A stretch of 64,000 nt of DNA from Hericium rajendrae. Its lineage: Eukaryota; Basidiomycota; Agaricomycetes; Russulales; Hericiaceae. The stretch's first letter is position 1. Each line of letters opens with the position of its first letter. The stretch covers positions 1,550,001 to 1,614,000 of the forward strand of contig CM065882.1 in NCBI GenBank assembly GCA_033439255.1, written 5' to 3'. Shown here piece after piece: positions 1-64,000 of the stretch. A model generated the notes under the pieces. The model was not told the origin of the DNA. It was given only the letters and a program-made list of their open reading frames with translations, and made no database searches. A program made the translations under genes and the position numbers.

Positions 1-197
1 CGCATGTCGTTCTCTGTGATAACCTTCCACTGCTTACAGACCTGGGCAAGGGTGAGCGGGGTAATCGCGGTGCTGTGCGCACAATATAAGAAGATGTCGA
101 TGAGGACCTCGACCGGAAGCATGTTCATCGGGGTGACGGTGGATGGCTCGAATTCAGCTGTATGAAGATGGCGAATTTGAGAGCTAAGGGTGTCCAT
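1..197 (-). CDS. F-box protein, N-terminal part, cut by window edge
   Basis: The minus strand reads from an ATG at 197 to the window edge without a stop. Residues about 25-65 form an F-box: LPVEVLIDIFLY, then PLTLAQVCKQWKVI, matching the LPxEILxxIF...LxxVCxxWR pattern common in agaricomycete proteins. F-box proteins usually bind Skp1 and bring substrates to an SCF ubiquitin ligase. The substrate-binding C-terminus lies outside the window, so no specific role can be given. The start was chosen because it is the first ATG in frame, with about 20 residues before the F-box. A later ATG pair just before LPVEV is a possible alternative. Confidence 0.7.
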   Translation of the reverse strand, partial: MDTLSSQIRHLHTAEFEPSTVTPMNMLPVEVLIDIFLYCAHSTAITPLTLAQVCKQWKVITENDM

Positions 198-890
198 GGT
201 GAGAGAGAAAGATAAAGAACCACGTTTGTGCAGAAGGCAACCAGGGTCGGTCGCTTGCTGAGATGCTCCGTGGTCCACTGCACGTGCAAATTTAGGAAAG
301 GCGTGGTCGCTGTCGTGAATTGGTGACTAGCCGTGCTCAACAATGAGGAAAAGGGTTTTCTGGACGGGAAGTAAGCTTAACCGCATAGATATAGAAGATT
401 ATAACACACGCACCTTTGGTTCTCCACGCTATAGCTGTCGATTGCCGCCTGCTCCTCTCACTATATGGGGTTGCCGGTACTCGAGTATTTCAACCCTGTT
501 CAAGCCATCCGCGTACTCGCCCAGCGGCTAAGTTGAACAATTTTACTGTAAGTTAGTGATCAGTACTTCAGTCACTGACATATGTCGTATTGACTTACGG
601 TTGTGTGTTGAATTTGGTCGATTGAGCAAGTGATGAAGCTCAAAGACGGAGCAGCACTCAACCAGTCGTCAGGATTAAACGCTACTTACTAGTCTCATGT
701 GTGTCATCCGTGATGGCAGAACACAAACATCCATAAACGGTAGTCGTTTTCTGGAGGGCAGAATTTTAATTACCATATTTGGAAGTAAAGGTTCTGCACC
801 GGTCCCGGACGTCAGACCGGGCCGGAACTCTGAAGCGCTGCACAACGGTGAAGTCATACACCTTGTCTTGCATCCTGCAACGGCATAACA
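198..890. other. Intergenic, no gene recognised
   Basis: This stretch lies between the divergent F-box and Ulp1-like genes and probably holds both promoters. Short open frames exist on both strands but none shows a recognisable motif. No repeat was recognised. Confidence 0.5.
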
Positions 891-3014
891 ATGGGTAAGC
901 TTAAAGATTTCTTTTTCGTTGCTGGTGACTTGCTGTTAACTATAAACAGGTCGTAAGGCGACAACGCACGACAAGCAGGGCAAAAAACGTACCCAGGAGG
1001 ACAGGGCAAAACTCGATAAGAAGAGCGAGTTAGAGAAGAGGTACGTGGTTATCTTGTGCTTTATGTTTCACTAACGAAGTCTTTCTTTAGGCGTTATTAC
1101 CGCAAGAAGCAGTTAACTGAACGATCCACGAAGTTTGTGATCGTTCAGTTGACTGCAGGCGATTTGCGCCAGAGAGCTGAACAGGATGCTCAGCGTGTTG
1201 CGTCTGCAGCATCTCGCAAGGCGGCGCGATACATTCCCTCATGTTTGGTCCTGCCACTTGTGCAACACGTCCCGCCGCCACTCGCGCAGCACGTCCTACA
1301 CCCCGTCCCCCTTCCCCCTGCGCAGCACATCTCGACACCACTCGCGTCCCTCGTCCCGCAGCACGTCGAGCAGCATGTCCCATCACCACTTGCGGAAGAT
1401 CTGCCACCGCACATCTCACTGCCCACACAAATCGTCACGCATCGTCTCCTCAAGTTTGCTGCTCTCTCGGTTCCCTCCGCTTTTGCATTACCATTCACGC
1501 TTTGGCTCGGTCAAGTCGAAAGCTGGCTGACGCAATCTCAACTTCTCTGGGTCTGGGACGCAGTGGACATGGACGGCGCTGTTCTTACTCTGCAGCGTCA
1601 ATTACTGCCCACGATAAAAGATCAGCTGGTCAGGAGTAAGGCTGATGTGGGATACAACAGTGTCGTCAAGCGGCGTAGGGAGTTTGAGCAAGCACTTGCT
1701 GGTGGTCGATATCTGCTTGAACGAGCGACAATGATATGGAATAGAAATCCGTGGTCTCCGGAGCTGCAGGGTGAACCGGGATACGTGCTTTCTCGTGTTC
1801 AGGCTCTTGTTTTCGGAATTCTGGCCACTGTGCAAGGCATTCGTTCAGAAATCCTATCATGGAGGGATAAGGGCTATGTATCCGTCAAGTCGACTCTAAA
1901 AGAGGTGATTGAGCTTCTTCCTTTGACAACTGTCATTTCTGATATGTGTTCCAGCTCCTCAAGAAGAAGGTCAAACGAAATATCAAGATTGGATCGTGCG
2001 AGCAGTCTGACTTGGATCGTCTGCGCCCAGGTCAGATGTTGAGCGGTACGTTGATAACGTACTTCACAATCAAGTGGAGCACCCAGTTCTCCAATTCCCT
2101 CATTCTGCGCACAAGTTTCATGAATACTCGTCTACCCTCCGCGCCGCCACCCTCAAGTTTCAAAGACGTTTTCTCGTATCCTGGTCTGCAAGTACGTTTA
2201 TTCCCTCTGGCATCTCTGACGTCTGGACTCAGATGTCCTTGACAGAACATGTTCGAGTGTGGCCATGGTCTCCTTGGAAGCAAATACTTATTCCAGTCCA
2301 TCTTCCATCCGAAATCCACTGGGTGTTAGCTGTTGTCGACTTTGTCGACCAGCGTATTGCAGTTTACGACAGTCTGAAAAAGACTTTCGAGCGCAATGTC
2401 AGCAAGGACCCGGACCAGTCTAAACACTGGAATATCATACAGGTGCGTGATAATGAGGTTGCTTGCAATTCAAGTTGATAATGTTTATGTGCTCCCTTCA
2501 GCGCCTGAAATGGTTCGTTGAACGCTGCTTTAGAGAGCTGAAGGAGCGGTTCAACCTTCCTTTACTTCTGGACTGGAGCGTCTGGGAGCTCCAGCCTCAT
2601 GTGCTAGTCAGTGCTCGGCAGTTGAAGTTCCACTGATGGTTAACGTGTTTTGTTTAGTGCCCCTTTCAATCCAACTCAACAGATTGCGGGGTATTTGTTC
2701 TTGTCTTCATATATCACTTCCTTCACGGTGGGCTGAATTCAAAGCTCGTCCCGCCTGAGTTCCTGTTGACCTTTGGAGATCCTCGCGATCTTAACGGCAT
2801 GCGCCTTCTGTTCATGGAAGCATTGATCCAAGATCACGAGACCCTTCAACACCGAAGCTGGGCTGAAAAGCCTACGGACTTCCCGATTGAAGAGACACAG
2901 GGCCCTTCCGACTTCCCAGATAATAACACGGACAGCGACGATGAGTCGCAGTCTCAAAGTGTGATCAGAATCACGGATAGCGAGGATGACTTGCCCTCGC
3001 GCTTGTCTGTTTGA
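891..3014 (+). CDS. Ulp1-like cysteine peptidase (C48 family), multi-exon
   Basis: Exons I can place: 891-894, 950-1040, 1091-1904, 1955 to about 2442 (probably containing a further intron near 2031-2086), 2502-2600 and 2658-3014; all listed junctions are GT-AG. The N-terminus is basic (MGRKATTHDKQGKKR, then RRYYRKKQL). The C-terminal half carries the Ulp1 catalytic set: LIPVHLPSEIHWVLAVVDF gives the His, IAVYDSL the Asp, and QSNSTDCGVF the oxyanion Gln and catalytic Cys. C48 enzymes cleave SUMO or related modifiers from proteins. Agaricomycetes carry many such genes, often among transposons, so a transposon-linked role is as likely as cellular deSUMOylation (inference). The tail after the Cys box is acidic. 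Exon structure around 2031-2240 is unresolved and a frame disruption there cannot be excluded. Confidence 0.75.
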
Positions 3015-3277
3015 CGCAGCATAGTCGCTGGGCCCGCCGACGACTACTCCTCCTCGCACTCGGACAGCAGCATAGATGTATAAACAGCTACGTCGGTGTC
3101 ATGACATGAATATGTATCCTGGTCATCTTATATCTGAGTTGGGTAGCAGGCAGCTGCTTGGCCATACCATGAGCCCATCATCCCGAGCAAGGGATAACCC
3201 GTACAAAGATTGGCTTGGTTCGAAGATTCTGGAGACTTTCGATTGAGCTATTTTGTGAATCACGTGTGACTGAAGAC

Positions 3278-3295
3278 CTTGTGCGGTCGCACAAG
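3278..3295. repeat. Palindrome CTTGTGCG..CGCACAAG, copy 1
   Basis: Near-perfect 18-bp palindrome at the exact point where the coiled-coil gene on the minus strand loses coding similarity. The same core recurs at 5046-5071, 5107-5130 and 7213-7238. Here the centre is GGTC rather than GGCC. Confidence 0.7.
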
Positions 3296-4440
3296 CCTTG
3301 CGTATGTAATCTTGCGATGCGACGTACCATCCCCGCTTGCCGTGAATCCTACGTGAGGTGAGTGATAGTTTTTCAATGAGATATTTGAACCATACCTTGA
3401 GATTTCGAGATCTCATATCCAAGTTGCATCTTTGCAGCAATTCCACCCTCGATAGATGCTCTCTGAGCAGTACGACGACTCATCGTTCGATTGACAGATA
3501 CTCCGAAGATTCCCGCGAGTGCTTTGATGGTTGGTCCCACAGCTGCTTGCGAACATCCGGCTCGCTGTAACAAGCGCGCAGCATTTCTTGCCTCAGGAGA
3601 ATATGTACGTCCACGGGTGAGTCTCCATGTTGCCATCTGTCTTCGATGCGCAAGAGCAGCGCGTGCACGCTCATTAGCCTTGTCGCGAGCATGCTTTGCA
3701 CGAAGACAACACATCTGACTTGCTCTCAGCTTCTTTCGACAGCCCTCCAGAGTCTTCTCCGAGATAGCGGCCTGCCTTCGAGTAGTATTCAGAGCCTTGG
3801 TGAGCACTTCAGTCCTCTCGGATAGCACAAGCATCGATGCTGATGTCGTCTTAGTCAGTTCTGTTGCCGCAAGAAGCTGAGCCTCAGCAAGAGCAGCCCT
3901 TTCGAAGGCCAGGAAAGCATCAGCCCGAGTGCGAGTGACATTAGCGTGAGCAGAATCAATGTCAGCACGCATGACAAGTATTGTGTTCTGGGCGCGACGG
4001 AAATCATCCCGAAGAGTAGCCTTGTGAGAAAGTAGCAGGGCTTCTCGTTTTCTTGCTCGAAGGAGACACTTGCGCTGAGTCTCGATGCGCTTCTGAGCTT
4101 GCTTGATGCGATGCATTGTTGCATCTCCTAGACCCAGTGAGTCCTTCAGTTTCCCTTCACTGACATCGAGAGCTGCCTGCAGATCTCCGATAACCACGGT
4201 CGCTTCGCGAGAACACGAGGTGGCCTTCTCGAGAGAAGTCCGGAGCATCAGGAGTTCAGCCTCAAGACTCTCGATATGCTGTTCTGCAGCAATTAAGGCA
4301 TCAGTGCGACGAGTATTTCGAGAGCGAGATTTGGGAACCGAGACTCCGGCTGGAGGTGAGTTCTCTTTGTTCTCTGCTTTGAGCGCGTTGAGCCTCCGAG
4401 TTTGGCTGACCTGGAGCGAGGAGCGGCTAGAAGGAGGCAT
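3296..4440 (-). pseudogene. Coiled-coil protein gene, 3'-truncated
   Basis: ATG at 4440; exon 1 is 4440-3396, intron 3395-3349 (GT-AG, 47 nt), and exon 2 starts at 3348. The protein begins MPPSSRSSLQVSQTRRLNAL, then runs for about 280 residues as alanine-, arginine-, leucine- and glutamate-rich heptads, a long coiled coil. After the splice it reads ASGDGTSHRKI, which resembles a conserved SxDGTxHxNI block I recall in many basidiomycete coiled-coil proteins of unknown function. Coding is lost at about 3296, where a CTTGTGCG palindrome begins, so the usual C-terminal part is absent. It is convergent with the Ulp1-like gene. I assign no function. Confidence 0.6.
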
Positions 4441-4979
4441 AATGGTGAGTTCCTAGTCGTCTCGAGCAGCACACAAGTGCTAACGTCGTAGGAGGATCTT
4501 GATGATGATGTGCACACGACACGTCTGACGCGTCCGACACGATTTATCTCGCGGGTTTGCCGCTTTCACCTCATCCCTTGCCTTGTTCATCTTTCTCCTC
4601 ACCAAGCACACTGTCCTTCAACAAACTCCACTAATGAACTCTATAGATTCGATCCCGGGCTACAGATTGATGGGTCCATTTGAAGCAATCTTTTTTTCTC
4701 GTAGAGATGTCCTTATTTCTCTCGAAATTTCCGCATTTCTTTGTCATTTTCCAACATCTGTTGATTTTGACCCACCAAAATGTAGCTACATATGTCTAGA
4801 ATACAATTGCCTACTTCGATTTTCGAAATACTAGCTATTGAGTGAGGAGATAGAAATTTCGCGAGGGGACTCCAGCGCGGACACAATGAGCAAGCCGCGT
4901 CAACGGAGAGAACCGGAATCGCCTTCGGAAGGGAAATTCTCACGTTTGACGTGCTATCCGCTATGCCCATCCCCACACA
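4441..4979. other. No gene recognised
   Basis: Upstream region of the coiled-coil gene (its promoter should be here) followed by unremarkable sequence. I see no conserved coding motif. Confidence 0.5.
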
Positions 4980-5135
4980 AGGTCTTGTGTACATGTATTT
5001 GTGTTATCACTTGTGTACATGTATTTGTGTATCACGTGCAGTTGAAGACCTTGTGCGGCCGCACAAGGTCTTGTGTACATGTATTTGTGTATCACGTGCA
5101 GCTGAAGACCTTGTGTGACCACACAAGATCCTTCA
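4980..5135. repeat. Tandem repeat, about 58-60 bp, with palindromic core
   Basis: Units of the type CTTGTGTACATGTATTTGTG, then TATCACGTGCAG, then TGAAGACCTTGTGCGGCCGC recur, the first copy being partial. A perfect 26-bp palindrome centred on GCGGCCGC lies at 5046-5071. The copy at 5107-5130 has decayed (GTGACCAC centre). Confidence 0.75.
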
Positions 5136-5318
5136 GTATGATCTACCTCCTCTGCTGGCCGCAACAATATCTGGATGATGGATGCATTCGTTGTGCCTCG
5201 CGACTCGTACGCCCCATTCGGGCGCAAGGTTGAAGAAACATTTCTGTGCGTATCGATTAGTCACATCTCGCATCCTTTGACAGTGACATCCTGTACCATT
5301 ATATAGGCTCATCAATCC

Positions 5319-6063
<745 letters not shown>

Positions 6064-6184
6064 ATCACGTATGTCTCACCGTATTCTGTTTATCTTTGCG
6101 CTTCTGATCGAGATAGAGTGTGATCACGCACATTCTTGACGTGGAGTAGTGCACCCCCAATGACAATTGCTTATTTTTAATAGT

Positions 6185-7008
6185 ATCTGTCGGACAGTCT
6201 CGATTTCAACATGGCATGTCTCTCCCTGGGCAACCTCACCAACATCAGGAACCTTCAAAACTTTCTGTTTGACCTGCGAGACATCTGACAGTGTCTGCAT
6301 GACCTGCAGCAGTTGCATCAGACACATCAGATACTCTCAGACAACATCAGCTACTCTCAGCTAGCTGCAGAATATTTGACCTCAAGATTCAAAAAAGTAT
6401 CAATGCAGAATTTCAACTGATCAGAACTGATCAGATTTATATAAATTTTAGATATTGAAAACTTTGTTGCATTTAATGATTAGAGTTGGATGACTACTAT
6501 ATCTGTCAATAGTTATTGGTTTCAAAATATAAAAGCTCTGATCAGAAATTGATCTCTAATTAGAGCCTGCAGCTGGATCAGGTCTTGCAGTTGATCAGAC
6601 TCTGCAGGGTCCATCAGAAAGTTTTAAAGGTTCCTGATGAAGAACACGAAGGTCGTCATCAACGAGCTTGGTCAGCGAGTCATCGTCGTTCAACTAATTC
6701 GAGGCATGCACCTACAACAGATCGACAGTATCGTCTTACCTCGCATCGACTTCACCCACTATTTCCCTGACAAGGGTTGGACTATCAAGCGCCGTCAATT
6801 TCCTCTTCGACTAGCCTATGCGACGATGATAAATAGCGCGCAGGGGATGACTTTACAAAAGCTGGCTGTCGATGTCACGCACCCAGTCTTCAGCCATGGA
6901 CAGCTCTATACGGCATTCTCTAGGGTTCCCTTCGGTCGAGATTGTATTGTACGAGTTGCGCCAGGGCAGACGACGATGGACAATGTGGTATATACAGAAC
7001 TGTTATAA
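6185..7008 (+). pseudogene. Helitron/PIF1 helicase C-terminal fragment
   Basis: The tail of a Helitron-type PIF1 helicase, split by a MITE at 6243-6639. Before it the frame reads ACLSLGNLT; after removal of the MITE and one AA target copy it continues KNTKVVINELGQRVIVV. Downstream are LRLAYATMINSAQGMTLQK and VFSHGQLYTAFSRV, the C-terminal helicase motifs (V/VI region) of the PIF1/RecD-like superfamily 1 domain. The stop is at 7006-7008. Walker A and the Rep domain are missing, so it is a relic. Confidence 0.85.
6243..6639. mobile_element. CATCAGG-type MITE, 397 bp, TSD AA
   Basis: Inverted ends CATCAGGAACCTTCAAAAC and GTTTTAAAGGTTCCTGATG are flanked by AA on both sides (6241-6242 and 6640-6641). 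Excision with one AA rejoins the helicase frame exactly. The interior is AT-rich with TCAGA/TCTGA-type subterminal repeats and no coding capacity. Confidence 0.9.
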
Positions 7009-7423
7009 ATGCAAACGACTCTACTGTACTTTGTAAATCTAAAACTCTCCATGCCCCGTGACCTACTGTCACAAAAAGAAACCGGGCGAGGCGAAGCCGA
7101 GCCCCGTTTCTTGTCAATCTTTAACAAGACCAGCGGAGCGCCAGCTGCGTCATGTCTTGTGTTTTGCAATTGGCAGGCGTTGAGAGGTACGGTTGATCAC
7201 ATGACTTGCAAGAGACCTTGTGCGGCCGAACAAGGTCTGAACGTGTCACGTGACCTAAAACGCGGAGACAAGGATCATATCACACTCTCCATCTATGCTG
7301 TCTCTCCTCTGCCGTTCCAGTTTCTTTACGTCTACCGTGTCTTGAAGGTAATCTTATTATGCTATGAATACCATCTATCATCTGATAAGCACTAATTAGC
7401 CCAAAAGAATCTTTTGCTGAGCC
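7009..7423. other. Non-coding; two hairpins; probable JmjC promoter
   Basis: Holds an imperfect hairpin at 7078-7110 (GAAACCGGGC ... GCCCCGTTTC, loop GAA) and a fourth copy of the GCGGCC palindrome at 7213-7238 with one mismatch (GCGGCCGAAC). The rest lies directly upstream of the JmjC gene start. Confidence 0.6.
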
Positions 7424-10400
7424 ATGGCAACGTCTTCGAAGGCAAAATCTGCAAAATCTACAACGACTACAAAGTGTGTTCCTTATTGTTCTGAGAAAGA
7501 TTGTCTGTCTTCTCTGATGTACTGGCTCATTCAACTAGTACCATATCCGAAAAACAACTGAAGAAAACTCATCCTCACCTTGTGGAAAAAATCAAAGAGC
7601 ACAAGGCTCAAAAATCTGATTTTCGGCTATGTGCAGCAGCTCTGCGTGTCCTCCCTTGGTTCAATCCAACTATCTTCACTGCCCCCAGCATCAGATCAAT
7701 TTTTTCTCATGCCTTTGATAATCGTGTGTCCAATGAAAGTGACATGGCAATAATTGATCCTTCCCAATCAAAGACCCGAGCTGTGTTTGAGGTGCTATTC
7801 TGTTACTCATTTGTCCATCATCACAATCTTGCTCATATGATTCTTCTCAGCACTTCTTCAGCTCCTTGGATGAGTGGGGCACCAAAGGCTTTTATGAGCT
7901 AGACCCTCGAAGTCTGGTGCTGCCACTCTGGTATGCATACGTGGAATCTGGTGAAGAGCAGCTAAATGTGCACAGCCTGTGGAGCCGCATGAACAATGAA
8001 TTGATGGCAGCAGCTAGCAAGGTAGTCCTTCAGTACCACGTTGTAGACGTGATTGCACGGCTTTGTGATGTGCAAGCAGAGGACACTGCCTTGTGTCTGC
8101 CTAGATTGGCAGTATACAAGCAGATTGTGTCTGATGATACTAATTTGGCTGCGGTGAGTAGTCTGCTTTTGCTTTTATAAATATTTATATTGTCTTATAC
8201 TTTTACCATTCACTTCAGATCGTGCGCTTGATAGAAAACTGGCCACAGTGCCTAGATAAGTCATGGGCTGCATGGACTAAAGCCAAATTACCGAGGACTA
8301 CACAAGCCCATGCTAGTACTTCTGAAACAACTGGAATGGAACTGGAGATCAGACATCCAGGAGCAAACCATGATGCTAAGGACTTGATTTCATCGGAGGA
8401 AATTGAAGCCCAGCTGCGAACGGAATGGAAAAATAGTGACTGGTCTGTTAAATCTTCTGCTAAAGTTATTTGTGCTCTCTGGTGCCGTACGTCAATGCGG
8501 AAGCTACTATGGATCAGCAAGCAATGGTCCAAAACTTTGAGCACGCTGCCATGGGTTTGCAGTCCATAGTTGAAGTAAGTTTTATATTGTTTGTGCATCG
8601 TAATTTTATTCTAAGCATGTGAATCTATCTCTAGGGAAATATCTTTTTCTCTAACATCAAATACTGGCAAACCATCAAAAAGTATGCTATAGCTTTATTT
8701 ATCAGTTGTTCTAATGTATAACTTTAAAACAGAAATGCAGAGATGGAAAATTTGCCAGAATCTAAAATGACACAGCGAAAGTGGCTCAATGCCATCATCA
8801 CTGCCCTTGGGCTGTCTCCTGTGGCGTTGCTTGTTCCTCGTACACTGTCCAATCATGTATTGAAAAGAGAAACCTATTCGCAAGTATGTGGCTATATTTT
8901 TCTGATTTGTATAGATTTAGACTGCTTATATGCTCTATTTAAAAGTTGTTATATGCTTTAGGAAATAAAGGAAAACCTGATATACTCTTACAATTTGAAA
9001 AGCAGATCTGGTTCAGCATCTTTGCAATTTCTCAAGGTGCATCTGCTGAGGAACAGATTGTGGAGCTTCTGAACTATTGGCAGAAAGAGCTCAGCAACCA
9101 TGAAGATGTGAAGAATCCTCTGACTTCACAGTGGTTCTCACATCCAGGCAAAGCTTGTGAGTTTCTATATGCTAAGCGAAAAAAATGGTTGCTTATCATG
9201 CTTATCATGCTTATCATGCTTATCATCATCTTAGCACTTGAGACAGATGTTGATTGGTCACCTCCTGATCATTTAATAGAACATTTTACGAATTTACCAC
9301 ACGAAGATCAAGTGACCTTCCTCTGTGCTGCAAAAGGGATAGAATCGAAGGATGTAGAACCTCTTTTGCTGCACTTCGTCAATGAGTCTCGTAAGTTTTT
9401 TCTATTACTTATTATAATTAGAAAATTGTCAACTAAAATAAATGCAGGGATCAAAAAAGAAAATGACGATGACATTCCGGTTGAAGCACCAGAAAATGAA
9501 ATGCAAGATGAGCCTGAACCTGAGGTGCAAGGTGAGCTAAAAGCTGGGGCCTCAGCTTGCATATAATCTAAACTGCAAGTAGAGCCAGAAACTTCAGTGA
9601 ATGCTGAGATGCAAGCAGAACCAACACCTGCTGTCCAAGCTGACGCACAAGCAGTTGAGGTAGAAATGCAAGCTGAGCCAGCACCTTCTGCGCACATTGA
9701 GGAGGAACGTAGGATGATGGATGTGGATATAGTTTTGGATGGACAGAAGGAGCAGATGCAAGGTGAGCTAAAAGCTGAGGCCTCAGTTTGCATATAATCT
9801 GAACTTCAAGCAGAGCCAGAAGCTTCAGTGAATGCTGAGATGCAAGCAGAACCAACAGCTCCTGTGCAAGCTGATGCACAAGCAGCTGAGGGACAAGTGC
9901 AAGCTGAGCCACCACTCTTTATGATGGATGTGGATATAATTCTGGATGAGGAGACAGAGACAGTTGTGCGAAAGGACATGGTTGACGGAGAAGATGCAGA
10001 GGAGAGGGAAATGGATGTTGATAAAGCTGTAGCAGGGCTAGAGAAGGAGGCAGGGCAAAAGGATGTGGAAGAGGATATGGAGGATGAGGAAGAGAAGAGA
10101 AAGCAGGGTGGAAAGAAGGATGAGGATGAGGATGAAGTTGAGGAGAGTGAGGAGAAAGAGAGTGAGAAGAAAGGTGAGGAGGATGAGGAGGATGAGCTGG
10201 AGGAAGAGGAGGGAGAGAAGAGTCAGAAGAAAGCTGTGGACGAGGAGGAGGAGGAAATTTACTCTAAGGTGGGTGGTGATGAGGATGGAGAGGAGGAGTT
10301 GGTCGATGAGGAGGAGGACGAGGGAGGAGGAGAAGGAGGAGGACGAGGAGGAGGAGGACGAGGAGGAGAAGGAGGAGGACGAGGAGGAGGAGGACGAGGA

Positions 10401-12898
10401 GGAGGACAAGGACAAGGAGGAGGAGGACGAGGACAAGGAGGAGGAGGATGAGTATAAGGAGGTAAGACCAAACACATCTACTAGAGAAATAAAACTGATA
10501 CAGATACATATCTAGAAGAGCAGCAAGAAGAGTAGCAAGAAGAGCACCAAGATCCAAACATCAGTGGATCAAGAACTTGATCCCAATGCTAGGGTCAAAG
10601 TGACTGTAAAATCAACTGAGACCTTCAAAAAGATAGTGGCAAACTGGGAAAAAGAGAATGAAAAATTCAAGCAGAAAGTATGTGCTTTAAATTTTTATAT
10701 TTGTTTTATGCTAAATATTGGTTTATGTTTTTGTATTAGGACGATGTTCCTCCTTTGGATCAGATTCCAGCAAGGGTAATATTGAACATATGTTCTATAA
10801 CACAAGACATGCTAATATGTTACGTTTTATAGCTGCTCAAACCAAAAGCTATAACAATGCTTGCCTATGATGCAACTAAAAATGCGGCTGTGAAAGTCAG
10901 TTTTGTACCTCCAATGATGGAAGACAATGTAAGTTGCTATTATTCAGATATGTGATACACTATTTATATTTGTGCATATAGGATGAATTCCAGGTGGAAT
11001 TTGGAAAAAAGTTGCAAGTAGCGTTGGAAGACAGTATGGTTGATGATGAACTTCGCATGATGCTGCCCTCTGCCCATCGTCTACAACTCAATCTTGAACA
11101 GGCTGACCAGCGATCTGGAACATTTGTCTGTACTGAAGACAAGTTATGCAAGATGACTCAAGAACAGATCCAAGATGTGTTCAAAGACAGAAACATTCTA
11201 GTTTCTGGGGGCAAGACTGATCCAACTTGGGAGTGGAACAAAATGTCCATGAATAGAGTTGGAGATTTGCACAAAAAGGTGCAAGGCCAGGGTAAAATTC
11301 CATTGTTGATGTCATTTTCAAAAAAATAATTTGGCTCTCTGTTTTTAGACATGGCATATCGATCAGCTGCCACACCAGATGGTCATCTGAGAACAGTCAC
11401 TCGTCTCCAAATATACAAGGCTGGTCTGGAAGCTAAGGATCTGCCAAAGGATGAGAAATGGCTTGCTTATAAGGTGATAAATGGCCTCAGCAATGGGTGC
11501 CCAGAACCTCTAGTACAGCTGCCTTATTGGAGGTATTTTTCTGTTTTCTATTGGGATGTGTAGTTACTAAGAATTTATTTTGTTGTTAGTGCTTTTGCCT
11601 CACACGAACATGTTCTTCAAACACTGGAGACATTATTTAGTGTGCCTGCATCAGAGCGTCCTGCAGAAGACCTGTCATGGGCAACTGTGGCTACCAAGCA
11701 CTCCTTGTCTGACATTCACTTCGACACAGATGGACTAGGCACTGTGTCTCACCCTCTAGTTGGGAAAAAGCTTTGGCTTTTGCTCACTCCAAAGGATCCA
11801 AATGATGATAAGATTTATCGTGTTGACCTTTACATGGACGTCAATGTTCGTGAGATGGATCTGTCCCGCTATTGGGTTGAGGCTATTCTGTTGCAGCCTG
11901 GTCAGACATTGTAAGTTATAATTTTATTTGATTCAAGTTGTAAATTAACCGTAGTATTTTAGATATCAACGACCAAACACTCCTCACTGGGTTTATGGTG
12001 CCACTAATACAATTGTATTTGGACGGCACCTTTATGCAGAAAAGTGTTTGGCAAGGAGTTTCTACGGACAAGTTCACTGCTTCCTTGCAGGAACTCAACT
12101 CACTAATACCTCACACCCTGCCGTCATCCCTCTCTTATCTAATATTGTCCTTTGGTGGGCAACACTTCTCCAGCATGCAGAAGATGACTTGCCAGAAGAT
12201 TGTGAGTCTTACATAACTTATTGAAGAGAATCAGATTTTTATAATGTGATTGTACAGTAACCTTACCTTGTTTGAATACAAGGGAAGGGATGGAGAATTT
12301 TCTTGCAGTCTCCAATGCTGTGGTGTTTGCCTGGACATTTGCATATGTTGATGGCATTCGTCCAAAAAAGAATGTTCGGATGGAGCACATCAGGATTGCA
12401 GCCAGCATTGCTCTGACCAGTATCCTGGATCATTATCTATCTTCTGGTTATCCGTCTGTAGGCAGCTCTGACTGGGAATCAAGACCAGTTGATTTCTTCA
12501 AGGAGCAACACCTTCTGTTTGCCAAGGCCTTTATCACTTACAGCAGAAGTCTTCTGGAGAGTCCTGACAATGTGGATCCTCCGATTGGACCTAAAGAGCT
12601 TTGTAGACTTCTCAAGACGGATCTTGGGCAGTTCTGGGGGATGAATGATGCAGTCCTGGATGAACTGGATGAATGGTGGGTTGATGCTAACCAGGAGCCA
12701 TGCCAAGCTATGGTCAATTTGCAGTTGAAGGATGAAGGAAATTGGATATTTCCAGAGGAGTGGGAAGAGGTGAAGGTCGTTAATGCATATGCAGCAGTAA
12801 GAGATAGCAAGAGAATGGCTGATGATGACAGTGATGATGAAGAAGGTATGGAGCAGGAAGGAGTAGAAGGTACAAGGAGGACAAGAAGTAGGAAATGA
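7424..12898 (+). pseudogene. JmjC-domain protein gene, left-arm copy, frameshifted
   Basis: Large intron-rich gene of about 1,300 codons. Start ATG at 7424 (MATSSKAKSAK); first exons 7424-7473, 7539-7791, 7851-8153 and from 8219. Order: an unrecognised N-terminal region, a glutamate/aspartate-rich low-complexity segment (about 9.5-10.5 kb), then a JmjC/cupin fold. That fold shows IHFDTDGLGTV (HxD metal ligands), GKKLW, and RPNTPHWVYGA (distal His); spliced exons near 11.3-12.2 kb join it. JmjC proteins are Fe(II)/2-oxoglutarate oxygenases, often histone demethylases or protein hydroxylases; the substrate is unknown. Compared with the right-arm copy, this one lacks one base near 8500 and differs by 29 bp in the acidic tract at about 10,324-10,440; both shift the frame. 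Splicing near 8.95-9.1 kb is uncertain. Confidence 0.75.
9484..9950 (+). repeat. Tandemly duplicated exon-intron unit inside the JmjC gene
   Basis: Two units of about 230 bp encode QAEPxxxVQADAQA and MMDVDI..LD repeats. Each unit carries its own 48-nt intron (9532-9579 and 9763-9810), both starting GTGAGCTAAAAGCTG and containing CATATAATCT. Without splicing each intron would give an in-frame TAA. The right arm has the same duplication (about 62,465-62,930). Confidence 0.8.
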
Positions 12899-13152
12899 TA
12901 AGAAGTAATATAGATCAAAGCACTATGTACTTTTTTAATTTTTCTTTTGCTCTTCACCTCACATCATATTGATACTTGCTCATTGTTTGTTAAAGTGGCA
13001 CCTTTACATGAACAATGAAGTGAAAAATAAATCTCATAACACAGCCACAACCACAGCCACATGGCAGCAGTCTACGCCACTTTGCCACGTCACTGCTGTC
13101 ATTGAGCTACAGTCGTTGAGCAACTGCCACACATATTGATATCTTCATTGTT

Positions 13153-14165
13153 ATGTCGCTGCAAACTCTTTCTAAAGACCTTCATTATAGCATCCTCCAG
13201 TACTCTTGTTTCAAAACCTTATCTATGTTGAGAGCCACATCACATTACTGGGAAGCTATGGCCAACATCTTCCTTCTGCACTTATGGCGATTCACCCTTT
13301 CCACCTATCTATCCAGTCCAGATGCCTTCAGAACCATACTGAGAAAGACTAGCAGTGTGGTTTCTGGATCTCTCATTCTATTTCTCATTCTCCATGCCAC
13401 CAACCTCCCATACTGGACACCAGGCGATATGGATCTATACTGCACCCTAGCAGCAGTTGAAAATATGCTGGACTATTTGCAGATCCAAGAAGGATACAAA
13501 ATCCTACATTACATTTATCCACATGGCTACATCCAACATATCATTGGAGTCCACAAACTCTACCATCCTCAACGCAAAACCTTTATTGATTTGGTGGTCT
13601 GTGAATCTGTCCTACATCCTTTCCTTCCCATCCACAATTTCTGGAGCACCATTGTCATGAACTACTTTGGTGCCGATGAGTTTTCAATCTCCTATCCCAA
13701 CTGGACACTTAGTGGGTTTGGATGCATGAGGACAGAGTTTTTGAGAAATACGTGGCATGCAGATACAGTCAAGAAGTGTGGAGAGAAGTACAATGACAGA
13801 GGGTTCAAGATTTGTTCTTTCGAGGCAGATGAATTGCAGGTTATGCATCCTCATTCTGGAGAACTTCAAGACAAGCCCTGGTATTGTGGATATAGCCGAC
13901 GAAGCTTTGCAGACTCTGCTTGTCTGAGCTTTTGTTTTGACAAAGCCAACAAGACAGAGAACAAGATTTACAAAGATGAAAGACTCTTACTTGGGAATTT
14001 TCTGGAGGCTGCTATTGCAGAAGTGAGTGATATTTTGCATGAAGTAGATGATCATTCAAACTGACTGGATTACTGCAAGCAGAAGTAATTGATGATGAAC
14101 ATGTTAAAAAGCGTGGCTACGGTCTCCCCCCTTATCTTGCAAAAGCTCTAGGACAAGATGAATAA
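13153..14165 (+). pseudogene. F-box/nucleotidyltransferase-like gene, left-arm copy, frameshifted
   Basis: Residues 1-40 (LSKDLHYSILQYSCFKTLS, then LRATSHYW) look like an F-box. Residues about 65-100 read SSVVSGSLILFLI...PGDMDLYC, a GS...DxD pattern like the nucleotidyltransferase fold, which I recall from an expanded agaricomycete family. The frame runs to a stop at 14,062-14,064. The right-arm copy has one extra C after IYKD (GATGCAAAG versus GATGAAAG here). With that base an intron (GTGAGT ... CTGCAAG) joins in frame to a final exon ending KRGYGLPPYLAKALGQDE at 14,165. The left copy therefore appears to have lost one base near 13,980. Confidence 0.65.
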
Positions 14166-14570
14166 TGAGTAATCTTGGTAAGATATAAGCATAATAAATT
14201 ATTTGTACAAGATCTCTAATACCCGATATGGCAGGCATGTCACAATAGCCTATTGTATGCACAATACAATATCATGCATGATTGGCCTGTTGATAAGTAT
14301 ATAATCATCCAGGCCAGGTGTTCTAGATCTAGACTGGGAGCATGATCCCTGCCTTTCTGAGCAAGTATAGAAGTTAGTTACTTAGTAAATACCACATGTG
14401 TTTAGAATTTCCAATACATCTATACCTTTACTCAAAAACATCTGTGTGGTAGGTAACTCAAAGGTTACCTGCAGGTCAATGAATTTGAGCAACACCTTGA
14501 TCTGGTCTAGAAGACAATTTTCATAACAAAGAGTAAAACAAAATTGGTATAGAGATAGAAGTTGTAATCA
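14166..14570. other. Convergent intergenic; dispersed-repeat traces
   Basis: Lies between the 3' ends of two convergent genes. GGTTACCTGCAGGTCAATGA followed by AACACCTTGATCTGGTCT resembles a block at about 21,300-21,360, so an old repeat fragment is likely. No coding is seen. Confidence 0.4.
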
Positions 14571-15597
14571 TTAGTAGTGATCAAGGTGCTCATAAAATTT
14601 ATCAAACTCTGCATAAGACCAGCAGTCAGTTTTGTCCCACTCGCCATTATCTTTTGGTTTCCATGTGGTATGAGATCCTGTAGACAGCTTACGTGGACGA
14701 CCATCACTATACTCGTATCCAAATCCACCTCCTTGCCTAAGCTGAAAATATTGTACTGTTGGAAGACTGAGTGCCATAGAAGATACCATGTTTGCCTCCA
14801 TAGCTTTTGTATGCACTTCTAGTTCTTCGTCATCCCATTCTTGATCTCCAAAAGGCAGAGGCATGCCTTCAGGCCAATCAGAAAAAAGCCAGAAAGTGGA
14901 AAGGACTAGTGTTTTGATGTTGCCAAATAGCAACATGACAGATGTCCAATCCTCATCGTTCCAGGGGTTGTCTTGATGAAATCCAACCTAACATACAATT
15001 AGGATTCCAAAATATCAACATCAGAATGAATAAGACTTACATCAGGATCCTCATCCTGCACATTAATGATACAGACAGTGATAGGCCTTCTATTCAATTC
15101 TCTACACATCTCTCCAACTATCTGAATGTTCTCACAGCCCAGCTCATCCTGACGAATGGCAAAATAGGATAGAGTGGACAGCAAGGCAAATGTGGCTTGA
15201 GCTAATGGCAACAGCTGCATCTTGATCTCCTGGTACTCATCGGAAAAAAAACCACCATGAAAAACAATGGTCTGTATGTTGCCATATGTATATCTGGGTT
15301 GGCCTTGGATAAAAGTGATGCGAGGTGAGAGAATAGTGTAATGAGTTTGGACCTAGATAGAGAAAATGAATTTGTAAGTTCCAAGAGAGCACAATGAACT
15401 GACCTGATCAAGAAATTGAACCAAATCCTGAGGCTCATCAATGTGAAGATGACTTGGCATCAGACAGATGGTCCTCAGGCCTGGCTATGGACAAGGCGCA
15501 TGGTAGGTGCATGAAGATCAGGATCTGCACAGATTCTTGTCCAGACTTCTGTTGGAAGAGATGGCATAGGGATGTGAATATCAATGCTGGTGTTCAT
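14571..15597 (-). pseudogene. F-box protein gene, left-arm copy, one-base deletion
   Basis: Same three-exon gene as 56,844-57,871 in the right arm. Here exon 1 has GGTCCTCAGG where the right copy has GGTCCTCCAGG (plus-strand sense of this arm), a one-base loss at about 15,476 that breaks the frame within the F-box. Exons 2 and 3 remain open, ending with the acidic, aromatic segment PFGDQEWDDEELEV and WSYAEFDKFYEHLDHY. Confidence 0.75.
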
Positions 15598-16356
15598 AGT
15601 GAGATTGTTTAGAGGTGTAGAAGGTGAGAGAGTGAAGAGCAAGAGAGGAAGAGCAGAGAGATGATAAGGACTGATAAGGATCTGTGCATCTGAAAACCGA
15701 GTTTTGCTTATGTAATCATTAACCGTTTAAATTTTGCAGCATAAAAACATGTTCCATACCAAAGATGTGCTTTACCTACAAGCCAGTCATCATCATGCCA
15801 CTGCCACTGTAGGGTTTGACACAAGTGCAGCTTCAAAACTTTCTGATTTACCTTGCAGGCATCTGATCAGTCTGCAAGCATTCTGCATTGATACTTTTTT
15901 GATTCTGCAACTAGCTGAGAGTAGCTGATGTTGTCTAAGAGTATCTAATGTGTCTGACGCAATTGCTACAGATCATGCAGATACAGTCAGACACTATCAG
16001 ATGTATGCAGGATAAATCAGAAAGTTTTGAAGGTTCCTGATGCTGCAAGTATTCAAGATGACGCAAGGACTGACCTGGATCTGTGCGGGTTTCAGCCATG
16101 GGTGTTGTGCTCAAACTCGGTTTGGACAATGATATGATGTACTTAGCATCAACCAATCTCAGATATTGTACAAGCTTTTACGTTAGGTCGAGAGTGAGTA
16201 TAGACCAAGTACAGGTCTCGGCACCGGTCTGAGAATCTGATTGTCGTTAACCTACCATTGGCGCCCAATCTGAGATTCAGGGAAAACACTCACAAAAACC
16301 AGAAGCGAGAGCAATATTAGAAGGGCACTCGCCAAAGTAGCACCTTCGCCGCAACC
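15598..16356. other. Non-coding with TAGGGTTYGACA block and MITE
   Basis: Contains the F-box gene promoter side, a TAGGGTTTGACACAAGTG block at about 15,810 interrupted by a MITE, and a GACCTGGATCTG ... GGGTTTCAGCCA block at about 16,070 also found at 19,654. A TTGGCGCCCAATCTGAG sequence at about 16,259 looks like a retrotransposon primer-binding site, but no LTR pair was found, so this is not called as an element. Confidence 0.45.
15831..16042. mobile_element. CATCAGG-type MITE, left end shortened, left arm
   Basis: Inverted ends CTTCAAAACTTTCTGATTTA and TAAATCAGAAAGTTTTGAAG, the right one extended by GTTCCTGATG. The left end lacks the terminal CATCAGGAAC. The interior is rich in CAGA/TCTGA motifs. 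It interrupts a TAGGGTTYGACA-type repeat. Confidence 0.75.
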
Positions 16357-16584
16357 ATGTTCAGCTGCCTTCGTGCAGTTCCAGTGGATAGTGAGCCAAG
16401 CAGTTCTGAGGAACCTGATATGAGTTCTGAAGATGAAGAGGACAAAGAAGTTGAAGAGGAGGATGAAGTAGCATCTGGAGAACTAGATCTAGCAAAAGGC
16501 AAAAAGTTTGATGTAGAATTGAATAATAGCTGTGTTTTTATATATACAATGTTGAAAACCAATGTCTCATCACTAGGTAAATAG
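16357..16584 (+). other. Short acidic reading frame, doubtful
   Basis: A 75-codon frame with an acidic centre (SSEDEEDKEVEEEDE). The right-arm copy has one additional G in the run before AGAACTAG and loses this frame, and no family is recognised. More likely non-coding or a gag-like remnant. Confidence 0.2.
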
Positions 16585-17040
16585 TAAAGTCACAAGTAGG
16601 CTACATAGACTGCTGTAGAACAGTGAGAACAACACACTATGTTCAATTAGGGTTCGACAGAGTACACTCCCAGCTGACAGTAAGTGCAACCAATGGGTGC
16701 TGATCGAAGGCCCTTTGATGAGTCTGCCACCCTTGCTCCTCATTCTAACGAAGCAACATTCTCAAAACAAACGGTATCCCAAAATGTCCCATGAATTTAG
16801 CACAGCGTGGTGAGATACATATACATTGGATGGTGCCAACACACAGAGAGGGGGGGGGAGGAAAATCCAGAGCGGGCCAAGCATCCAGCCCCTCGCTTTC
16901 AGCCAGAAGACTGGCTGGATGGGAAGGGATTGAATTCATTTTGTATGAGCACGCGGCAGTCAGGGCATTCAGTGTAGGCACTGTTTTATTCACCAAAAGA
17001 ATCAGCCACAGCTTCACACAGTTCCGCCACCACATGCCAC
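16585..17040. other. No gene recognised; TAGGGTTCGACA block
   Basis: A TTAGGGTTCGACAGAGT block sits at about 16,648, the same type as the ends of the element at 19,588-21,470. The rest shows no coding signal. Confidence 0.4.
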
Positions 17041-17490
17041 TCACGCTTGGTCAGTCCAGCCAGCCCCGGCCTCGTTAGCGACAATAACGCTCCCTAGTCC
17101 TTCTGCATCTTGGACATATGTATCCACAACTGTCAGGGCCTCAGGCTGGAGGAAGCCGTGTTTAACGAGGTACCGCACTAGCATCCGGGCCCAAGTCCCG
17201 CAGCCTACTGCTTGCTTTTGTGCACAGCTCCAGTAAAATGTGTCCAAACGATGCATATTGATGACGTTCTCTATGTCATGAAGGGTTATGGGGGCATTTG
17301 TGCGCGGAAGGGGTTTGTAGGTATCACACGGCTTCAGCATTTCAGTTCGCAGCTTGTTGGAGCCCTTATTAATGGCCATGATGCTGCAAGTTCTCATGAT
17401 CAGTGGCCCAGCCTGCAATGATGGAGTGGATGGCCTGCTGACCTGACTTCCGATGTTGGTTGTCCTGATCTGAGGCTTGCGCCGCTGCAC
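17041..17490 (-). CDS. Unrecognised small protein, left-arm copy
   Basis: Open frame of up to 149 codons. The shared part between arms begins near SRPSTPSLQAG and continues PITLHDIENVINMHRLDTFY, then VGCGTWARMLVRYLVKHGFL. The GCGTW plus 'RYL..HGFL' arrangement weakly resembles the C-terminus of a fungal domain of unknown function (DUF7770-like, from memory). The arms differ by one base upstream (AAGTCAGGTCAGC here, AAGTCAGTCAGC on the right), so residues before about 20 are not shared; a start at the internal ATG (MRTCSIMAINKG) is plausible. No function is claimed. Confidence 0.4.
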   Translation of the reverse strand: MQRRKPQIRTTNIGSQVSRPSTPSLQAGPLIMRTCSIMAINKGSNKLRTEMLKPCDTYKPLPRTNAPITLHDIENVINMHRLDTFYWSCAQKQAVGCGTWARMLVRYLVKHGFLQPEALTVVDTYVQDAEGLGSVIVANEAGAGWTDQA

Positions 17491-18213
17491 ACATCGATGG
17501 AGACACCCGGGAATGGCTTTAATTTTGGTTCAAAGTCACCTGTTACCGACCTGTTTTCTTGTCAGCTTAATCTAAGGCCAGGATACACTAACACAAATGC
17601 ACCAGTGTACAGGATGGTTGACCTCCTTCGTGCTCGAGAACCCGCCCCAGAACAGTGTTCTAAAGGGCACGTGGCCGTAATTCACAGCTTTATTATCAAC
17701 GCTGCCTACGGCGATCTAAGCTCTGGGTGAGTACCAGTATCATTAGATCAACATAGCGTGTGTGCTCAAACCTTGGTCTCGATCTGGGTAGGTTGTTTCC
17801 AAGGCTGGGCCCAATGAGGGCTTGCCCATGGTTTGAGTGGGAGGACACCTGGTGCAGATACGCTGTCGGTGGGTATGGACATGGGGGAGTGATAAGTACC
17901 AGGCTGCATCGAGCAGCGGGCCCTATCGACAACTGGACGCATGTGACTTTCTGCCCTATTCTAAGCTGGCCCAGCTCAATCTGGCTCAGGCTTCTAAGCC
18001 GCTCTCCATCCACTCAGCCTTCTCATGATTCTAGCTCCGGATGTTTCAGACATTCCGTGATCACATGGTCTGCCTTGCGCCCTTTGAAGGGCTGTCTTCA
18101 CCGGGCCGATCTCCGGACGCATGGTTGATTGATTCTCTGGATGCATGGCACCGAACTGTGTGTGTGTATATCTCCATTAATCAGTCCACAAGGCTATCAT
18201 CCGATCCTCCTCC
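17491..18213. other. No gene recognised
   Basis: Frames on both strands are open in patches, but none carries a motif and frames do not agree between the two arms. Upstream of the APH-like gene, so it may contain its promoter and leader. Confidence 0.4.
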
Positions 18214-19257
18214 ATGCTTCAACCACTCTGGACACATGTGTGGACACCGAGACATTATGCCTCTTGGATCACCTTTAGCCTTCTCGGCCTCCTCGCAGAT
18301 GGTGTTGCCGACCTCCTCCGACTCTTTCGCATCTCTTCCATTTCCAGTGGCCCCGTGTTGCGAGTGAGGTTTAGCACTCCTTGTCTGACGGCACCTGCTC
18401 ACCAGCTGATGCAGCCCAGCCCGCTTGACAGCTTGGAGTTCAGCGACCTGCTTCAGGAGTACCACAAGGCCTCCTTGGTCGATGAAGACCACACAGCCCG
18501 CTTCGTCGGCCCTGACCGCATTTTGAAGCTCACCACTGCCACGTCTCCAGACGGCGGAAACGGTGGCGAGTCAGGGAGGCCAACACGTCAGAGTTTGTCA
18601 GGAAACTAGGCACCATTCCGGTACCCAGGCTTCGCCGGATGGACCGAGTGGAGGACACCGCATTCCTGCTCTTCGATCGCATCCCTGGCCACACGTTGTC
18701 CGAAGCCTGGGGCGACCTCCACTGGTGGTCGAAGATTCGCATCATGTGTGTCCTCCGCCAGTATGTTCGCATGTTGCGACATACCAACCCCTCCCCCAAC
18801 TCACCACCGGGACCCGTCACCAATGGCCCACCTCTCCCTGGTTCTGGGCCCATATTTGGGCCCAACTTCGCTGGACGGGGCCCCTTGGACCACCTATGAC
18901 GACCTTGCCAATTGGTTCGACAGACAGGCTGACGTAGGGATGCGTTTGTTTTCTGTCCAACCAGACGACATCCGGCAGCGCCTCCGCTTTGACAAGTCCC
19001 AACCTCTTGTGTTGACCCATGGCGATATAAACCCAGCAAATGTCCTCCTTGGAGAAGATGGCGTAGTATGGCTGATCGATTGGGGGGCGTCCGGCTTTTA
19101 CCCTCCCTGGTTTGAGTATGTTGCTGCCACCAAGAGCTATTACGACAATAGGGTCCCATTTTGGGAATGGTGGATTCCATTCGTCACCTGTGGGCCCTAT
19201 TTTGAGCAGCTGGTGTGGTACGCCATACCCGGAACCGTACTGAAGCTGAGGCATTGA
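18214..19257 (+). pseudogene. APH-like phosphotransferase, left-arm copy, two frameshifts
   Basis: Same gene as 53,184-54,227. Two single-base changes break it here: GTCAGGGAGG (three G) where the right arm has GTCAGGGGAGG at about 18,575, and GGGGCCCCTTGG (four C) where the right arm has three at about 18,888. The region between them is therefore out of frame. The catalytic end still reads LTHGDINPANVLL and VWLIDWGASGFYP. Both changes lie in homopolymer runs, so a sequencing or assembly error is possible. Confidence 0.85.
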
Positions 19258-19587
19258 AACAAACCATCCTCCTGCTTTCCGCTATCCATACTCCCCCCCC
19301 CTCCTTTCTAGGTGTTTTTGTGCTGAAAGCAAGGAAACCATGATCTTCCCCTGCTGTCCCCTTGTCCTCCCTTGCCCCTTAGCTGTTCCGTGTATAGGCA
19401 TTGTTGTATTGTGGATTGCTCTGTTGATGCCAGTGTACTTGTCAGATCTCAACTACTTTTTGTGGTTCGTTCCCTCTTGTATGCTTGCCCCTCATCCCTT
19501 TCCACAGTACATCACCAAGGTGTCAAAATGTGAGATGCACAGAAACAACTGATCTCATATAGCAATCATGTGAGATGATTCTGAGTC
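19258..19587. other. No gene recognised
   Basis: 3' flank of the APH-like gene; a run of 9-10 C near 19,290 and no coding motif. Confidence 0.4.
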
Positions 19588-21470
19588 CTAGGGTTCGACA
19601 TGAGTGCACTCGCAGGTGACCTGGATCCGAACCCACAGGTATTCAACATGGCACGAGGGCTGACCTGGATCTGCGTGGGTTTCAGCCACCAGGTGATCCG
19701 GAGCTGCAGGTAGGGCCCATGACATCACAGGTCACTTGCAGATCAGTTGGCCTCACTACTTACTACATCCTCTCATCTTCTCTTTTCGTCTTTCTCTTCA
19801 ACTCAATGGCAGGGAGGGTTTTGTAGGGGCTAGAGGGGCCTTAGATGAGTCTACACGATCTTTATCTTACTTGCTGTACTAATCTTCGAAGTTTTGCTTG
19901 TTATCGAGCGAGTGAGACTCGTTTTCCACCGATCGACAGTCCCCAACTGGCAACAAGCCATCTTACTTTTCGCACACCATCCGCGCTCATTACCATTCTC
20001 ACTTTCGATGATAGCTCTCGTGCTCACATTCTCCTTGTCGACATGTCAATCCCGCACCTCAGCCCCATTCTTTACCTCCCGCACACACCCTCGAGAGCGC
20101 TCATGGCTCTGGTATTACACGTGGGAGGCCAGCAACAACAAACCGTCAAGCCCCATTGCTGTAGCAACGCGGCTTGACTACTTCTCATTGATTACTCGCA
20201 TGGAGTTACATGCAGAGACTTTCATGCTCTCGCTCATATCCTCATTGCCCGACTGCGTGCAGTTGCTCATGCACGATCACATGCCTGGAACAGCACGCAT
20301 TTCCACTCATGTTCCACCAGTGCACGTATGTGCCTCTGACTGGATACCCCATCCCCACGACTACGACTCTGTGTGCAGATGCCCGCGCCGGCCTCAATGC
20401 CATGCTCGGGCCTGCACCACTCAATCTCTGCATGCCCCAAGTTCAAACGTTGGCCGCGCATGCCCTTGCATGCCCGGGACAGTCTCACTCATACTCAAAA
20501 GAGCACGCACGGTTTTGGCATGGTGCACGTCTTTTCATATAGCTCTATTGTCACCTGCGCTGACCTGAAGCACAATCGTAACACACTCTCTCACCTCGAT
20601 GTCTCAATCCCGATGCACCACCCCCTTCCATTACACTTCATGGATATGGCACCGGCCTTGGACTCTATTTTCTCAACCTCCCGGCCCTTGCAACGTGCGC
20701 CAGTCTGCGCAGCTCCCTTGTCTTCGCCCTCGACTGGCTAGACATGGACTGTACGGTGTTGCTGTCATTCAGCATCAAGCTTCCAAGGCAAAGCACAATG
20801 ACATCGCTGGGTGCATGTATGAATCGGAATTGTTTTTTGTCAACTCGCTCGAGCAGTTATACATGCACACAAGGATCGATAAGGTGAGTTCGCTGCGCAA
20901 TCGCTTGGCAGATATTTCAGCGGGATGTATGCGGTATGCTACCCAAAGCACATGAACAAGCTCATGCTGCTCTCACTCGTGGGCATATCGTGCAATGCGA
21001 GCAACTTCATGCAGCCGTCGTGCGAGGCCATCAACGAGCGGTCCAAGGGTGCGGAGACAGCATCTCACCTGTTCGTATTTTGGCTCTGGTGGTAGTTTGA
21101 AGGGGTCGGTGTGATTCAATAGATATATAGACTAGAAAATATATGTACACACCGTGCACGCACCATCCGCAAAGACATTGAGGTCATGCATGTGCATGTT
21201 GATTTGAAGGGAGCAGCACCATTTAATATAGATCAAACTATGGATGTAGTGTACATAGTATAGTACTAATATACTATTGATAAATAATTACTGGACTGCG
21301 AGTTGCTTGTGGGTTACTCACAGGTTGATGGAGTTCAGTAAAAGCTTGATCTGGTTCTGGACGGGTGTCAGCCACCGGGTGATCCAGATCTGCAGGTCAG
21401 AAACCTGCATGTAAATGATAGGTATACCTGTATTGATAGACGGGTGACTCTGACTTGTGTTGAACCCTAG
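19588..21470. mobile_element. Element with CTAGGGTTYRACA inverted ends, left arm
   Basis: The left end CTAGGGTTCGACATGAGTG and the reverse complement of the right end (CTAGGGTTCAACACAAGTC) match, enclosing about 1.88 kb. No clear target duplication is seen. Inside are a CT-rich tract (about 19,765-19,800), a TACTAAT branch-point-like site before an AG (19,877-19,891), and a hairpin at about 20,139-20,177 (GTCAAGCC ... GGCTTGAC around TTGCTGTAGCAA). The C-rich open frames between 19.85 and 20.95 kb overlap in several frames with no recognisable domain. The layout (CT-rich tract, branch point, C-rich body, GC hairpin) resembles the modules of the CATC elements. Confidence 0.5.
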
Positions 21471-21511
21471 AAAGAGCACTGGCTTTGCATGTGTGATATT
21501 AAATAAAGTGT

Positions 21512-21610
21512 AAAAAAAAGTCAGGCTTGAACTGGAATTGAACCTGCAAACTCGTCAGATCGAAGATGTGTGATTATATAAGCCAACTGCCTAATGGGCA
21601 TCGTCATCGT
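21512..21610 (-). ncRNA. tRNA-like Pol III module (SINE-like), left arm
   Basis: Reading the minus strand: a box A-like TAGGCAGTTGG (21,593-21,583), 49 nt on a perfect box B GGTTCAATTCC (21,544-21,534), then T8 (21,519-21,512) as terminator. Spacing is tRNA-like, but the acceptor arms do not pair, so it is not a functional tRNA; a tRNA-derived SINE or pseudogene fits better. Confidence 0.55.
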
Positions 21611-21708
21611 TTTGGTGTCGTTTTCACTATGAAAAGGCGGTATAGAGTAAACGATTCTAAGGAATCGTAACTTTGTTACTAGCAAGAGTTGAACTAATGA
21701 CAAAATAA

Positions 21709-21757
21709 TGGTCACGTGCAACAGCAAGCCCGGTCAGGCTCGCTGTTGCACGTGACT
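21709..21757. repeat. Hairpin around GTCACGTGCAACAGC, copy 1
   Basis: Arms GTCACGTGCAACAGCAAGCC and its complement (ending GCTGTTGCACGTGAC) enclose a short CGGTCA loop; one mismatch. A second copy is at about 23,333-23,381. Confidence 0.85.
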
Positions 21758-22068
21758 TCTCAAAAATTGTGTTTACATTTATAAAGTACATAAGTGTGGC
21801 CTTGGAAGGTCTGTCAACTGTTGTATGTTGCCTAGATTGATTTTATTTTTGCCTTCTAGGGGTCTGAATCAGTAATTTGGCTATATCTCTGTCAATTCTC
21901 TAGCTATGAACATAGACTCAAGTGTTTCTGAATAGTACTATCCATGGCCATATTGATATGATTTTTACTGATTTTTTACACTACTCAGTATTTGTCTATT
22001 CTCAGATGATTTGATGATTTGCCCTAGACTTGAATGATTTTTTCGATTTTTTCCTGCTTATAAATCGC

Positions 22069-22168
22069 TTATGTAATCCGCAGCACGGGCAAAATGACGT
22101 ACTCCCGTCCCATGACATCATGAGGGGGACGGGAGTATGTCATTTTGCCCGTGCTGCGGATTATGTAA
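22069..22168. repeat. Long hairpin with 40-bp arms, copy 1
   Basis: Arms of about 43 bp (AATCCGCAGCACGGGCAAAA ... TTTTGCCCGTGCTGCGGATT) with about three mismatches and a loop of roughly 13 nt (ATGACATCATGAG). It could be a tiny foldback element or a small-RNA source. The copy at about 23,693-23,792 has the same arms. Confidence 0.9.
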
Positions 22169-22978
22169 AACCTTGAAAATAGTCAAATAGGAGGTTTTGT
22201 GATAATTCGAGTGTACCTCCTTAAGTACTGGAGATAGCACTGGTCCCTTTATTGCATCAGAAAGCTCTTTATTATACCTTTCCAACGATGCTAGGTACAT
22301 TACAATTGGATGAGTTGATAAAAAGATATGCCCCTGCCTCTAACACCAACCCTTCAGTAATCGCTACCGCGTTTTCTCAATACGTATCTGATCGTCTTGT
22401 ATAATATGCCGTTGGAAAGGTACGAATCAGACCTTTCCAACGGTATCTTTAGCGTGTAAATAGCACCCCTCATTGCTCCACTACAATGCAATCACTATGA
22501 TCTCCTCCTCAAGAATATCTTTTGAAGTGATTTGCTCATATCTCAGTCATTTCTGGACCTATTGTTATGAAAACAAATGTTCTGAGAAGGTAAAATTTGC
22601 TCTCATTATATTACCATACATCATACTCACTTACATCAATAAACAGATACAAACTTTACTATGAAGTACATTTATTCACTATCTTGTAACAAGTTTGCAC
22701 TTTTTCATACTGAGAACTTCTGGTCCTAATATAACTAACATTGACTTAAATATGCATATAGTCTAACAATGATTTAGTTAGATTTAAAAGACTGAATATC
22801 TCTAAGAAATATCCAAAATTATAAGAATGGCAATTGGCAGAATCAAACCTATAATCTCACTTTATATGAGAAATTAGTTATAGTAAATGATTTCAAGAAA
22901 TCATAATGAGATATAAATGTTATGTATGATAATTGTGAACAGTAACAGTGAGATATGTTGATTGTAAAATGAAATAAA

Positions 22979-23065
22979 AGAATTCAAGGTTGAACTGGAA
23001 TTGAACCTACAAACTCATCAGATTGTTGACTTGTGATTATATAAGCCAACTGCCAAATGGGGATG
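22979..23065 (-). ncRNA. tRNA-like module, spacer copy 1
   Basis: Minus strand has GGTTCAATTCC (box B) and the GGCAGTTGGCTTATATAATC segment of the arm module, but the T8 terminator is only a short T run here. Likely a decayed copy. Confidence 0.45.
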
Positions 23066-23108
23066 GTCATCGTTTTGGTGTCGTTTTCAATAGGAAAAGT
23101 CGGTATAG

Positions 23109-23294
23109 AGTACTTGGGGGAAGAGGGCCGATGCTCTGCACGGCAATACGATTCCTTTTGAATTGTTCTAACTTTGTAATGTTATTCTCACAGAATTAAT
23201 AAAATAATAGAGAATTGAATATACTAGTATTGTAATGCTGCAAAGATCTCCATCTTCAAAGTATATTGTTTTACACTTATGTCTTATTTTTAAA
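23109..23294. repeat. Insert beginning ACTTGGGGGAAGAGGG in repeat copy 1
   Basis: Replaces the AACGATTCTAAGGAATCGT hairpin seen at the end of the arm and of copy 2. It begins with CTTGGGGGAAGAGGGCCGAT, a motif found inverted at about 25,985-26,030 and 36,780-36,825. Confidence 0.6.
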
Positions 23295-24780
23295 CTTTGT
23301 TACCAGCAAGAGTTGAACTAATGACAAAATAATGGTCACGTGCAACAGCGAGCTCGGTCAGGCTCGCTGTTGCATGTGACTTCTCAAAAATTGTGTTTAC
23401 ATTTATGAAGTACATAAGTTTGACCTTTGAAAGTCTGTCAACTGTTGTATGTTGCCTAGATTGATTTTATTTTTGCCTTCTAGGGGTGTGAATCAGTAAT
23501 TTGGCTATATCTCTGTCAATTCTCTAGCTATAAACATAAACTCAAGTGTTTCTGAATAGTACTATCCATGGCCATATTGATATGATTTTTACTGATTTTT
23601 TACACTACTCAGTATTTGTCTATTCTCAGATGATTTGATGATTTGCCCTAGACTTGAATGATTTTTTCGATTTTTTCCTGCTTATAAATCGCTTATGTAA
23701 TCCGCAGCACGGGCAAAATGACGTACTCCCGTCCCATGACATCATGAGGGGGACGGGAGTATGTCATTTTGCCCGTGCTGCGGATTATGTAAAACCTTGA
23801 AAATAGTCAAATAGGAGGTTTTGTGATAATTCGAGTGTACCTCCTTAAGTACTGGAGATAGCACCGGTCCCTCTATTGCGTCAGAAAGCTCTTTATTATA
23901 CCTTTCCAACGATGCTAGGTACATTACAATTGGATGAGTTGATAAAAAGATATGCCCCTGCCTCTAACACCAACCCTTCAGTAATCGCTACCGCGTTTTC
24001 TCAATACGTATCCGATCGTCTTGTATAATATGCCGTTGGAAAGGTACGAATCAGACCTTTCCAACGGTATTTTTAGCGTGTAAATAGCACCACTCATTGC
24101 TCCACTACAGTGCAATCACTATGATCTCCTTCTCAAGGATATCTTTTGAAGTAATTTGCTCATATCTCAGTGATTTCTGGACCTATTGTTATGAAAACAA
24201 ATGTTCTGAGGAGGTAAGATTTGCTCTCATTATATTACCATACATCACACTCACTTACATCAATAAAAAGATACAGACTTTACTATGAAGTACATTTATC
24301 CCCTATCTTGTAACAAGTTTGCACTTTTTCATACTGAGAACTTCTGGTCCTAATATAACTAGCATTGACTTACATATGCATATAGTCTAACAATGATTCA
24401 GTTAAATTTAAAAGACTGAATATCTCTAAGAAATATCCAAAATTATAAGAATGGCAATTGGCAGAATCAAACTTATAACCTCACTTTATATGAGAAATTA
24501 GTTAGAGTAAATGATTCCAAAAAATTATAATGAGATATAAATGTTATGTATAATGATTGTGAACAGTGACAGTGAGATATGTTGATTGTAAAATGAAATA
24601 AAAGAATCCAAGGTTGAACTAGAATTGAACCTGCAAACTCGTCAGATTGTTGACTTGTGATTATATAAGCCAACTGCCAAATGGGGATGGTCATCGTTTT
24701 GGTGTCGTTTTCGATAGGAAAAGCCGGTATAGAGTAAACGATTCTAAGGAATCGTAAAACGATTCTAAGGAATCGTAATT
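23295..24780 (+). repeat. 1.62 kb direct repeat, copy 2, with hairpins
   Basis: Second copy, a few percent different from copy 1. Ends with two tandem copies of ACGATTCTAAGGAATCGT at about 24,738-24,777, the same sequence that ends the inverted-repeat arm. Contains the hairpins at 23,333-23,381 and 23,693-23,792. Confidence 0.9.
24599..24690 (-). ncRNA. tRNA-like module, spacer copy 2
   Basis: Minus-strand box A- and box B-like motifs as in the arm copy (box B region GGTTCAATTCTAGTTC). No strong T-run terminator. Probably inactive. Confidence 0.4.
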
Positions 24781-24783
24781 ACA

Positions 24784-25154
24784 AGTATGGCAGACCATAC
24801 TTTGTGTGTATGATCAAGATCTTGCATGCATGAAAGGAGTGATTTGATGATTGTCAAGAAGATCTGTTGTTTGATGGTGTATTCCTGTTGGAGCCACTTG
24901 TCCCACTTTTCTTTGTAATCATCCAGTTGCTTGGTCATCGGATTGACATTCTTTTTGTCTTTATTGAGTGATATCAATGGTTCCTTTGGTTCCTTGGCGG
25001 TGCCTCTCAGATGGTGCATCAAACCTTTTACTCCGATCATGGTCACAATGCAGGTTTTGTACGTCACCCAATTCGAGCCATTGGCTGTGAGCTTCGGGAC
25101 AGTGCAAAGGTTGAATGAGTTGTTGAGCAACATTGATTCAGAACCAGGGCCCAT
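24784..25154 (-). pseudogene. Copia-type gag N-terminal fragment
   Basis: The minus strand encodes VPKLTANGSNWVTYKTCIVT, MIGVKGLMHHLRGTA and DKWLQQEYTIKQQIFLTIIK, the gag N-terminus typical of fungal Ty1/Copia elements. Coding ends abruptly after VWSAI where the ACGATTCC repeat starts, so the rest of gag and all of pol are missing. Confidence 0.75.
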
Positions 25155-25980
25155 AACCTCTTAGAAGAACCAGGGTATGGGAGGTATCTAAAATGATACT
25201 GAGCAGTCAGGACTCAGTAATAGAAGAATTCACTACATTGATTATGTACCTAGAATGATACCGAGCAGTCAGGACTGCCCATGGAGTAAGTACATTAATA
25301 ATCAATGAAAGAAGCATAGATCACATACCTCAGTGATAGAAGAATTCACTGAGGTAAACATCCTGCAAACTTGTGCCTACATCAACAGCACGAGGGGCTG
25401 AAAGCAACTGTACAGTAGTGTACATAATCGATCTGGGCTCCAGGCCTGAAACATCTAATCTAAAGGTAAGGAACGAGATAAGATGAAAATCACACTTAGT
25501 GTGCTTTGGTAATGGGCATTTGCCCCAATCTCAACAAAGGTACAGGCAAGTGACACACCTGCACATGGCAACACACAATGTGTGTATATGGTTGTGCTGA
25601 CTGACATGCTCACATTCAGCTGTAGCCATCTCTGAGCTGTCACTGGCCCATCCACAAGGTATATCGAGATGTGGTGAACCAGCATAGGGTGTGGCTAGTG
25701 AACATGAAGCACAGTGAGCTGGCATGAGGTGTAGCAGGCATGCACGAGGCACTGGCCCCAGCACAATGCTACATGCCAAGTATAAGGCATGAGGTACAGG
25801 TACATGACATGCCTACACAGGTGTGCTAACTGATGTGCTTGTGCATAGCTATGACCATTTATCAGCCATACATATGCTAGCATGTGTAGCATCTGAGCCC
25901 ATGCATAAGACATCAGAGGCAGGGCATGATGTGTCTGATCTATGTGTGAGGTAATTTATATACCTTCATTAATAATAAAA
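25155..25980. other. Probable Copia leader; no gene
   Basis: Upstream of the gag fragment. Short internal repeats (ATACCGAGCAGTCAGGACT, GATAGAAGAATTCACT) occur twice. Further right it is rich in short CATG/CACA motifs. No paired LTR was found. Confidence 0.35.
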
Positions 25981-26033
25981 AAAGGAATCGTTTTGCCATG
26001 CACAGCATTGGCCCTCTTCCCCCAAGTTAATAG
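25981..26033 (+). repeat. CCCTCTTCCCCCAAGT motif upstream of Helitron
   Basis: Motif AGCATTGGCCCTCTTCCCCC preceded by GGAATCGTTTTGCC. A second direct copy is at about 36,778-36,826, just after the Helitron coding remains, and an inverted copy at about 23,112-23,158. Confidence 0.7.
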
Positions 26034-27299
26034 TTCAGATAGTAAATTCTTTGACTGTAAAATTAGAAATGGGATCTCCCATGGCATGTATGTATCTTTT
26101 GTCTCATCCAGATCACTACACAAGTCACTTGTTCAAGGTTTTCTTTTGGAGTACATATGTAAAACAAGTGAGCCAAGATTGGAATCAAATTGATGATTTT
26201 CATAAAAATGTTCCTGATAAAGTGATACTAAATCAAATTCGAGGAAAGTTAGTAGGCTTGTCTCCAATTCTTGATTATATGTATAGACCAAAAGAACTAA
26301 GTGATGTGACTTTATATGATTGGATACATTTATATGAAAAAAGACCATTGAGTGGACTAAAAAAATCAAAATCATATTCCTCAAGTAAAAAATCACAGTC
26401 TAAGGATGAATACATCTTAGATGTGAATGTGGATGATACTGAAAAAATGGACATTGATGCAGAAGAAGAAGAGGAAAAGAGAAAAGAGATAGAATATGAA
26501 GAGGAGAAGAACGATGACTATATATATACTGATGAAGAAGAAGAGGATGAAGAAGAGTATGATCCAAATGATAAGGATTATGATCCAAAAAATCATAATC
26601 AAGATACAAAGAAAAAAATAGTACCAAAAATGTTATTTATTGAGCCTCATCCTCAATTAAAAAGTCATTATATTCATAAATTTGATGAGAGCAAAAATAA
26701 AGTGCCAAACTTCACTAGAGGTCCTTTGCCCAGAAGGGATAAAGAAAATAGAGAGGAGTATTGTCAGACTATGCTTACATTATTCAAGCCTTGGAGATCT
26801 GATCTGGATCTCAAAAAGAAAGAACAGTCATGAGATGATGCATTTGAGAATTACAAGTTTACTTCTTGACAAAAGCAGGTGATGGATTTTTTTCAAATCA
26901 AATATAAATGCAATGATGTTAAAGATGATTTTTCTGCACAACAAAAACAACAAGCACTGAATGATAGCTTTGGTGATAAAATCTTTGCCACATTTCAGCA
27001 TGAGCTTGATGGTCAACATGATGAAGATGAAGCAACTGCCAACTGGGGTGTTGATAGTCTTACAGAAAAGCTTCAAGAAGAATGAGATGATATAGGCAAA
27101 AAACAACAAAAAAGACTGACAGATATGTATGAGATGCATAAAGTTATTCAAGGTACTGGATGGTTAAATCCAAGTAAAGTAGAGCAGACAGAAAATGCTG
27201 TTGATGAGAATGTCATGTTATCCAAGTCTCAAAAGGAATGGAAAGCAACTCTAGCACGAGAAAAAAATATCATTTTGGCCAAAAGAGATCTTGAAGCTA

Positions 27300-27916
27300 C
27301 ATCAGGAAGGTTGACAACTTTCTGATTGACCTGACAATTTCTAACCCTACTGACAGCTCCTGATTGACCTAATCCACCTGAAAGCAATCTTAACAGACAA
27401 ATATCTGATCAAACTTTTACATTTAAGTAAAGACATTTATTGCCAGATATATAAGTTTGTAATCTCTAACTAATAGATATAACAAAATCTCTGATATCTG
27501 AAATTTTCTAAATCTGAGAGTGTCTGATCTGAGATTTTTTTCAAATCTGGAGGTCAAATATCTGAAAATTATCTGCAACTGTCTGAGAGCATCTGATGGT
27601 GTCTGACACTGTCTGATCCATCTGACTGATATTTGACCTCCAGATTTGAAATCAGACACTCTCAGATTTTCAAAAATTTCAGATATCAAAGATTTTGATA
27701 TATCTATTAGTTAGAGATTAAAAACTTATATATCTGACAATAAATGTCTTTTCTTGAATGTAAAAGTCTGATCAGATATTTGCTTCTCAAGATTGCTTTC
27801 AGGTGGATCAGATATTTGCTTCTCAAGATTGCTTTCAGGTGGATCAGGTCAATCAGGAGCTGTCAGTAGGGTTAGAAATTGTCAGATCAATCAGAAAGTT
27901 GTCAACCTTCCTGATG
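27300..27916. mobile_element. CATCAGG-type MITE, 617 bp, TSD TA
   Basis: Ends CATCAGGAAGGTTGACAACT and its complement; TA on both sides. Inverted repeats continue inward for over 100 bp (CTAACCCTACTGACAGCTCC), so much of it can fold back. Inserted in the Helitron gene. Confidence 0.93.
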
Positions 27917-29581
27917 TAGCAATGTAGAAAAGAATAATGATACTTCCTATGGAGATCCTTATAATGTAAATGAAGTCAAGTTGGTGAGTAAAGCATATTT
28001 AGATTACAATTATCATCCAAAAAATCCAGAGGATAGATTAAACATTGATGAAATAGCTAAGACATTTACACTAAATGTTGAGCAATCAAGAGCATTCAAA
28101 ATTATTGCAAATCATGCTGTGACTCCACAGTCTGAGCAGCTCAAGATGTATTTAGGGGGTATGGCTGGCACAGGCAAGTCACAAGTCATCAAAGCTATGA
28201 TCAAGTTTTTTGAGCAGAGACAAGAGTCTTACAAATTTTTAATCATGGCACCTACAGGAGCTGCAGCAGCTTTGATAGGAGGATCAACATACCATTCTAT
28301 GTTAGCTATCAATAAATTTCAACCAGAAGAAGGCAAAGGTGTATCTACTCTGGCTGATATTCGTACTAGGCTTCAACATGTTCAGTACATCTTTTTAGAT
28401 GAGGTGTCTATGGTAGATTGCAATAGTTTATACAATATCAGTGCCCAAATGAGCAGTGCACTTAAAGTAGAAGATCAGCCTTTTGGAGGTGTAAATATCA
28501 TTCTTGCTGGTGACTTTGCTCAACTGTCTCCTCCTGCTAATAGTGCCTTGTACAGCCAAGATGTAGATACTGTAATTTACACTACTCATTCTCATCTAAA
28601 ACAAAAGGCTTGTTTAGGAAAAGCATTATAGCATCAGTTTGTGACTGTGGTAATTTTAAGACAGAATATGCATCAAAAAACAGACACCTGATGATGCTAG
28701 ATTCAGAAGAGCTTTAGAAAATATAAGATACAAATATTGTACAGAAAATGATATCAACCTTCTTAGATCTAGAATTACAGGACCTGGAGCCAATAGACCC
28801 AACATTGCAGATCCTCAATTTCGAAATGTATCTATCATTACATCATTCAATATTCAGAGAGATAAAATTAATGAAGCAGGAACAATTTGATGTGGAATGG
28901 AGTCCATGTACACTTTTATTCTATAGATAGATGGCATAAGGCTGATGAATCTTTGTCAAGTAAAAAGAAAAAAAATATGTATAGTGATCCTATAAGAGCA
29001 AACAATCAAATTCACATTACCTTGCAAAGAAAACTATGGGAGTTAATTCTATCTATGACTAAACACTATGCAGGAAAATTATCTTTGTGTATAGGAATGC
29101 CTGTCATGCTCAAACACAATGAAGCAACTGAGATGTGTGTTACCAATGGAGCTGAAGGTGTGGTCATAGGATGGAAGTGTCATACTAGTATTGATGATAA
29201 GCTTGTGTTAGATGTAGTCTTTGTGAGATTGACTTGTGCACCTAAGCCTAACTCACAGGGCTGCCTCTTAATGTTGTTCCTATCTCCAGAGTTGAAGACA
29301 AAATCAAATGCTTTATGCCCAATGATAAAGAAATATGGATTAGTAGATCTCAGATTCTCATCCTACCTAACTTTTCAATGACAGACTATGCTTCTCAAGG
29401 AAGAACACGACCATTCAATGTTGTTGATATTCAAAATTGTAAGGACCAAAGAGGAGTCTATACTGCTCTTTCACAAAGCTCAAGTATTGCTGAAACAGCC
29501 ATTCTTCAGCAGTTTAATACTGACAAAATTAAAGGAAGACTCCCTGGATATCTAAGATCAGAATTTAGAGAGCTTGAGCTA

Positions 29582-30162
29582 CATCAGGAAGGTTGACAAC
29601 TTTCTGATTGACCTGATAATTTCTAACCCTACTGACAGCTTCTGATTGACCTGATCCACCTGAAAGCAATCTTGAGAAGCAAATATCTGATCAGACTTTT
29701 ACATTCAAGAAAAGACATTTATTGTCAGATATATAAGTTTTTAATCTCTAACTAATAGATATATCAAAATCTTTGATATCTGAAATTTTTGAAAATCTGA
29801 GAGTGTCTGATTTCAAATCTGGAGGTCAAATATCAGTCAGATGGATCAGACAGTGTCAGACACCATCAGATGCTCTCAGACAGTTGCAGATAATTTTCAG
29901 ATATTTGACCTCCAGATTTGAAAAAAATCTCAGATCAGACACTCTCAGATTTAGAAAATTTCAGATATCAGAGATTTTGTTATATCTATTAGTTAGAGAT
30001 TACAAACTTATATATCTGACAATAAATGTCTTTACTTAAATGTAAAAGTTTGATCAGATATTTGCCTGTTAAGATTGCTTTCAGGTGGATCAGGTCAATC
30101 AGGAGCTGTCAGTAGGGTTAGAAACTGTCAGGTCAATCAGAAAGTTGTCAACCTTCCTGATG
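29582..30162. mobile_element. CATCAGG-type MITE, 581 bp, TSD TA
   Basis: Close relative of the copy at 27,300 and of 42,515-43,095, with the same long foldback ends. Removal with one TA restores LEL/LDEIT of the helicase C-terminus. Confidence 0.93.
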
Positions 30163-30305
30163 TATTAGATGAGATAACATGTCTTCAATATTACAAGAAA
30201 CTTCCTACAATCATTGATGCTCCTACTAGAGCAGCTCGTATCCAGCAGTATCAAATGTGGAAAGGAGTTGACTATGTCCCACCAAATGTGTCTGCTCCAC
30301 TCAAA

Positions 30306-30527
30306 CATCAGGAACCCTACAAACTATCTTATTATGTCTTATAAAATCTGATTGAAATCTGGAGAAACTGGTAGCAACATTCAGATTCATCAGGTAGTCA
30401 GACACCTAAGACGGGTGTCATCTGTCAGAAATAATCAGAAATAACTTATAAGATTTTAGATTTATAAGAACGATCAGATACAATCAGATATATCAGACAC
30501 AGCAGAAAGTTTGTAGGGTTTCTGATG
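30306..30527. mobile_element. CATCAGG-type MITE, 222 bp, TSD AA
   Basis: Ends CATCAGGAACCCTACAAAC and GTTTGTAGGGTTTCTGATG, flanked by AA. A shorter subfamily with an interior unrelated to the 600-bp copies. Confidence 0.9.
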
Positions 30528-31275
30528 AATGGACAAAATCAGATCCTTTTGAACTTCTTCATAACACAAAGAATGCAGAATGGACAATTTTAGTCAAACA
30601 AAAGACTAATACAATTAATAAAAATAGTATAGAGGAGCCTGATAATCTGAAGAAAAGAAAGCTTGTAACGTTTGAAGAGAAGCCAGATAGCTTTGATACT
30701 GTGAATGGAACAAAAGCATTAGATCAGATTAGTAAAGAAGATGCTTATAAAAGAAAGATAAAAAAAAACAAAAAACAAGTGGTACTTCAAAGGTAAAAGT
30801 TTCTTCTCCTATTGGATTGAGATGGTGTGGTCAAACTTGGAGCTGTGCATATGATACATTGTTTACCATCCTTTATCATATTTTTAGGACAAAAAGAGAT
30901 CTTTGGAAAGATCACTTAGCAAATTTGAACAATTACTGTAGTACATTGAATAATGAATGGACTCACTTGGAACATTCTGACTTTGAGTTAGTAAGAAAAA
31001 ATGTTAGAGCTTTGCTCACACAATTTGACCCTATCAAATTTCCTAATACACAAGGAGTGAAAACTGATATCAGAGAGTTAACCTCTGTTATACTTGCATG
31101 TCAAACAGATGTAGGATATGTAGAAGACAATTGTACATCTTGTGAGTATTCTGTGACTGAAAATGTTCATAATCTTGTATGGCATATTTCTAGCTTGTCT
31201 GCAGACTCAAATACTGCTAGTGAATTAGGAAAAATTATGAATGGAATTAGTATGAAAAAATGCCCTCAGTGCAAT

Positions 31276-31762
31276 TGTAACGAACGATAGAGGTCGAGCC
31301 GCTACTGTCCGGGAAGTCCAAGGTAGGCGAGCGAGTGAGGAGGGTATAAAGGTGTCATAGACCTCCTAGAGAGAGTCCACGAGCTAGAGCTAACAGAACC
31401 GAGGATGCCTCAGTCCTGCAGCCAAGCAGATGAGTGATGAGCTGGCACCTCCTCTGAGGGCCAGCAGCAGATATAGACCTTCTGATGAGGGTATTGGGGG
31501 CCACACACCTTCCTTTGAGGGTTGGATCCCAAGAGAACCTTTCAGATATGAGGAGAACAAGCAGAGACTGAGACAAAAGCAGACAGATGGTGGTGAGTTG
31601 GCAAGATAGATGCTTATTCCCAATAAGGAAATCTGCTCTAAGTACATGATTCAAACTCAGCTATCCTAATAAGGAAACTCTGCAAAACTCGAAAAGTAAG
31701 CCAGGTAGAAAAGAGTAAGAAAGTAGAAGACTATAGTAGTAACTTATAAACCATCCGTTATA
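31276..31762 (-). repeat. LTR, distal copy (3' in element sense)
   Basis: 487 bp, begins TGTAACGAACGATAGAGG, ends CATCCGTTATA. Differs from the other LTR by only a few substitutions, implying a recent insertion. Confidence 0.93.
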
Positions 31763-34700
31763 GAGCCCCCCCACTTTCTTGGTCTTTGAGACTCCTGAAC
31801 ACAAAGTGAGTAGTGCAAAGCTGAGAATGAACAAAGCAGAAAGGGAACAAGACAAAATTAGAAAAGAAGAAAAAGGGTTAAAGTAGAAAAATCAGAGAAA
31901 AATCTAGAGAAGAAAGTAGAAACAAGATAAAAGTGAAAAATTAGAGTGAAAAATTAGAGTGAAAAATTAGAGAAGAAAATTGAAGAGAAAATCTGCATGT
32001 GAAGCTCTGCAGCTCCAGACTTAGCTGCACCAAGCTCTCTTAACAGAGCAGCCTCCAACCCTAGCCAAGCTACAAGTCCTCCAGCTGCAGCACTTCACAT
32101 CCAAAAGAGAAGGATAAAAGATGCTAAGCCAAGGCCACAGGCTATCTCAGCCACCCAGACTCCAGACTGCTCTCAGCAAAGAGACAGGATCTCTTCAGCT
32201 CCTAGGTCTCCAAGCTGGTCTCAGGATGGCTGAGGCCTGAGGCATCCAGCCACTCCTCCAGTCTGCTCACAGCAAGAAGGCAGGATCTCACAAGCTCCTA
32301 TGCAGCTCCCAGCTGCTCTCAGCCCTAAGGATCTGACTCCAAAGGAATGCTGGATCCAGTGCTCTGCAAGGCTCCAGCCTCCCTCCTATACATCCCTATA
32401 GCCCCCCATCGCTAGCTCTGTGCAGGTACTCCCAGTAGATGGACAGGGGGAGTGAAACCTCCATACCTCTAAGGTCCCAAAATCCTGAAAACTGTGCCTC
32501 AGGCCCTAGTCACACAAGCCCCCCCAGACTCCGCATCAGAAACTAGATGGAAGTCCAAAATATGGGTGGATGGTGGGGTCGAGGATGGACGATGAGTGAG
32601 GCGTGCGAGCCCCCCCAGACTGGTGCAGGAGATTTGAGTTGAGAGTAGACAGGATTGAATGAGGATCACAGAGCATAAGAGCAGCGAGGGTTGCAGATAA
32701 GCAGAAAGGGATGGATGCCATCCCTAGGATGTTGAAGGAGATAAGGATGGAGAGAAGGGATTTGCGGAGCAAGGTCGTGTCGGATTAGGACGTGTGAGGG
32801 CGCGTTTTGGAGGTGTGAACAATGCGGAGGAGATGCAAAAATCCGCTTGTTGATTTGTGGTCTGGATGCCGAGATATGGCTGAGCCAAAAGAGGCCTAAA
32901 TCGCCAAGTGACTTGCTGGATGACTACCCGAGCCATAGAATACCCCAGAGCTTGTATAGGGATTCAAAAGCGTTCGAGTATGCGAGCAGAGCGCAAAAAT
33001 CCGCATCCAAATCGGTCCAGAAACGAAGGAGATGCGGCAGGATAGGGAGGATGGCTAGCTGCAAAAGCCAGGCGAAGGTCGAATGGGAACGGCTGGGTGG
33101 ATGACAATGGGTGAGGGCTTGTTTGAATCCCTTTTTTGAACGTGTTAAGGGCCAGAAGAGTTTGCAGCGATAGCACATGTGGATCGAGCGCTACAAGCCT
33201 TCTAAGGCACCCAAGAGCGCCATCAGTTCCATTGGAATCCAACGGAATGGGATGGCGTTCGTAGAAACGTTTTGGGTGCCCCAGAATACGACGATTATTG
33301 CGGTCCAGATGCAAAAATCCGCTTAGGAATTGGTCCACGGATGGCAGAGATATGGATATGCAGTCTGGGCCCTTCCCGGAGGCTGTGGCCCCATAGGTGA
33401 AATGGGAAGGGCTGGTCATATCAGGTCGTATGAGGGCTTGTTGGAATCGCGTTAAAAACGCAAACTTGGGCGTTCAAACCGTTTGACAATCTGCCAGATA
33501 TTCGGCCTTGGGTGTAGAGATAAGTCTGGCCTGAAGAACAGGCAGGGCCAGAGAGATGGTGAAGAAGGGAGCCTCTCAGGGCAGAACAAATGCAGGAATA
33601 CGAAAGCGAATTCTCAGTGGATTCCACCGAGAAAGGTTTCGAAAGAATTGGAGGAGAATTGAAGAAGATACAAGGAAAATTCGCCCCAGAGGGAGGAGGA
33701 AGAGGAGATGATTCGATCTTGAGAACGGCTGGACCAATCAGCACGATCTTGGGCTTGTTGAAAAGCGTTTGCAAAGGGTAGGCTGAATGTAGGAAGAACA
33801 GGAGGAATGAAGCTCCAGTGGATACCACAGAGCTTCATCCAAGTGCCACTACATCGCCCAGGGTCGCCCAAGTCCGGCCATTGGCAGCCCCCCCAGCCTC
33901 CTGGTCTTAAGACGAATGAATATGGTGAAATAAAGGAATAGATGACAAGAAACCGCTTGTTGATATCACCCCTGGTCACGGAGATATGGAGCTGGGGCTG
34001 CCTGGGGAATCCCCTGGACTATGGACACAATTCCGGAGGAACGGCTGGACGTCCCTCAAATCGTTTTGGTGTTCCAGTACCGGGTCAATAATGCGAGTCG
34101 AGTGCAAAAGACCGCTTCGAAATCGGTCCAGTATTAAGGGAGATACCAGCTGGCACTCAGGAGGGGCAGCAGGGTGAGTAGCCCCTCGAGCATAATGAGA
34201 ACCGGTGGTCGGATCTGGACGTATGAGGGCTCGTTCGAAGCGTATTTGCAATGCGGACTCGGGCCAAAAGTCCGTTTGGTCATAGCTAGCATGAGCGCCA
34301 TGCTATGGCCATCTTAGCGCACCAGGAAGTGTCCTTGATACCCTCGGATTCCAAGGGGATGGCTGGACACTCTGAAAAGCATCCTGGTGAGCGGAATGGT
34401 CCTAAAGGCACACATTGACGTGCAAAAACCCAGTTCCAAATCGATAGAGGGAAAGGAGAGATACAGCAGTGCAATATGATCTCTCCTCCAGGCAGAGCAG
34501 GATCGCCGATGAAATGGGAACTAGGGCTCCAATCAGCTCGTGCAAGGGCTCGTTGGATTCGTGTGGATGGTCCGAATCGAGGCGTCCTGTCCGTATAAGG
34601 ATCCGTGCAGAACTGACTTCATGAGCCCCAGGATAGTCCGGCCATAGGAGATGGACTATGGCGAAGATTTGACAGGTTGGGTCTTCTCCCAGGGTGAAAG

Positions 34701-35936
34701 CGGTTATGCGAAGGTGTATCAAATGCTCCATGGATTCCACGGAGCAAGTTTCGAAGGAATAGAAGAAAATTTGAAGGAAATACAGTGAAATTTCGCTTCA
34801 GAGGGAGGATGAGGAGAGCATGAAGATATCTTGACAACCGCTGGAGCGCTTGAGACGTTCTTGGGCTTGTTCGAAAGCGTTTGAAAAGGCAAAGAGGATG
34901 GTGGAGTGGTTTAAGGAGCAGGGGCAACGTACAAAGCACGATTTGCATCCAAACCCTCCCTACATCGCCTGACAGAGCCTGATTTCAGCGATCTACAGCC
35001 CCCCCAGCCTCCTGGACTTGAAGCGAGGTGGAAAGCGTTTGAAAAGCGAATAGGATACAAAAGAAACCGAGGGAATCCGTCCAGAAATGAGAGAGTTAGA
35101 GAGGGGGTGAACTACCAGGCTCCCTGACCCTCTCCTCGGCATGGGAGTTCTCGAGGCAAGGCCCTGTTGATAGGGCGATGAAGCGAAGCATCTCTATGAG
35201 GACTAGAGATGCATATAGAGCCCTCCAAGCAGCCAGAATTGGGCTGAAGGAGGAGCTGGAGGCAGGGAGCTGCCCAGAGGAGGAGGAGGCCTGGAATGGC
35301 CGAGCGAGTCTTGCGTCAACAGACAGTGGCCGGAGAACACATGGGACATGGTCTGTGTGAAGGTAGAGAGCTCCTGGGACTGCCAGGGACATGGATTCCA
35401 CGTCCCTGAGGTCCTCAACTCGAGGAGGAGGAGGAGTCTTGATGGCAGGAGGAAGAGCGCCTGCATACTGGAATAGGATATCGACACCTTCGGCGACTCG
35501 TGCCTGCAAAGTGCGCCAGGCCCAACGAACGTCCCAGGGAGACGGTGACCCATGGAGACAGGAACAGAGAACGAGATCCCTGTCGACCATAAAGACAGAA
35601 CTCGGGGGGTATGGCAGGCAAAACCCAACTTGATCGAGCAACGATTGAAGTCACTCGATGACCTCTAAGGCAAAGTGGAGCAAGGGCTCCCTGATCCGAA
35701 ACTGATGGGCTCAGATACCAAGCCCATTGTCGACAAGATCACTGTTGACAAGGGAATGAGACCGGAGAGCAAGAACGCGGCTCTCCAGCGAATGGCGATA
35801 AGACGACTTGACATCGTCGCTTGAGATAAGGAACCTGGACATGGATGCCACGTCCAGGGAGAGGGGAACTGAATGAGACATGTGAAGTCCTCACCAGCCA
35901 GCCAGAGACAAGTGGACTTCCGGATATGTCCACCTT

Positions 35937-36423
35937 TGTAACAGACGATAGAGGTCGAGCCGCTACTGTCCGGGAAGTCCAAGGTAGGCGAGCGAGTGAG
36001 GAGGGTATAAAGGTGTCGTAGACCTCCTAGAGAGAGTCCACGAGCTAGAGCTAACAGAACCGAGGATGCCTCAGTCCTGCAGCCAAGCAGATGAGTGATG
36101 AGCTGGCACCTCCTCTGAGGGCCAGCAGCAGATATAGACCTCCTGATGAGGGTATTGGGGGCCACACACCTTCCTTTGAGGGTTGGATCCCAAGAGAACC
36201 TTTCAGATATGAGGAGAACAAGCAGAGACTGAGACAAAAGCAGACAGATGGTGGTGAGTTGGCAAGATAGATGCTTATTCCCAATAAGGAAATCTGCTCT
36301 AAGTACATGATTCAAACTCAGCTATCCTAATAAGGAAACTCTGCAAAACTCGAAAAGTAAGCCAGGTAGAAAAGAGTAAGAAAGTAGAAGACTATAGTAG
36401 TAACTTATAAACCATCCGTTACA
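35937..36423 (-). repeat. LTR, proximal copy (5' in element sense)
   Basis: 487 bp, begins TGTAACAGACGATAGAGG, ends CATCCGTTACA. Confidence 0.93.
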
Positions 36424-36777
36424 GCAATAGTGCACTTCATACTACTACTATTTTTACCAACAACAGTCCACCATTGATAGCAGTAGAACTTGACTATCAC
36501 AACATTAAAATAAATCACTCATTTACCATGAAACATCACACAAATAATGAAAAGACATCATTCAAACTGGTGGCTATAGTGTATTTTGGAGATGTTCATT
36601 TTACTGCAAGAATTATTGACAAAGGAAAAAGAATCGTGTACTATGATGGAGTAACTACTGGTAGGCAATGTGAGTTTGAAGGTATGCTGTCAGATTTTGA
36701 TAATTTGCATTATGCAAAAGAGCAAGAAGCAAGTTTACTTATTTATGCACCTTAATGACTAAATAAATAAATAAAAT

Positions 36778-36826
36778 AGAAATTGTCTTGCCGTGTGAAG
36801 CATCGGCCCTCTCCCCCCAAGTCAAA
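36778..36826 (+). repeat. CCCTCTCCCCCCAAGT motif between Helitron and KDZ remains
   Basis: Direct copy of the motif at 25,981-26,033 (GCATCGGCCCTCTCCCCCCA, preceded by TTGCCGTG). Could be the border of the element behind it or of the captured Helitron fragment. Confidence 0.65.
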
Positions 36827-37779
36827 ACTGTCCCTTTCATTCAACCCTATTATCTTGCTACTGGTGCCCACATTTTATCATGGAGAGAGGCGACAAACAC
36901 AGAAACAAGATTAGATACTATCCTCCTCCAATGGGAGGTAAGCCCGCACGCATAACCCTAGTTGTACGAGAGATGACAAGAAGGTTGCAATCGAGAAATC
37001 TCATCTCCCAAGGGTACAGATTGAGACAGGATGGAATGGAACCCCTATACCTGAAGACCAACATACTGGCCCATCTAGACAGGCAATTTTTGATGCCCTG
37101 CCTGAGCCAAGGGGGCTAGTAGACAATGAGGTCATGTATGATGAGGTCGGCAAAGATGGTGGAATCAGAGAGCCTCTGCATCAGGAAAATGTAGAGGTAC
37201 TATATAGTCCTATCAGAGTTATATAGAGTTCCTAGGGCCATAGCATTGCCCTTTACTCCATAGCCTATATAGCTAAGGAGAGATGCTATATAGTACTATA
37301 GAGCTCAAGAGAGATGCTATGAAGTGCTATCATAGCTATCATAGTTAACTATGCAGCTATCATAAGATATATAGCTATAGTAGAGGCTATGAATGTTATG
37401 TTACTGATATAAGCTATGTCTATAAGATAAACTTGACATATCTATATAAGCTATGCTCATAAGGTAGACTTGACAGATCTATAAAAGCAATAAAATCTAT
37501 TTATACTATCTAATCTACAATCAAACTACAATCAAATTTTCACAAAAGTTTCAAATCAACAAAAACATCAAAATTTTAAAGGACATTATGATTCATCAGA
37601 TAGACTAATACATGAAAAAGTATTATATTATACTAAAAAGTTAACAAGCCTGTATATATTTACAGGTGTTTAAGTCAAACTATATCAAATAAAATAAAAT
37701 AAAAATATAAAACTTATCTCAAAGATAATAAAAAGCGAAAATGAAACCTTAAAGTCAACAACTTATTGTAAGTAAACAA

Positions 37780-38006
37780 TAGAATGAAAGAGCACAAAAG
37801 ATAAGACATACCAAAGAGAAGAAAAAGCGAAAATATTCATGTCTACAAAGATAATACATAAGCATAAAGATTAGTTAACCATGTAACAACATAAGAACTT
37901 ACCGAACAAAGAAAGTTGAAGAGAGGAAGAGAAACGAACGACAGAAGACAAGAGATGGTAGTGGTAGAGAAGAGAGAGAGGACACGCATCGCGTATGCTT
38001 TATATA
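37780..38006 (-). ncRNA. TATA promoter and spliced leader of E1, apparently non-coding
   Basis: On the minus strand TATATAAA (38,006-37,999) is followed by a CT-rich tract (CCTCTCTCTCTTC), then an exon ending at GTAAGTTCTTATG and a TTTGTAG acceptor leading to an exon with TTTTCGCTTTTTC. E2 has the same order. No ATG frame of note follows. Confidence 0.5.
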
Positions 38007-38289
38007 TGTGCGTGCGTCGGAGCCCAAATTGTGGCTGGCCGGCGGTTGCCGGATGCCGCGGCAGAGGCTACTGATTTAGATTTCAGTAAGTTAGATTGAT
38101 TGCTCAAGGACATACACTGTAGTAGATACCTATGTACCTCATTTATCATGTAGAATCAAAGAATTCATACGTGCCCCGTTTTTCTCGAATTTTAAAAGAT
38201 TTTATTTGATTTGTTGAACTCGAAACCGGCAGCCGCGTGAGTCCTGCACTCGACACGTCGACTTCGTGCATTTCTTCGTCCAGTACTCC

Positions 38290-39650
38290 CTCAACTCAGC
38301 ATCCACCTCTCTCTCCCATTCCCCTCGTCTCTCTCCTCTCTCTCCACACCCAAAATACGACGTCGGTCGATGGTCAGGACGGCTAATAGGACTTTCGGGG
38401 GGTCTAGGTAAGTAAATGCATGTTTTTTTTTTGTCTTTTTGTGCTAATCAAACGAGTATTGCTCGTTGCCAACGAGCAATACTCGTGTGCCTTCTCGTGA
38501 TCCCCCGCTCATCTTTGACAACCTCGCCCACACCCACAAGCCTGCGTCATCCCCTCCCCTCGACAACGCCGTGGTCGATGCCGTCGAGTCTTGTTGCTAC
38601 GGCAACGAGACTCGACTAAACGTCACACAACGCGCTCTTCCTCCCGCCTCTACTGCAACACGCATGCACATGCCCAACCCCCCCACTGTTGCCCCTTGCT
38701 GCCAGCGCATGGAAGCCCGTGCCAGCGTGCATATGGCCCCGCGTTGCGCGCGCGGGGCCACATACGCCGGCGACTGCGCCCACACGGCCGCGGACGACGG
38801 TGCCAGCACACGCACCCGCACGGTTCGGCCACCATGTGGGCAGCCGCGCACGGTCCCGCCTTCACATGTGGGGCCACGTGTTCCAGCAACAGCGTGCACA
38901 TGGCCACGAATGACCCCGCCAGTGCACACCCACACGCACATGCTGCGTGGGCAGTCAGGGATGGCCCCGTCTGCGCATGCAGTCAGGGACGGCCCTGTCT
39001 GCATGCGCGGGGCTATGCATCTTGGCGATGGAGCATGTACGGCTGCAGACGACCATGATGGCACGTGCAGAGCATAGCCGACTGCATCAGCGCACCCACG
39101 CAATGCTGCACGAGGCAGTCGCATGCGCTCATGCCAGTGCGCGAGCTGCCGTGCACAGCTCCGTCGCGCACGCTGGGAACTGCATGCGCACGACTGCAGA
39201 CAAATGCGCCAGTGCATGCACGCACGCATCGCGCACATGCTGCACGGGTAGTCGCAGACGGCCCCGTCTGCGGTGCACTGGCCGCACGTGGGGTGACTGC
39301 ATGTGCATGGCCGTGGACAACCGCACAACACACGGTGCAAGTACCCGTATATGGCCCCATCTGTGTGCGCGAGGCCATGCACACCGGTGACCGCACGCAC
39401 AGGTGCGGACGACTGCGCCAGTGCAGGCTGCGTGGGCAGCCGCAGATGGCCCCCGCGGCACGCGCAATGCCGGCGATAGCGCCACGCGGCCGCAGATGAC
39501 TACGCCGGCATGGGCAGCATGGATGGTTCCGCCAGCCCGCGCATATGCGTGTGGGCCGCCATTCTCAAGTTGCAGCCATGCACACCAGCGGCTGGGTCAC
39601 ATGCTTGCGATTGGCCGCGTATGCCTCGCGCATGCGAGGTTGCATTTTGG
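38290..39650 (+). ncRNA. Module A: exon, 49-nt intron, hairpin, C-rich body
   Basis: A CT-rich tract (about 38,310-38,347) precedes an exon ending GGGGGGTCTAG; intron 38,408-38,456 runs GTAAGT to a GTGCTAATC branch point and ACGAG. A perfect 17-bp hairpin with a 1-nt loop follows at once (38,452-38,486: ACGAGTATTGCTCGTTG and complement). A second hairpin is at about 38,583-38,618 (GTCGAGTC ... GACTCGAC around TTGCTACGGCAA). Then about 1 kb rich in GCGCATGC, CACACG and GCCCC, with several frames open. Whether it is translated is unknown. Confidence 0.55.
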
Positions 39651-41306
39651 GACTTACTGAGTAGCTTACCTTTGCAGTGTATTAGGGTTGCTTGTAATAC
39701 ACTAGAATTCAATATCATAGACTTTGACTTCAAATTCTGTGTGCCTATCTGACTTACCATAGTACTCATAGTAACTATAGCATCTAATGTGACTGGATGA
39801 CTCTAGAGTCTAGCTGACTCATTGTAGAGGCCATAGTGACCATAGCAAGCCTATGAGGTTATATAGCAGCCATAGCATCCCTTTAGAAATATATAGCAGT
39901 ATATAGCTTTGACCGACTGCTATGAAAGCTATGATAGGGCTGATAGCCTTATATAGTTTAGAAGAATAGCTTCATAGGCCTGATAGAACTCTAATAGACC
40001 ATATAAGTTAGCACTAAGCTATGTAGAATTTCAATTTCCCTGATGTGGCTGATACTCAGAGAAAGGTGCACCACGATACCTGCTGTTTCCATGGGAATAC
40101 TACTGACAAAATGATCACAGGGTCAGCATGACTATCTTCATAAATGGCTTCTGAAACGAAGTGTATATCTCGACACCATGTTGGAGGGTGAATCACCTCC
40201 CCAAGATATGCTCTGCCATACTTGCAGTCAGAAGACAGGGAGCTGGAGATGTAATGATTGCCTTGGCTGCCCTTTCGAGTGTACTGCGTGCTTTGCAACT
40301 CACCATTCCCATCTCCCATTCCATCGGATTGAGTGGTGGAAAGGCAAATTTTTTGCTCCATCATGGCTGCACTCTGCAGATGTCAAGAATTCTCTAGGGC
40401 ATGGAGGGATGGCATGTCTCACTTTGCAGGCTCACCATAGGCAGTATGACAATGACCAAGATGTGGATCCGGCAGATGAAAGTGCAGACAAATCAGATCC
40501 AACTCTCCCGACCTTGGATGATGATGACACACTCCATTTCTAGACTGATACGTTATCCAGGAAAGCCCGTGATGCCGATGGGAATCCAATCATTTGTATT
40601 GTTGATTCCAATGGGATCCACCGCATGCCTGTCATCTGGTGTCAATGCAAAAATGCCGAACCTCCTGGCTTGCAGCTCTTTTGTCTGGGATTATTTCCTT
40701 CCTCATTTCATTCACCAGAGACCATATTCACATTCCGAGTCTTGGATGACTCTTGTCTCAACAACCTTGAGTGCAAAACGATGGCGTATCACTTCTTCCA
40801 CAAGCTTTGAAGACTCACAAGCAGTGCATTCCCTGCCTCCGTACCAGTACAATGCTTGACCTCCTTCAAATCAGTTCATCACTGCTCACCTACATCTGGA
40901 AAAAGTGTCCACACTACTTTAGCCTACAGTAGAAAATATGATCTACAGTAGCTATAATAGATTATATATTTTCTGTAGCATCTGTTGATAGGTGGGTCTT
41001 TATTACAACTACAGGTAGCCATCTGTAGCCATCTGTAGTGATCCGTAGCAGTCTGTAGATGGTATATCTACTATAGCTTATGTTAGCTACTGTAGCTTAT
41101 ACTAGCTACTGTAGTGCTATACTGCAGTATGTGAGATTCAGTATAATATAGTTTGTTGTAATCCATTATAGTCTCTCATATCACATTTCCAAAAATATAT
41201 CATGTAAAATATTCTATTTTCACTAGTTATATCTTCTACACAAATAGTACCAATGCATATTATATCCCCCTCCATGTCCTTCTGCACCCACAGCACCCAA
41301 TCTCTC

Positions 41307-42353
41307 GTGGGATCTGTTTTGCTGCAGCAAAACAGTTCCCACGTGCCATGTCCACGCAGGTCGACGGGGCATGCAGGAGTCGACGGCCATGCCATTGCCC
41401 ATGGGTTGAGCATGCATGCACGGGTCGTGCACAGGTCGTGCACAGGTCGATGGTGACACGCACAGTGGATTAGCGATGTGCATGGGTTGGTGGAAAGCTC
41501 GCAGTTCCACGTGCATGTGCAGGTCGACAGCGATGCATACGGATTGGTGGGGATGGGGGCAGGTCAGTGGCAACGCATGCGGATTGGTGGGGACGTGCAT
41601 GGATTGACGGGGACGCACACAGATTGACGGGGATGCGCACGGATTGACGGGGATGCGCACAAGTTGGCGGGGATGTGCGCGAGTTGGCGGGGATGCGTGA
41701 GAGTTGGCGAGGGCATGAGAAGGTCGGCAGGCATCTGCACGAGTCGGCGAGGGTGTGCGTCGGTCGACGGCAACACGTGCAGGTCAGTGCACTAGTATGT
41801 GTGAGTCGGCAATGATATGCACGGGTTAATGAGGGCATGCAGGCATTCGCAGTGACCTGCGCAGGTCGGCAGGGGCATGTGGGGATACGCAAGGGCGTGC
41901 ACGGGTCGGTGACGATCTGCGCAGTTCGGCAGGGGCATCCATGGTTCGGCAGAGAAGCAGGCCATATGGGGATGCGTGAGTCAGCAGCAACACATGCAGG
42001 TTGGCAGGGACGCGCGCAGGTGAGCAGCAACGTGCGTAGGTTGGCGGGGGTGCATGCGGGTCAGCGGGGGAGCGTGCGGGTCAGCGGGGGAGTGTACAGG
42101 GTCAGTGATGGCGTGCACGGGTCGGCGGTGACGTGCACGGGTTGACGGTGACATGCGCGGGTCGGGAGCCAGTGCGGGACACACGGGAGCATCCGCGAGG
42201 GTCTGGATGCAGGCAGGAGGGTACAAAAATGAGAGTATCGCTCGCGTTGTCTCGAGCGATACTCTCTTGATTAGTACAAGATAGCTATAAGATGACTGTA
42301 AATACTTACCTTGATTCCCACCCTCACAAGATCCAACGAAGACTGAATCGTAT
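41307..42353 (-). ncRNA. Module B: mini-exon, 43-nt intron, hairpin, 20-bp minisatellite, end hairpin
   Basis: Minus strand, in transcript order: a 44-nt exon (42,353-42,310, contains TTCGTTGGATC) between a TGTAG acceptor and GTAAGT; an intron with TACTAATC; a perfect 14-bp hairpin (42,266-42,231, GAGAGTATCGCTCG arms); about 0.9 kb with a 20-bp period (unit like GTGCGCATCCCCGTCAATCC); and an end hairpin at about 41,307-41,345 whose core is CTGTTTTGCTGCAGCAAAAC with outer arms CGTGGGA/TCCCACG. Confidence 0.6.
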
Positions 42354-42514
42354 CTACAATGAACATGCAAAAGTGAAGCAGCAAAAGGGAAGGGGGAGAG
42401 GGTGGAAGGAAGACGATGTGGCAAACAAAGTCGAGTCACGCACAAGTTGAACGCACGGAGCCGTGCGGCCCAAGCCGTTTTAGTGACCATATATGGACAA
42501 TGAAACAGCACGGT

Positions 42515-43095
42515 CATCAGGAAGGTTGACAACTTTCTGATTGACCTGACAATTTCTAACCCTACTGACAGCTTCTGATTGACCTGATCCACCTGAAAGC
42601 AATCTTGAGAAGCAAATATCTGATCAGACTTTTACATTCAAGAAAAGACATTTATTGTCAGATATATAAGTTTTTAATCTCTAACTAATAGATATATTAA
42701 AATCTTTGATATCTGAAATTTTTGAAAATCTGAGAGTGTCTGATTTCAAATCTGGAGGTCAAATATCAGTCAGATGGATCAGACAGTGTCAGACACCATC
42801 AGATGCTCTCAGACAGTTGCAGATAATTTTCAGATATTTGACCTCCAGATTTGAAAAAAATCTCAGATCAGACACTCTCAGATTTAAAAAATTTTAAATA
42901 TTAGAGATTTTGATATATCTATTAGTTAGAGATTACAAACTTATATATCTGACAATAAATGTCTTTACTTAAATGTAAAAGTTTGATCAGATATTTGCCT
43001 GTTAAGATTGCTTTCAGGTGGATCAGGTCAATCAGGAGCTGTCAGTAGGGTTAGAAATTGTCAGGTCAATCAGAAAGTTGTCAACCTTCCTGATG
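42515..43095. mobile_element. CATCAGG-type MITE, 581 bp, TSD GT
   Basis: Nearly identical to 29,582-30,162 (same length). GT on both sides. Inserted in the centre of E3. Confidence 0.93.
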
Positions 43096-43188
43096 GTGCG
43101 TGGCAGGCTGGGCCTGCGTGCGTTTCGACTTTGAACAAAAAAAACAGCACGGGGTGCGTGGGAAACGTTTGGCTATGGCCAAGCGGGG

Positions 43189-43226
43189 TGCGTGGGAAAC
43201 GTTTGGCTATGGCCAAACACGTCCCA
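43189..43226. repeat. Hairpin with CGTGGGA/TCCCACG outer arms
   Basis: CGTGGGA, then ACGTTTGGC, TAT, GGCCAAAC, then TCCCACG. Same outer arms as the end hairpin of module B. The 33 bp containing its 5' half are tandemly duplicated just upstream (about 43,147-43,213). Confidence 0.7.
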
Positions 43227-43229
43227 CGG

Positions 43230-44640
43230 CTGTCTTTTCAAACCTGCAAGGTATGTTATCCTCCTTTGATGGATAACTTATACATCTTTTGCAGGTATTT
43301 CGTTGGATTCACTACAGGAAACAGCCATAGAGGGCTACACGGTGAGTGCGACAACTCTATTGACCTTTCCTTGCACTAATATAGAGAGTATCGCCCGTAT
43401 TCCAACGGGTGATATTCTCATTTTTACCCTGCGCATGACGCCGACTTGCGTGCTCCCCTCCTAATCCCCGCGCATGGTCGCTGACTCGTGCACACCCCCG
43501 CTGACTCGCAACGCCCCCCGCTCCTCGCGCATGGCCTCGCCGACTCACGCGCACTGAGTCGCTTGCACCTGTACTAACTCCCCACGCCCAGTCCCTTCCA
43601 CCTGCACTGAGCTGCACATGCCCACTCCCGCACCATCCCCCGCGCACCCGCATCACCTTGTGCATGCCCGCACTGCCTCGCACACGTCCGCGCTGCCTCC
43701 TCTGTGTCCGCGCCTTATCCCCCGCATCCGCGCCTTATCCTCTGCATCTGCGCCATCTCCCCCACGTCCGTGCCATCTCCACTGCATCCGCGCCACTCCC
43801 ACCTGCCCGTGCCACCTTCCACACGCCCGCACCATCCCCCGCGCACCCGCGCCACCTCCTCATGCCTGCGCCACCTCGCACACATCTGCGCCACCTCGCG
43901 CACGCCCACGTCACCTCGCGCACACCCGTGTCACCTTGCGCACACCCGTGTCACCTCGTGCATGCCCACGCTGCCTTCCGCATGCCTGCACCATCCCCCA
44001 CACACCCGCCCTGCTCCTCATGCCCGTGCTGCCTCGCATACATCCGCGCTGCCTCGCGCATGCCCGCGTCACCTCACGCATGCCCGTGCCACCTTTCGCA
44101 TGCCCACACCATCCCCCGTGCACCTTCCCTGCCTCCTGCATGCCCGTGCCGCCTCGCACACGTCTGCACCACCTCGCACACGTCCGCGCCGCATCCCTCG
44201 CGTCAGTGCCGCCTCCTCCGCATCTGCGCTGCCTCTCCTGCATTCGCGCCATCTCTCCTGTGTTCGTGCCTTCTCCATCGCATCCGCGCTGCCTCGTGCA
44301 CGCCCGCACTGCCTTCTGCAGGCCCACGCCACCTCGCACATGTCCACGCTGCATCCCTCGTGTCTGCGCCACATCTTCCGTGTCTGCACTGCCTTCCCTG
44401 TGTCCGCACCACCTCCCCCGCATCCATGCCACCTCCCCTGCATCCGTGCCCCTCGCGCACACCCGCGCCGCCTCGCGGATGTCCGCGCCAAGTTGTGCAC
44501 GCTGCCTCACGCATGCCGCTGCCACCTCCCCTGCACCTGCATCACCTCCCCCATGCTACCTTGTGAAGCACTGCCGCTGACCCCCATGGATGTGAAGTGT
44601 GGGAACTGTTTTGCTGCAGCAAAACAGTTCGCATGCTCAG
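43230..44640 (+). ncRNA. Module C: mini-exon, intron, G:U-paired hairpin, 20-bp minisatellite, end hairpin
   Basis: Exon 43,295-43,341 (47 nt, contains TTCGTTGGATTC) after a TTTTGCAG acceptor; intron from 43,342 (GTGAGT) with CACTAATATAG; 15-bp hairpin 43,384-43,419 in which two pairs are G:U instead of G:C or A:U; about 1.1 kb with a 20-bp unit like GCCACCTCGCGCATGCCCGC; end hairpin at about 44,600-44,630 with the TTTTGCTGCAGCAAAA core. All three forward frames are open for over 300 codons, a result of the stop-free 20-bp unit. Confidence 0.6.
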
Positions 44641-44649
44641 ATCCTTTGA

Positions 44650-44983
44650 AGAAGATATATTAGAATCATGTAAATTAGATCATATTTGTAACTATTGTAG
44701 GTCCAATGAGAATCATTGTGAACATCTAAAGTGAAATCAAAGGATGATTTGGGCATTTAAGCATGCCTTTGAGAGTGCAGAATAGCTCAGAGGGAACATT
44801 TTATTTTTGTGATCTACCAGTGCTACAGGATGTACGGTAGCTGCAGTTCTGGCTTTGTAAGATTGCCAGGCCTCCGGATATCAAACCAGTGGCTTACAGT
44901 AGCCAAGGCTCGGTTACTATAGCCAAGGCTCGGCTACCGTAGCCATACCTCGGCTATCACCCAAAAAACCATTTTTCCAGATG
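44650..44983. other. Right subterminal region of E3
   Basis: Short repeats GGCTYGGYTACNRTAGCC and TACAGTAGC, matching the left subterminal CTGTAGC repeats in inverted sense. No gene. Confidence 0.5.
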
Positions 44984-45329
44984 CTATCTCCAGGACCGAT
45001 ACAGAGAGCTTCTCCGTGTGGAGCGGCAATGGCGAGATCTCAAAATGTGAAAGTGGTTTGGCATGGTGCATGGCGAAGCCAATGATGCCCCAGGTTGCCT
45101 CAGTATATTTTGTCCAACATGTGTCCAACCTGGATTCAATGTCCCAGATGACTAGAAGATGTGCGATCTGCACAGGTACGTATGCATATGTTTCTTTCAT
45201 GCCTGTGGTCGTAACGCTCCTGTAGATGGATATTTCAGCATGTCAAGACTTGGTCGTAGACAGCAGAGAACCACCCAAGTCACCAGTGATGATGAGAGTG
45301 AGAGAGCAGAGAGCGACTAGCAGCGCAGT

Positions 45330-45663
45330 GACCTGTATTGGAGGTACAGTACGGTACAGATGAAATGGACAATCTAGGGAAATAGGTGAGTGACAGGGAG
45401 CCTATAAGTACTGGGACGACAATGGGAAAAGAACAATGGACACCATAATGGGTTGAACAATAGAGTGAGAACAATGGTGGCCAAAAGGAGAACAATGGGA
45501 GGGAGAACAATAGGATGTCCCAAAGGGGAACAAGGGCATGGGTGAAGGATAGCCCCAGGTCATGTGAGGAAGTGAACATGTGATGGGGCTGCTGGAGCAC
45601 ATGACCGACACGATGCCTTGATGGCAGAGAAGAAGGCGGAGAGAAATGGAGTGATCTGTGACA
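45330..45663 (-). repeat. Probable gypsy 3' LTR
   Basis: Directly after the pol end and an AGAGAGGGGGTGATG polypurine-type tract, the minus strand starts TGTCACAGATC at 45,663. The far border cannot be fixed because the 5' LTR is not in the window. Confidence 0.5.
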
Positions 45664-46459
45664 TCACCCCCTCTCTAAGATGCACTTTCGCTTGGAGTGC
45701 ATGATGAGCATGGACGGGGTCGAGGTAGATGAGTCCATGAAGATTGGGAGCCTTGAGTGCATGCAGATGGCAGGTGTAGAAGTCAGTGATTGCACCATGA
45801 GCATTGGAAAGAGAGGTACGTGAAAGCCACTGATTTTCCAAATCAGGGTAGCCTGCCCATTTGATGAGATATTCAATGCCGCATTTGTTCCAGGTGAGAC
45901 GAGCATCGAGGACAGACTCAACTTCGTACTCTTCCTTGCCCTCCACAAGGTCAGGTGGTGGTGCAGGGAAGTTGGGACCATGAGCATCAGTTTCCTTGTA
46001 AGGGGACAACAGGGATGTGTGGAACACCGGGTGGATACACCATGTGGGCTGGAGCTTCAGTCAATAAGAGACTGGGCCCAGGACATCAGTGATTTTGAAA
46101 GGTCCCAGGCATCATCTGAGAAATTATATTTTTATATAGCCCAGTATTGATTTATATATCCTATCATAGTGCTGTGAGGTCTATCACCATCTATGTAGCT
46201 ATCCTTCTGAACTATGTAGGGCTACAAGGCCTCTCATAGCTTCCATAGCAGTAGTTAGACACTATATAGTGCTATATATTTCTAAGAGGCAGCTATAGTT
46301 GCTATATAAACTCATTGGCTTGCTATGGTCCCTATGGCCCCTATGACCCTACATTAAGTGAGGTATGAATACTATCATTACTATCTCAAAAGTCAAACAA
46401 GTACGAAAAAATATATATTCATTTTTAAATGGCTACTAGTACAATTAAGTACACTACTA

Positions 46460-47900
46460 ATATGAATGATGCATGCCCCGCGGACAAGGGCGCGCATGCG
46501 CACGAGGCGCAGCGGGCGTGCGGGGTGTGGTAGTTGTGCACTTGACACGGCAGTCGTGCGCCAGGCGCAATGGGTCCGGCCGTGCGGATGGAGTGGTGGT
46601 CGTGCGCGTCGGTGTTGGACTGCCGTGGGCTCGTACACGAGAGGCGCGGTGGAGGCGGCAGTGGGCGTGCTCGAGTTGCCGGGATGTGACAGGCCCGTGT
46701 GCAAGGCACGTCAGGCATGAGCGACGCATCGAGGTCCGATGACGCGGGAGGCGTGTCAGACGTGCACGGGGCGTGGGCTCCCGCTGGCTTGTGCACCAGG
46801 TACGGCATGGTGGTGTGGCTGTGTACGGGGCGTGGCGGCGTCCGCGAGGTACGGCGGGCGTCGCGGGGCATGAGGCTGCTGCGGGCTGGTGTGCGCGGCG
46901 CAGCGGGCATGGACGAGGCGCAGTGGGCGTGGGCGAGACGCGGTAGGTGTGGGCGAGACGTGGCAGATGTGCGCGAGATGCGGCGGACGTGCGTGGGATG
47001 CTGAGCTGCCGCGGGCTCGTGCGCGAGGTGCGGTGGGCATTGGGGAGGTGTGGTGGTTCGTTTTCGAGGTGTGGCAGGTGTTTTCAAGGTGCGGCGGGCG
47101 TTGTCGAGGTGTGGCAGGCGTTGGCGAGGTGTGGCAGGCATGGGCGAGGCGCAGCGAGCATGCACGGGGTCCTGGGCTGCCGCGCGCCCATACACGAGGT
47201 ACGGCGGGCATCCACGGGGGCTAGCTCGTGCGCGAGGTGCGGCGGGGCACGGTGGGGCAGGCGGGCGTGCACGAGGCACCGGGCCCATGCGCGGCCTCTG
47301 CACGAGGTGCGGCGGGGCGCAGCGGGGCAGACGGGCATGCGCGAGGCACCAGGCCCATGCACGACGCAGAGGCCGGGCACAAGGCACCGGGGCCTGCGTG
47401 CGTGTGCTGGCATTCGCTGGCATGCCCGTCCGCAGCTGTGGCCATCCACCAGCCATGCGTGCGCTGGCGTGCGCAGCACGGCGGGATCGCGCGCAGTGCG
47501 TGGGCCCGTGCGCGAGATGGGGACCAGCGCGCAGCGTGCCTAGCCCATGCGCGAGGCTGCGCTGCTGTGTGCGTCGTCCAGCAGTGTGTGCGGCGGCGGT
47601 GCCAGGAGTGGGTCGGTGAGGGCGAGATGGTGGCGAAAGGCGCGGGAGGCGAGGGGATGGGTGGCGAAAGGCGCGGGAGGCGAGGGGATGGGAGAGGCGC
47701 GCGAGGGCGAGAGGACGTCGAGAGTATCGCTCGGATGAGCGATACTCTTTGCGTTAGCACGAAGAAACGGTATAGAAGGGTTTTTTTTAACTCACCTGCG
47801 GCACCCTCGGCATCCCGCTACCCTCCTTCGGTGTTCGCTTTGATGGGAGACGATGGAGGGAGGGGAGGAGGAGAGGAGGAGAGGGAGGGGAGTGGTGGTG
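46460..47900 (-). ncRNA. Module D: exon, 47-nt intron, hairpin, 20-bp minisatellite
   Basis: Minus strand: CT-rich tract, exon ending GAGGGTGCCGCAG, intron 47,795-47,749 (GTGAGT ... GTGCTAACGCAAAG), a perfect 12-bp hairpin with GGAT/ATCC loop (47,748-47,721), then about 1.25 kb C-rich repeats with a unit like CACACCTCGACAACGCCCGC, related to the module C unit in the same transcript sense. Long open frames in all phases. No TTTTGCTGCAGCAAAA end hairpin was found. Confidence 0.55.
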
Positions 47901-47916
47901 GGAAGAGTCGAGTTGA

Positions 47917-47980
47917 ACATTCGAACTTCGACACACATTTCGGTGGTTCAGCCACCGAACACACACGAGTTCGAATGTTT
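47917..47980. repeat. Hairpin in E2 promoter region
   Basis: Outer arms AACATTCGAACT/AGTTCGAATGTT and inner arms TTCGGTGG/CCACCGAA with a TTCAG-type loop; short mismatched section between. The corresponding E1 region lacks a clear hairpin. Confidence 0.75.
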
Positions 47981-48207
47981 CGAGGCTAGTAAATCAAATA
48001 AAATAGGAACAAATCTAAGAAAAAGAGCATGTCTACAATTCACTAATACAATGAGGTTGAATCAGCTGAGTACCTAACTACTGTACTACAAGCTACTGGG
48101 CAGTGACACGAACTTAAAGGTGTCTGCTGCCTTAGCCTCTGATGCAGCGTCCGGCAGCGCCCGGGCCGAGTCGCGTCACCCACATTTGGCGCTCCGCTTG
48201 CCACGTC

Positions 48208-48560
48208 TATATAAGGTGTGCGCGACTCGCTTTCTCTCTCTCTTCCTTACCACTACCATCTCTCGTCTTTCGTCATCTCTCCTCTTCTACTTTAACTTTC
48301 TTATGTTTGGTAAGTTGTCATGTTGTTCTATTGTCTCTAACTTTATGTTATTTGTGGCTTAATGCATTTTCACTTTTTTATTTTCTTTGATATGTTGCTA
48401 CATTGTTTGATTGCTTCTAACCTTATTGTTCTTTGCAGACTTGCATTTTCGCTTTTATTTCCTTAGGTAAGCCTTATGTTTTTATTTTATCTTGTGATAC
48501 TGATTTGTTGATTTTTTTTGTAGATCATTTTCGCTTTTTTTTTAGTAAGTTTTATCTTTA
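48208..48560 (+). ncRNA. TATA promoter and spliced leader of E2, apparently non-coding
   Basis: TATATAA at 48,208-48,214, then TTTCTCTCTCTCTTCC, an exon ending TATGTTTG before GTAAGTTGTC, a TTTGCAG acceptor at about 48,440, an exon with TTTTCGCTTTTATTTCC, another GTAAGC and a TTTGTAG acceptor. No coding frame with a motif follows; 48,560-49,100 is AT-rich with CTATGATAG repeats. Confidence 0.5.
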
Positions 48561-50577
48561 TCTTATCTTTTATCTTATCTTATCTTTATCTTATAGTCTT
48601 ATCATAGATTTGCTAGTAATATTTGTAGATGTATTATAATCAAATATTAGTTGAAATATAATGCTTTTAAATTTTCGATGTTTTGAATATCTCAGATGTG
48701 CTATAATTATTTTGTTTTATTGATGAGTTTATAGCATCTTTTTGAGTAACATTGTTGGTAAAGATGATATAGAGTCAATAGTAGTCTAACTAGCTGCATA
48801 TAATATGATACTAAGGATATACCACATAGCTAATATAGCTATGATAATCATCATATGCTATGGTAGTTATGATAGTTATCATCTTATAACAGATAACTAT
48901 GATGACTATGATAGTTACTACCTTACCCTATGATAGCTATGATAGCTCTGTATAGATTGGCTTACTGCTATAGAGTGCTATGATAGCTCTATATAGATTG
49001 CCTTGCTGCTATAGAGTGCTATGTAGAAAAGGAGACTGCTATGGCCCTATCAGAGCTATATAGGCTACATAGTGCTATATACCACTGTTAAATTTCTCAG
49101 ATGATCGATCAGCAAGCTTAGCTTTGGGCCGTGTGGTTTTGATGTTCTTGCCATCGAGCCAGACCTTGTCACCAACCTGGAAGTGGATGGTGTCGTGCAT
49201 ATGGTCCTGGTTGTTGCACTTCATGAGGTCAGCAGCTGTTTGAAGGCTGGCCTGGACCTCAGTGCGAAGCTGTTCGAGATGACGGAAATGATCCTCGACA
49301 GCGGGTGTAGACGATGTGAGGTTGACAGTAGGGATGGCAGTGGGAATATAGCCGAGGAGCATTTCAAATGGAGCTCAGTTAGTAGCGCTGTGGATACGGT
49401 GGTTGTGCGAGAACTCAGCATAAGGGAGCCATTGGACCCAATCATCCTGACAATAGTTGCAGAAGGTGCGAAGGAACTGCTCGAGTTCTTGATTGACACG
49501 TTCTGACTCGCTGTCGATCTGTGGATGATAGGCAGTGCTGAGGGAGGACTTGATACCAAGTTTGTCAAAGACACCACGCATGACTTTGCCTGCATACTGT
49601 GGGCCACGATCAGAGATGAGGTGTTCCCAGAGGCCATAGTTCTGATAAATCCTGTCAAAAAGGATGTCGACTGTGCCATCACTGGTAATAGTCTCTTTAC
49701 AAGGAGGGAAGGAGATGTGCTTTGTAAAACGGTCGACAACCACATTGATGGAGTCATAGCCTTGGCATTCTGGGAGTTTGATGATGAAGTCCGAGGTAAT
49801 GTCTTGGAAAGGACGGGTAGGGATGGCATTGGGAATTGTTTCAACATGAGGGCAGTGATTTTGAACCTTGGTGGCCTGGCAGGTAGCACAGCCATCAACA
49901 TAATCACGAACGAAGACAGACATACCGGGTCACCAGTAGTTGCAACTAAGGAGCTCATAGGTCTTGTAGCATCCTGGGTGACTAGCCATGGGGGTGTCAT
50001 GATGCAGCTTGACAATGTTCCGATGAAGGTCCTTGTCAGCAGGGATCTAGACTTTGCCACGAAAGAGGATGAGGCCATCCTCGTAGTTCCATTCTTGGAG
50101 GTTCTTGACGAGGGAGCGAGGACCGTTCACATCAAGGGCTTGAACGACCTCAATGTCCTTGGTCTTGGCATTGCGAATGTGTTGGTGAAGATCAGCATTG
50201 CCAATGGACTTGACAGCAGCTGGACGTGTAGCACAGATCTGGAAGTACTTGGGGTCGAGGAGGACACAATCAGAGTTGTCGTCATCCACCCCCTCTCTAT
50301 GGTCAGGTCATCTCAACATGGCATCTGGCCAGTGATGAATACCGGGTTTGTGGATCAAGGTGAAATCAAAATGAGTGAGGAAGAGAGCCCAGCGAGCCTG
50401 ACGATGACTCAGCTTTTGGGCGGACTTGAAGTATTCCAGGTTCTTATGGTCAGTCCAGATCTCCACAGTATGGGGAGAACCTTTCAGGTAGTGGTGCCAG
50501 GCTTCGAGGGCACGGATGATGGCCAGGAGTTCCTTGTCATAGATGTCGTAGTTGCGTTCAGGGGCGGTGAAGGCCTT

Positions 50578-50770
50578 CATCAGGAACCCTTACAACTTTC
50601 TGATGCATCTGATCTTTGTCTGACTTGTCTGAAATCAGAACATTTCTGATATCAGACATTCAGAAAGTCAGAAATAATTCTGAAATCAGAAGTAACTTCT
50701 GAAATCAGAAAGGCAATCTGTCAACCAGATAACAATCTGTCAATCAGAAAATATTCTGCTTTTAGATTTG
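50578..50770. mobile_element. CATCAGG-type element end, truncated by the inverted-repeat border
   Basis: Starts CATCAGGAACCCTTACAAC inside gypsy RNase H, with TCTGAAATCAGAA-type repeats inward. The opposite end is missing: the right arm begins at 50,771. Confidence 0.75.
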
Positions 50771-50837
50771 TTACGATTCCTTAGAATCGTTTACTCTATA
50801 CCGCCTTTTCATAGTGAAAACGACACCAAAACGATGA

Positions 50838-50929
50838 CGATGCCCATTAGGCAGTTGGCTTATATAATCACACATCTTCGATCTGACGAGTTTGCAGGTT
50901 CAATTCCAGTTCAAGCCTGACTTTTTTTT
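50838..50929 (+). ncRNA. tRNA-like Pol III module, right arm
   Basis: Plus strand: box A-like TAGGCAGTTGG (50,848-50,858), box B GGTTCAATTCC (50,897-50,907), T8 at 50,922-50,929. Same as the left-arm copy. Confidence 0.55.
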
Positions 50930-50970
50930 ACACTTTATTTAATATCACACATGCAAAGCCAGTGCTCTTT

Positions 50971-52853
50971 CTAGGGTTCAACACAAGTCAGAGTCACCCG
51001 TCTATCAATACAGGTATACCTATCATTTACATGCAGGTTCCTGACCTGCAGATCTGGATCACCCGGTGGCTGACACCCGTCCAGAACCAGATCAAGCTTT
51101 TACTGAACTCCATCAACCTGTGAGTAACCCACAAGCAACTCGCAGTCCAGTAATTATTTATCAATAGTATATTAGTACTATACTATGTACACTACATCCA
51201 TAGTTTGATCTATATTAAATGGTGCTGCTCCCTTCAAATCAACATGCACATGCATGACCTCAATGTCTTTGCGGATGGTGCGTGCACGGCGTGTACATAT
51301 ATTTTCTAGTCTATATATCTATTGAATCACACCGACCCCTTCAAACTACCACCAGAGCCAAAATACGAACAGGTGAGATGCTGTCTCCGCACCCTTGGAC
51401 CGCTCGTTGATGGCCTCGCACGACGGCTGCATGAAGTTGCTCGCATTGCACGATATGCCCACGAGTGAGAGCAGCATGAGCTTGTTCATGTGCTTTGGGT
51501 AGCATACCGCATACATCCCGCTGAAATATCTGCCAAGCGATTGCGCAGCGAACTCACCTTATCGATCCTTGTGCGCATGTATAACTGCTCGAGCGAGTTG
51601 ACAAAAAACAATTCCGATTCATACATGCACCCAGCGATGTCATTGTGCTTTGCCTTGGAAGCTTGATGCTGAATGACAGCAACACCGTACAGTCCATGTC
51701 TAGCCAGTCGAGGGCAAAGACAAGGGAGCCGCGTGGACTGGTGCACGTTGCAAGGGCTGGGAGGTTGAGAAAATAGAGTCCAAGGCCGGTGCCATATCCA
51801 TGAAGTGTAATGGAAGGGGGTGGTGCATCGGGATTGAGACATCGAGGTGAGAGAGTGTGTTACGATTGTGCTTCAGGTCAGCGCAGGTGACAATAGAGCT
51901 ATATAAAAAGACGTGCACCATGCCAAAACCGTGCGTGCTCTTTTGAGTATGAGTGAGACTGTCCCGGGCATGCAAGGGCATGCGCGGCCAACGTTTGAAC
52001 TTGGGGCATGCAGAGATTGAGTGGTGCAGGCCCGAGCATGGCATTGAGGCCGGCGCGGGCATCTGCACACAGAGTCGTAGTCGTGGGGATGGGGTATCCA
52101 GTCAGAGGCACATACGTGCACTGGTGGAACATGAGTGGAAATGCGTGCTGTTCCAGGCATGTGATCGTGCATGAGCAACTGCACGCAGTCGGGCAATGAG
52201 GATATGAGCGAGAGCATGAAAGTCTCTGCATGTAACTCCATGCGAGTAATCAATGAGAAGTAGTCAAGCCGCATTGCTACAGCAATGGGGCTTGACGGTT
52301 TGTTGTTGCTGGCCTCCCACGTGTAATACCAGAGCCATGAGCGCTCTCGAGGGTGTGTGCGGGAGGTAAAGAATGGGGCTGAGGTGCGGGATTGACATGT
52401 CGACAAGGAGAATGTGAGCACGAGAGCTATCATCGAAAGTGAGAATGGTAATGAGCGCGGATGGTGTGCGAAAAGTAAGATGGCTTGTTGCCAGTTGGGG
52501 ACTGTCGATCGGCGGAAAACGAGTCTCACTCGCTCGATAACAAGCAAAACTTCGAAGATTAGTACAGCAAGTAAGATAAAGATCGTGTAGACTCATCTAA
52601 GGCCCCTCTAGCCCCTACAAAACCCTCCCTGCCATTGAGTTGAAGAGAAAGACGAAAAGAGAAGATGAGAGGATGTAGTAAGTAGTGAGGCCAACTGATC
52701 TGCAAGTGACCTGTGATGTCATGGGCCCTACCTGCAGCTCCGGATCACCTGGTGGCTGAAACCCACGCAGATCCAGGTCAGCCCTCGTGCCATGTTGAAT
52801 ACCTGTGGGTTCGGATCCAGGTCACCTGCGAGTGCACTCATGTCGAACCCTAG
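50971..52853. mobile_element. Element with CTAGGGTTYRACA inverted ends, right arm
   Basis: Counterpart of 19,588-21,470. This element carries several of the arm-to-arm substitutions seen (for example around 51,715-51,760). Confidence 0.5.
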
Positions 52854-53183
52854 GACTCAGAATCATCTCACATGATTGCTATATGAGATCAGTTGTTTCT
52901 GTGCATCTCACATTTTGACACCTTGGTGATGTACTGTGGAAAGGGATGAGGGGCAAGCATACAAGAGGGAACGAACCACAAAAAGTAGTTGAGATCTGAC
53001 AAGTACACTGGCATCAACAGAGCAATCCACAATACAACAATGCCTATACACGGAACAGCTAAGGGGCAAGGGAGGACAAGGGGACAGCAGGGGAAGATCA
53101 TGGTTTCCTTGCTTTCAGCACAAAAACACCTAGAAAGGAGGGGGGGGGAGTATGGATAGCGGAAAGCAGGAGGATGGTTTGTT

Positions 53184-54227
53184 TCAATGCCTCAGCTTCA
53201 GTACGGTTCCGGGTATGGCGTACCACACCAGCTGCTCAAAATAGGGCCCACAGGTGACGAATGGAATCCACCATTCCCAAAATGGGACCCTATTGTCGTA
53301 ATAGCTCTTGGTGGCAGCAACATACTCAAACCAGGGAGGGTAAAAGCCGGACGCCCCCCAATCGATCAGCCATACTATGCCATCTTCTCCAAGGAGGACA
53401 TTTGCTGGGTTTATATCGCCATGGGTCAACACAAGAGGTTGGGACTTGTCAAAGCGGAGGCGCTGCCGGATGTCGTCTGGTTGGACAGAAAACAAACGCA
53501 TCCCTACGTCAGCCTGTCTGTCGAACCAATTGGCAAGGTCGTCATAGGTGGTCCAAGGGCCCCGTCCAGCGAAGTTGGGCCCAAATATGGGCCCAGAACC
53601 AGGGAGAGGTGGGCCATTGGTGACGGGTCCCGGTGGTGAGTTGGGGGAGGGGTTGGTATGTCGCAACATGCGAACATACTGGCGGAGGACACACATGATG
53701 CGAATCTTCGACCACCAGTGGAGGTCGCCCCAGGCTTCGGACAACGTGTGGCCAGGGATGCGATCGAAGAGCAGGAATGCGGTGTCCTCCACTCGGTCCA
53801 TCCGGCGAAGCCTGGGTACCGGAATGGTGCCTAGTTTCCTGACAAACTCTGACGTGTTGGCCTCCCCTGACTCGCCACCGTTTCCGCCGTCTGGAGACGT
53901 GGCAGTGGTGAGCTTCAAAATGCGGTCAGGGCCGACGAAGCGGGCTGTGTGGTCTTCGTCGACCAAGGAGGCCTTGTGGTACTCCTGAAGCAGGTCGCTG
54001 AACTCCAAGCTGTCAAGCGGGCTGGGCTGCATCAGCTGGTGAGCAGGTGCCGTCAGACAAGGAGTGCTAAACCTCACTCGCAACACGGGGCCACTGGAAA
54101 TGGAAGAGATGCGAAAGAGTCGGAGGAGGTCGGCGACACCATCTGCGAGGAGGCCGAGAAGGCTAAAGGTGATCCAAGAGGCATAATGTCTCGGTGTCCA
54201 CACATGTGTCCAGAGTGGTTGAAGCAT
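53184..54227 (-). CDS. Aminoglycoside/choline-kinase-type phosphotransferase (APH family), intact
   Basis: 347 codons, single exon, ATG at 54,227. An N-terminal hydrophobic stretch (WITFSLLGLLADGVADLLRL, residues about 18-37) may be a membrane anchor. Then GPDRILKL, GTIPVPRLRRM, FLLFDRIPGHTL, and the catalytic block LTHGDINPANVLL (about 265-277; the HGD Asp is the base and the Asn binds metal) followed by VWLIDWGASGFYPPWFEY (the metal-binding Asp of the DFG-equivalent). Family members transfer phosphate from ATP to small hydroxylated or amino compounds; expanded fungal APH genes are mostly uncharacterised, so no substrate is claimed. The left-arm copy is frameshifted twice. Confidence 0.88.
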   Translation of the reverse strand: MLQPLWTHVWTPRHYASWITFSLLGLLADGVADLLRLFRISSISSGPVLRVRFSTPCLTAPAHQLMQPSPLDSLEFSDLLQEYHKASLVDEDHTARFVGPDRILKLTTATSPDGGNGGESGEANTSEFVRKLGTIPVPRLRRMDRVEDTAFLLFDRIPGHTLSEAWGDLHWWSKIRIMCVLRQYVRMLRHTNPSPNSPPGPVTNGPPLPGSGPIFGPNFAGRGPWTTYDDLANWFDRQADVGMRLFSVQPDDIRQRLRFDKSQPLVLTHGDINPANVLLGEDGIVWLIDWGASGFYPPWFEYVAATKSYYDNRVPFWEWWIPFVTCGPYFEQLVWYAIPGTVLKLRH

Positions 54228-54934
54228 GGAGGAGGATCGGATGATAGCCTTGTGGACTGATTAATGGAGATATACACACACACAGTTCGGTGCCATGCAT
54301 CCAGAGAATCAATCAACCATGCGTCCGGAGATCGGCCCGGTGAAGACAGCCCTTCAAAGGGCGCAAGGCAGACCATGTGATCACGGAATGTCTGAAACAT
54401 CCGGAGCTAGAATCATGAGAAGGCTGAGTGGATGGAGAGCGGCTTAGAAGCCTGAGCCAGATTGAGCTGGGCCAGCTTAGAATAGGGCAGAAAGTCGCAT
54501 GCGTCCAGTTGTTGATAGGGCCCGCTGCTCGACGCAGCCTGGTACTTATCACTCCCCCATGTCCATACCCACCGACAGCGTATCTGCACCAGGTGTCCTC
54601 CCACTCAAACCATGGGCAAGCCCTCATTGGGCCCAGCCTTGGAAACAACCTACCCAGATCGAGACCAAGGTTTGAGCACACACGCTATGTTGATCTAATG
54701 ATACTGGTACTCACCCAGAGCTTAGATCGCCGTAGGCAGCATTGATAATAAAGCTGTGAATTACGGCCACATGCCCTTTAGAACACTGTTCTGGGGCGGG
54801 TTCTCGAGCACGAAGGAGGTCAACCATCCTGTACACTGGTGCATTTGTGTTAGTGTATCCTGGCCTTAGATTAAGCTGACAAGAAAACAGGTCGGTAACA
54901 GGTGACTTTGAACCAAAATTAAAGCCATTCCCGG
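54228..54934. other. No gene recognised
   Basis: Counterpart of 17,491-18,213. It should hold the promoter of the APH gene; no other support. Confidence 0.4.
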
Positions 54935-55399
54935 GTGTCTCCATCGATGTGTGCAGCGGCGCAAGCCTCAGATCAGGACAACCAACATCGGAAGTCAGTC
55001 AGCAGGCCATCCACTCCATCATTGCAGGCTGGGCCACTGATCATGAGAACTTGCAGCATCATGGCCATTAATAAGGGCTCCAACAAGCTGCGAACTGAAA
55101 TGCTGAAGTCGTGTGATACCTACAAACCCCTTCCGCGCACAAATGCCCCCATAACCCTTCATGACATAGAGAACGTCATCAATATGCATCGTTTGGACAC
55201 ATTTTACTGGAGCTGTGCACAAAAGCAAGCAGTAGGCTGCGGGACTTGGGCCCGGATGCTAGTGCGGTACCTCATTAAACACGGCTTCCTCCAGCCTGAG
55301 GCCCTGACGGTTGTGGATACATATGTCCAAGATGCAGAAGGACTAGGGAGCGTTATCGTCGCTAACGAGGCCGGGGCTGGCTGGACTGACCAAGCGTGA
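54935..55399 (+). CDS. Unrecognised small protein, right-arm copy
   Basis: 154-codon frame; from VSRPSTPSLQAG onward it equals the left-arm protein. Upstream residues differ because of a one-base indel, so the true start is probably at or after the shared region (for example MRTCSIMAINKG). The C-terminal 90 residues contain HDIENVINMHRLDTFYW, VGCGTWARMLVRYLIKHGFL and an acidic end (VDTYVQDAEGLGS). Weak resemblance to a fungal DUF only. Confidence 0.4.
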   Translation: MSPSMCAAAQASDQDNQHRKSVSRPSTPSLQAGPLIMRTCSIMAINKGSNKLRTEMLKSCDTYKPLPRTNAPITLHDIENVINMHRLDTFYWSCAQKQAVGCGTWARMLVRYLIKHGFLQPEALTVVDTYVQDAEGLGSVIVANEAGAGWTDQA

Positions 55400-56398
55400 G
55401 TGGCATGTGGTGGCGGAACTGTGTGAAGCTGTGGCTGATTCTTTTGGTGAATAAAACAGTGCCTACACTGAATGCCCTGACTGCCGCGTGCTCATACAAA
55501 ATGAATTCAATCCCTTCCCATCCAGCCAGTCTTCTGGCTGAAAGCGAGGGGCTGGATGCTTGGCCCGCTCTGGATTTTCCTCCCCCCCCCTCTCTGTGTG
55601 TTGGCACCATCCAATATATATGTATCTCACCACGCTGTGCTAAATTCATGGGACATTTTGGGATACCGTTTGTTTTGAGAATGTTGCTTCGTTAGAATGA
55701 GGAGCAAGGGTGGCAGACTCATCAAAGGGCCTTCGATCAGCACCCATTGGTTGCACTTACTGTCAGCTGGGAGTGTACTCTGTCGAACCCTAATTGAACA
55801 TAGTGTGTTGTTCTCACTGTTCTACAGCAGTCTATGTAGCCTACTTGTGACTTTACTATTTACCTAGTGATGAGACATTGGTTTTCAACATTGTATATAT
55901 AAAAACACAGCTATTATTCAATTCTACATCAAACTTTTTGCCTTTTGCTAGATCTAGTTCTCCCAGATGCTACTTCATCCTCCTCTTCAACTTCTTTGTC
56001 CTCTTCATCTTCAGAACTCATACCAGGTTCCTCAGAACTGCTTGGCTCACTATCCACTGGAACTGCACGAAGGCAGCTGAACATGGTTGCGGCGAAGGTG
56101 CTACTTTGGCGAGTGCCCTTCTAATATTGCTCTCGCTTCTGGTTTTTGTGAGTGTTTTCCCTGAATCTCAGATTGGGCGCCAATGGTAGGTTAACGACAA
56201 TCAGATTCTCAGACCGGTGCCGAGACCTGTACTTGGTCTATACTCACTCTCGACCTAACGTAAAAGCTTGTACAATATCTGAGATTGGTTGATGCTAAGT
56301 ACATCATATCATTGTCCAAACCGAGTTTGAGCACAACACCCATGGCTGAAACCCGCACAGATCCAGGTCAGTCCTTGCGTCATCTTGAATACTTGCAG
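55400..56398. other. No gene recognised
   Basis: Counterpart of 16,043-17,040; contains the reverse of the PBS-like and TAGGGTTCGACA blocks. The acidic frame seen in the left arm is frame-broken here. Confidence 0.4.
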
Positions 56399-56610
56399 CA
56401 TCAGGAACCTTCAAAACTTTCTGATTTATCCTGCATACATCTGATAGTGTCTGACTGTATCTGCATGATCTGTAGCAATTGCGTCAGACACATTAGATAC
56501 TCTTAGACAACATCAGCTACTCTCAGCTAGTTGCAGAATCAAAAAAGTATCAATGCAGAATGCTTGCAGACTGATCAGATGCCTGCAAGGTAAATCAGAA
56601 AGTTTTGAAG
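56399..56610. mobile_element. CATCAGG-type MITE, right arm
   Basis: Counterpart of 15,831-16,042: CATCAGGAACCTTCAAAAC at the left, shortened other end. Insertion predates the arm duplication. Confidence 0.75.
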
Positions 56611-56843
56611 CTGCACTTGTGTCAAACCCTACAGTGGCAGTGGCATGATGATGACTGGCTTGTAGGTAAAGCACATCTTTGGTATGGAACATGTTTTTAT
56701 GCTGCAAAATTTAAACGGTTAATGATTACATAAGCAAAACTCGGTTTTCAGATGCACAGATCCTTATCAGTCCTTATCATCTCTCTGCTCTTCCTCTCTT
56801 GCTCTTCACTCTCTCACCTTCTACACCTCTAAACAATCTCACT

Positions 56844-57871
56844 ATGAACACCAGCATTGATATTCACATCCCTATGCCATCTCTTCCAACAGAAGTCTGG
56901 ACAAGAATCTGTGCAGATCCTAATCTTCATGCACCTACCATGCGCCTTGTCCATAGCCAGGCCTGGAGGACCATCTGTCTGATGCCAAGTCATCTTCACA
57001 TTGATGAGCCTCAGGATTTGGTTCAATTTCTTGATCAGGTCAGTTCATTGTGCTCTCTTGGAACTTACAAATTCATTTTCTCTATCTAGGTCCAAACTCA
57101 TTACACTATTCTCTCACCTCGCATCACTTTTATCCAAGGCCAACCCAGATATACATATGGCAACATACAGACCATTGTTTTTCATGGTGGTTTTTTTTCC
57201 GATGAGTACCAGGAGATCAAGATGCAGCTGTTGCCATTAGCTCAAGCCACATTTGCCTTGCTGTCCACTCTATCCTATTTTGCCATTCGTCAGGATGAGC
57301 TGGGCTGTGAGAACATTCAGATAGTTGGAGAGATGTGTAGAGAATTGAATAGAAGGCCTATCACTGTCTGTATCATTAATGTGCAGGATGAGGATCCTGA
57401 TGTAAGTCTTATTCATTCTGATGTTGATATTTTGGAATCCTAATTGTATGTTAGGTTGGATTTCATCAAGACAACCCCTGGAACGATGAGGATTGGACAT
57501 CTGTCATGTTGCTATTTGGCAACATCAAAACACTAGTCCTTTCCACTTTCTGGCTTTTTTCTGATTGGCCTGAAGGCATGCCTCTGCCTTTTGGAGATCA
57601 AGAATGGGATGACGAAGAACTAGAAGTGCATACAAAAGCTATGGAGGCAAACATGGTATCTTCTATGGCACTCAGTCTTCCAACAGTACAATATTTTCAG
57701 CTTAGGCAAGGAGGTGGATTTGGATACGAGTATAGTGATGGTCGTCCACGTAAGCTGTCTACAGGATCTCATACCACATGGAAACCAAAAGATAATGGCG
57801 AGTGGGACAAAACTGACTGCTGGTCTTATGCAGAGTTTGATAAATTTTATGAGCACCTTGATCACTACTAA
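56844..57871 (+). CDS. F-box protein, three exons, intact
   Basis: Exons 56,844-57,038, 57,090-57,401 and 57,455-57,871, both introns GT-AG, giving about 306 residues. Residues about 10-45 form an F-box (MPSLPTEVWTRICADPNL, then MRLVHSQAWRTI). The rest has no recognised repeat; it is rich in Trp, Asp and Glu near DNPWNDEDW and PFGDQEWDDEELEV and ends FYEHLDHY. Likely an SCF adaptor of unknown target (family inference). An ATG 45 bp upstream (MLFTLSPSTP) is also in frame. The left copy has lost one base in exon 1. Confidence 0.78.
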
Positions 57872-58276
57872 TGATTACAACTTCTATCTCTATACCAATT
57901 TTGTTTTACTCTTTGTTATGAAAATTGTCTTCTAGACCAGATCAAGGTGTTGCTCAAATTCATTGACCTGCAGGTAACCTTTGAGTTACCTACCACACAG
58001 ATGTTTTTGAGTAAAGGTATAGATGTATTGGAAATTCTAAACACATGTGGTATTTACTAAGTAACTAACTTCTATACTTGCTCAGAAAGGCAGGGATCAT
58101 GCTCCCAGTCTAGATCTAGAACACCTGGCCTGGATGATTATATACTTATCAACAGGCCAATCATGCATGATATTGTATTGTGCATACAATAGGCTATTGT
58201 GACATGCCTGCCATATCGGGTATTAGAGATCTTGTACAAATAATTTATTATGCTTATATCTTACCAAGATTACTCA
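57872..58276. other. Convergent intergenic, no gene
   Basis: Counterpart of 14,166-14,570. Confidence 0.4.
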
Positions 58277-59290
58277 TTATTCATCTTGTCCTAGAGCTTT
58301 TGCAAGATAAGGGGGGAGACCGTAGCCACGCTTTTTAACATGTTCATCATCAATTACTTCTGCTTGCAGTAATCCAGTCAGTTTGAATGATCATCTACTT
58401 CATGCAAAATATCACTCACTTCTGCAATAGCAGCCTCCAGAAAATTCCCAAGTAAGAGTCTTTGCATCTTTGTAAATCTTGTTCTCTGTCTTGTTGGCTT
58501 TGTCAAAACAAAAGCTCAGACAAGCAGAGTCTGCAAAGCTTCGTCGGCTATATCCACAATACCAGGGCTTGTCTTGAAGTTCTCCAGAATGAGGATGCAT
58601 AACCTGCAATTCATCTGCCTCGAAAGAACAAATCTTGAACCCTCTGTCATTGTACTTCTCTCCACACTTCTTGACTGTATCTGCATGCCACGTATTTCTC
58701 AAAAACTCTGTCCTCATGCATCCAAACCCACTAAGTGTCCAGTTGGGATAGGAGATTGAAAACTCATCGGCACCAAAGTAGTTCATGACAATGGTGCTCC
58801 AGAAATTGTGGATGGGAAGGAAAGGATGTAGGACAGATTCACAGACCACCAAATCAATAAAGGTTTTGCGTTGAGGATGGTAGAGTTTGTGGACTCCAAT
58901 GATATGTTGGATGTAGCCATGTGGATAAATGTAATGTAGGATTTTGTATCCTTCTTGGATCTGCAAATAGTCCAGCATATTTTCAACTGCTGCTAGGGTG
59001 CAGTATAGATCCATATCGCCTGGTGTCCAGTATGGGAGGTTGGTGGCATGGAGAATGAGAAATAGAATGAGAGATCCAGAAACCACACTGCTAGTCTTTC
59101 TCAGTATGGTTCTGAAGGCATCTGGACTGGATAGATAGGTGGAAAGGGTGAATCGCCATAAGTGCAGAAGGAAGATGTTGGCCATAGCTTCCCAGTAATG
59201 TGATGTGGCTCTCAACATAGATAAGGTTTTGAAACAAGAGTACTGGAGGATGCTATAATGAAGGTCTTTAGAAAGAGTTTGCAGCGACAT
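58277..59290 (-). CDS. F-box plus nucleotidyltransferase-like protein, two exons
   Basis: ATG at 59,290. Exon 1 reads to NKIYKDAKTLTWEFSGGCYC; an intron of 57 nt (GTGAGT ... ACTGAC ... CTGCAAG) then joins in frame to TEVIDDEHVKKRGYGLPPYL and a stop at 58,277. Without splicing the frame stops at 58,412. F-box-like residues 1-40; GS...DMD at about 70-96 with the DLD/DMD pair resembling nucleotidyltransferase metal ligands; later HNFWSTIVMNYF and YPNWTLSGFG blocks, which I recall as conserved in this agaricomycete family. Catalysis is unproven: a third carboxylate was not located. Confidence 0.65.
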
Positions 59291-59544
59291 AACAATGAAG
59301 ATATCAATATGTGTGGCAGTTGCTCAACGACTGTAGCTCAATGACAGCAGTGACGTGGCAAAGTGGCGTAGACTGCTGCCATGTGGCTGTGGTTGTGGCT
59401 GTGTTATGAGATTTATTTTTCACTTCATTGTTCATGTAAAGGTGCCACTTTAACAAACAATGAGCAAGTATCAATATGATGTGAGGTGAAGAGCAAAAGA
59501 AAAATTAAAAAAGTACATAGTGCTTTGATCTATATTACTTCTTA

Positions 59545-62500
59545 TCATTTCCTACTTCTTGTCCTCCTTGTACCTTCTACTCCTTCCTGCTCCATACCTT
59601 CTTCATCATCACTGTCATCATCAGCCATTCTCTTGCTATCTCTTACTGCTGCATATGCATTAACGACCTTCACCTCTTCCCACTCCTCTGGAAATATCCA
59701 ATTTCCTTCATCCTTCAACTGCAAATTGACCATAGCTTGGCATGGCTCCTGGTTAGCATCAACCCACCATTCATCCAGTTCATCCAGGACTGCATCATTC
59801 ATCCCCCAGAACTGCCCAAGATCCGTCTTGAGAAGTCTACAAAGCTCTTTAGGTCCAATCGGAGGATCCACATTGTCAGGACTCTCCAGAAGACTTCTGC
59901 TGTAAGTGATAAAGGCCTTGGCAAACAGAAGGTGTTGCTCCTTGAAGAAATCAACTGGTCTTGATTCCCAGTCAGAGCTGCCTACAGACGGATAACCAGA
60001 AGATAGATAATGATCCAGGATACTGGTCAGAGCAATGCTGGCTGCAATCCTGATGTGCTCCATCCGAACATTCTTTTTTGGACGAATGCCATCAACATAT
60101 GCAAATGTCCAGGCAAACACCACAGCATTGGAGACTGCAAGAAAATTCTCCATCCCTTCCCTTGTATTCAAACAAGGTAAGGTTACTGTACAATCACATT
60201 ATAAAAATCTGATTCTCTTCAATAAGTTATGTAAGACTCACAATCTTCTGGCAAGTCATCTTCTGCATGCTGGAGAAGTGTTGCCCACCAAAGGACAATA
60301 TTAGATAAGAGAGGGATGACGGCAGGGTGTGAGGTATTAGTGAGTTGAGTTCCTGCAAGGAAGCAGTGAACTTGTCCGTAGAAACTCCTTGCCAAACACT
60401 TTTCTGCATAAAGGTGCCGTCCAAATACAATTGTATTAGTGGCACCATAAACCCAGTGAGGAGTGTTTGGTCGTTGATATCTAAAATACTATGGTTAATT
60501 TACAACTTGAATCAAATAAAATTATAACTTACAATGTCTGACCAGGCTGCAACAGAATAGCCTCAACCCAATAGCGGGACAGATCCATCTCACGAACATT
60601 GACGTCCATGTAAAGGTCAACACGATAAATCTTATCATCATTTGGATCCTTTGGAGTGAGCAAAAGCCAAAGCTTTTTCCCAACTAGAGGGTGAGACACA
60701 GTGCCTAGTCCATCTGTGTCGAAGTGAATGTCAGACAAGGAGTGCTTGGTAGCCACAGTTGCCCATGACAGGTCTTCTGCAGGACGCTCTGATGCAGGCA
60801 CACTAAATAATGTCTCCAGTGTTTGAAGAACATGTTCGTGTGAGGCAAAAGCACTAACAACAAAATAAATTCTTAGTAACTACACATCCCAATAGAAAAC
60901 AGAAAAATACCTCCAATAAGGCAGCTGTACTAGAGGTTCTGGGCACCCATTGCTGAGGCCATTTATCACCTTATAAGCAAGCCATTTCTCATCCTTTGGC
61001 AGATCCTTAGCTTCCAGACCAGCCTTGTATATTTGGAGACGAGTGACTGTTCTCAGATGACCATCTGGTGTGGCAGCTGATCGATATGCCATGTCTAAAA
61101 ACAGAGAGCCAAATTATTTTTTTGAAAATGACATCAACAATGGAATTTTACCCTGGCCTTGCACCTTTTTGTGCAAATCTCCAACTCTATTCATGGACAT
61201 TTTGTTCCACTCCCAAGTTGGATCAGTCTTGCCCCCAGAAACTAGAATGTTTCTGTCTTTGAACACATCTTGGATCTGTTCTTGAGTCATCTTGCATAAC
61301 TTGTCTTCAGTACAGACAAATGTTCCAGATCGCTGGTCAGCCTGTTCAAGATTGAGTTGTAGACGATGGGCAGAGGGCAGCATCATGCGAAGTTCATCAT
61401 CAACCATACTGTCTTCCAACGCTACTTGCAACTTTTTTCCAAATTCCACCTGGAATTCATCCTATATGCACAAATATAAATAGTGTATCACATATCTGAA
61501 TAATAGCAACTTACATTGTCTTCCATCATTGGAGGTACAAAACTGACTTTCACAGCCGCATTTTTAGTTGCATCATAGGCAAGCATTGTTATAGCTTTTG
61601 GTTTGAGCAGCTATAAAACGTAACATATTAGCATGTCTTGTGTTATAGAACATATGTTCAATATTACCCTTGCTGGAATCTGATCCAAAGGAGGAACATC
61701 GTCCTAATACAAAAACATAAACCAATATTTAGCATAAAACAAATATAAAAATTTAAAGCACATACTTTCTGCTTGAATTTTTCATTCTCTTTTCCCAGTT
61801 TGCCACTATCTTTTTGAAGGTCTCAGTTGATTTTACAGTCACTTTGACCCTAGCATTGGGATCAAGTTCTTGATCCACTGATGTTTGGATCTTGGTGCTC
61901 TTCTTGCTACTCTTCTTGCTGCTCTTCTAGATATGTATCTGTATCAGTTTTATTTCTCTAGTAGATGTGTTTGGTCTTACCTCCTTATACTCATCCTCCT
62001 CCTCCTTGTCCTTGTCCTCCTCCTCCTTGTCCTCGTCCTCCTCCTTGTCCTCCTCCTCCTCGTCCTCCTCCTTCTCCTCCTCGTCCTCCTCCTCGTCCTC
62101 CTCCTCATCGACCAACTCCTCCTCTCCATCCTCATCACCACCCACCTTAGAGTAAATTTCCTCCTCCTCCTCGTCCACAGCTTTCTTCTGACTCTTCTCT
62201 CCCTCCTCTTCCTCCAGCTCATCCTCCTCATCCTCCTCACCTTTCTTCTCACTCTCTTTCTCCTCACTCTCCTCAACTTCATCCTCATCCTCATCCTTCT
62301 TTCCACCCTGCTTTCTCTTCTCTTCCTCATCCTCCATATCCTCTTCCACATCCTTTTGCCCTGCCTCCTTCTCTAGCCCTGCTACAGCTTTATCAACATC
62401 CATTTCCCTCTCCTCTGCATCTTCTCCGTCAACCATGTCCTTTCGCACAACTGTCTCTGTCTCCTCATCCAGAATTATATCCACATCCATCATAAAGAGT

Positions 62501-64000
62501 GGTGGCTCAGCTTGCACTTGTCCCTCAGCTGCTTGTGCATCAGCTTGCACAGGAGCTGTTGGTTCTGCTTGCATCTCAGCATTCACTGAAGCTTCTGGCT
62601 CTGCTTGAAGTTCAGATTATATGCAAACTGAGGCCTCAGCTTTTAGCTCACCTTGCATCTGCTCCTTCTGTCCATCCAAAACTATATCCACATCCATCAT
62701 CCTACGTTCCTCCTCAATGTGCGCAGAAGGTGCTGGCTCAGCTTGCATTTCTACCTCAACTGCTTGTGCGTCAGCTTGGACAGCAGGTGTTGGTTCTGCT
62801 TGCATCTCAGCATTCACTGAAGTTTCTGGCTCTACTTGCAGTTTAGATTATATGCAAGCTGAGGCCCCAGCTTTTAGCTCACCTTGCACCTCAGGTTCAG
62901 GCTCATCTTGCATTTCATTTTCTGGTGCTTCAACCGGAATGTCATCGTCATTTTCTTTTTTGATCCCTGCATTTATTTTAGTTGACAATTTTCTAATTAT
63001 AATAAGTAATAGAAAAAACTTACGAGACTCATTGATGAAGTGCAGCAAAAGAGGTTCTACATCCTTCGATTCTATCCCTTTTGCAGCACAGAGGAAGGTC
63101 ACTTGATCTTCGTGTGGTAAATTCGTAAAATGTTCTATTAAATGATCAGGAGGTGACCAATCAACATCTGTCTCAAGTGCTAAGATGATGATAAGCATGA
63201 TAAGCATGATAAGCATGATAAGCAACCATTTTTTTCGCTTAGCATATAGAAACTCACAAGCTTTGCCTGGATGTGAGAACCACTGTGAAGTCAGAGGATT
63301 CTTCACATCTTCATGGTTGCTGAGCTCTTTCTGCCAATAGTTCAGAAGCTCCACAATCTGTTCCTCAGCAGATGCACCTTGAGAAATTGCAAAGATGCTG
63401 AACCAGATCTGCTTTTCAAATTGTAAGAGTATATCAGGTTTTCCTTTATTTCCTAAAGCATATAACAACTTTTAAATAGAGCATATAAGCAGTCTAAATC
63501 TATACAAATCAGAAAAATATAGCCACATACTTGCGAATAGGTTTCTCTTTTCAATACATGATTGGACAGTGTACGAGGAACAAGCAACGCCACAGGAGAC
63601 AGCCCAAGGGCAGTGATGATGGCATTGAGCCACTTTCGCTGTGTCATTTTAGATTCTGGCAAATTTTCCATCTCTGCATTTCTGTTTTAAAGTTATACAT
63701 TAGAACAACTGATAAATAAAGCTATAGCATACTTTTTGATGGTTTGCCAGTATTTGATGTTAGAGAAAAAGATATTTCCCTAGAGATAGATTCACATGCT
63801 TAGAATAAAATTACGATGCACAAACAATATAAAACTTACTTCAACTATGGACTGCAAACCCATGGCAGCATGCTCAAAGTTTTGGACCATTGCTTGCTGA
63901 TCCATAGTAGCTGTCCGCATTGACGTACGGCACCAGAGAGCACAAATAACTTTAGCAGAAGATTTAACAGACCAGTCACTATTTTTCCATTCCGTTCGCA
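59545..64000 (-). CDS. JmjC-domain protein, right-arm copy, 5' end outside window
   Basis: Same gene as 7,424-12,898 but with the frame preserved at both sites broken on the left: GCGGACAGCTACTATGG near 63,920 keeps one frame through TSMRTATMDQQAMVQNF, and the acidic tract (61,985-62,115) stays in frame to DEYKEV and its intron. JmjC signature IHFDTDGLGTV, GKKLW and RPNTPHWVYGA is present. The C-terminal 200 residues (GMENFLAVSNAVVF ... MADDDSDDEEG) have no recognised domain and end in a basic RRTRSRK, a possible nuclear signal. Predicted Fe(II)/2-oxoglutarate oxygenase; target unknown. Confidence 0.75.

Follow-up and report, generated by a model that had tools for sequence, protein, structure and literature searches.

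The locus studied here raises the question of what a module that combines the signals of a short intron, a hairpin and a long C-rich region might be, and what carries it. It lies in a stretch of 64,000 nucleotides from Hericium rajendrae (contig CM065882.1, positions 1,550,001 to 1,614,000), referred to below as the window. The initial annotation had described the module at four places (38.4, 42.3, 43.4 and 47.7 kb) as an exon end, a mini-intron, an AG and then a hairpin, which would be the 5' end of a C-rich final exon.

The module and its intron signals

The four places are real and show the same order (4/4): in transcript sense a donor is followed after 34-38 nt by CTAAY, and this after 5 nt by the hairpin stem and then by C-rich DNA. 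The exon ends also read as proposed, at 38407(+), 42310(-), 43341(+) and 47796(-). Module 1 (38408..38486, plus strand) has the donor GTAAGT at 38408, the branch-point-like CTAAT at 38444-38448 and a hairpin core at 38454-38484, with outer pairs to 38452/38486. In Module 2 (42231..42309, minus strand) the donor is at 42309, CTAAT at 42274-42270 and the hairpin core at 42264-42233. Module 3 (43342..43419, plus strand) has the donor GTGAGT at 43342, CTAAT at 43376-43380 and a core at 43386-43417 with a GCCC/GGGT variant. Module 4 (47720..47795, minus strand) has its donor at 47795, CTAAC at 47757-47753 and its core at 47747-47722. Two decayed modules, absent from the initial annotation, were weak matches to the covariance model (26.8 bits each): one at 19838..19925 on the plus strand, whose donor reads ATGAGT and whose hairpin is broken, and a second copy at 52516..52603 on the minus strand, in an inverted duplicate. 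Rfam gave no match in the window at gathering score.

In the whole genome, an exact-pattern search found 337 hairpins whose stem is of the main type and another 44 in which an A-U pair has been exchanged for G-C by compensating changes; the reversed-pattern controls for both types had no matches. The combined pattern GTRAGT-N18..46-CTRAY-N5-GAGTATYRCTC occurred 151+155 times (backward control 0+0). The arrangement of the module is not due to chance. Most of the genomic copies examined lie within transposons.

All 31 main-type hairpins listed for contig C1 are preceded by a donor-like site 33-40 nt before a branch-like site. Strict GTRAGT was scored in 27 of them and strict CTRAY in 24; the donor count becomes 28/31 when L051 is included, where the script passed over a GTGAGT for a nearer, weaker match. 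Of 157 CTAAY sites of the window that lie outside modules, 4 have GTRAGT at a distance of 33-42 nt upstream. Thus the short conserved sequence beside the hairpins looks like splicing signals, as had been suggested, and the refuting condition set in the initial annotation, hairpins found equally often without these signals, did not apply to the main-type hairpins listed for C1. One local duplicate hairpin with a mutated stem, L004, is without a donor of its own. The donor GTRAGT and the putative branch point CTRAY stand at short distance, as in a U2-type spliceosomal intron.

Compensating changes in the hairpin

The stems had been said to differ in sequence yet to pair. Pairing despite variation was borne out, but the stems are not unrelated: those of the window modules share a conserved core, GAGTATCGCTC, with a few compensated differences. 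Among 44 copies, 6 of the 13 pairs were changed on both sides, a value reached in 2 of 500 shuffles; the 24 double-change cells and the covariation score were equalled in 0 of 500. The outer pair is kept in 93/96 copies (permutation maximum 72). The base pairs of the stem covary beyond shuffles, and the hairpin is kept by compensating changes. The arms of the core are separated by a spacer of 4 to 14 nt. Folding of 39 modules gave a stem stability of about -24 kcal/mol. A 'zipper', in which the G-rich end of exon 1 pairs with the C-rich sequence past the hairpin, was rejected; such pairing was no stronger than composition predicts (mean z -0.31, 39 modules).

The carrier transposons

The modules of the window lie in three complete elements with the general end form CATCWG..CWGATG. 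Element I (37179..40045, plus strand) is PlavakaB-like, has the termini CATCAGG..CCTGATG and is flanked by the 2-bp target duplication TG. Element II (40893..44983) has the termini CATCTGG..CCAGATG and a 3-bp duplication, CTA. Element III (46113..49103, minus strand) has the termini CATCTGAG..CAGATG and the 2-bp duplication AT. The modules at 42.3 and 43.4 kb, taken as separate in the initial annotation, are the divergent halves of Element II; between them a 581-bp insertion is nested (42515..43095), which is 98.6% identical to 29582-30162. PlavakaA ends (TGT..ACA) were rejected for Element II, where CATCTGG..CCAGATG and the CTA duplications fit exactly, and a Helitron end (RTTAG plus hairpin, on the other strand) was dropped in view of the exact CATC..GATG termini and the 2-3 bp duplications. 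The region 40115-40540, which we took to be a KDZ-transposase, has no Pfam support for this reading.

Target duplications were found in 12/14 elements with both ends seen, copies with one recognisable end being left out; 11 were of 2 bp and one of 3 bp. L060 and L062 have the same flanks, and counting them once gives 11/13. The two elements without a matching duplication are L010 (ct/ca) and L061 (tg/aa). The genome contains 198 exact left ends, and of the 17 on C1 a single one (L128) leads to no hairpin.

PlavakaB of the CMCT/CACTA clade, from Agaricomycotina, is described in PMC12730594 with the termini CATCA..TGATG and target duplications of 2-3 bp; the host studied here has its nearest named proteins in mushroom-forming fungi. 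The carriers share the CATC..GATG termini and the 2-3 bp duplications; their fifth terminal base is A or T, and the fit is to CATCW and not strictly to the published CATCA. They differ in having a spliced-leader-like hairpin module and a C-rich array, of which the passages of PMC12730594 examined make no mention. The view that no fungal element of this plan had been described is thus half right: the carriers fit published termini and duplications, and the hairpin module was not met among the literature matches listed.

None of the scored matches to the Plavaka transposase (PF18759) lies in the window and none was linked to carrier ends; at least 132 PF18759 matches lie elsewhere in the genome. 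Hence the carriers look non-autonomous. In 9 kb around one of these matches (L123) there was no convincing CATC..GATG pair. An autonomous element that shares the carrier ends was not found: longer elements, with ends paired by eye from the listing, had no Plavaka match among those scored, and the one that was fetched (L061) contains other transposon-like sequence, as read by eye. No transposase or TET/JBP gene was recognised in the copies examined. Taken together, the carriers look like non-autonomous, PlavakaB-like elements and are possible members of PlavakaB.

Possible positions of the acceptor

The AG common to the module copies does not precede the hairpin, as had been proposed, but lies inside it, at bases 2 and 3 of the stem core (GAG followed by TATCGCTC). 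Its distance from the branch A is 9 nt in 96/96 modules, which were chosen for that spacing, and 7 nt in a second stem type (L061, L129). About 9 nt from branch A to AG is usual in short fungal introns, and GAG is a poor acceptor. Among the proximal AGs of the 96 copies, any YAG occurs in 33, GAG only in 35 and AAG without YAG in 28.

In most divergent copies a tract of about 100 nt that is rich in pyrimidines and poor in AG follows the hairpin. Among 25 divergent representatives out of 43 modules, 13 are free of AG over the first 100 nt, against 3.7 expected and at most 10 in 1000 shuffles; for comparison, GA is lacking in 3 and CT in 0 of the same 25. The ratio of observed to expected AG is 0.32-0.35 there, that of its complement CT 0.89-0.97. 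GG too is avoided, so that the shortage of AG may partly be due to composition. The pyrimidine fraction is 0.68-0.77 up to 100 nt past the hairpin and 0.57-0.62 beyond. In 39 modules the first AG beyond the hairpin follows at a median of 110 nt (range 9-415 nt), and in 8 of these within 60 nt; fungal acceptors usually lie closer than this median. The base before this AG is mostly C or T, by eye with no excess over composition. In the window, the sequence from the end of the hairpin core to the first AG spans 38485..38540(+) in Module 1, with CACAAG as a candidate distal acceptor, and 42203..42232(-) in Module 2, where the context is CATCCAG. The tracts of Modules 3 and 4 are AG-free over 43418..43558(+) and 47565..47721(-) and end at CACTGAG and CACACAG, respectively.

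Since the stem AG is a GAG in a stem of about -24 kcal/mol, a YAG is present there in 33/96 copies and an AG-poor tract usually lies behind the hairpin, an intron that runs on past the hairpin to an acceptor behind it appears at least as likely as a hairpin that starts the last exon, and the latter proposal of the initial annotation has become doubtful. It would have a mini-intron of 43-49 nt end at an AG at or inside the hairpin foot, and the hairpin or its remainder, which could gate the acceptor, would open the last exon. The good donor and branch signals and the usual distance from branch A to AG speak for this possibility. Yet we consider it unlikely, given the poor acceptor, the pairing of the stem AG with a probability of about 1 (39 modules) and the AG-poor pyrimidine tract, which it leaves unexplained.

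A possible role of the hairpin in DNA

Alternatively, the hairpin could be a feature of the DNA (a palindrome, a cruciform or a binding site of a protein of the transposon or the host) that came to lie beside the intron signal by ancestral accident; templated correction or other processes acting on DNA would then maintain its pairing. The stems are indeed near-perfect palindromes, further palindromes are present in the same elements, and the array period of 20 bp in most copies corresponds to two turns. The strand test for RNA, based on CpG decay in the stem, likewise showed no preference (TG 19, CA 16). On the other hand, position and orientation relative to the intron signals are constant (31/31), the variation of the spacer is odd for a dimer site, and on the sense strand AG is avoided whereas CT is not. 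This makes a pure DNA feature quite improbable.

The C-rich arrays

The C-rich arrays are non-coding, mostly periodic at 20 bp and decaying at CpG. The array of Element I extends over approximately 38541..39640(+), and lag 20 is outside its top five. A 20-bp period is present in those of Module 2 (41336..42202, minus strand), Module 3 (43559..44606, plus strand) and Module 4 (approximately 46470..47564, minus strand); the first two of these are closed by the palindrome CTGTTTTGCTGCAGCAAAACAG at 41314-41335 and 44607-44628, respectively. Array decay consists mainly of CpG transitions, as if the DNA were methylated. That the C-rich region is the coding last exon of a repeat protein, with the module as its 5' leader, would agree with the long open frames (up to 343 aa in the window arrays and 333 codons in L054) but is hardly credible and was rejected: the open frame differs among close copies, indels of 16, 14, 19, 4, 2 and 1 nt occur beside one of 51 (7 copies), a period of 20 is no multiple of 3, and there was no Pfam match for 6 ORFs and no homologue of the 343-aa ORF among 8000 candidates scored.

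A proposed structured intron in a transposon RNA

With moderate confidence we propose, from the sequence evidence, that a spliced transcription unit without coding function begins with the module in non-autonomous PlavakaB-like (CACTA-clade) transposons, and that the hairpin acts as a 'downstream stem' within the intron. The carriers would be moved in trans by the Plavaka transposase, and the element RNA would be transcribed and spliced, with the hairpin between branch point and acceptor. There the stem would lock away AGs that stand 5-9 nt away from the branch point, shorten the path past itself and steer splicing to an AG at a greater distance. Through its intron the transposon would obtain an expressed leader RNA, and the CpG-rich array could be a site of host methylation. 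Some observations count against this model. A stem of about -24 kcal/mol so near to the branch point could be an obstacle to splicing instead of an aid; the distance to the first AG is variable (9-415 nt), CpG decay in the stem has no strand preference, the left end of L128 leads to no hairpin, L004 has no donor of its own, and an autonomous element with these ends was not found.

In En/Spm (CACTA), a GC-rich untranslated first exon is the downstream control region. The arrays resemble it in being a CpG-rich leader region of short repeats, probably methylated, in elements of the CACTA clade; they differ in their length of about 1 kb and in belonging to elements without a recognised gene or regulatory protein. 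For a soybean CACTA element, behaviour follows its methylation, according to PMC4219821. Downstream stems in yeast lie between branch point and acceptor; they are proposed to shorten the path to the acceptor and have been seen to cover cryptic acceptors (PMC12350175). The stem described here is similarly stable, just past the putative branch point and covers near AGs; the avoidance of AG and the pyrimidine content behind it suggest that the acceptor may lie beyond it. In contrast to the yeast stems, it starts 5 nt from the branch site, has a conserved core and is followed by an AG-poor tract, and it belongs to a dispersed transposon family of hundreds of copies with predicted splicing.

A more far-reaching and tentative idea is that a structured splice acceptor has arisen in this family, in which the covarying hairpin, 5 nt from the branch point and in about 380 copies, gates acceptor choice in the transposon's own non-coding RNA, possibly as a switch that tunes a stalled, RNAi-triggering or methylation-guiding transcript. 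The folded form would lead to the distal AG or to unspliced RNA, the melted or protein-bound form to the proximal AG. A frame for the switch, and for this only, is SCANR of the basidiomycete Cryptococcus, a spliceosome-coupled nuclear RNAi acting on poorly spliced transposon RNAs, in which the intron quality of transposons is tied to silencing (PMC5851062).

If the proposed model is true, several hundred natural intron-hairpin variants in one genome would form a mutational series for the study of fungal acceptor choice. It would also mean that a DNA transposon without any recognisable gene product is under selection for RNA structure and splicing. Moreover, it would link CpG methylation with splicing and the control of transposons in mushrooms, a group in which some Plavaka elements are known to carry TET/JBP genes.

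Genome-wide occurrence of the module and its hairpin

The initial order of the module was recovered at all four places in the window (about 38.4, 42.3, 43.4 and 47.7 kb): in transcript sense, a donor is followed after 34-38 nt by CTAAY, five bases, the hairpin and C-rich DNA. The whole genome (46.8 Mb, 19 contigs; the window is C5:1550001-1614000) contains 313+313 matches to GAGTATCGCTC (backward control 5+7), 337 hairpins of the main type GAGTATNNCTC-N2..14-GAGNNATACTC (control 0) and 151+155 matches to GTRAGT-N18..46-CTRAY-N5-GAGTATYRCTC (control 0+0). There are also 44 copies (control 0) of a second stem type, GAGTGTCGCTC..GAGCGACACTC, in which one pair differs by a compensated change. These counts rest on exact patterns, which miss decayed copies, and positions were taken from the first 100 places per pattern, so that coordinates cover part of the genome. 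Judged by these matches, the module is a genome-wide family.

The claim that the stems differ in sequence yet pair was borne out in 44 divergent copies (13 pairs, 500 shuffles). Six of the 13 pairs changed on both sides with pairing kept (2/500 shuffles as high) and 97.4% of cells were paired (0/500); there were 24 double-change cells (0/500), the covariation score was 0.182 vs 0.100 (0/500) and further pair types numbered 15 vs 12.6 (16/500), all against a shuffle control that is inflated by kinship among the 44 rows. Shifting the partner by 1-3 columns left 24-52% of cells paired and no more than three pairs with changes on both sides. The outermost-but-one pair, which adjoins the core, was kept in 93 of 96 modules (permutation maximum 72), and predicted stability averaged -23.9 kcal/mol over the 96 copies (-30.5 to -11.9). 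CpG decay in the stem showed no bias to the wobble-preserving strand (TG 19, CA 16) and therefore lends no support to RNA-level selection in the sampled copies.

Intron signals and the position of the acceptor

By the initial criterion, hairpins occurring as often without intron signals as with them would refute the proposed module. On contig C1, where all 31 main-pattern hairpins were read and none was picked for such signals, every one is accompanied by a site resembling a donor and one resembling a branch point. The donor was scored as strict GTRAGT in 27 of them, the remainder being GCAAGT, GTGTGT, GTAAGC and locus L051, whose GTGAGT was skipped by the scoring script; strict branch sites were CTAAY in 23/31 and CTRAY in 24/31. 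Outside the modules, 4 of the 157 CTAAY in the window have GTRAGT at the same distance. A contrary case is L003/L004 (C1:85174-85334), where branch site, hairpin and following sequence are duplicated in tandem inside one element; this 150-bp duplication creates a second hairpin 150 bp away, in the same orientation, with a branch site and without its own donor; this second hairpin lies outside the 31 because of its mutated stem. The donor rate of 95/96 among distinct modules is biased, as is their constant AG distance, because membership of this set required a branch-like site at a set distance and, for part of it, a strict donor as well.

The hairpin had been read as the 5' end of a final exon, directly after an AG. 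Of this reading the intron signals stand, whereas the constant AG of the 96 modules lies inside the stem, 9 nt from the branch A (a preselected spacing), and is preceded by G. This spacing is two bases shorter in L061 and L129, which have the second stem type. Additional AGs occur 5 or 7 nt from the branch A in 80/96 modules; near it, any YAG is found in 33/96 and GAG alone in 35/96. When 39 modules were folded with long context, the pairing probability of the stem AG averaged 0.999.

Across 39 modules, the median distance from the hairpin to the next AG is 110 nt (range 9-415; at most 60 nt in 8), compared with 21 in shuffles of the next 600 nt. A comparison controlled for local composition drew on 43 modules, represented by 25 divergent ones: the first 100 nt were AG-free in 13, where 3.7 were expected and none of 1000 shuffles exceeded 10, and they lacked GA in 3/25 and CT in 0/25. 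Relative to expectation, AG frequency was 0.32-0.35 over the first 100 nt, 0.49-0.59 at 100-400 and 0.73-0.82 further out. GG was depleted too, at 0.39 and 0.23 in the two bins nearest the hairpin and 0.38-0.70 after them, which counts against pure AG exclusion. The pyrimidine fraction was 0.68-0.77 to 100 nt and 0.57-0.62 past that. Such an AG-poor, pyrimidine-rich stretch would have the look of the tract between branch point and acceptor, and for this reason an intron extending past the hairpin is favoured over an exon starting at it.

Stems between branch point and acceptor, termed 'downstream stems', are described for 21 of 88 yeast introns (PMC12350175); path shortening is proposed and covering of cryptic acceptors was seen. 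On the favoured reading, the module hairpin would occupy the same place. The signals and the stem are directly supported, and from them we infer the following course: transposon RNA would begin 5' of the G-rich sequence that ends exon 1, splicing would use the branch point, the hairpin would fold immediately and mask the near GAGs, and splicing would join to a later AG, with the C-rich array retained in the spliced RNA.

The C-rich array

Lag 20 gave the top mean autocorrelation over 41 arrays, a set that includes close relatives (0.097; next lag 40, 0.054), and was within the top five lags in 36, the others being L009, L014, L031, L032 and element I. The 20-bp signal is strong in arrays of the element II type and weak in many others. 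In one subfamily of six copies, CpG sites showed 9.0% transitions (180/1993) vs 0.6% at other C/G sites (13/2206), a trend also seen in a set of seven copies and one that methylated CpGs would be expected to give; in the subfamily of six, about 73% of the counted CpG letters fall in the array. A conserved reading frame was excluded by indels and shifting frames, and neither a Pfam search with 6 ORFs nor a homology search with the 343-aa ORF, among the 8000 candidates scored, gave a match.

The carrier transposons

Copy alignment revealed sharp borders, CATCWGANAAAT.. on the left and ..ATTTYTCWGATG on the right; the inverted repeats are imperfect, and the dinucleotides of the 2-bp duplications differ among copies. 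In the window, elements I (37179-40045), II (40893-44983) and III (46113-49103) are flanked by TG, CTA (3 bp) and AT, respectively. Both ends could be recognised in 14 elements. Target duplications flank 12 of these, two of which (L060, L062) have identical flanks, and are absent in L010 and L061. Termini and duplications agree with those published for PlavakaB (CATCA..TGATG, 2 or 3 bp; PMC12730594). The genome holds 198 exact left ends, 391 right ends (by a different pattern) and at least 132 matches to the Plavaka transposase profile PF18759 among the best candidates scored, none of these in the window. We call the carriers PlavakaB-like, non-autonomous elements, which were probably mobilised by Plavaka.

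The 17 left ends on C1 were paired to hairpins by eye, comparing listed places: ten lead to a complete main-type hairpin 1.2-1.7 kb further in, two to a single exact stem arm (C1:555828, C1:4312683), two to the second stem type (L061, L129) and two to a decayed stem (L060, L062), and L128 has no hairpin within the 801 bases read. Element II, L015, L020 and L033 each contain a divergent pair of modules, separated by about 0.5 kb; those of element II were pushed further apart by a 581-bp insertion. By eye, the upstream part of L056 and its subfamily holds a unit that runs leftward, has TATATAA and appears to be spliced; in copies of the element I/III type it lies across the promoter region, at the position taken by the second hairpin module in element II-type copies.

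Other sequences in the window

A 13.2-kb segment with a GAGGAG-repeat region forms two inverted copies (8415-21671 and 50770-64000; 99.5% identical) and includes decayed hairpin modules. The second copy continues past the window edge and has an ORF matching APH kinases, whose named homologues (32-56% identity, some covering part of the query) belong to mushroom-forming genera of the Agaricomycetes, among them Dentipellis, Lentinula and Trametes. Adjoining the segment's end is a 1444-bp direct repeat (21669-23112 and 23293-24736; 96.6% identical), which may represent long terminal repeats or else a tandem insertion. A PIF1-like helicase ORF (27981-28631; Pfam E 8.3e-26) is possibly a Helitron remnant. 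A TCAGGTCAATCAG-type repeat of about 0.5-0.6 kb (27298-30164, 42515-43095) occurs in several copies and both orientations, one of which splits element II. The frame at 40115-40540, rich in cysteine and histidine, presumably resembles KDZ transposases, a reading to which Pfam gave no support.

Novelty of the module

The initial statement that no such fungal element had been described has to be divided. The carriers are an already known kind of transposon, similar to PlavakaB as published (PMC12730594); for the module, no description was found among the papers listed from open-licence PubMed Central, and it may represent a novel splicing device.
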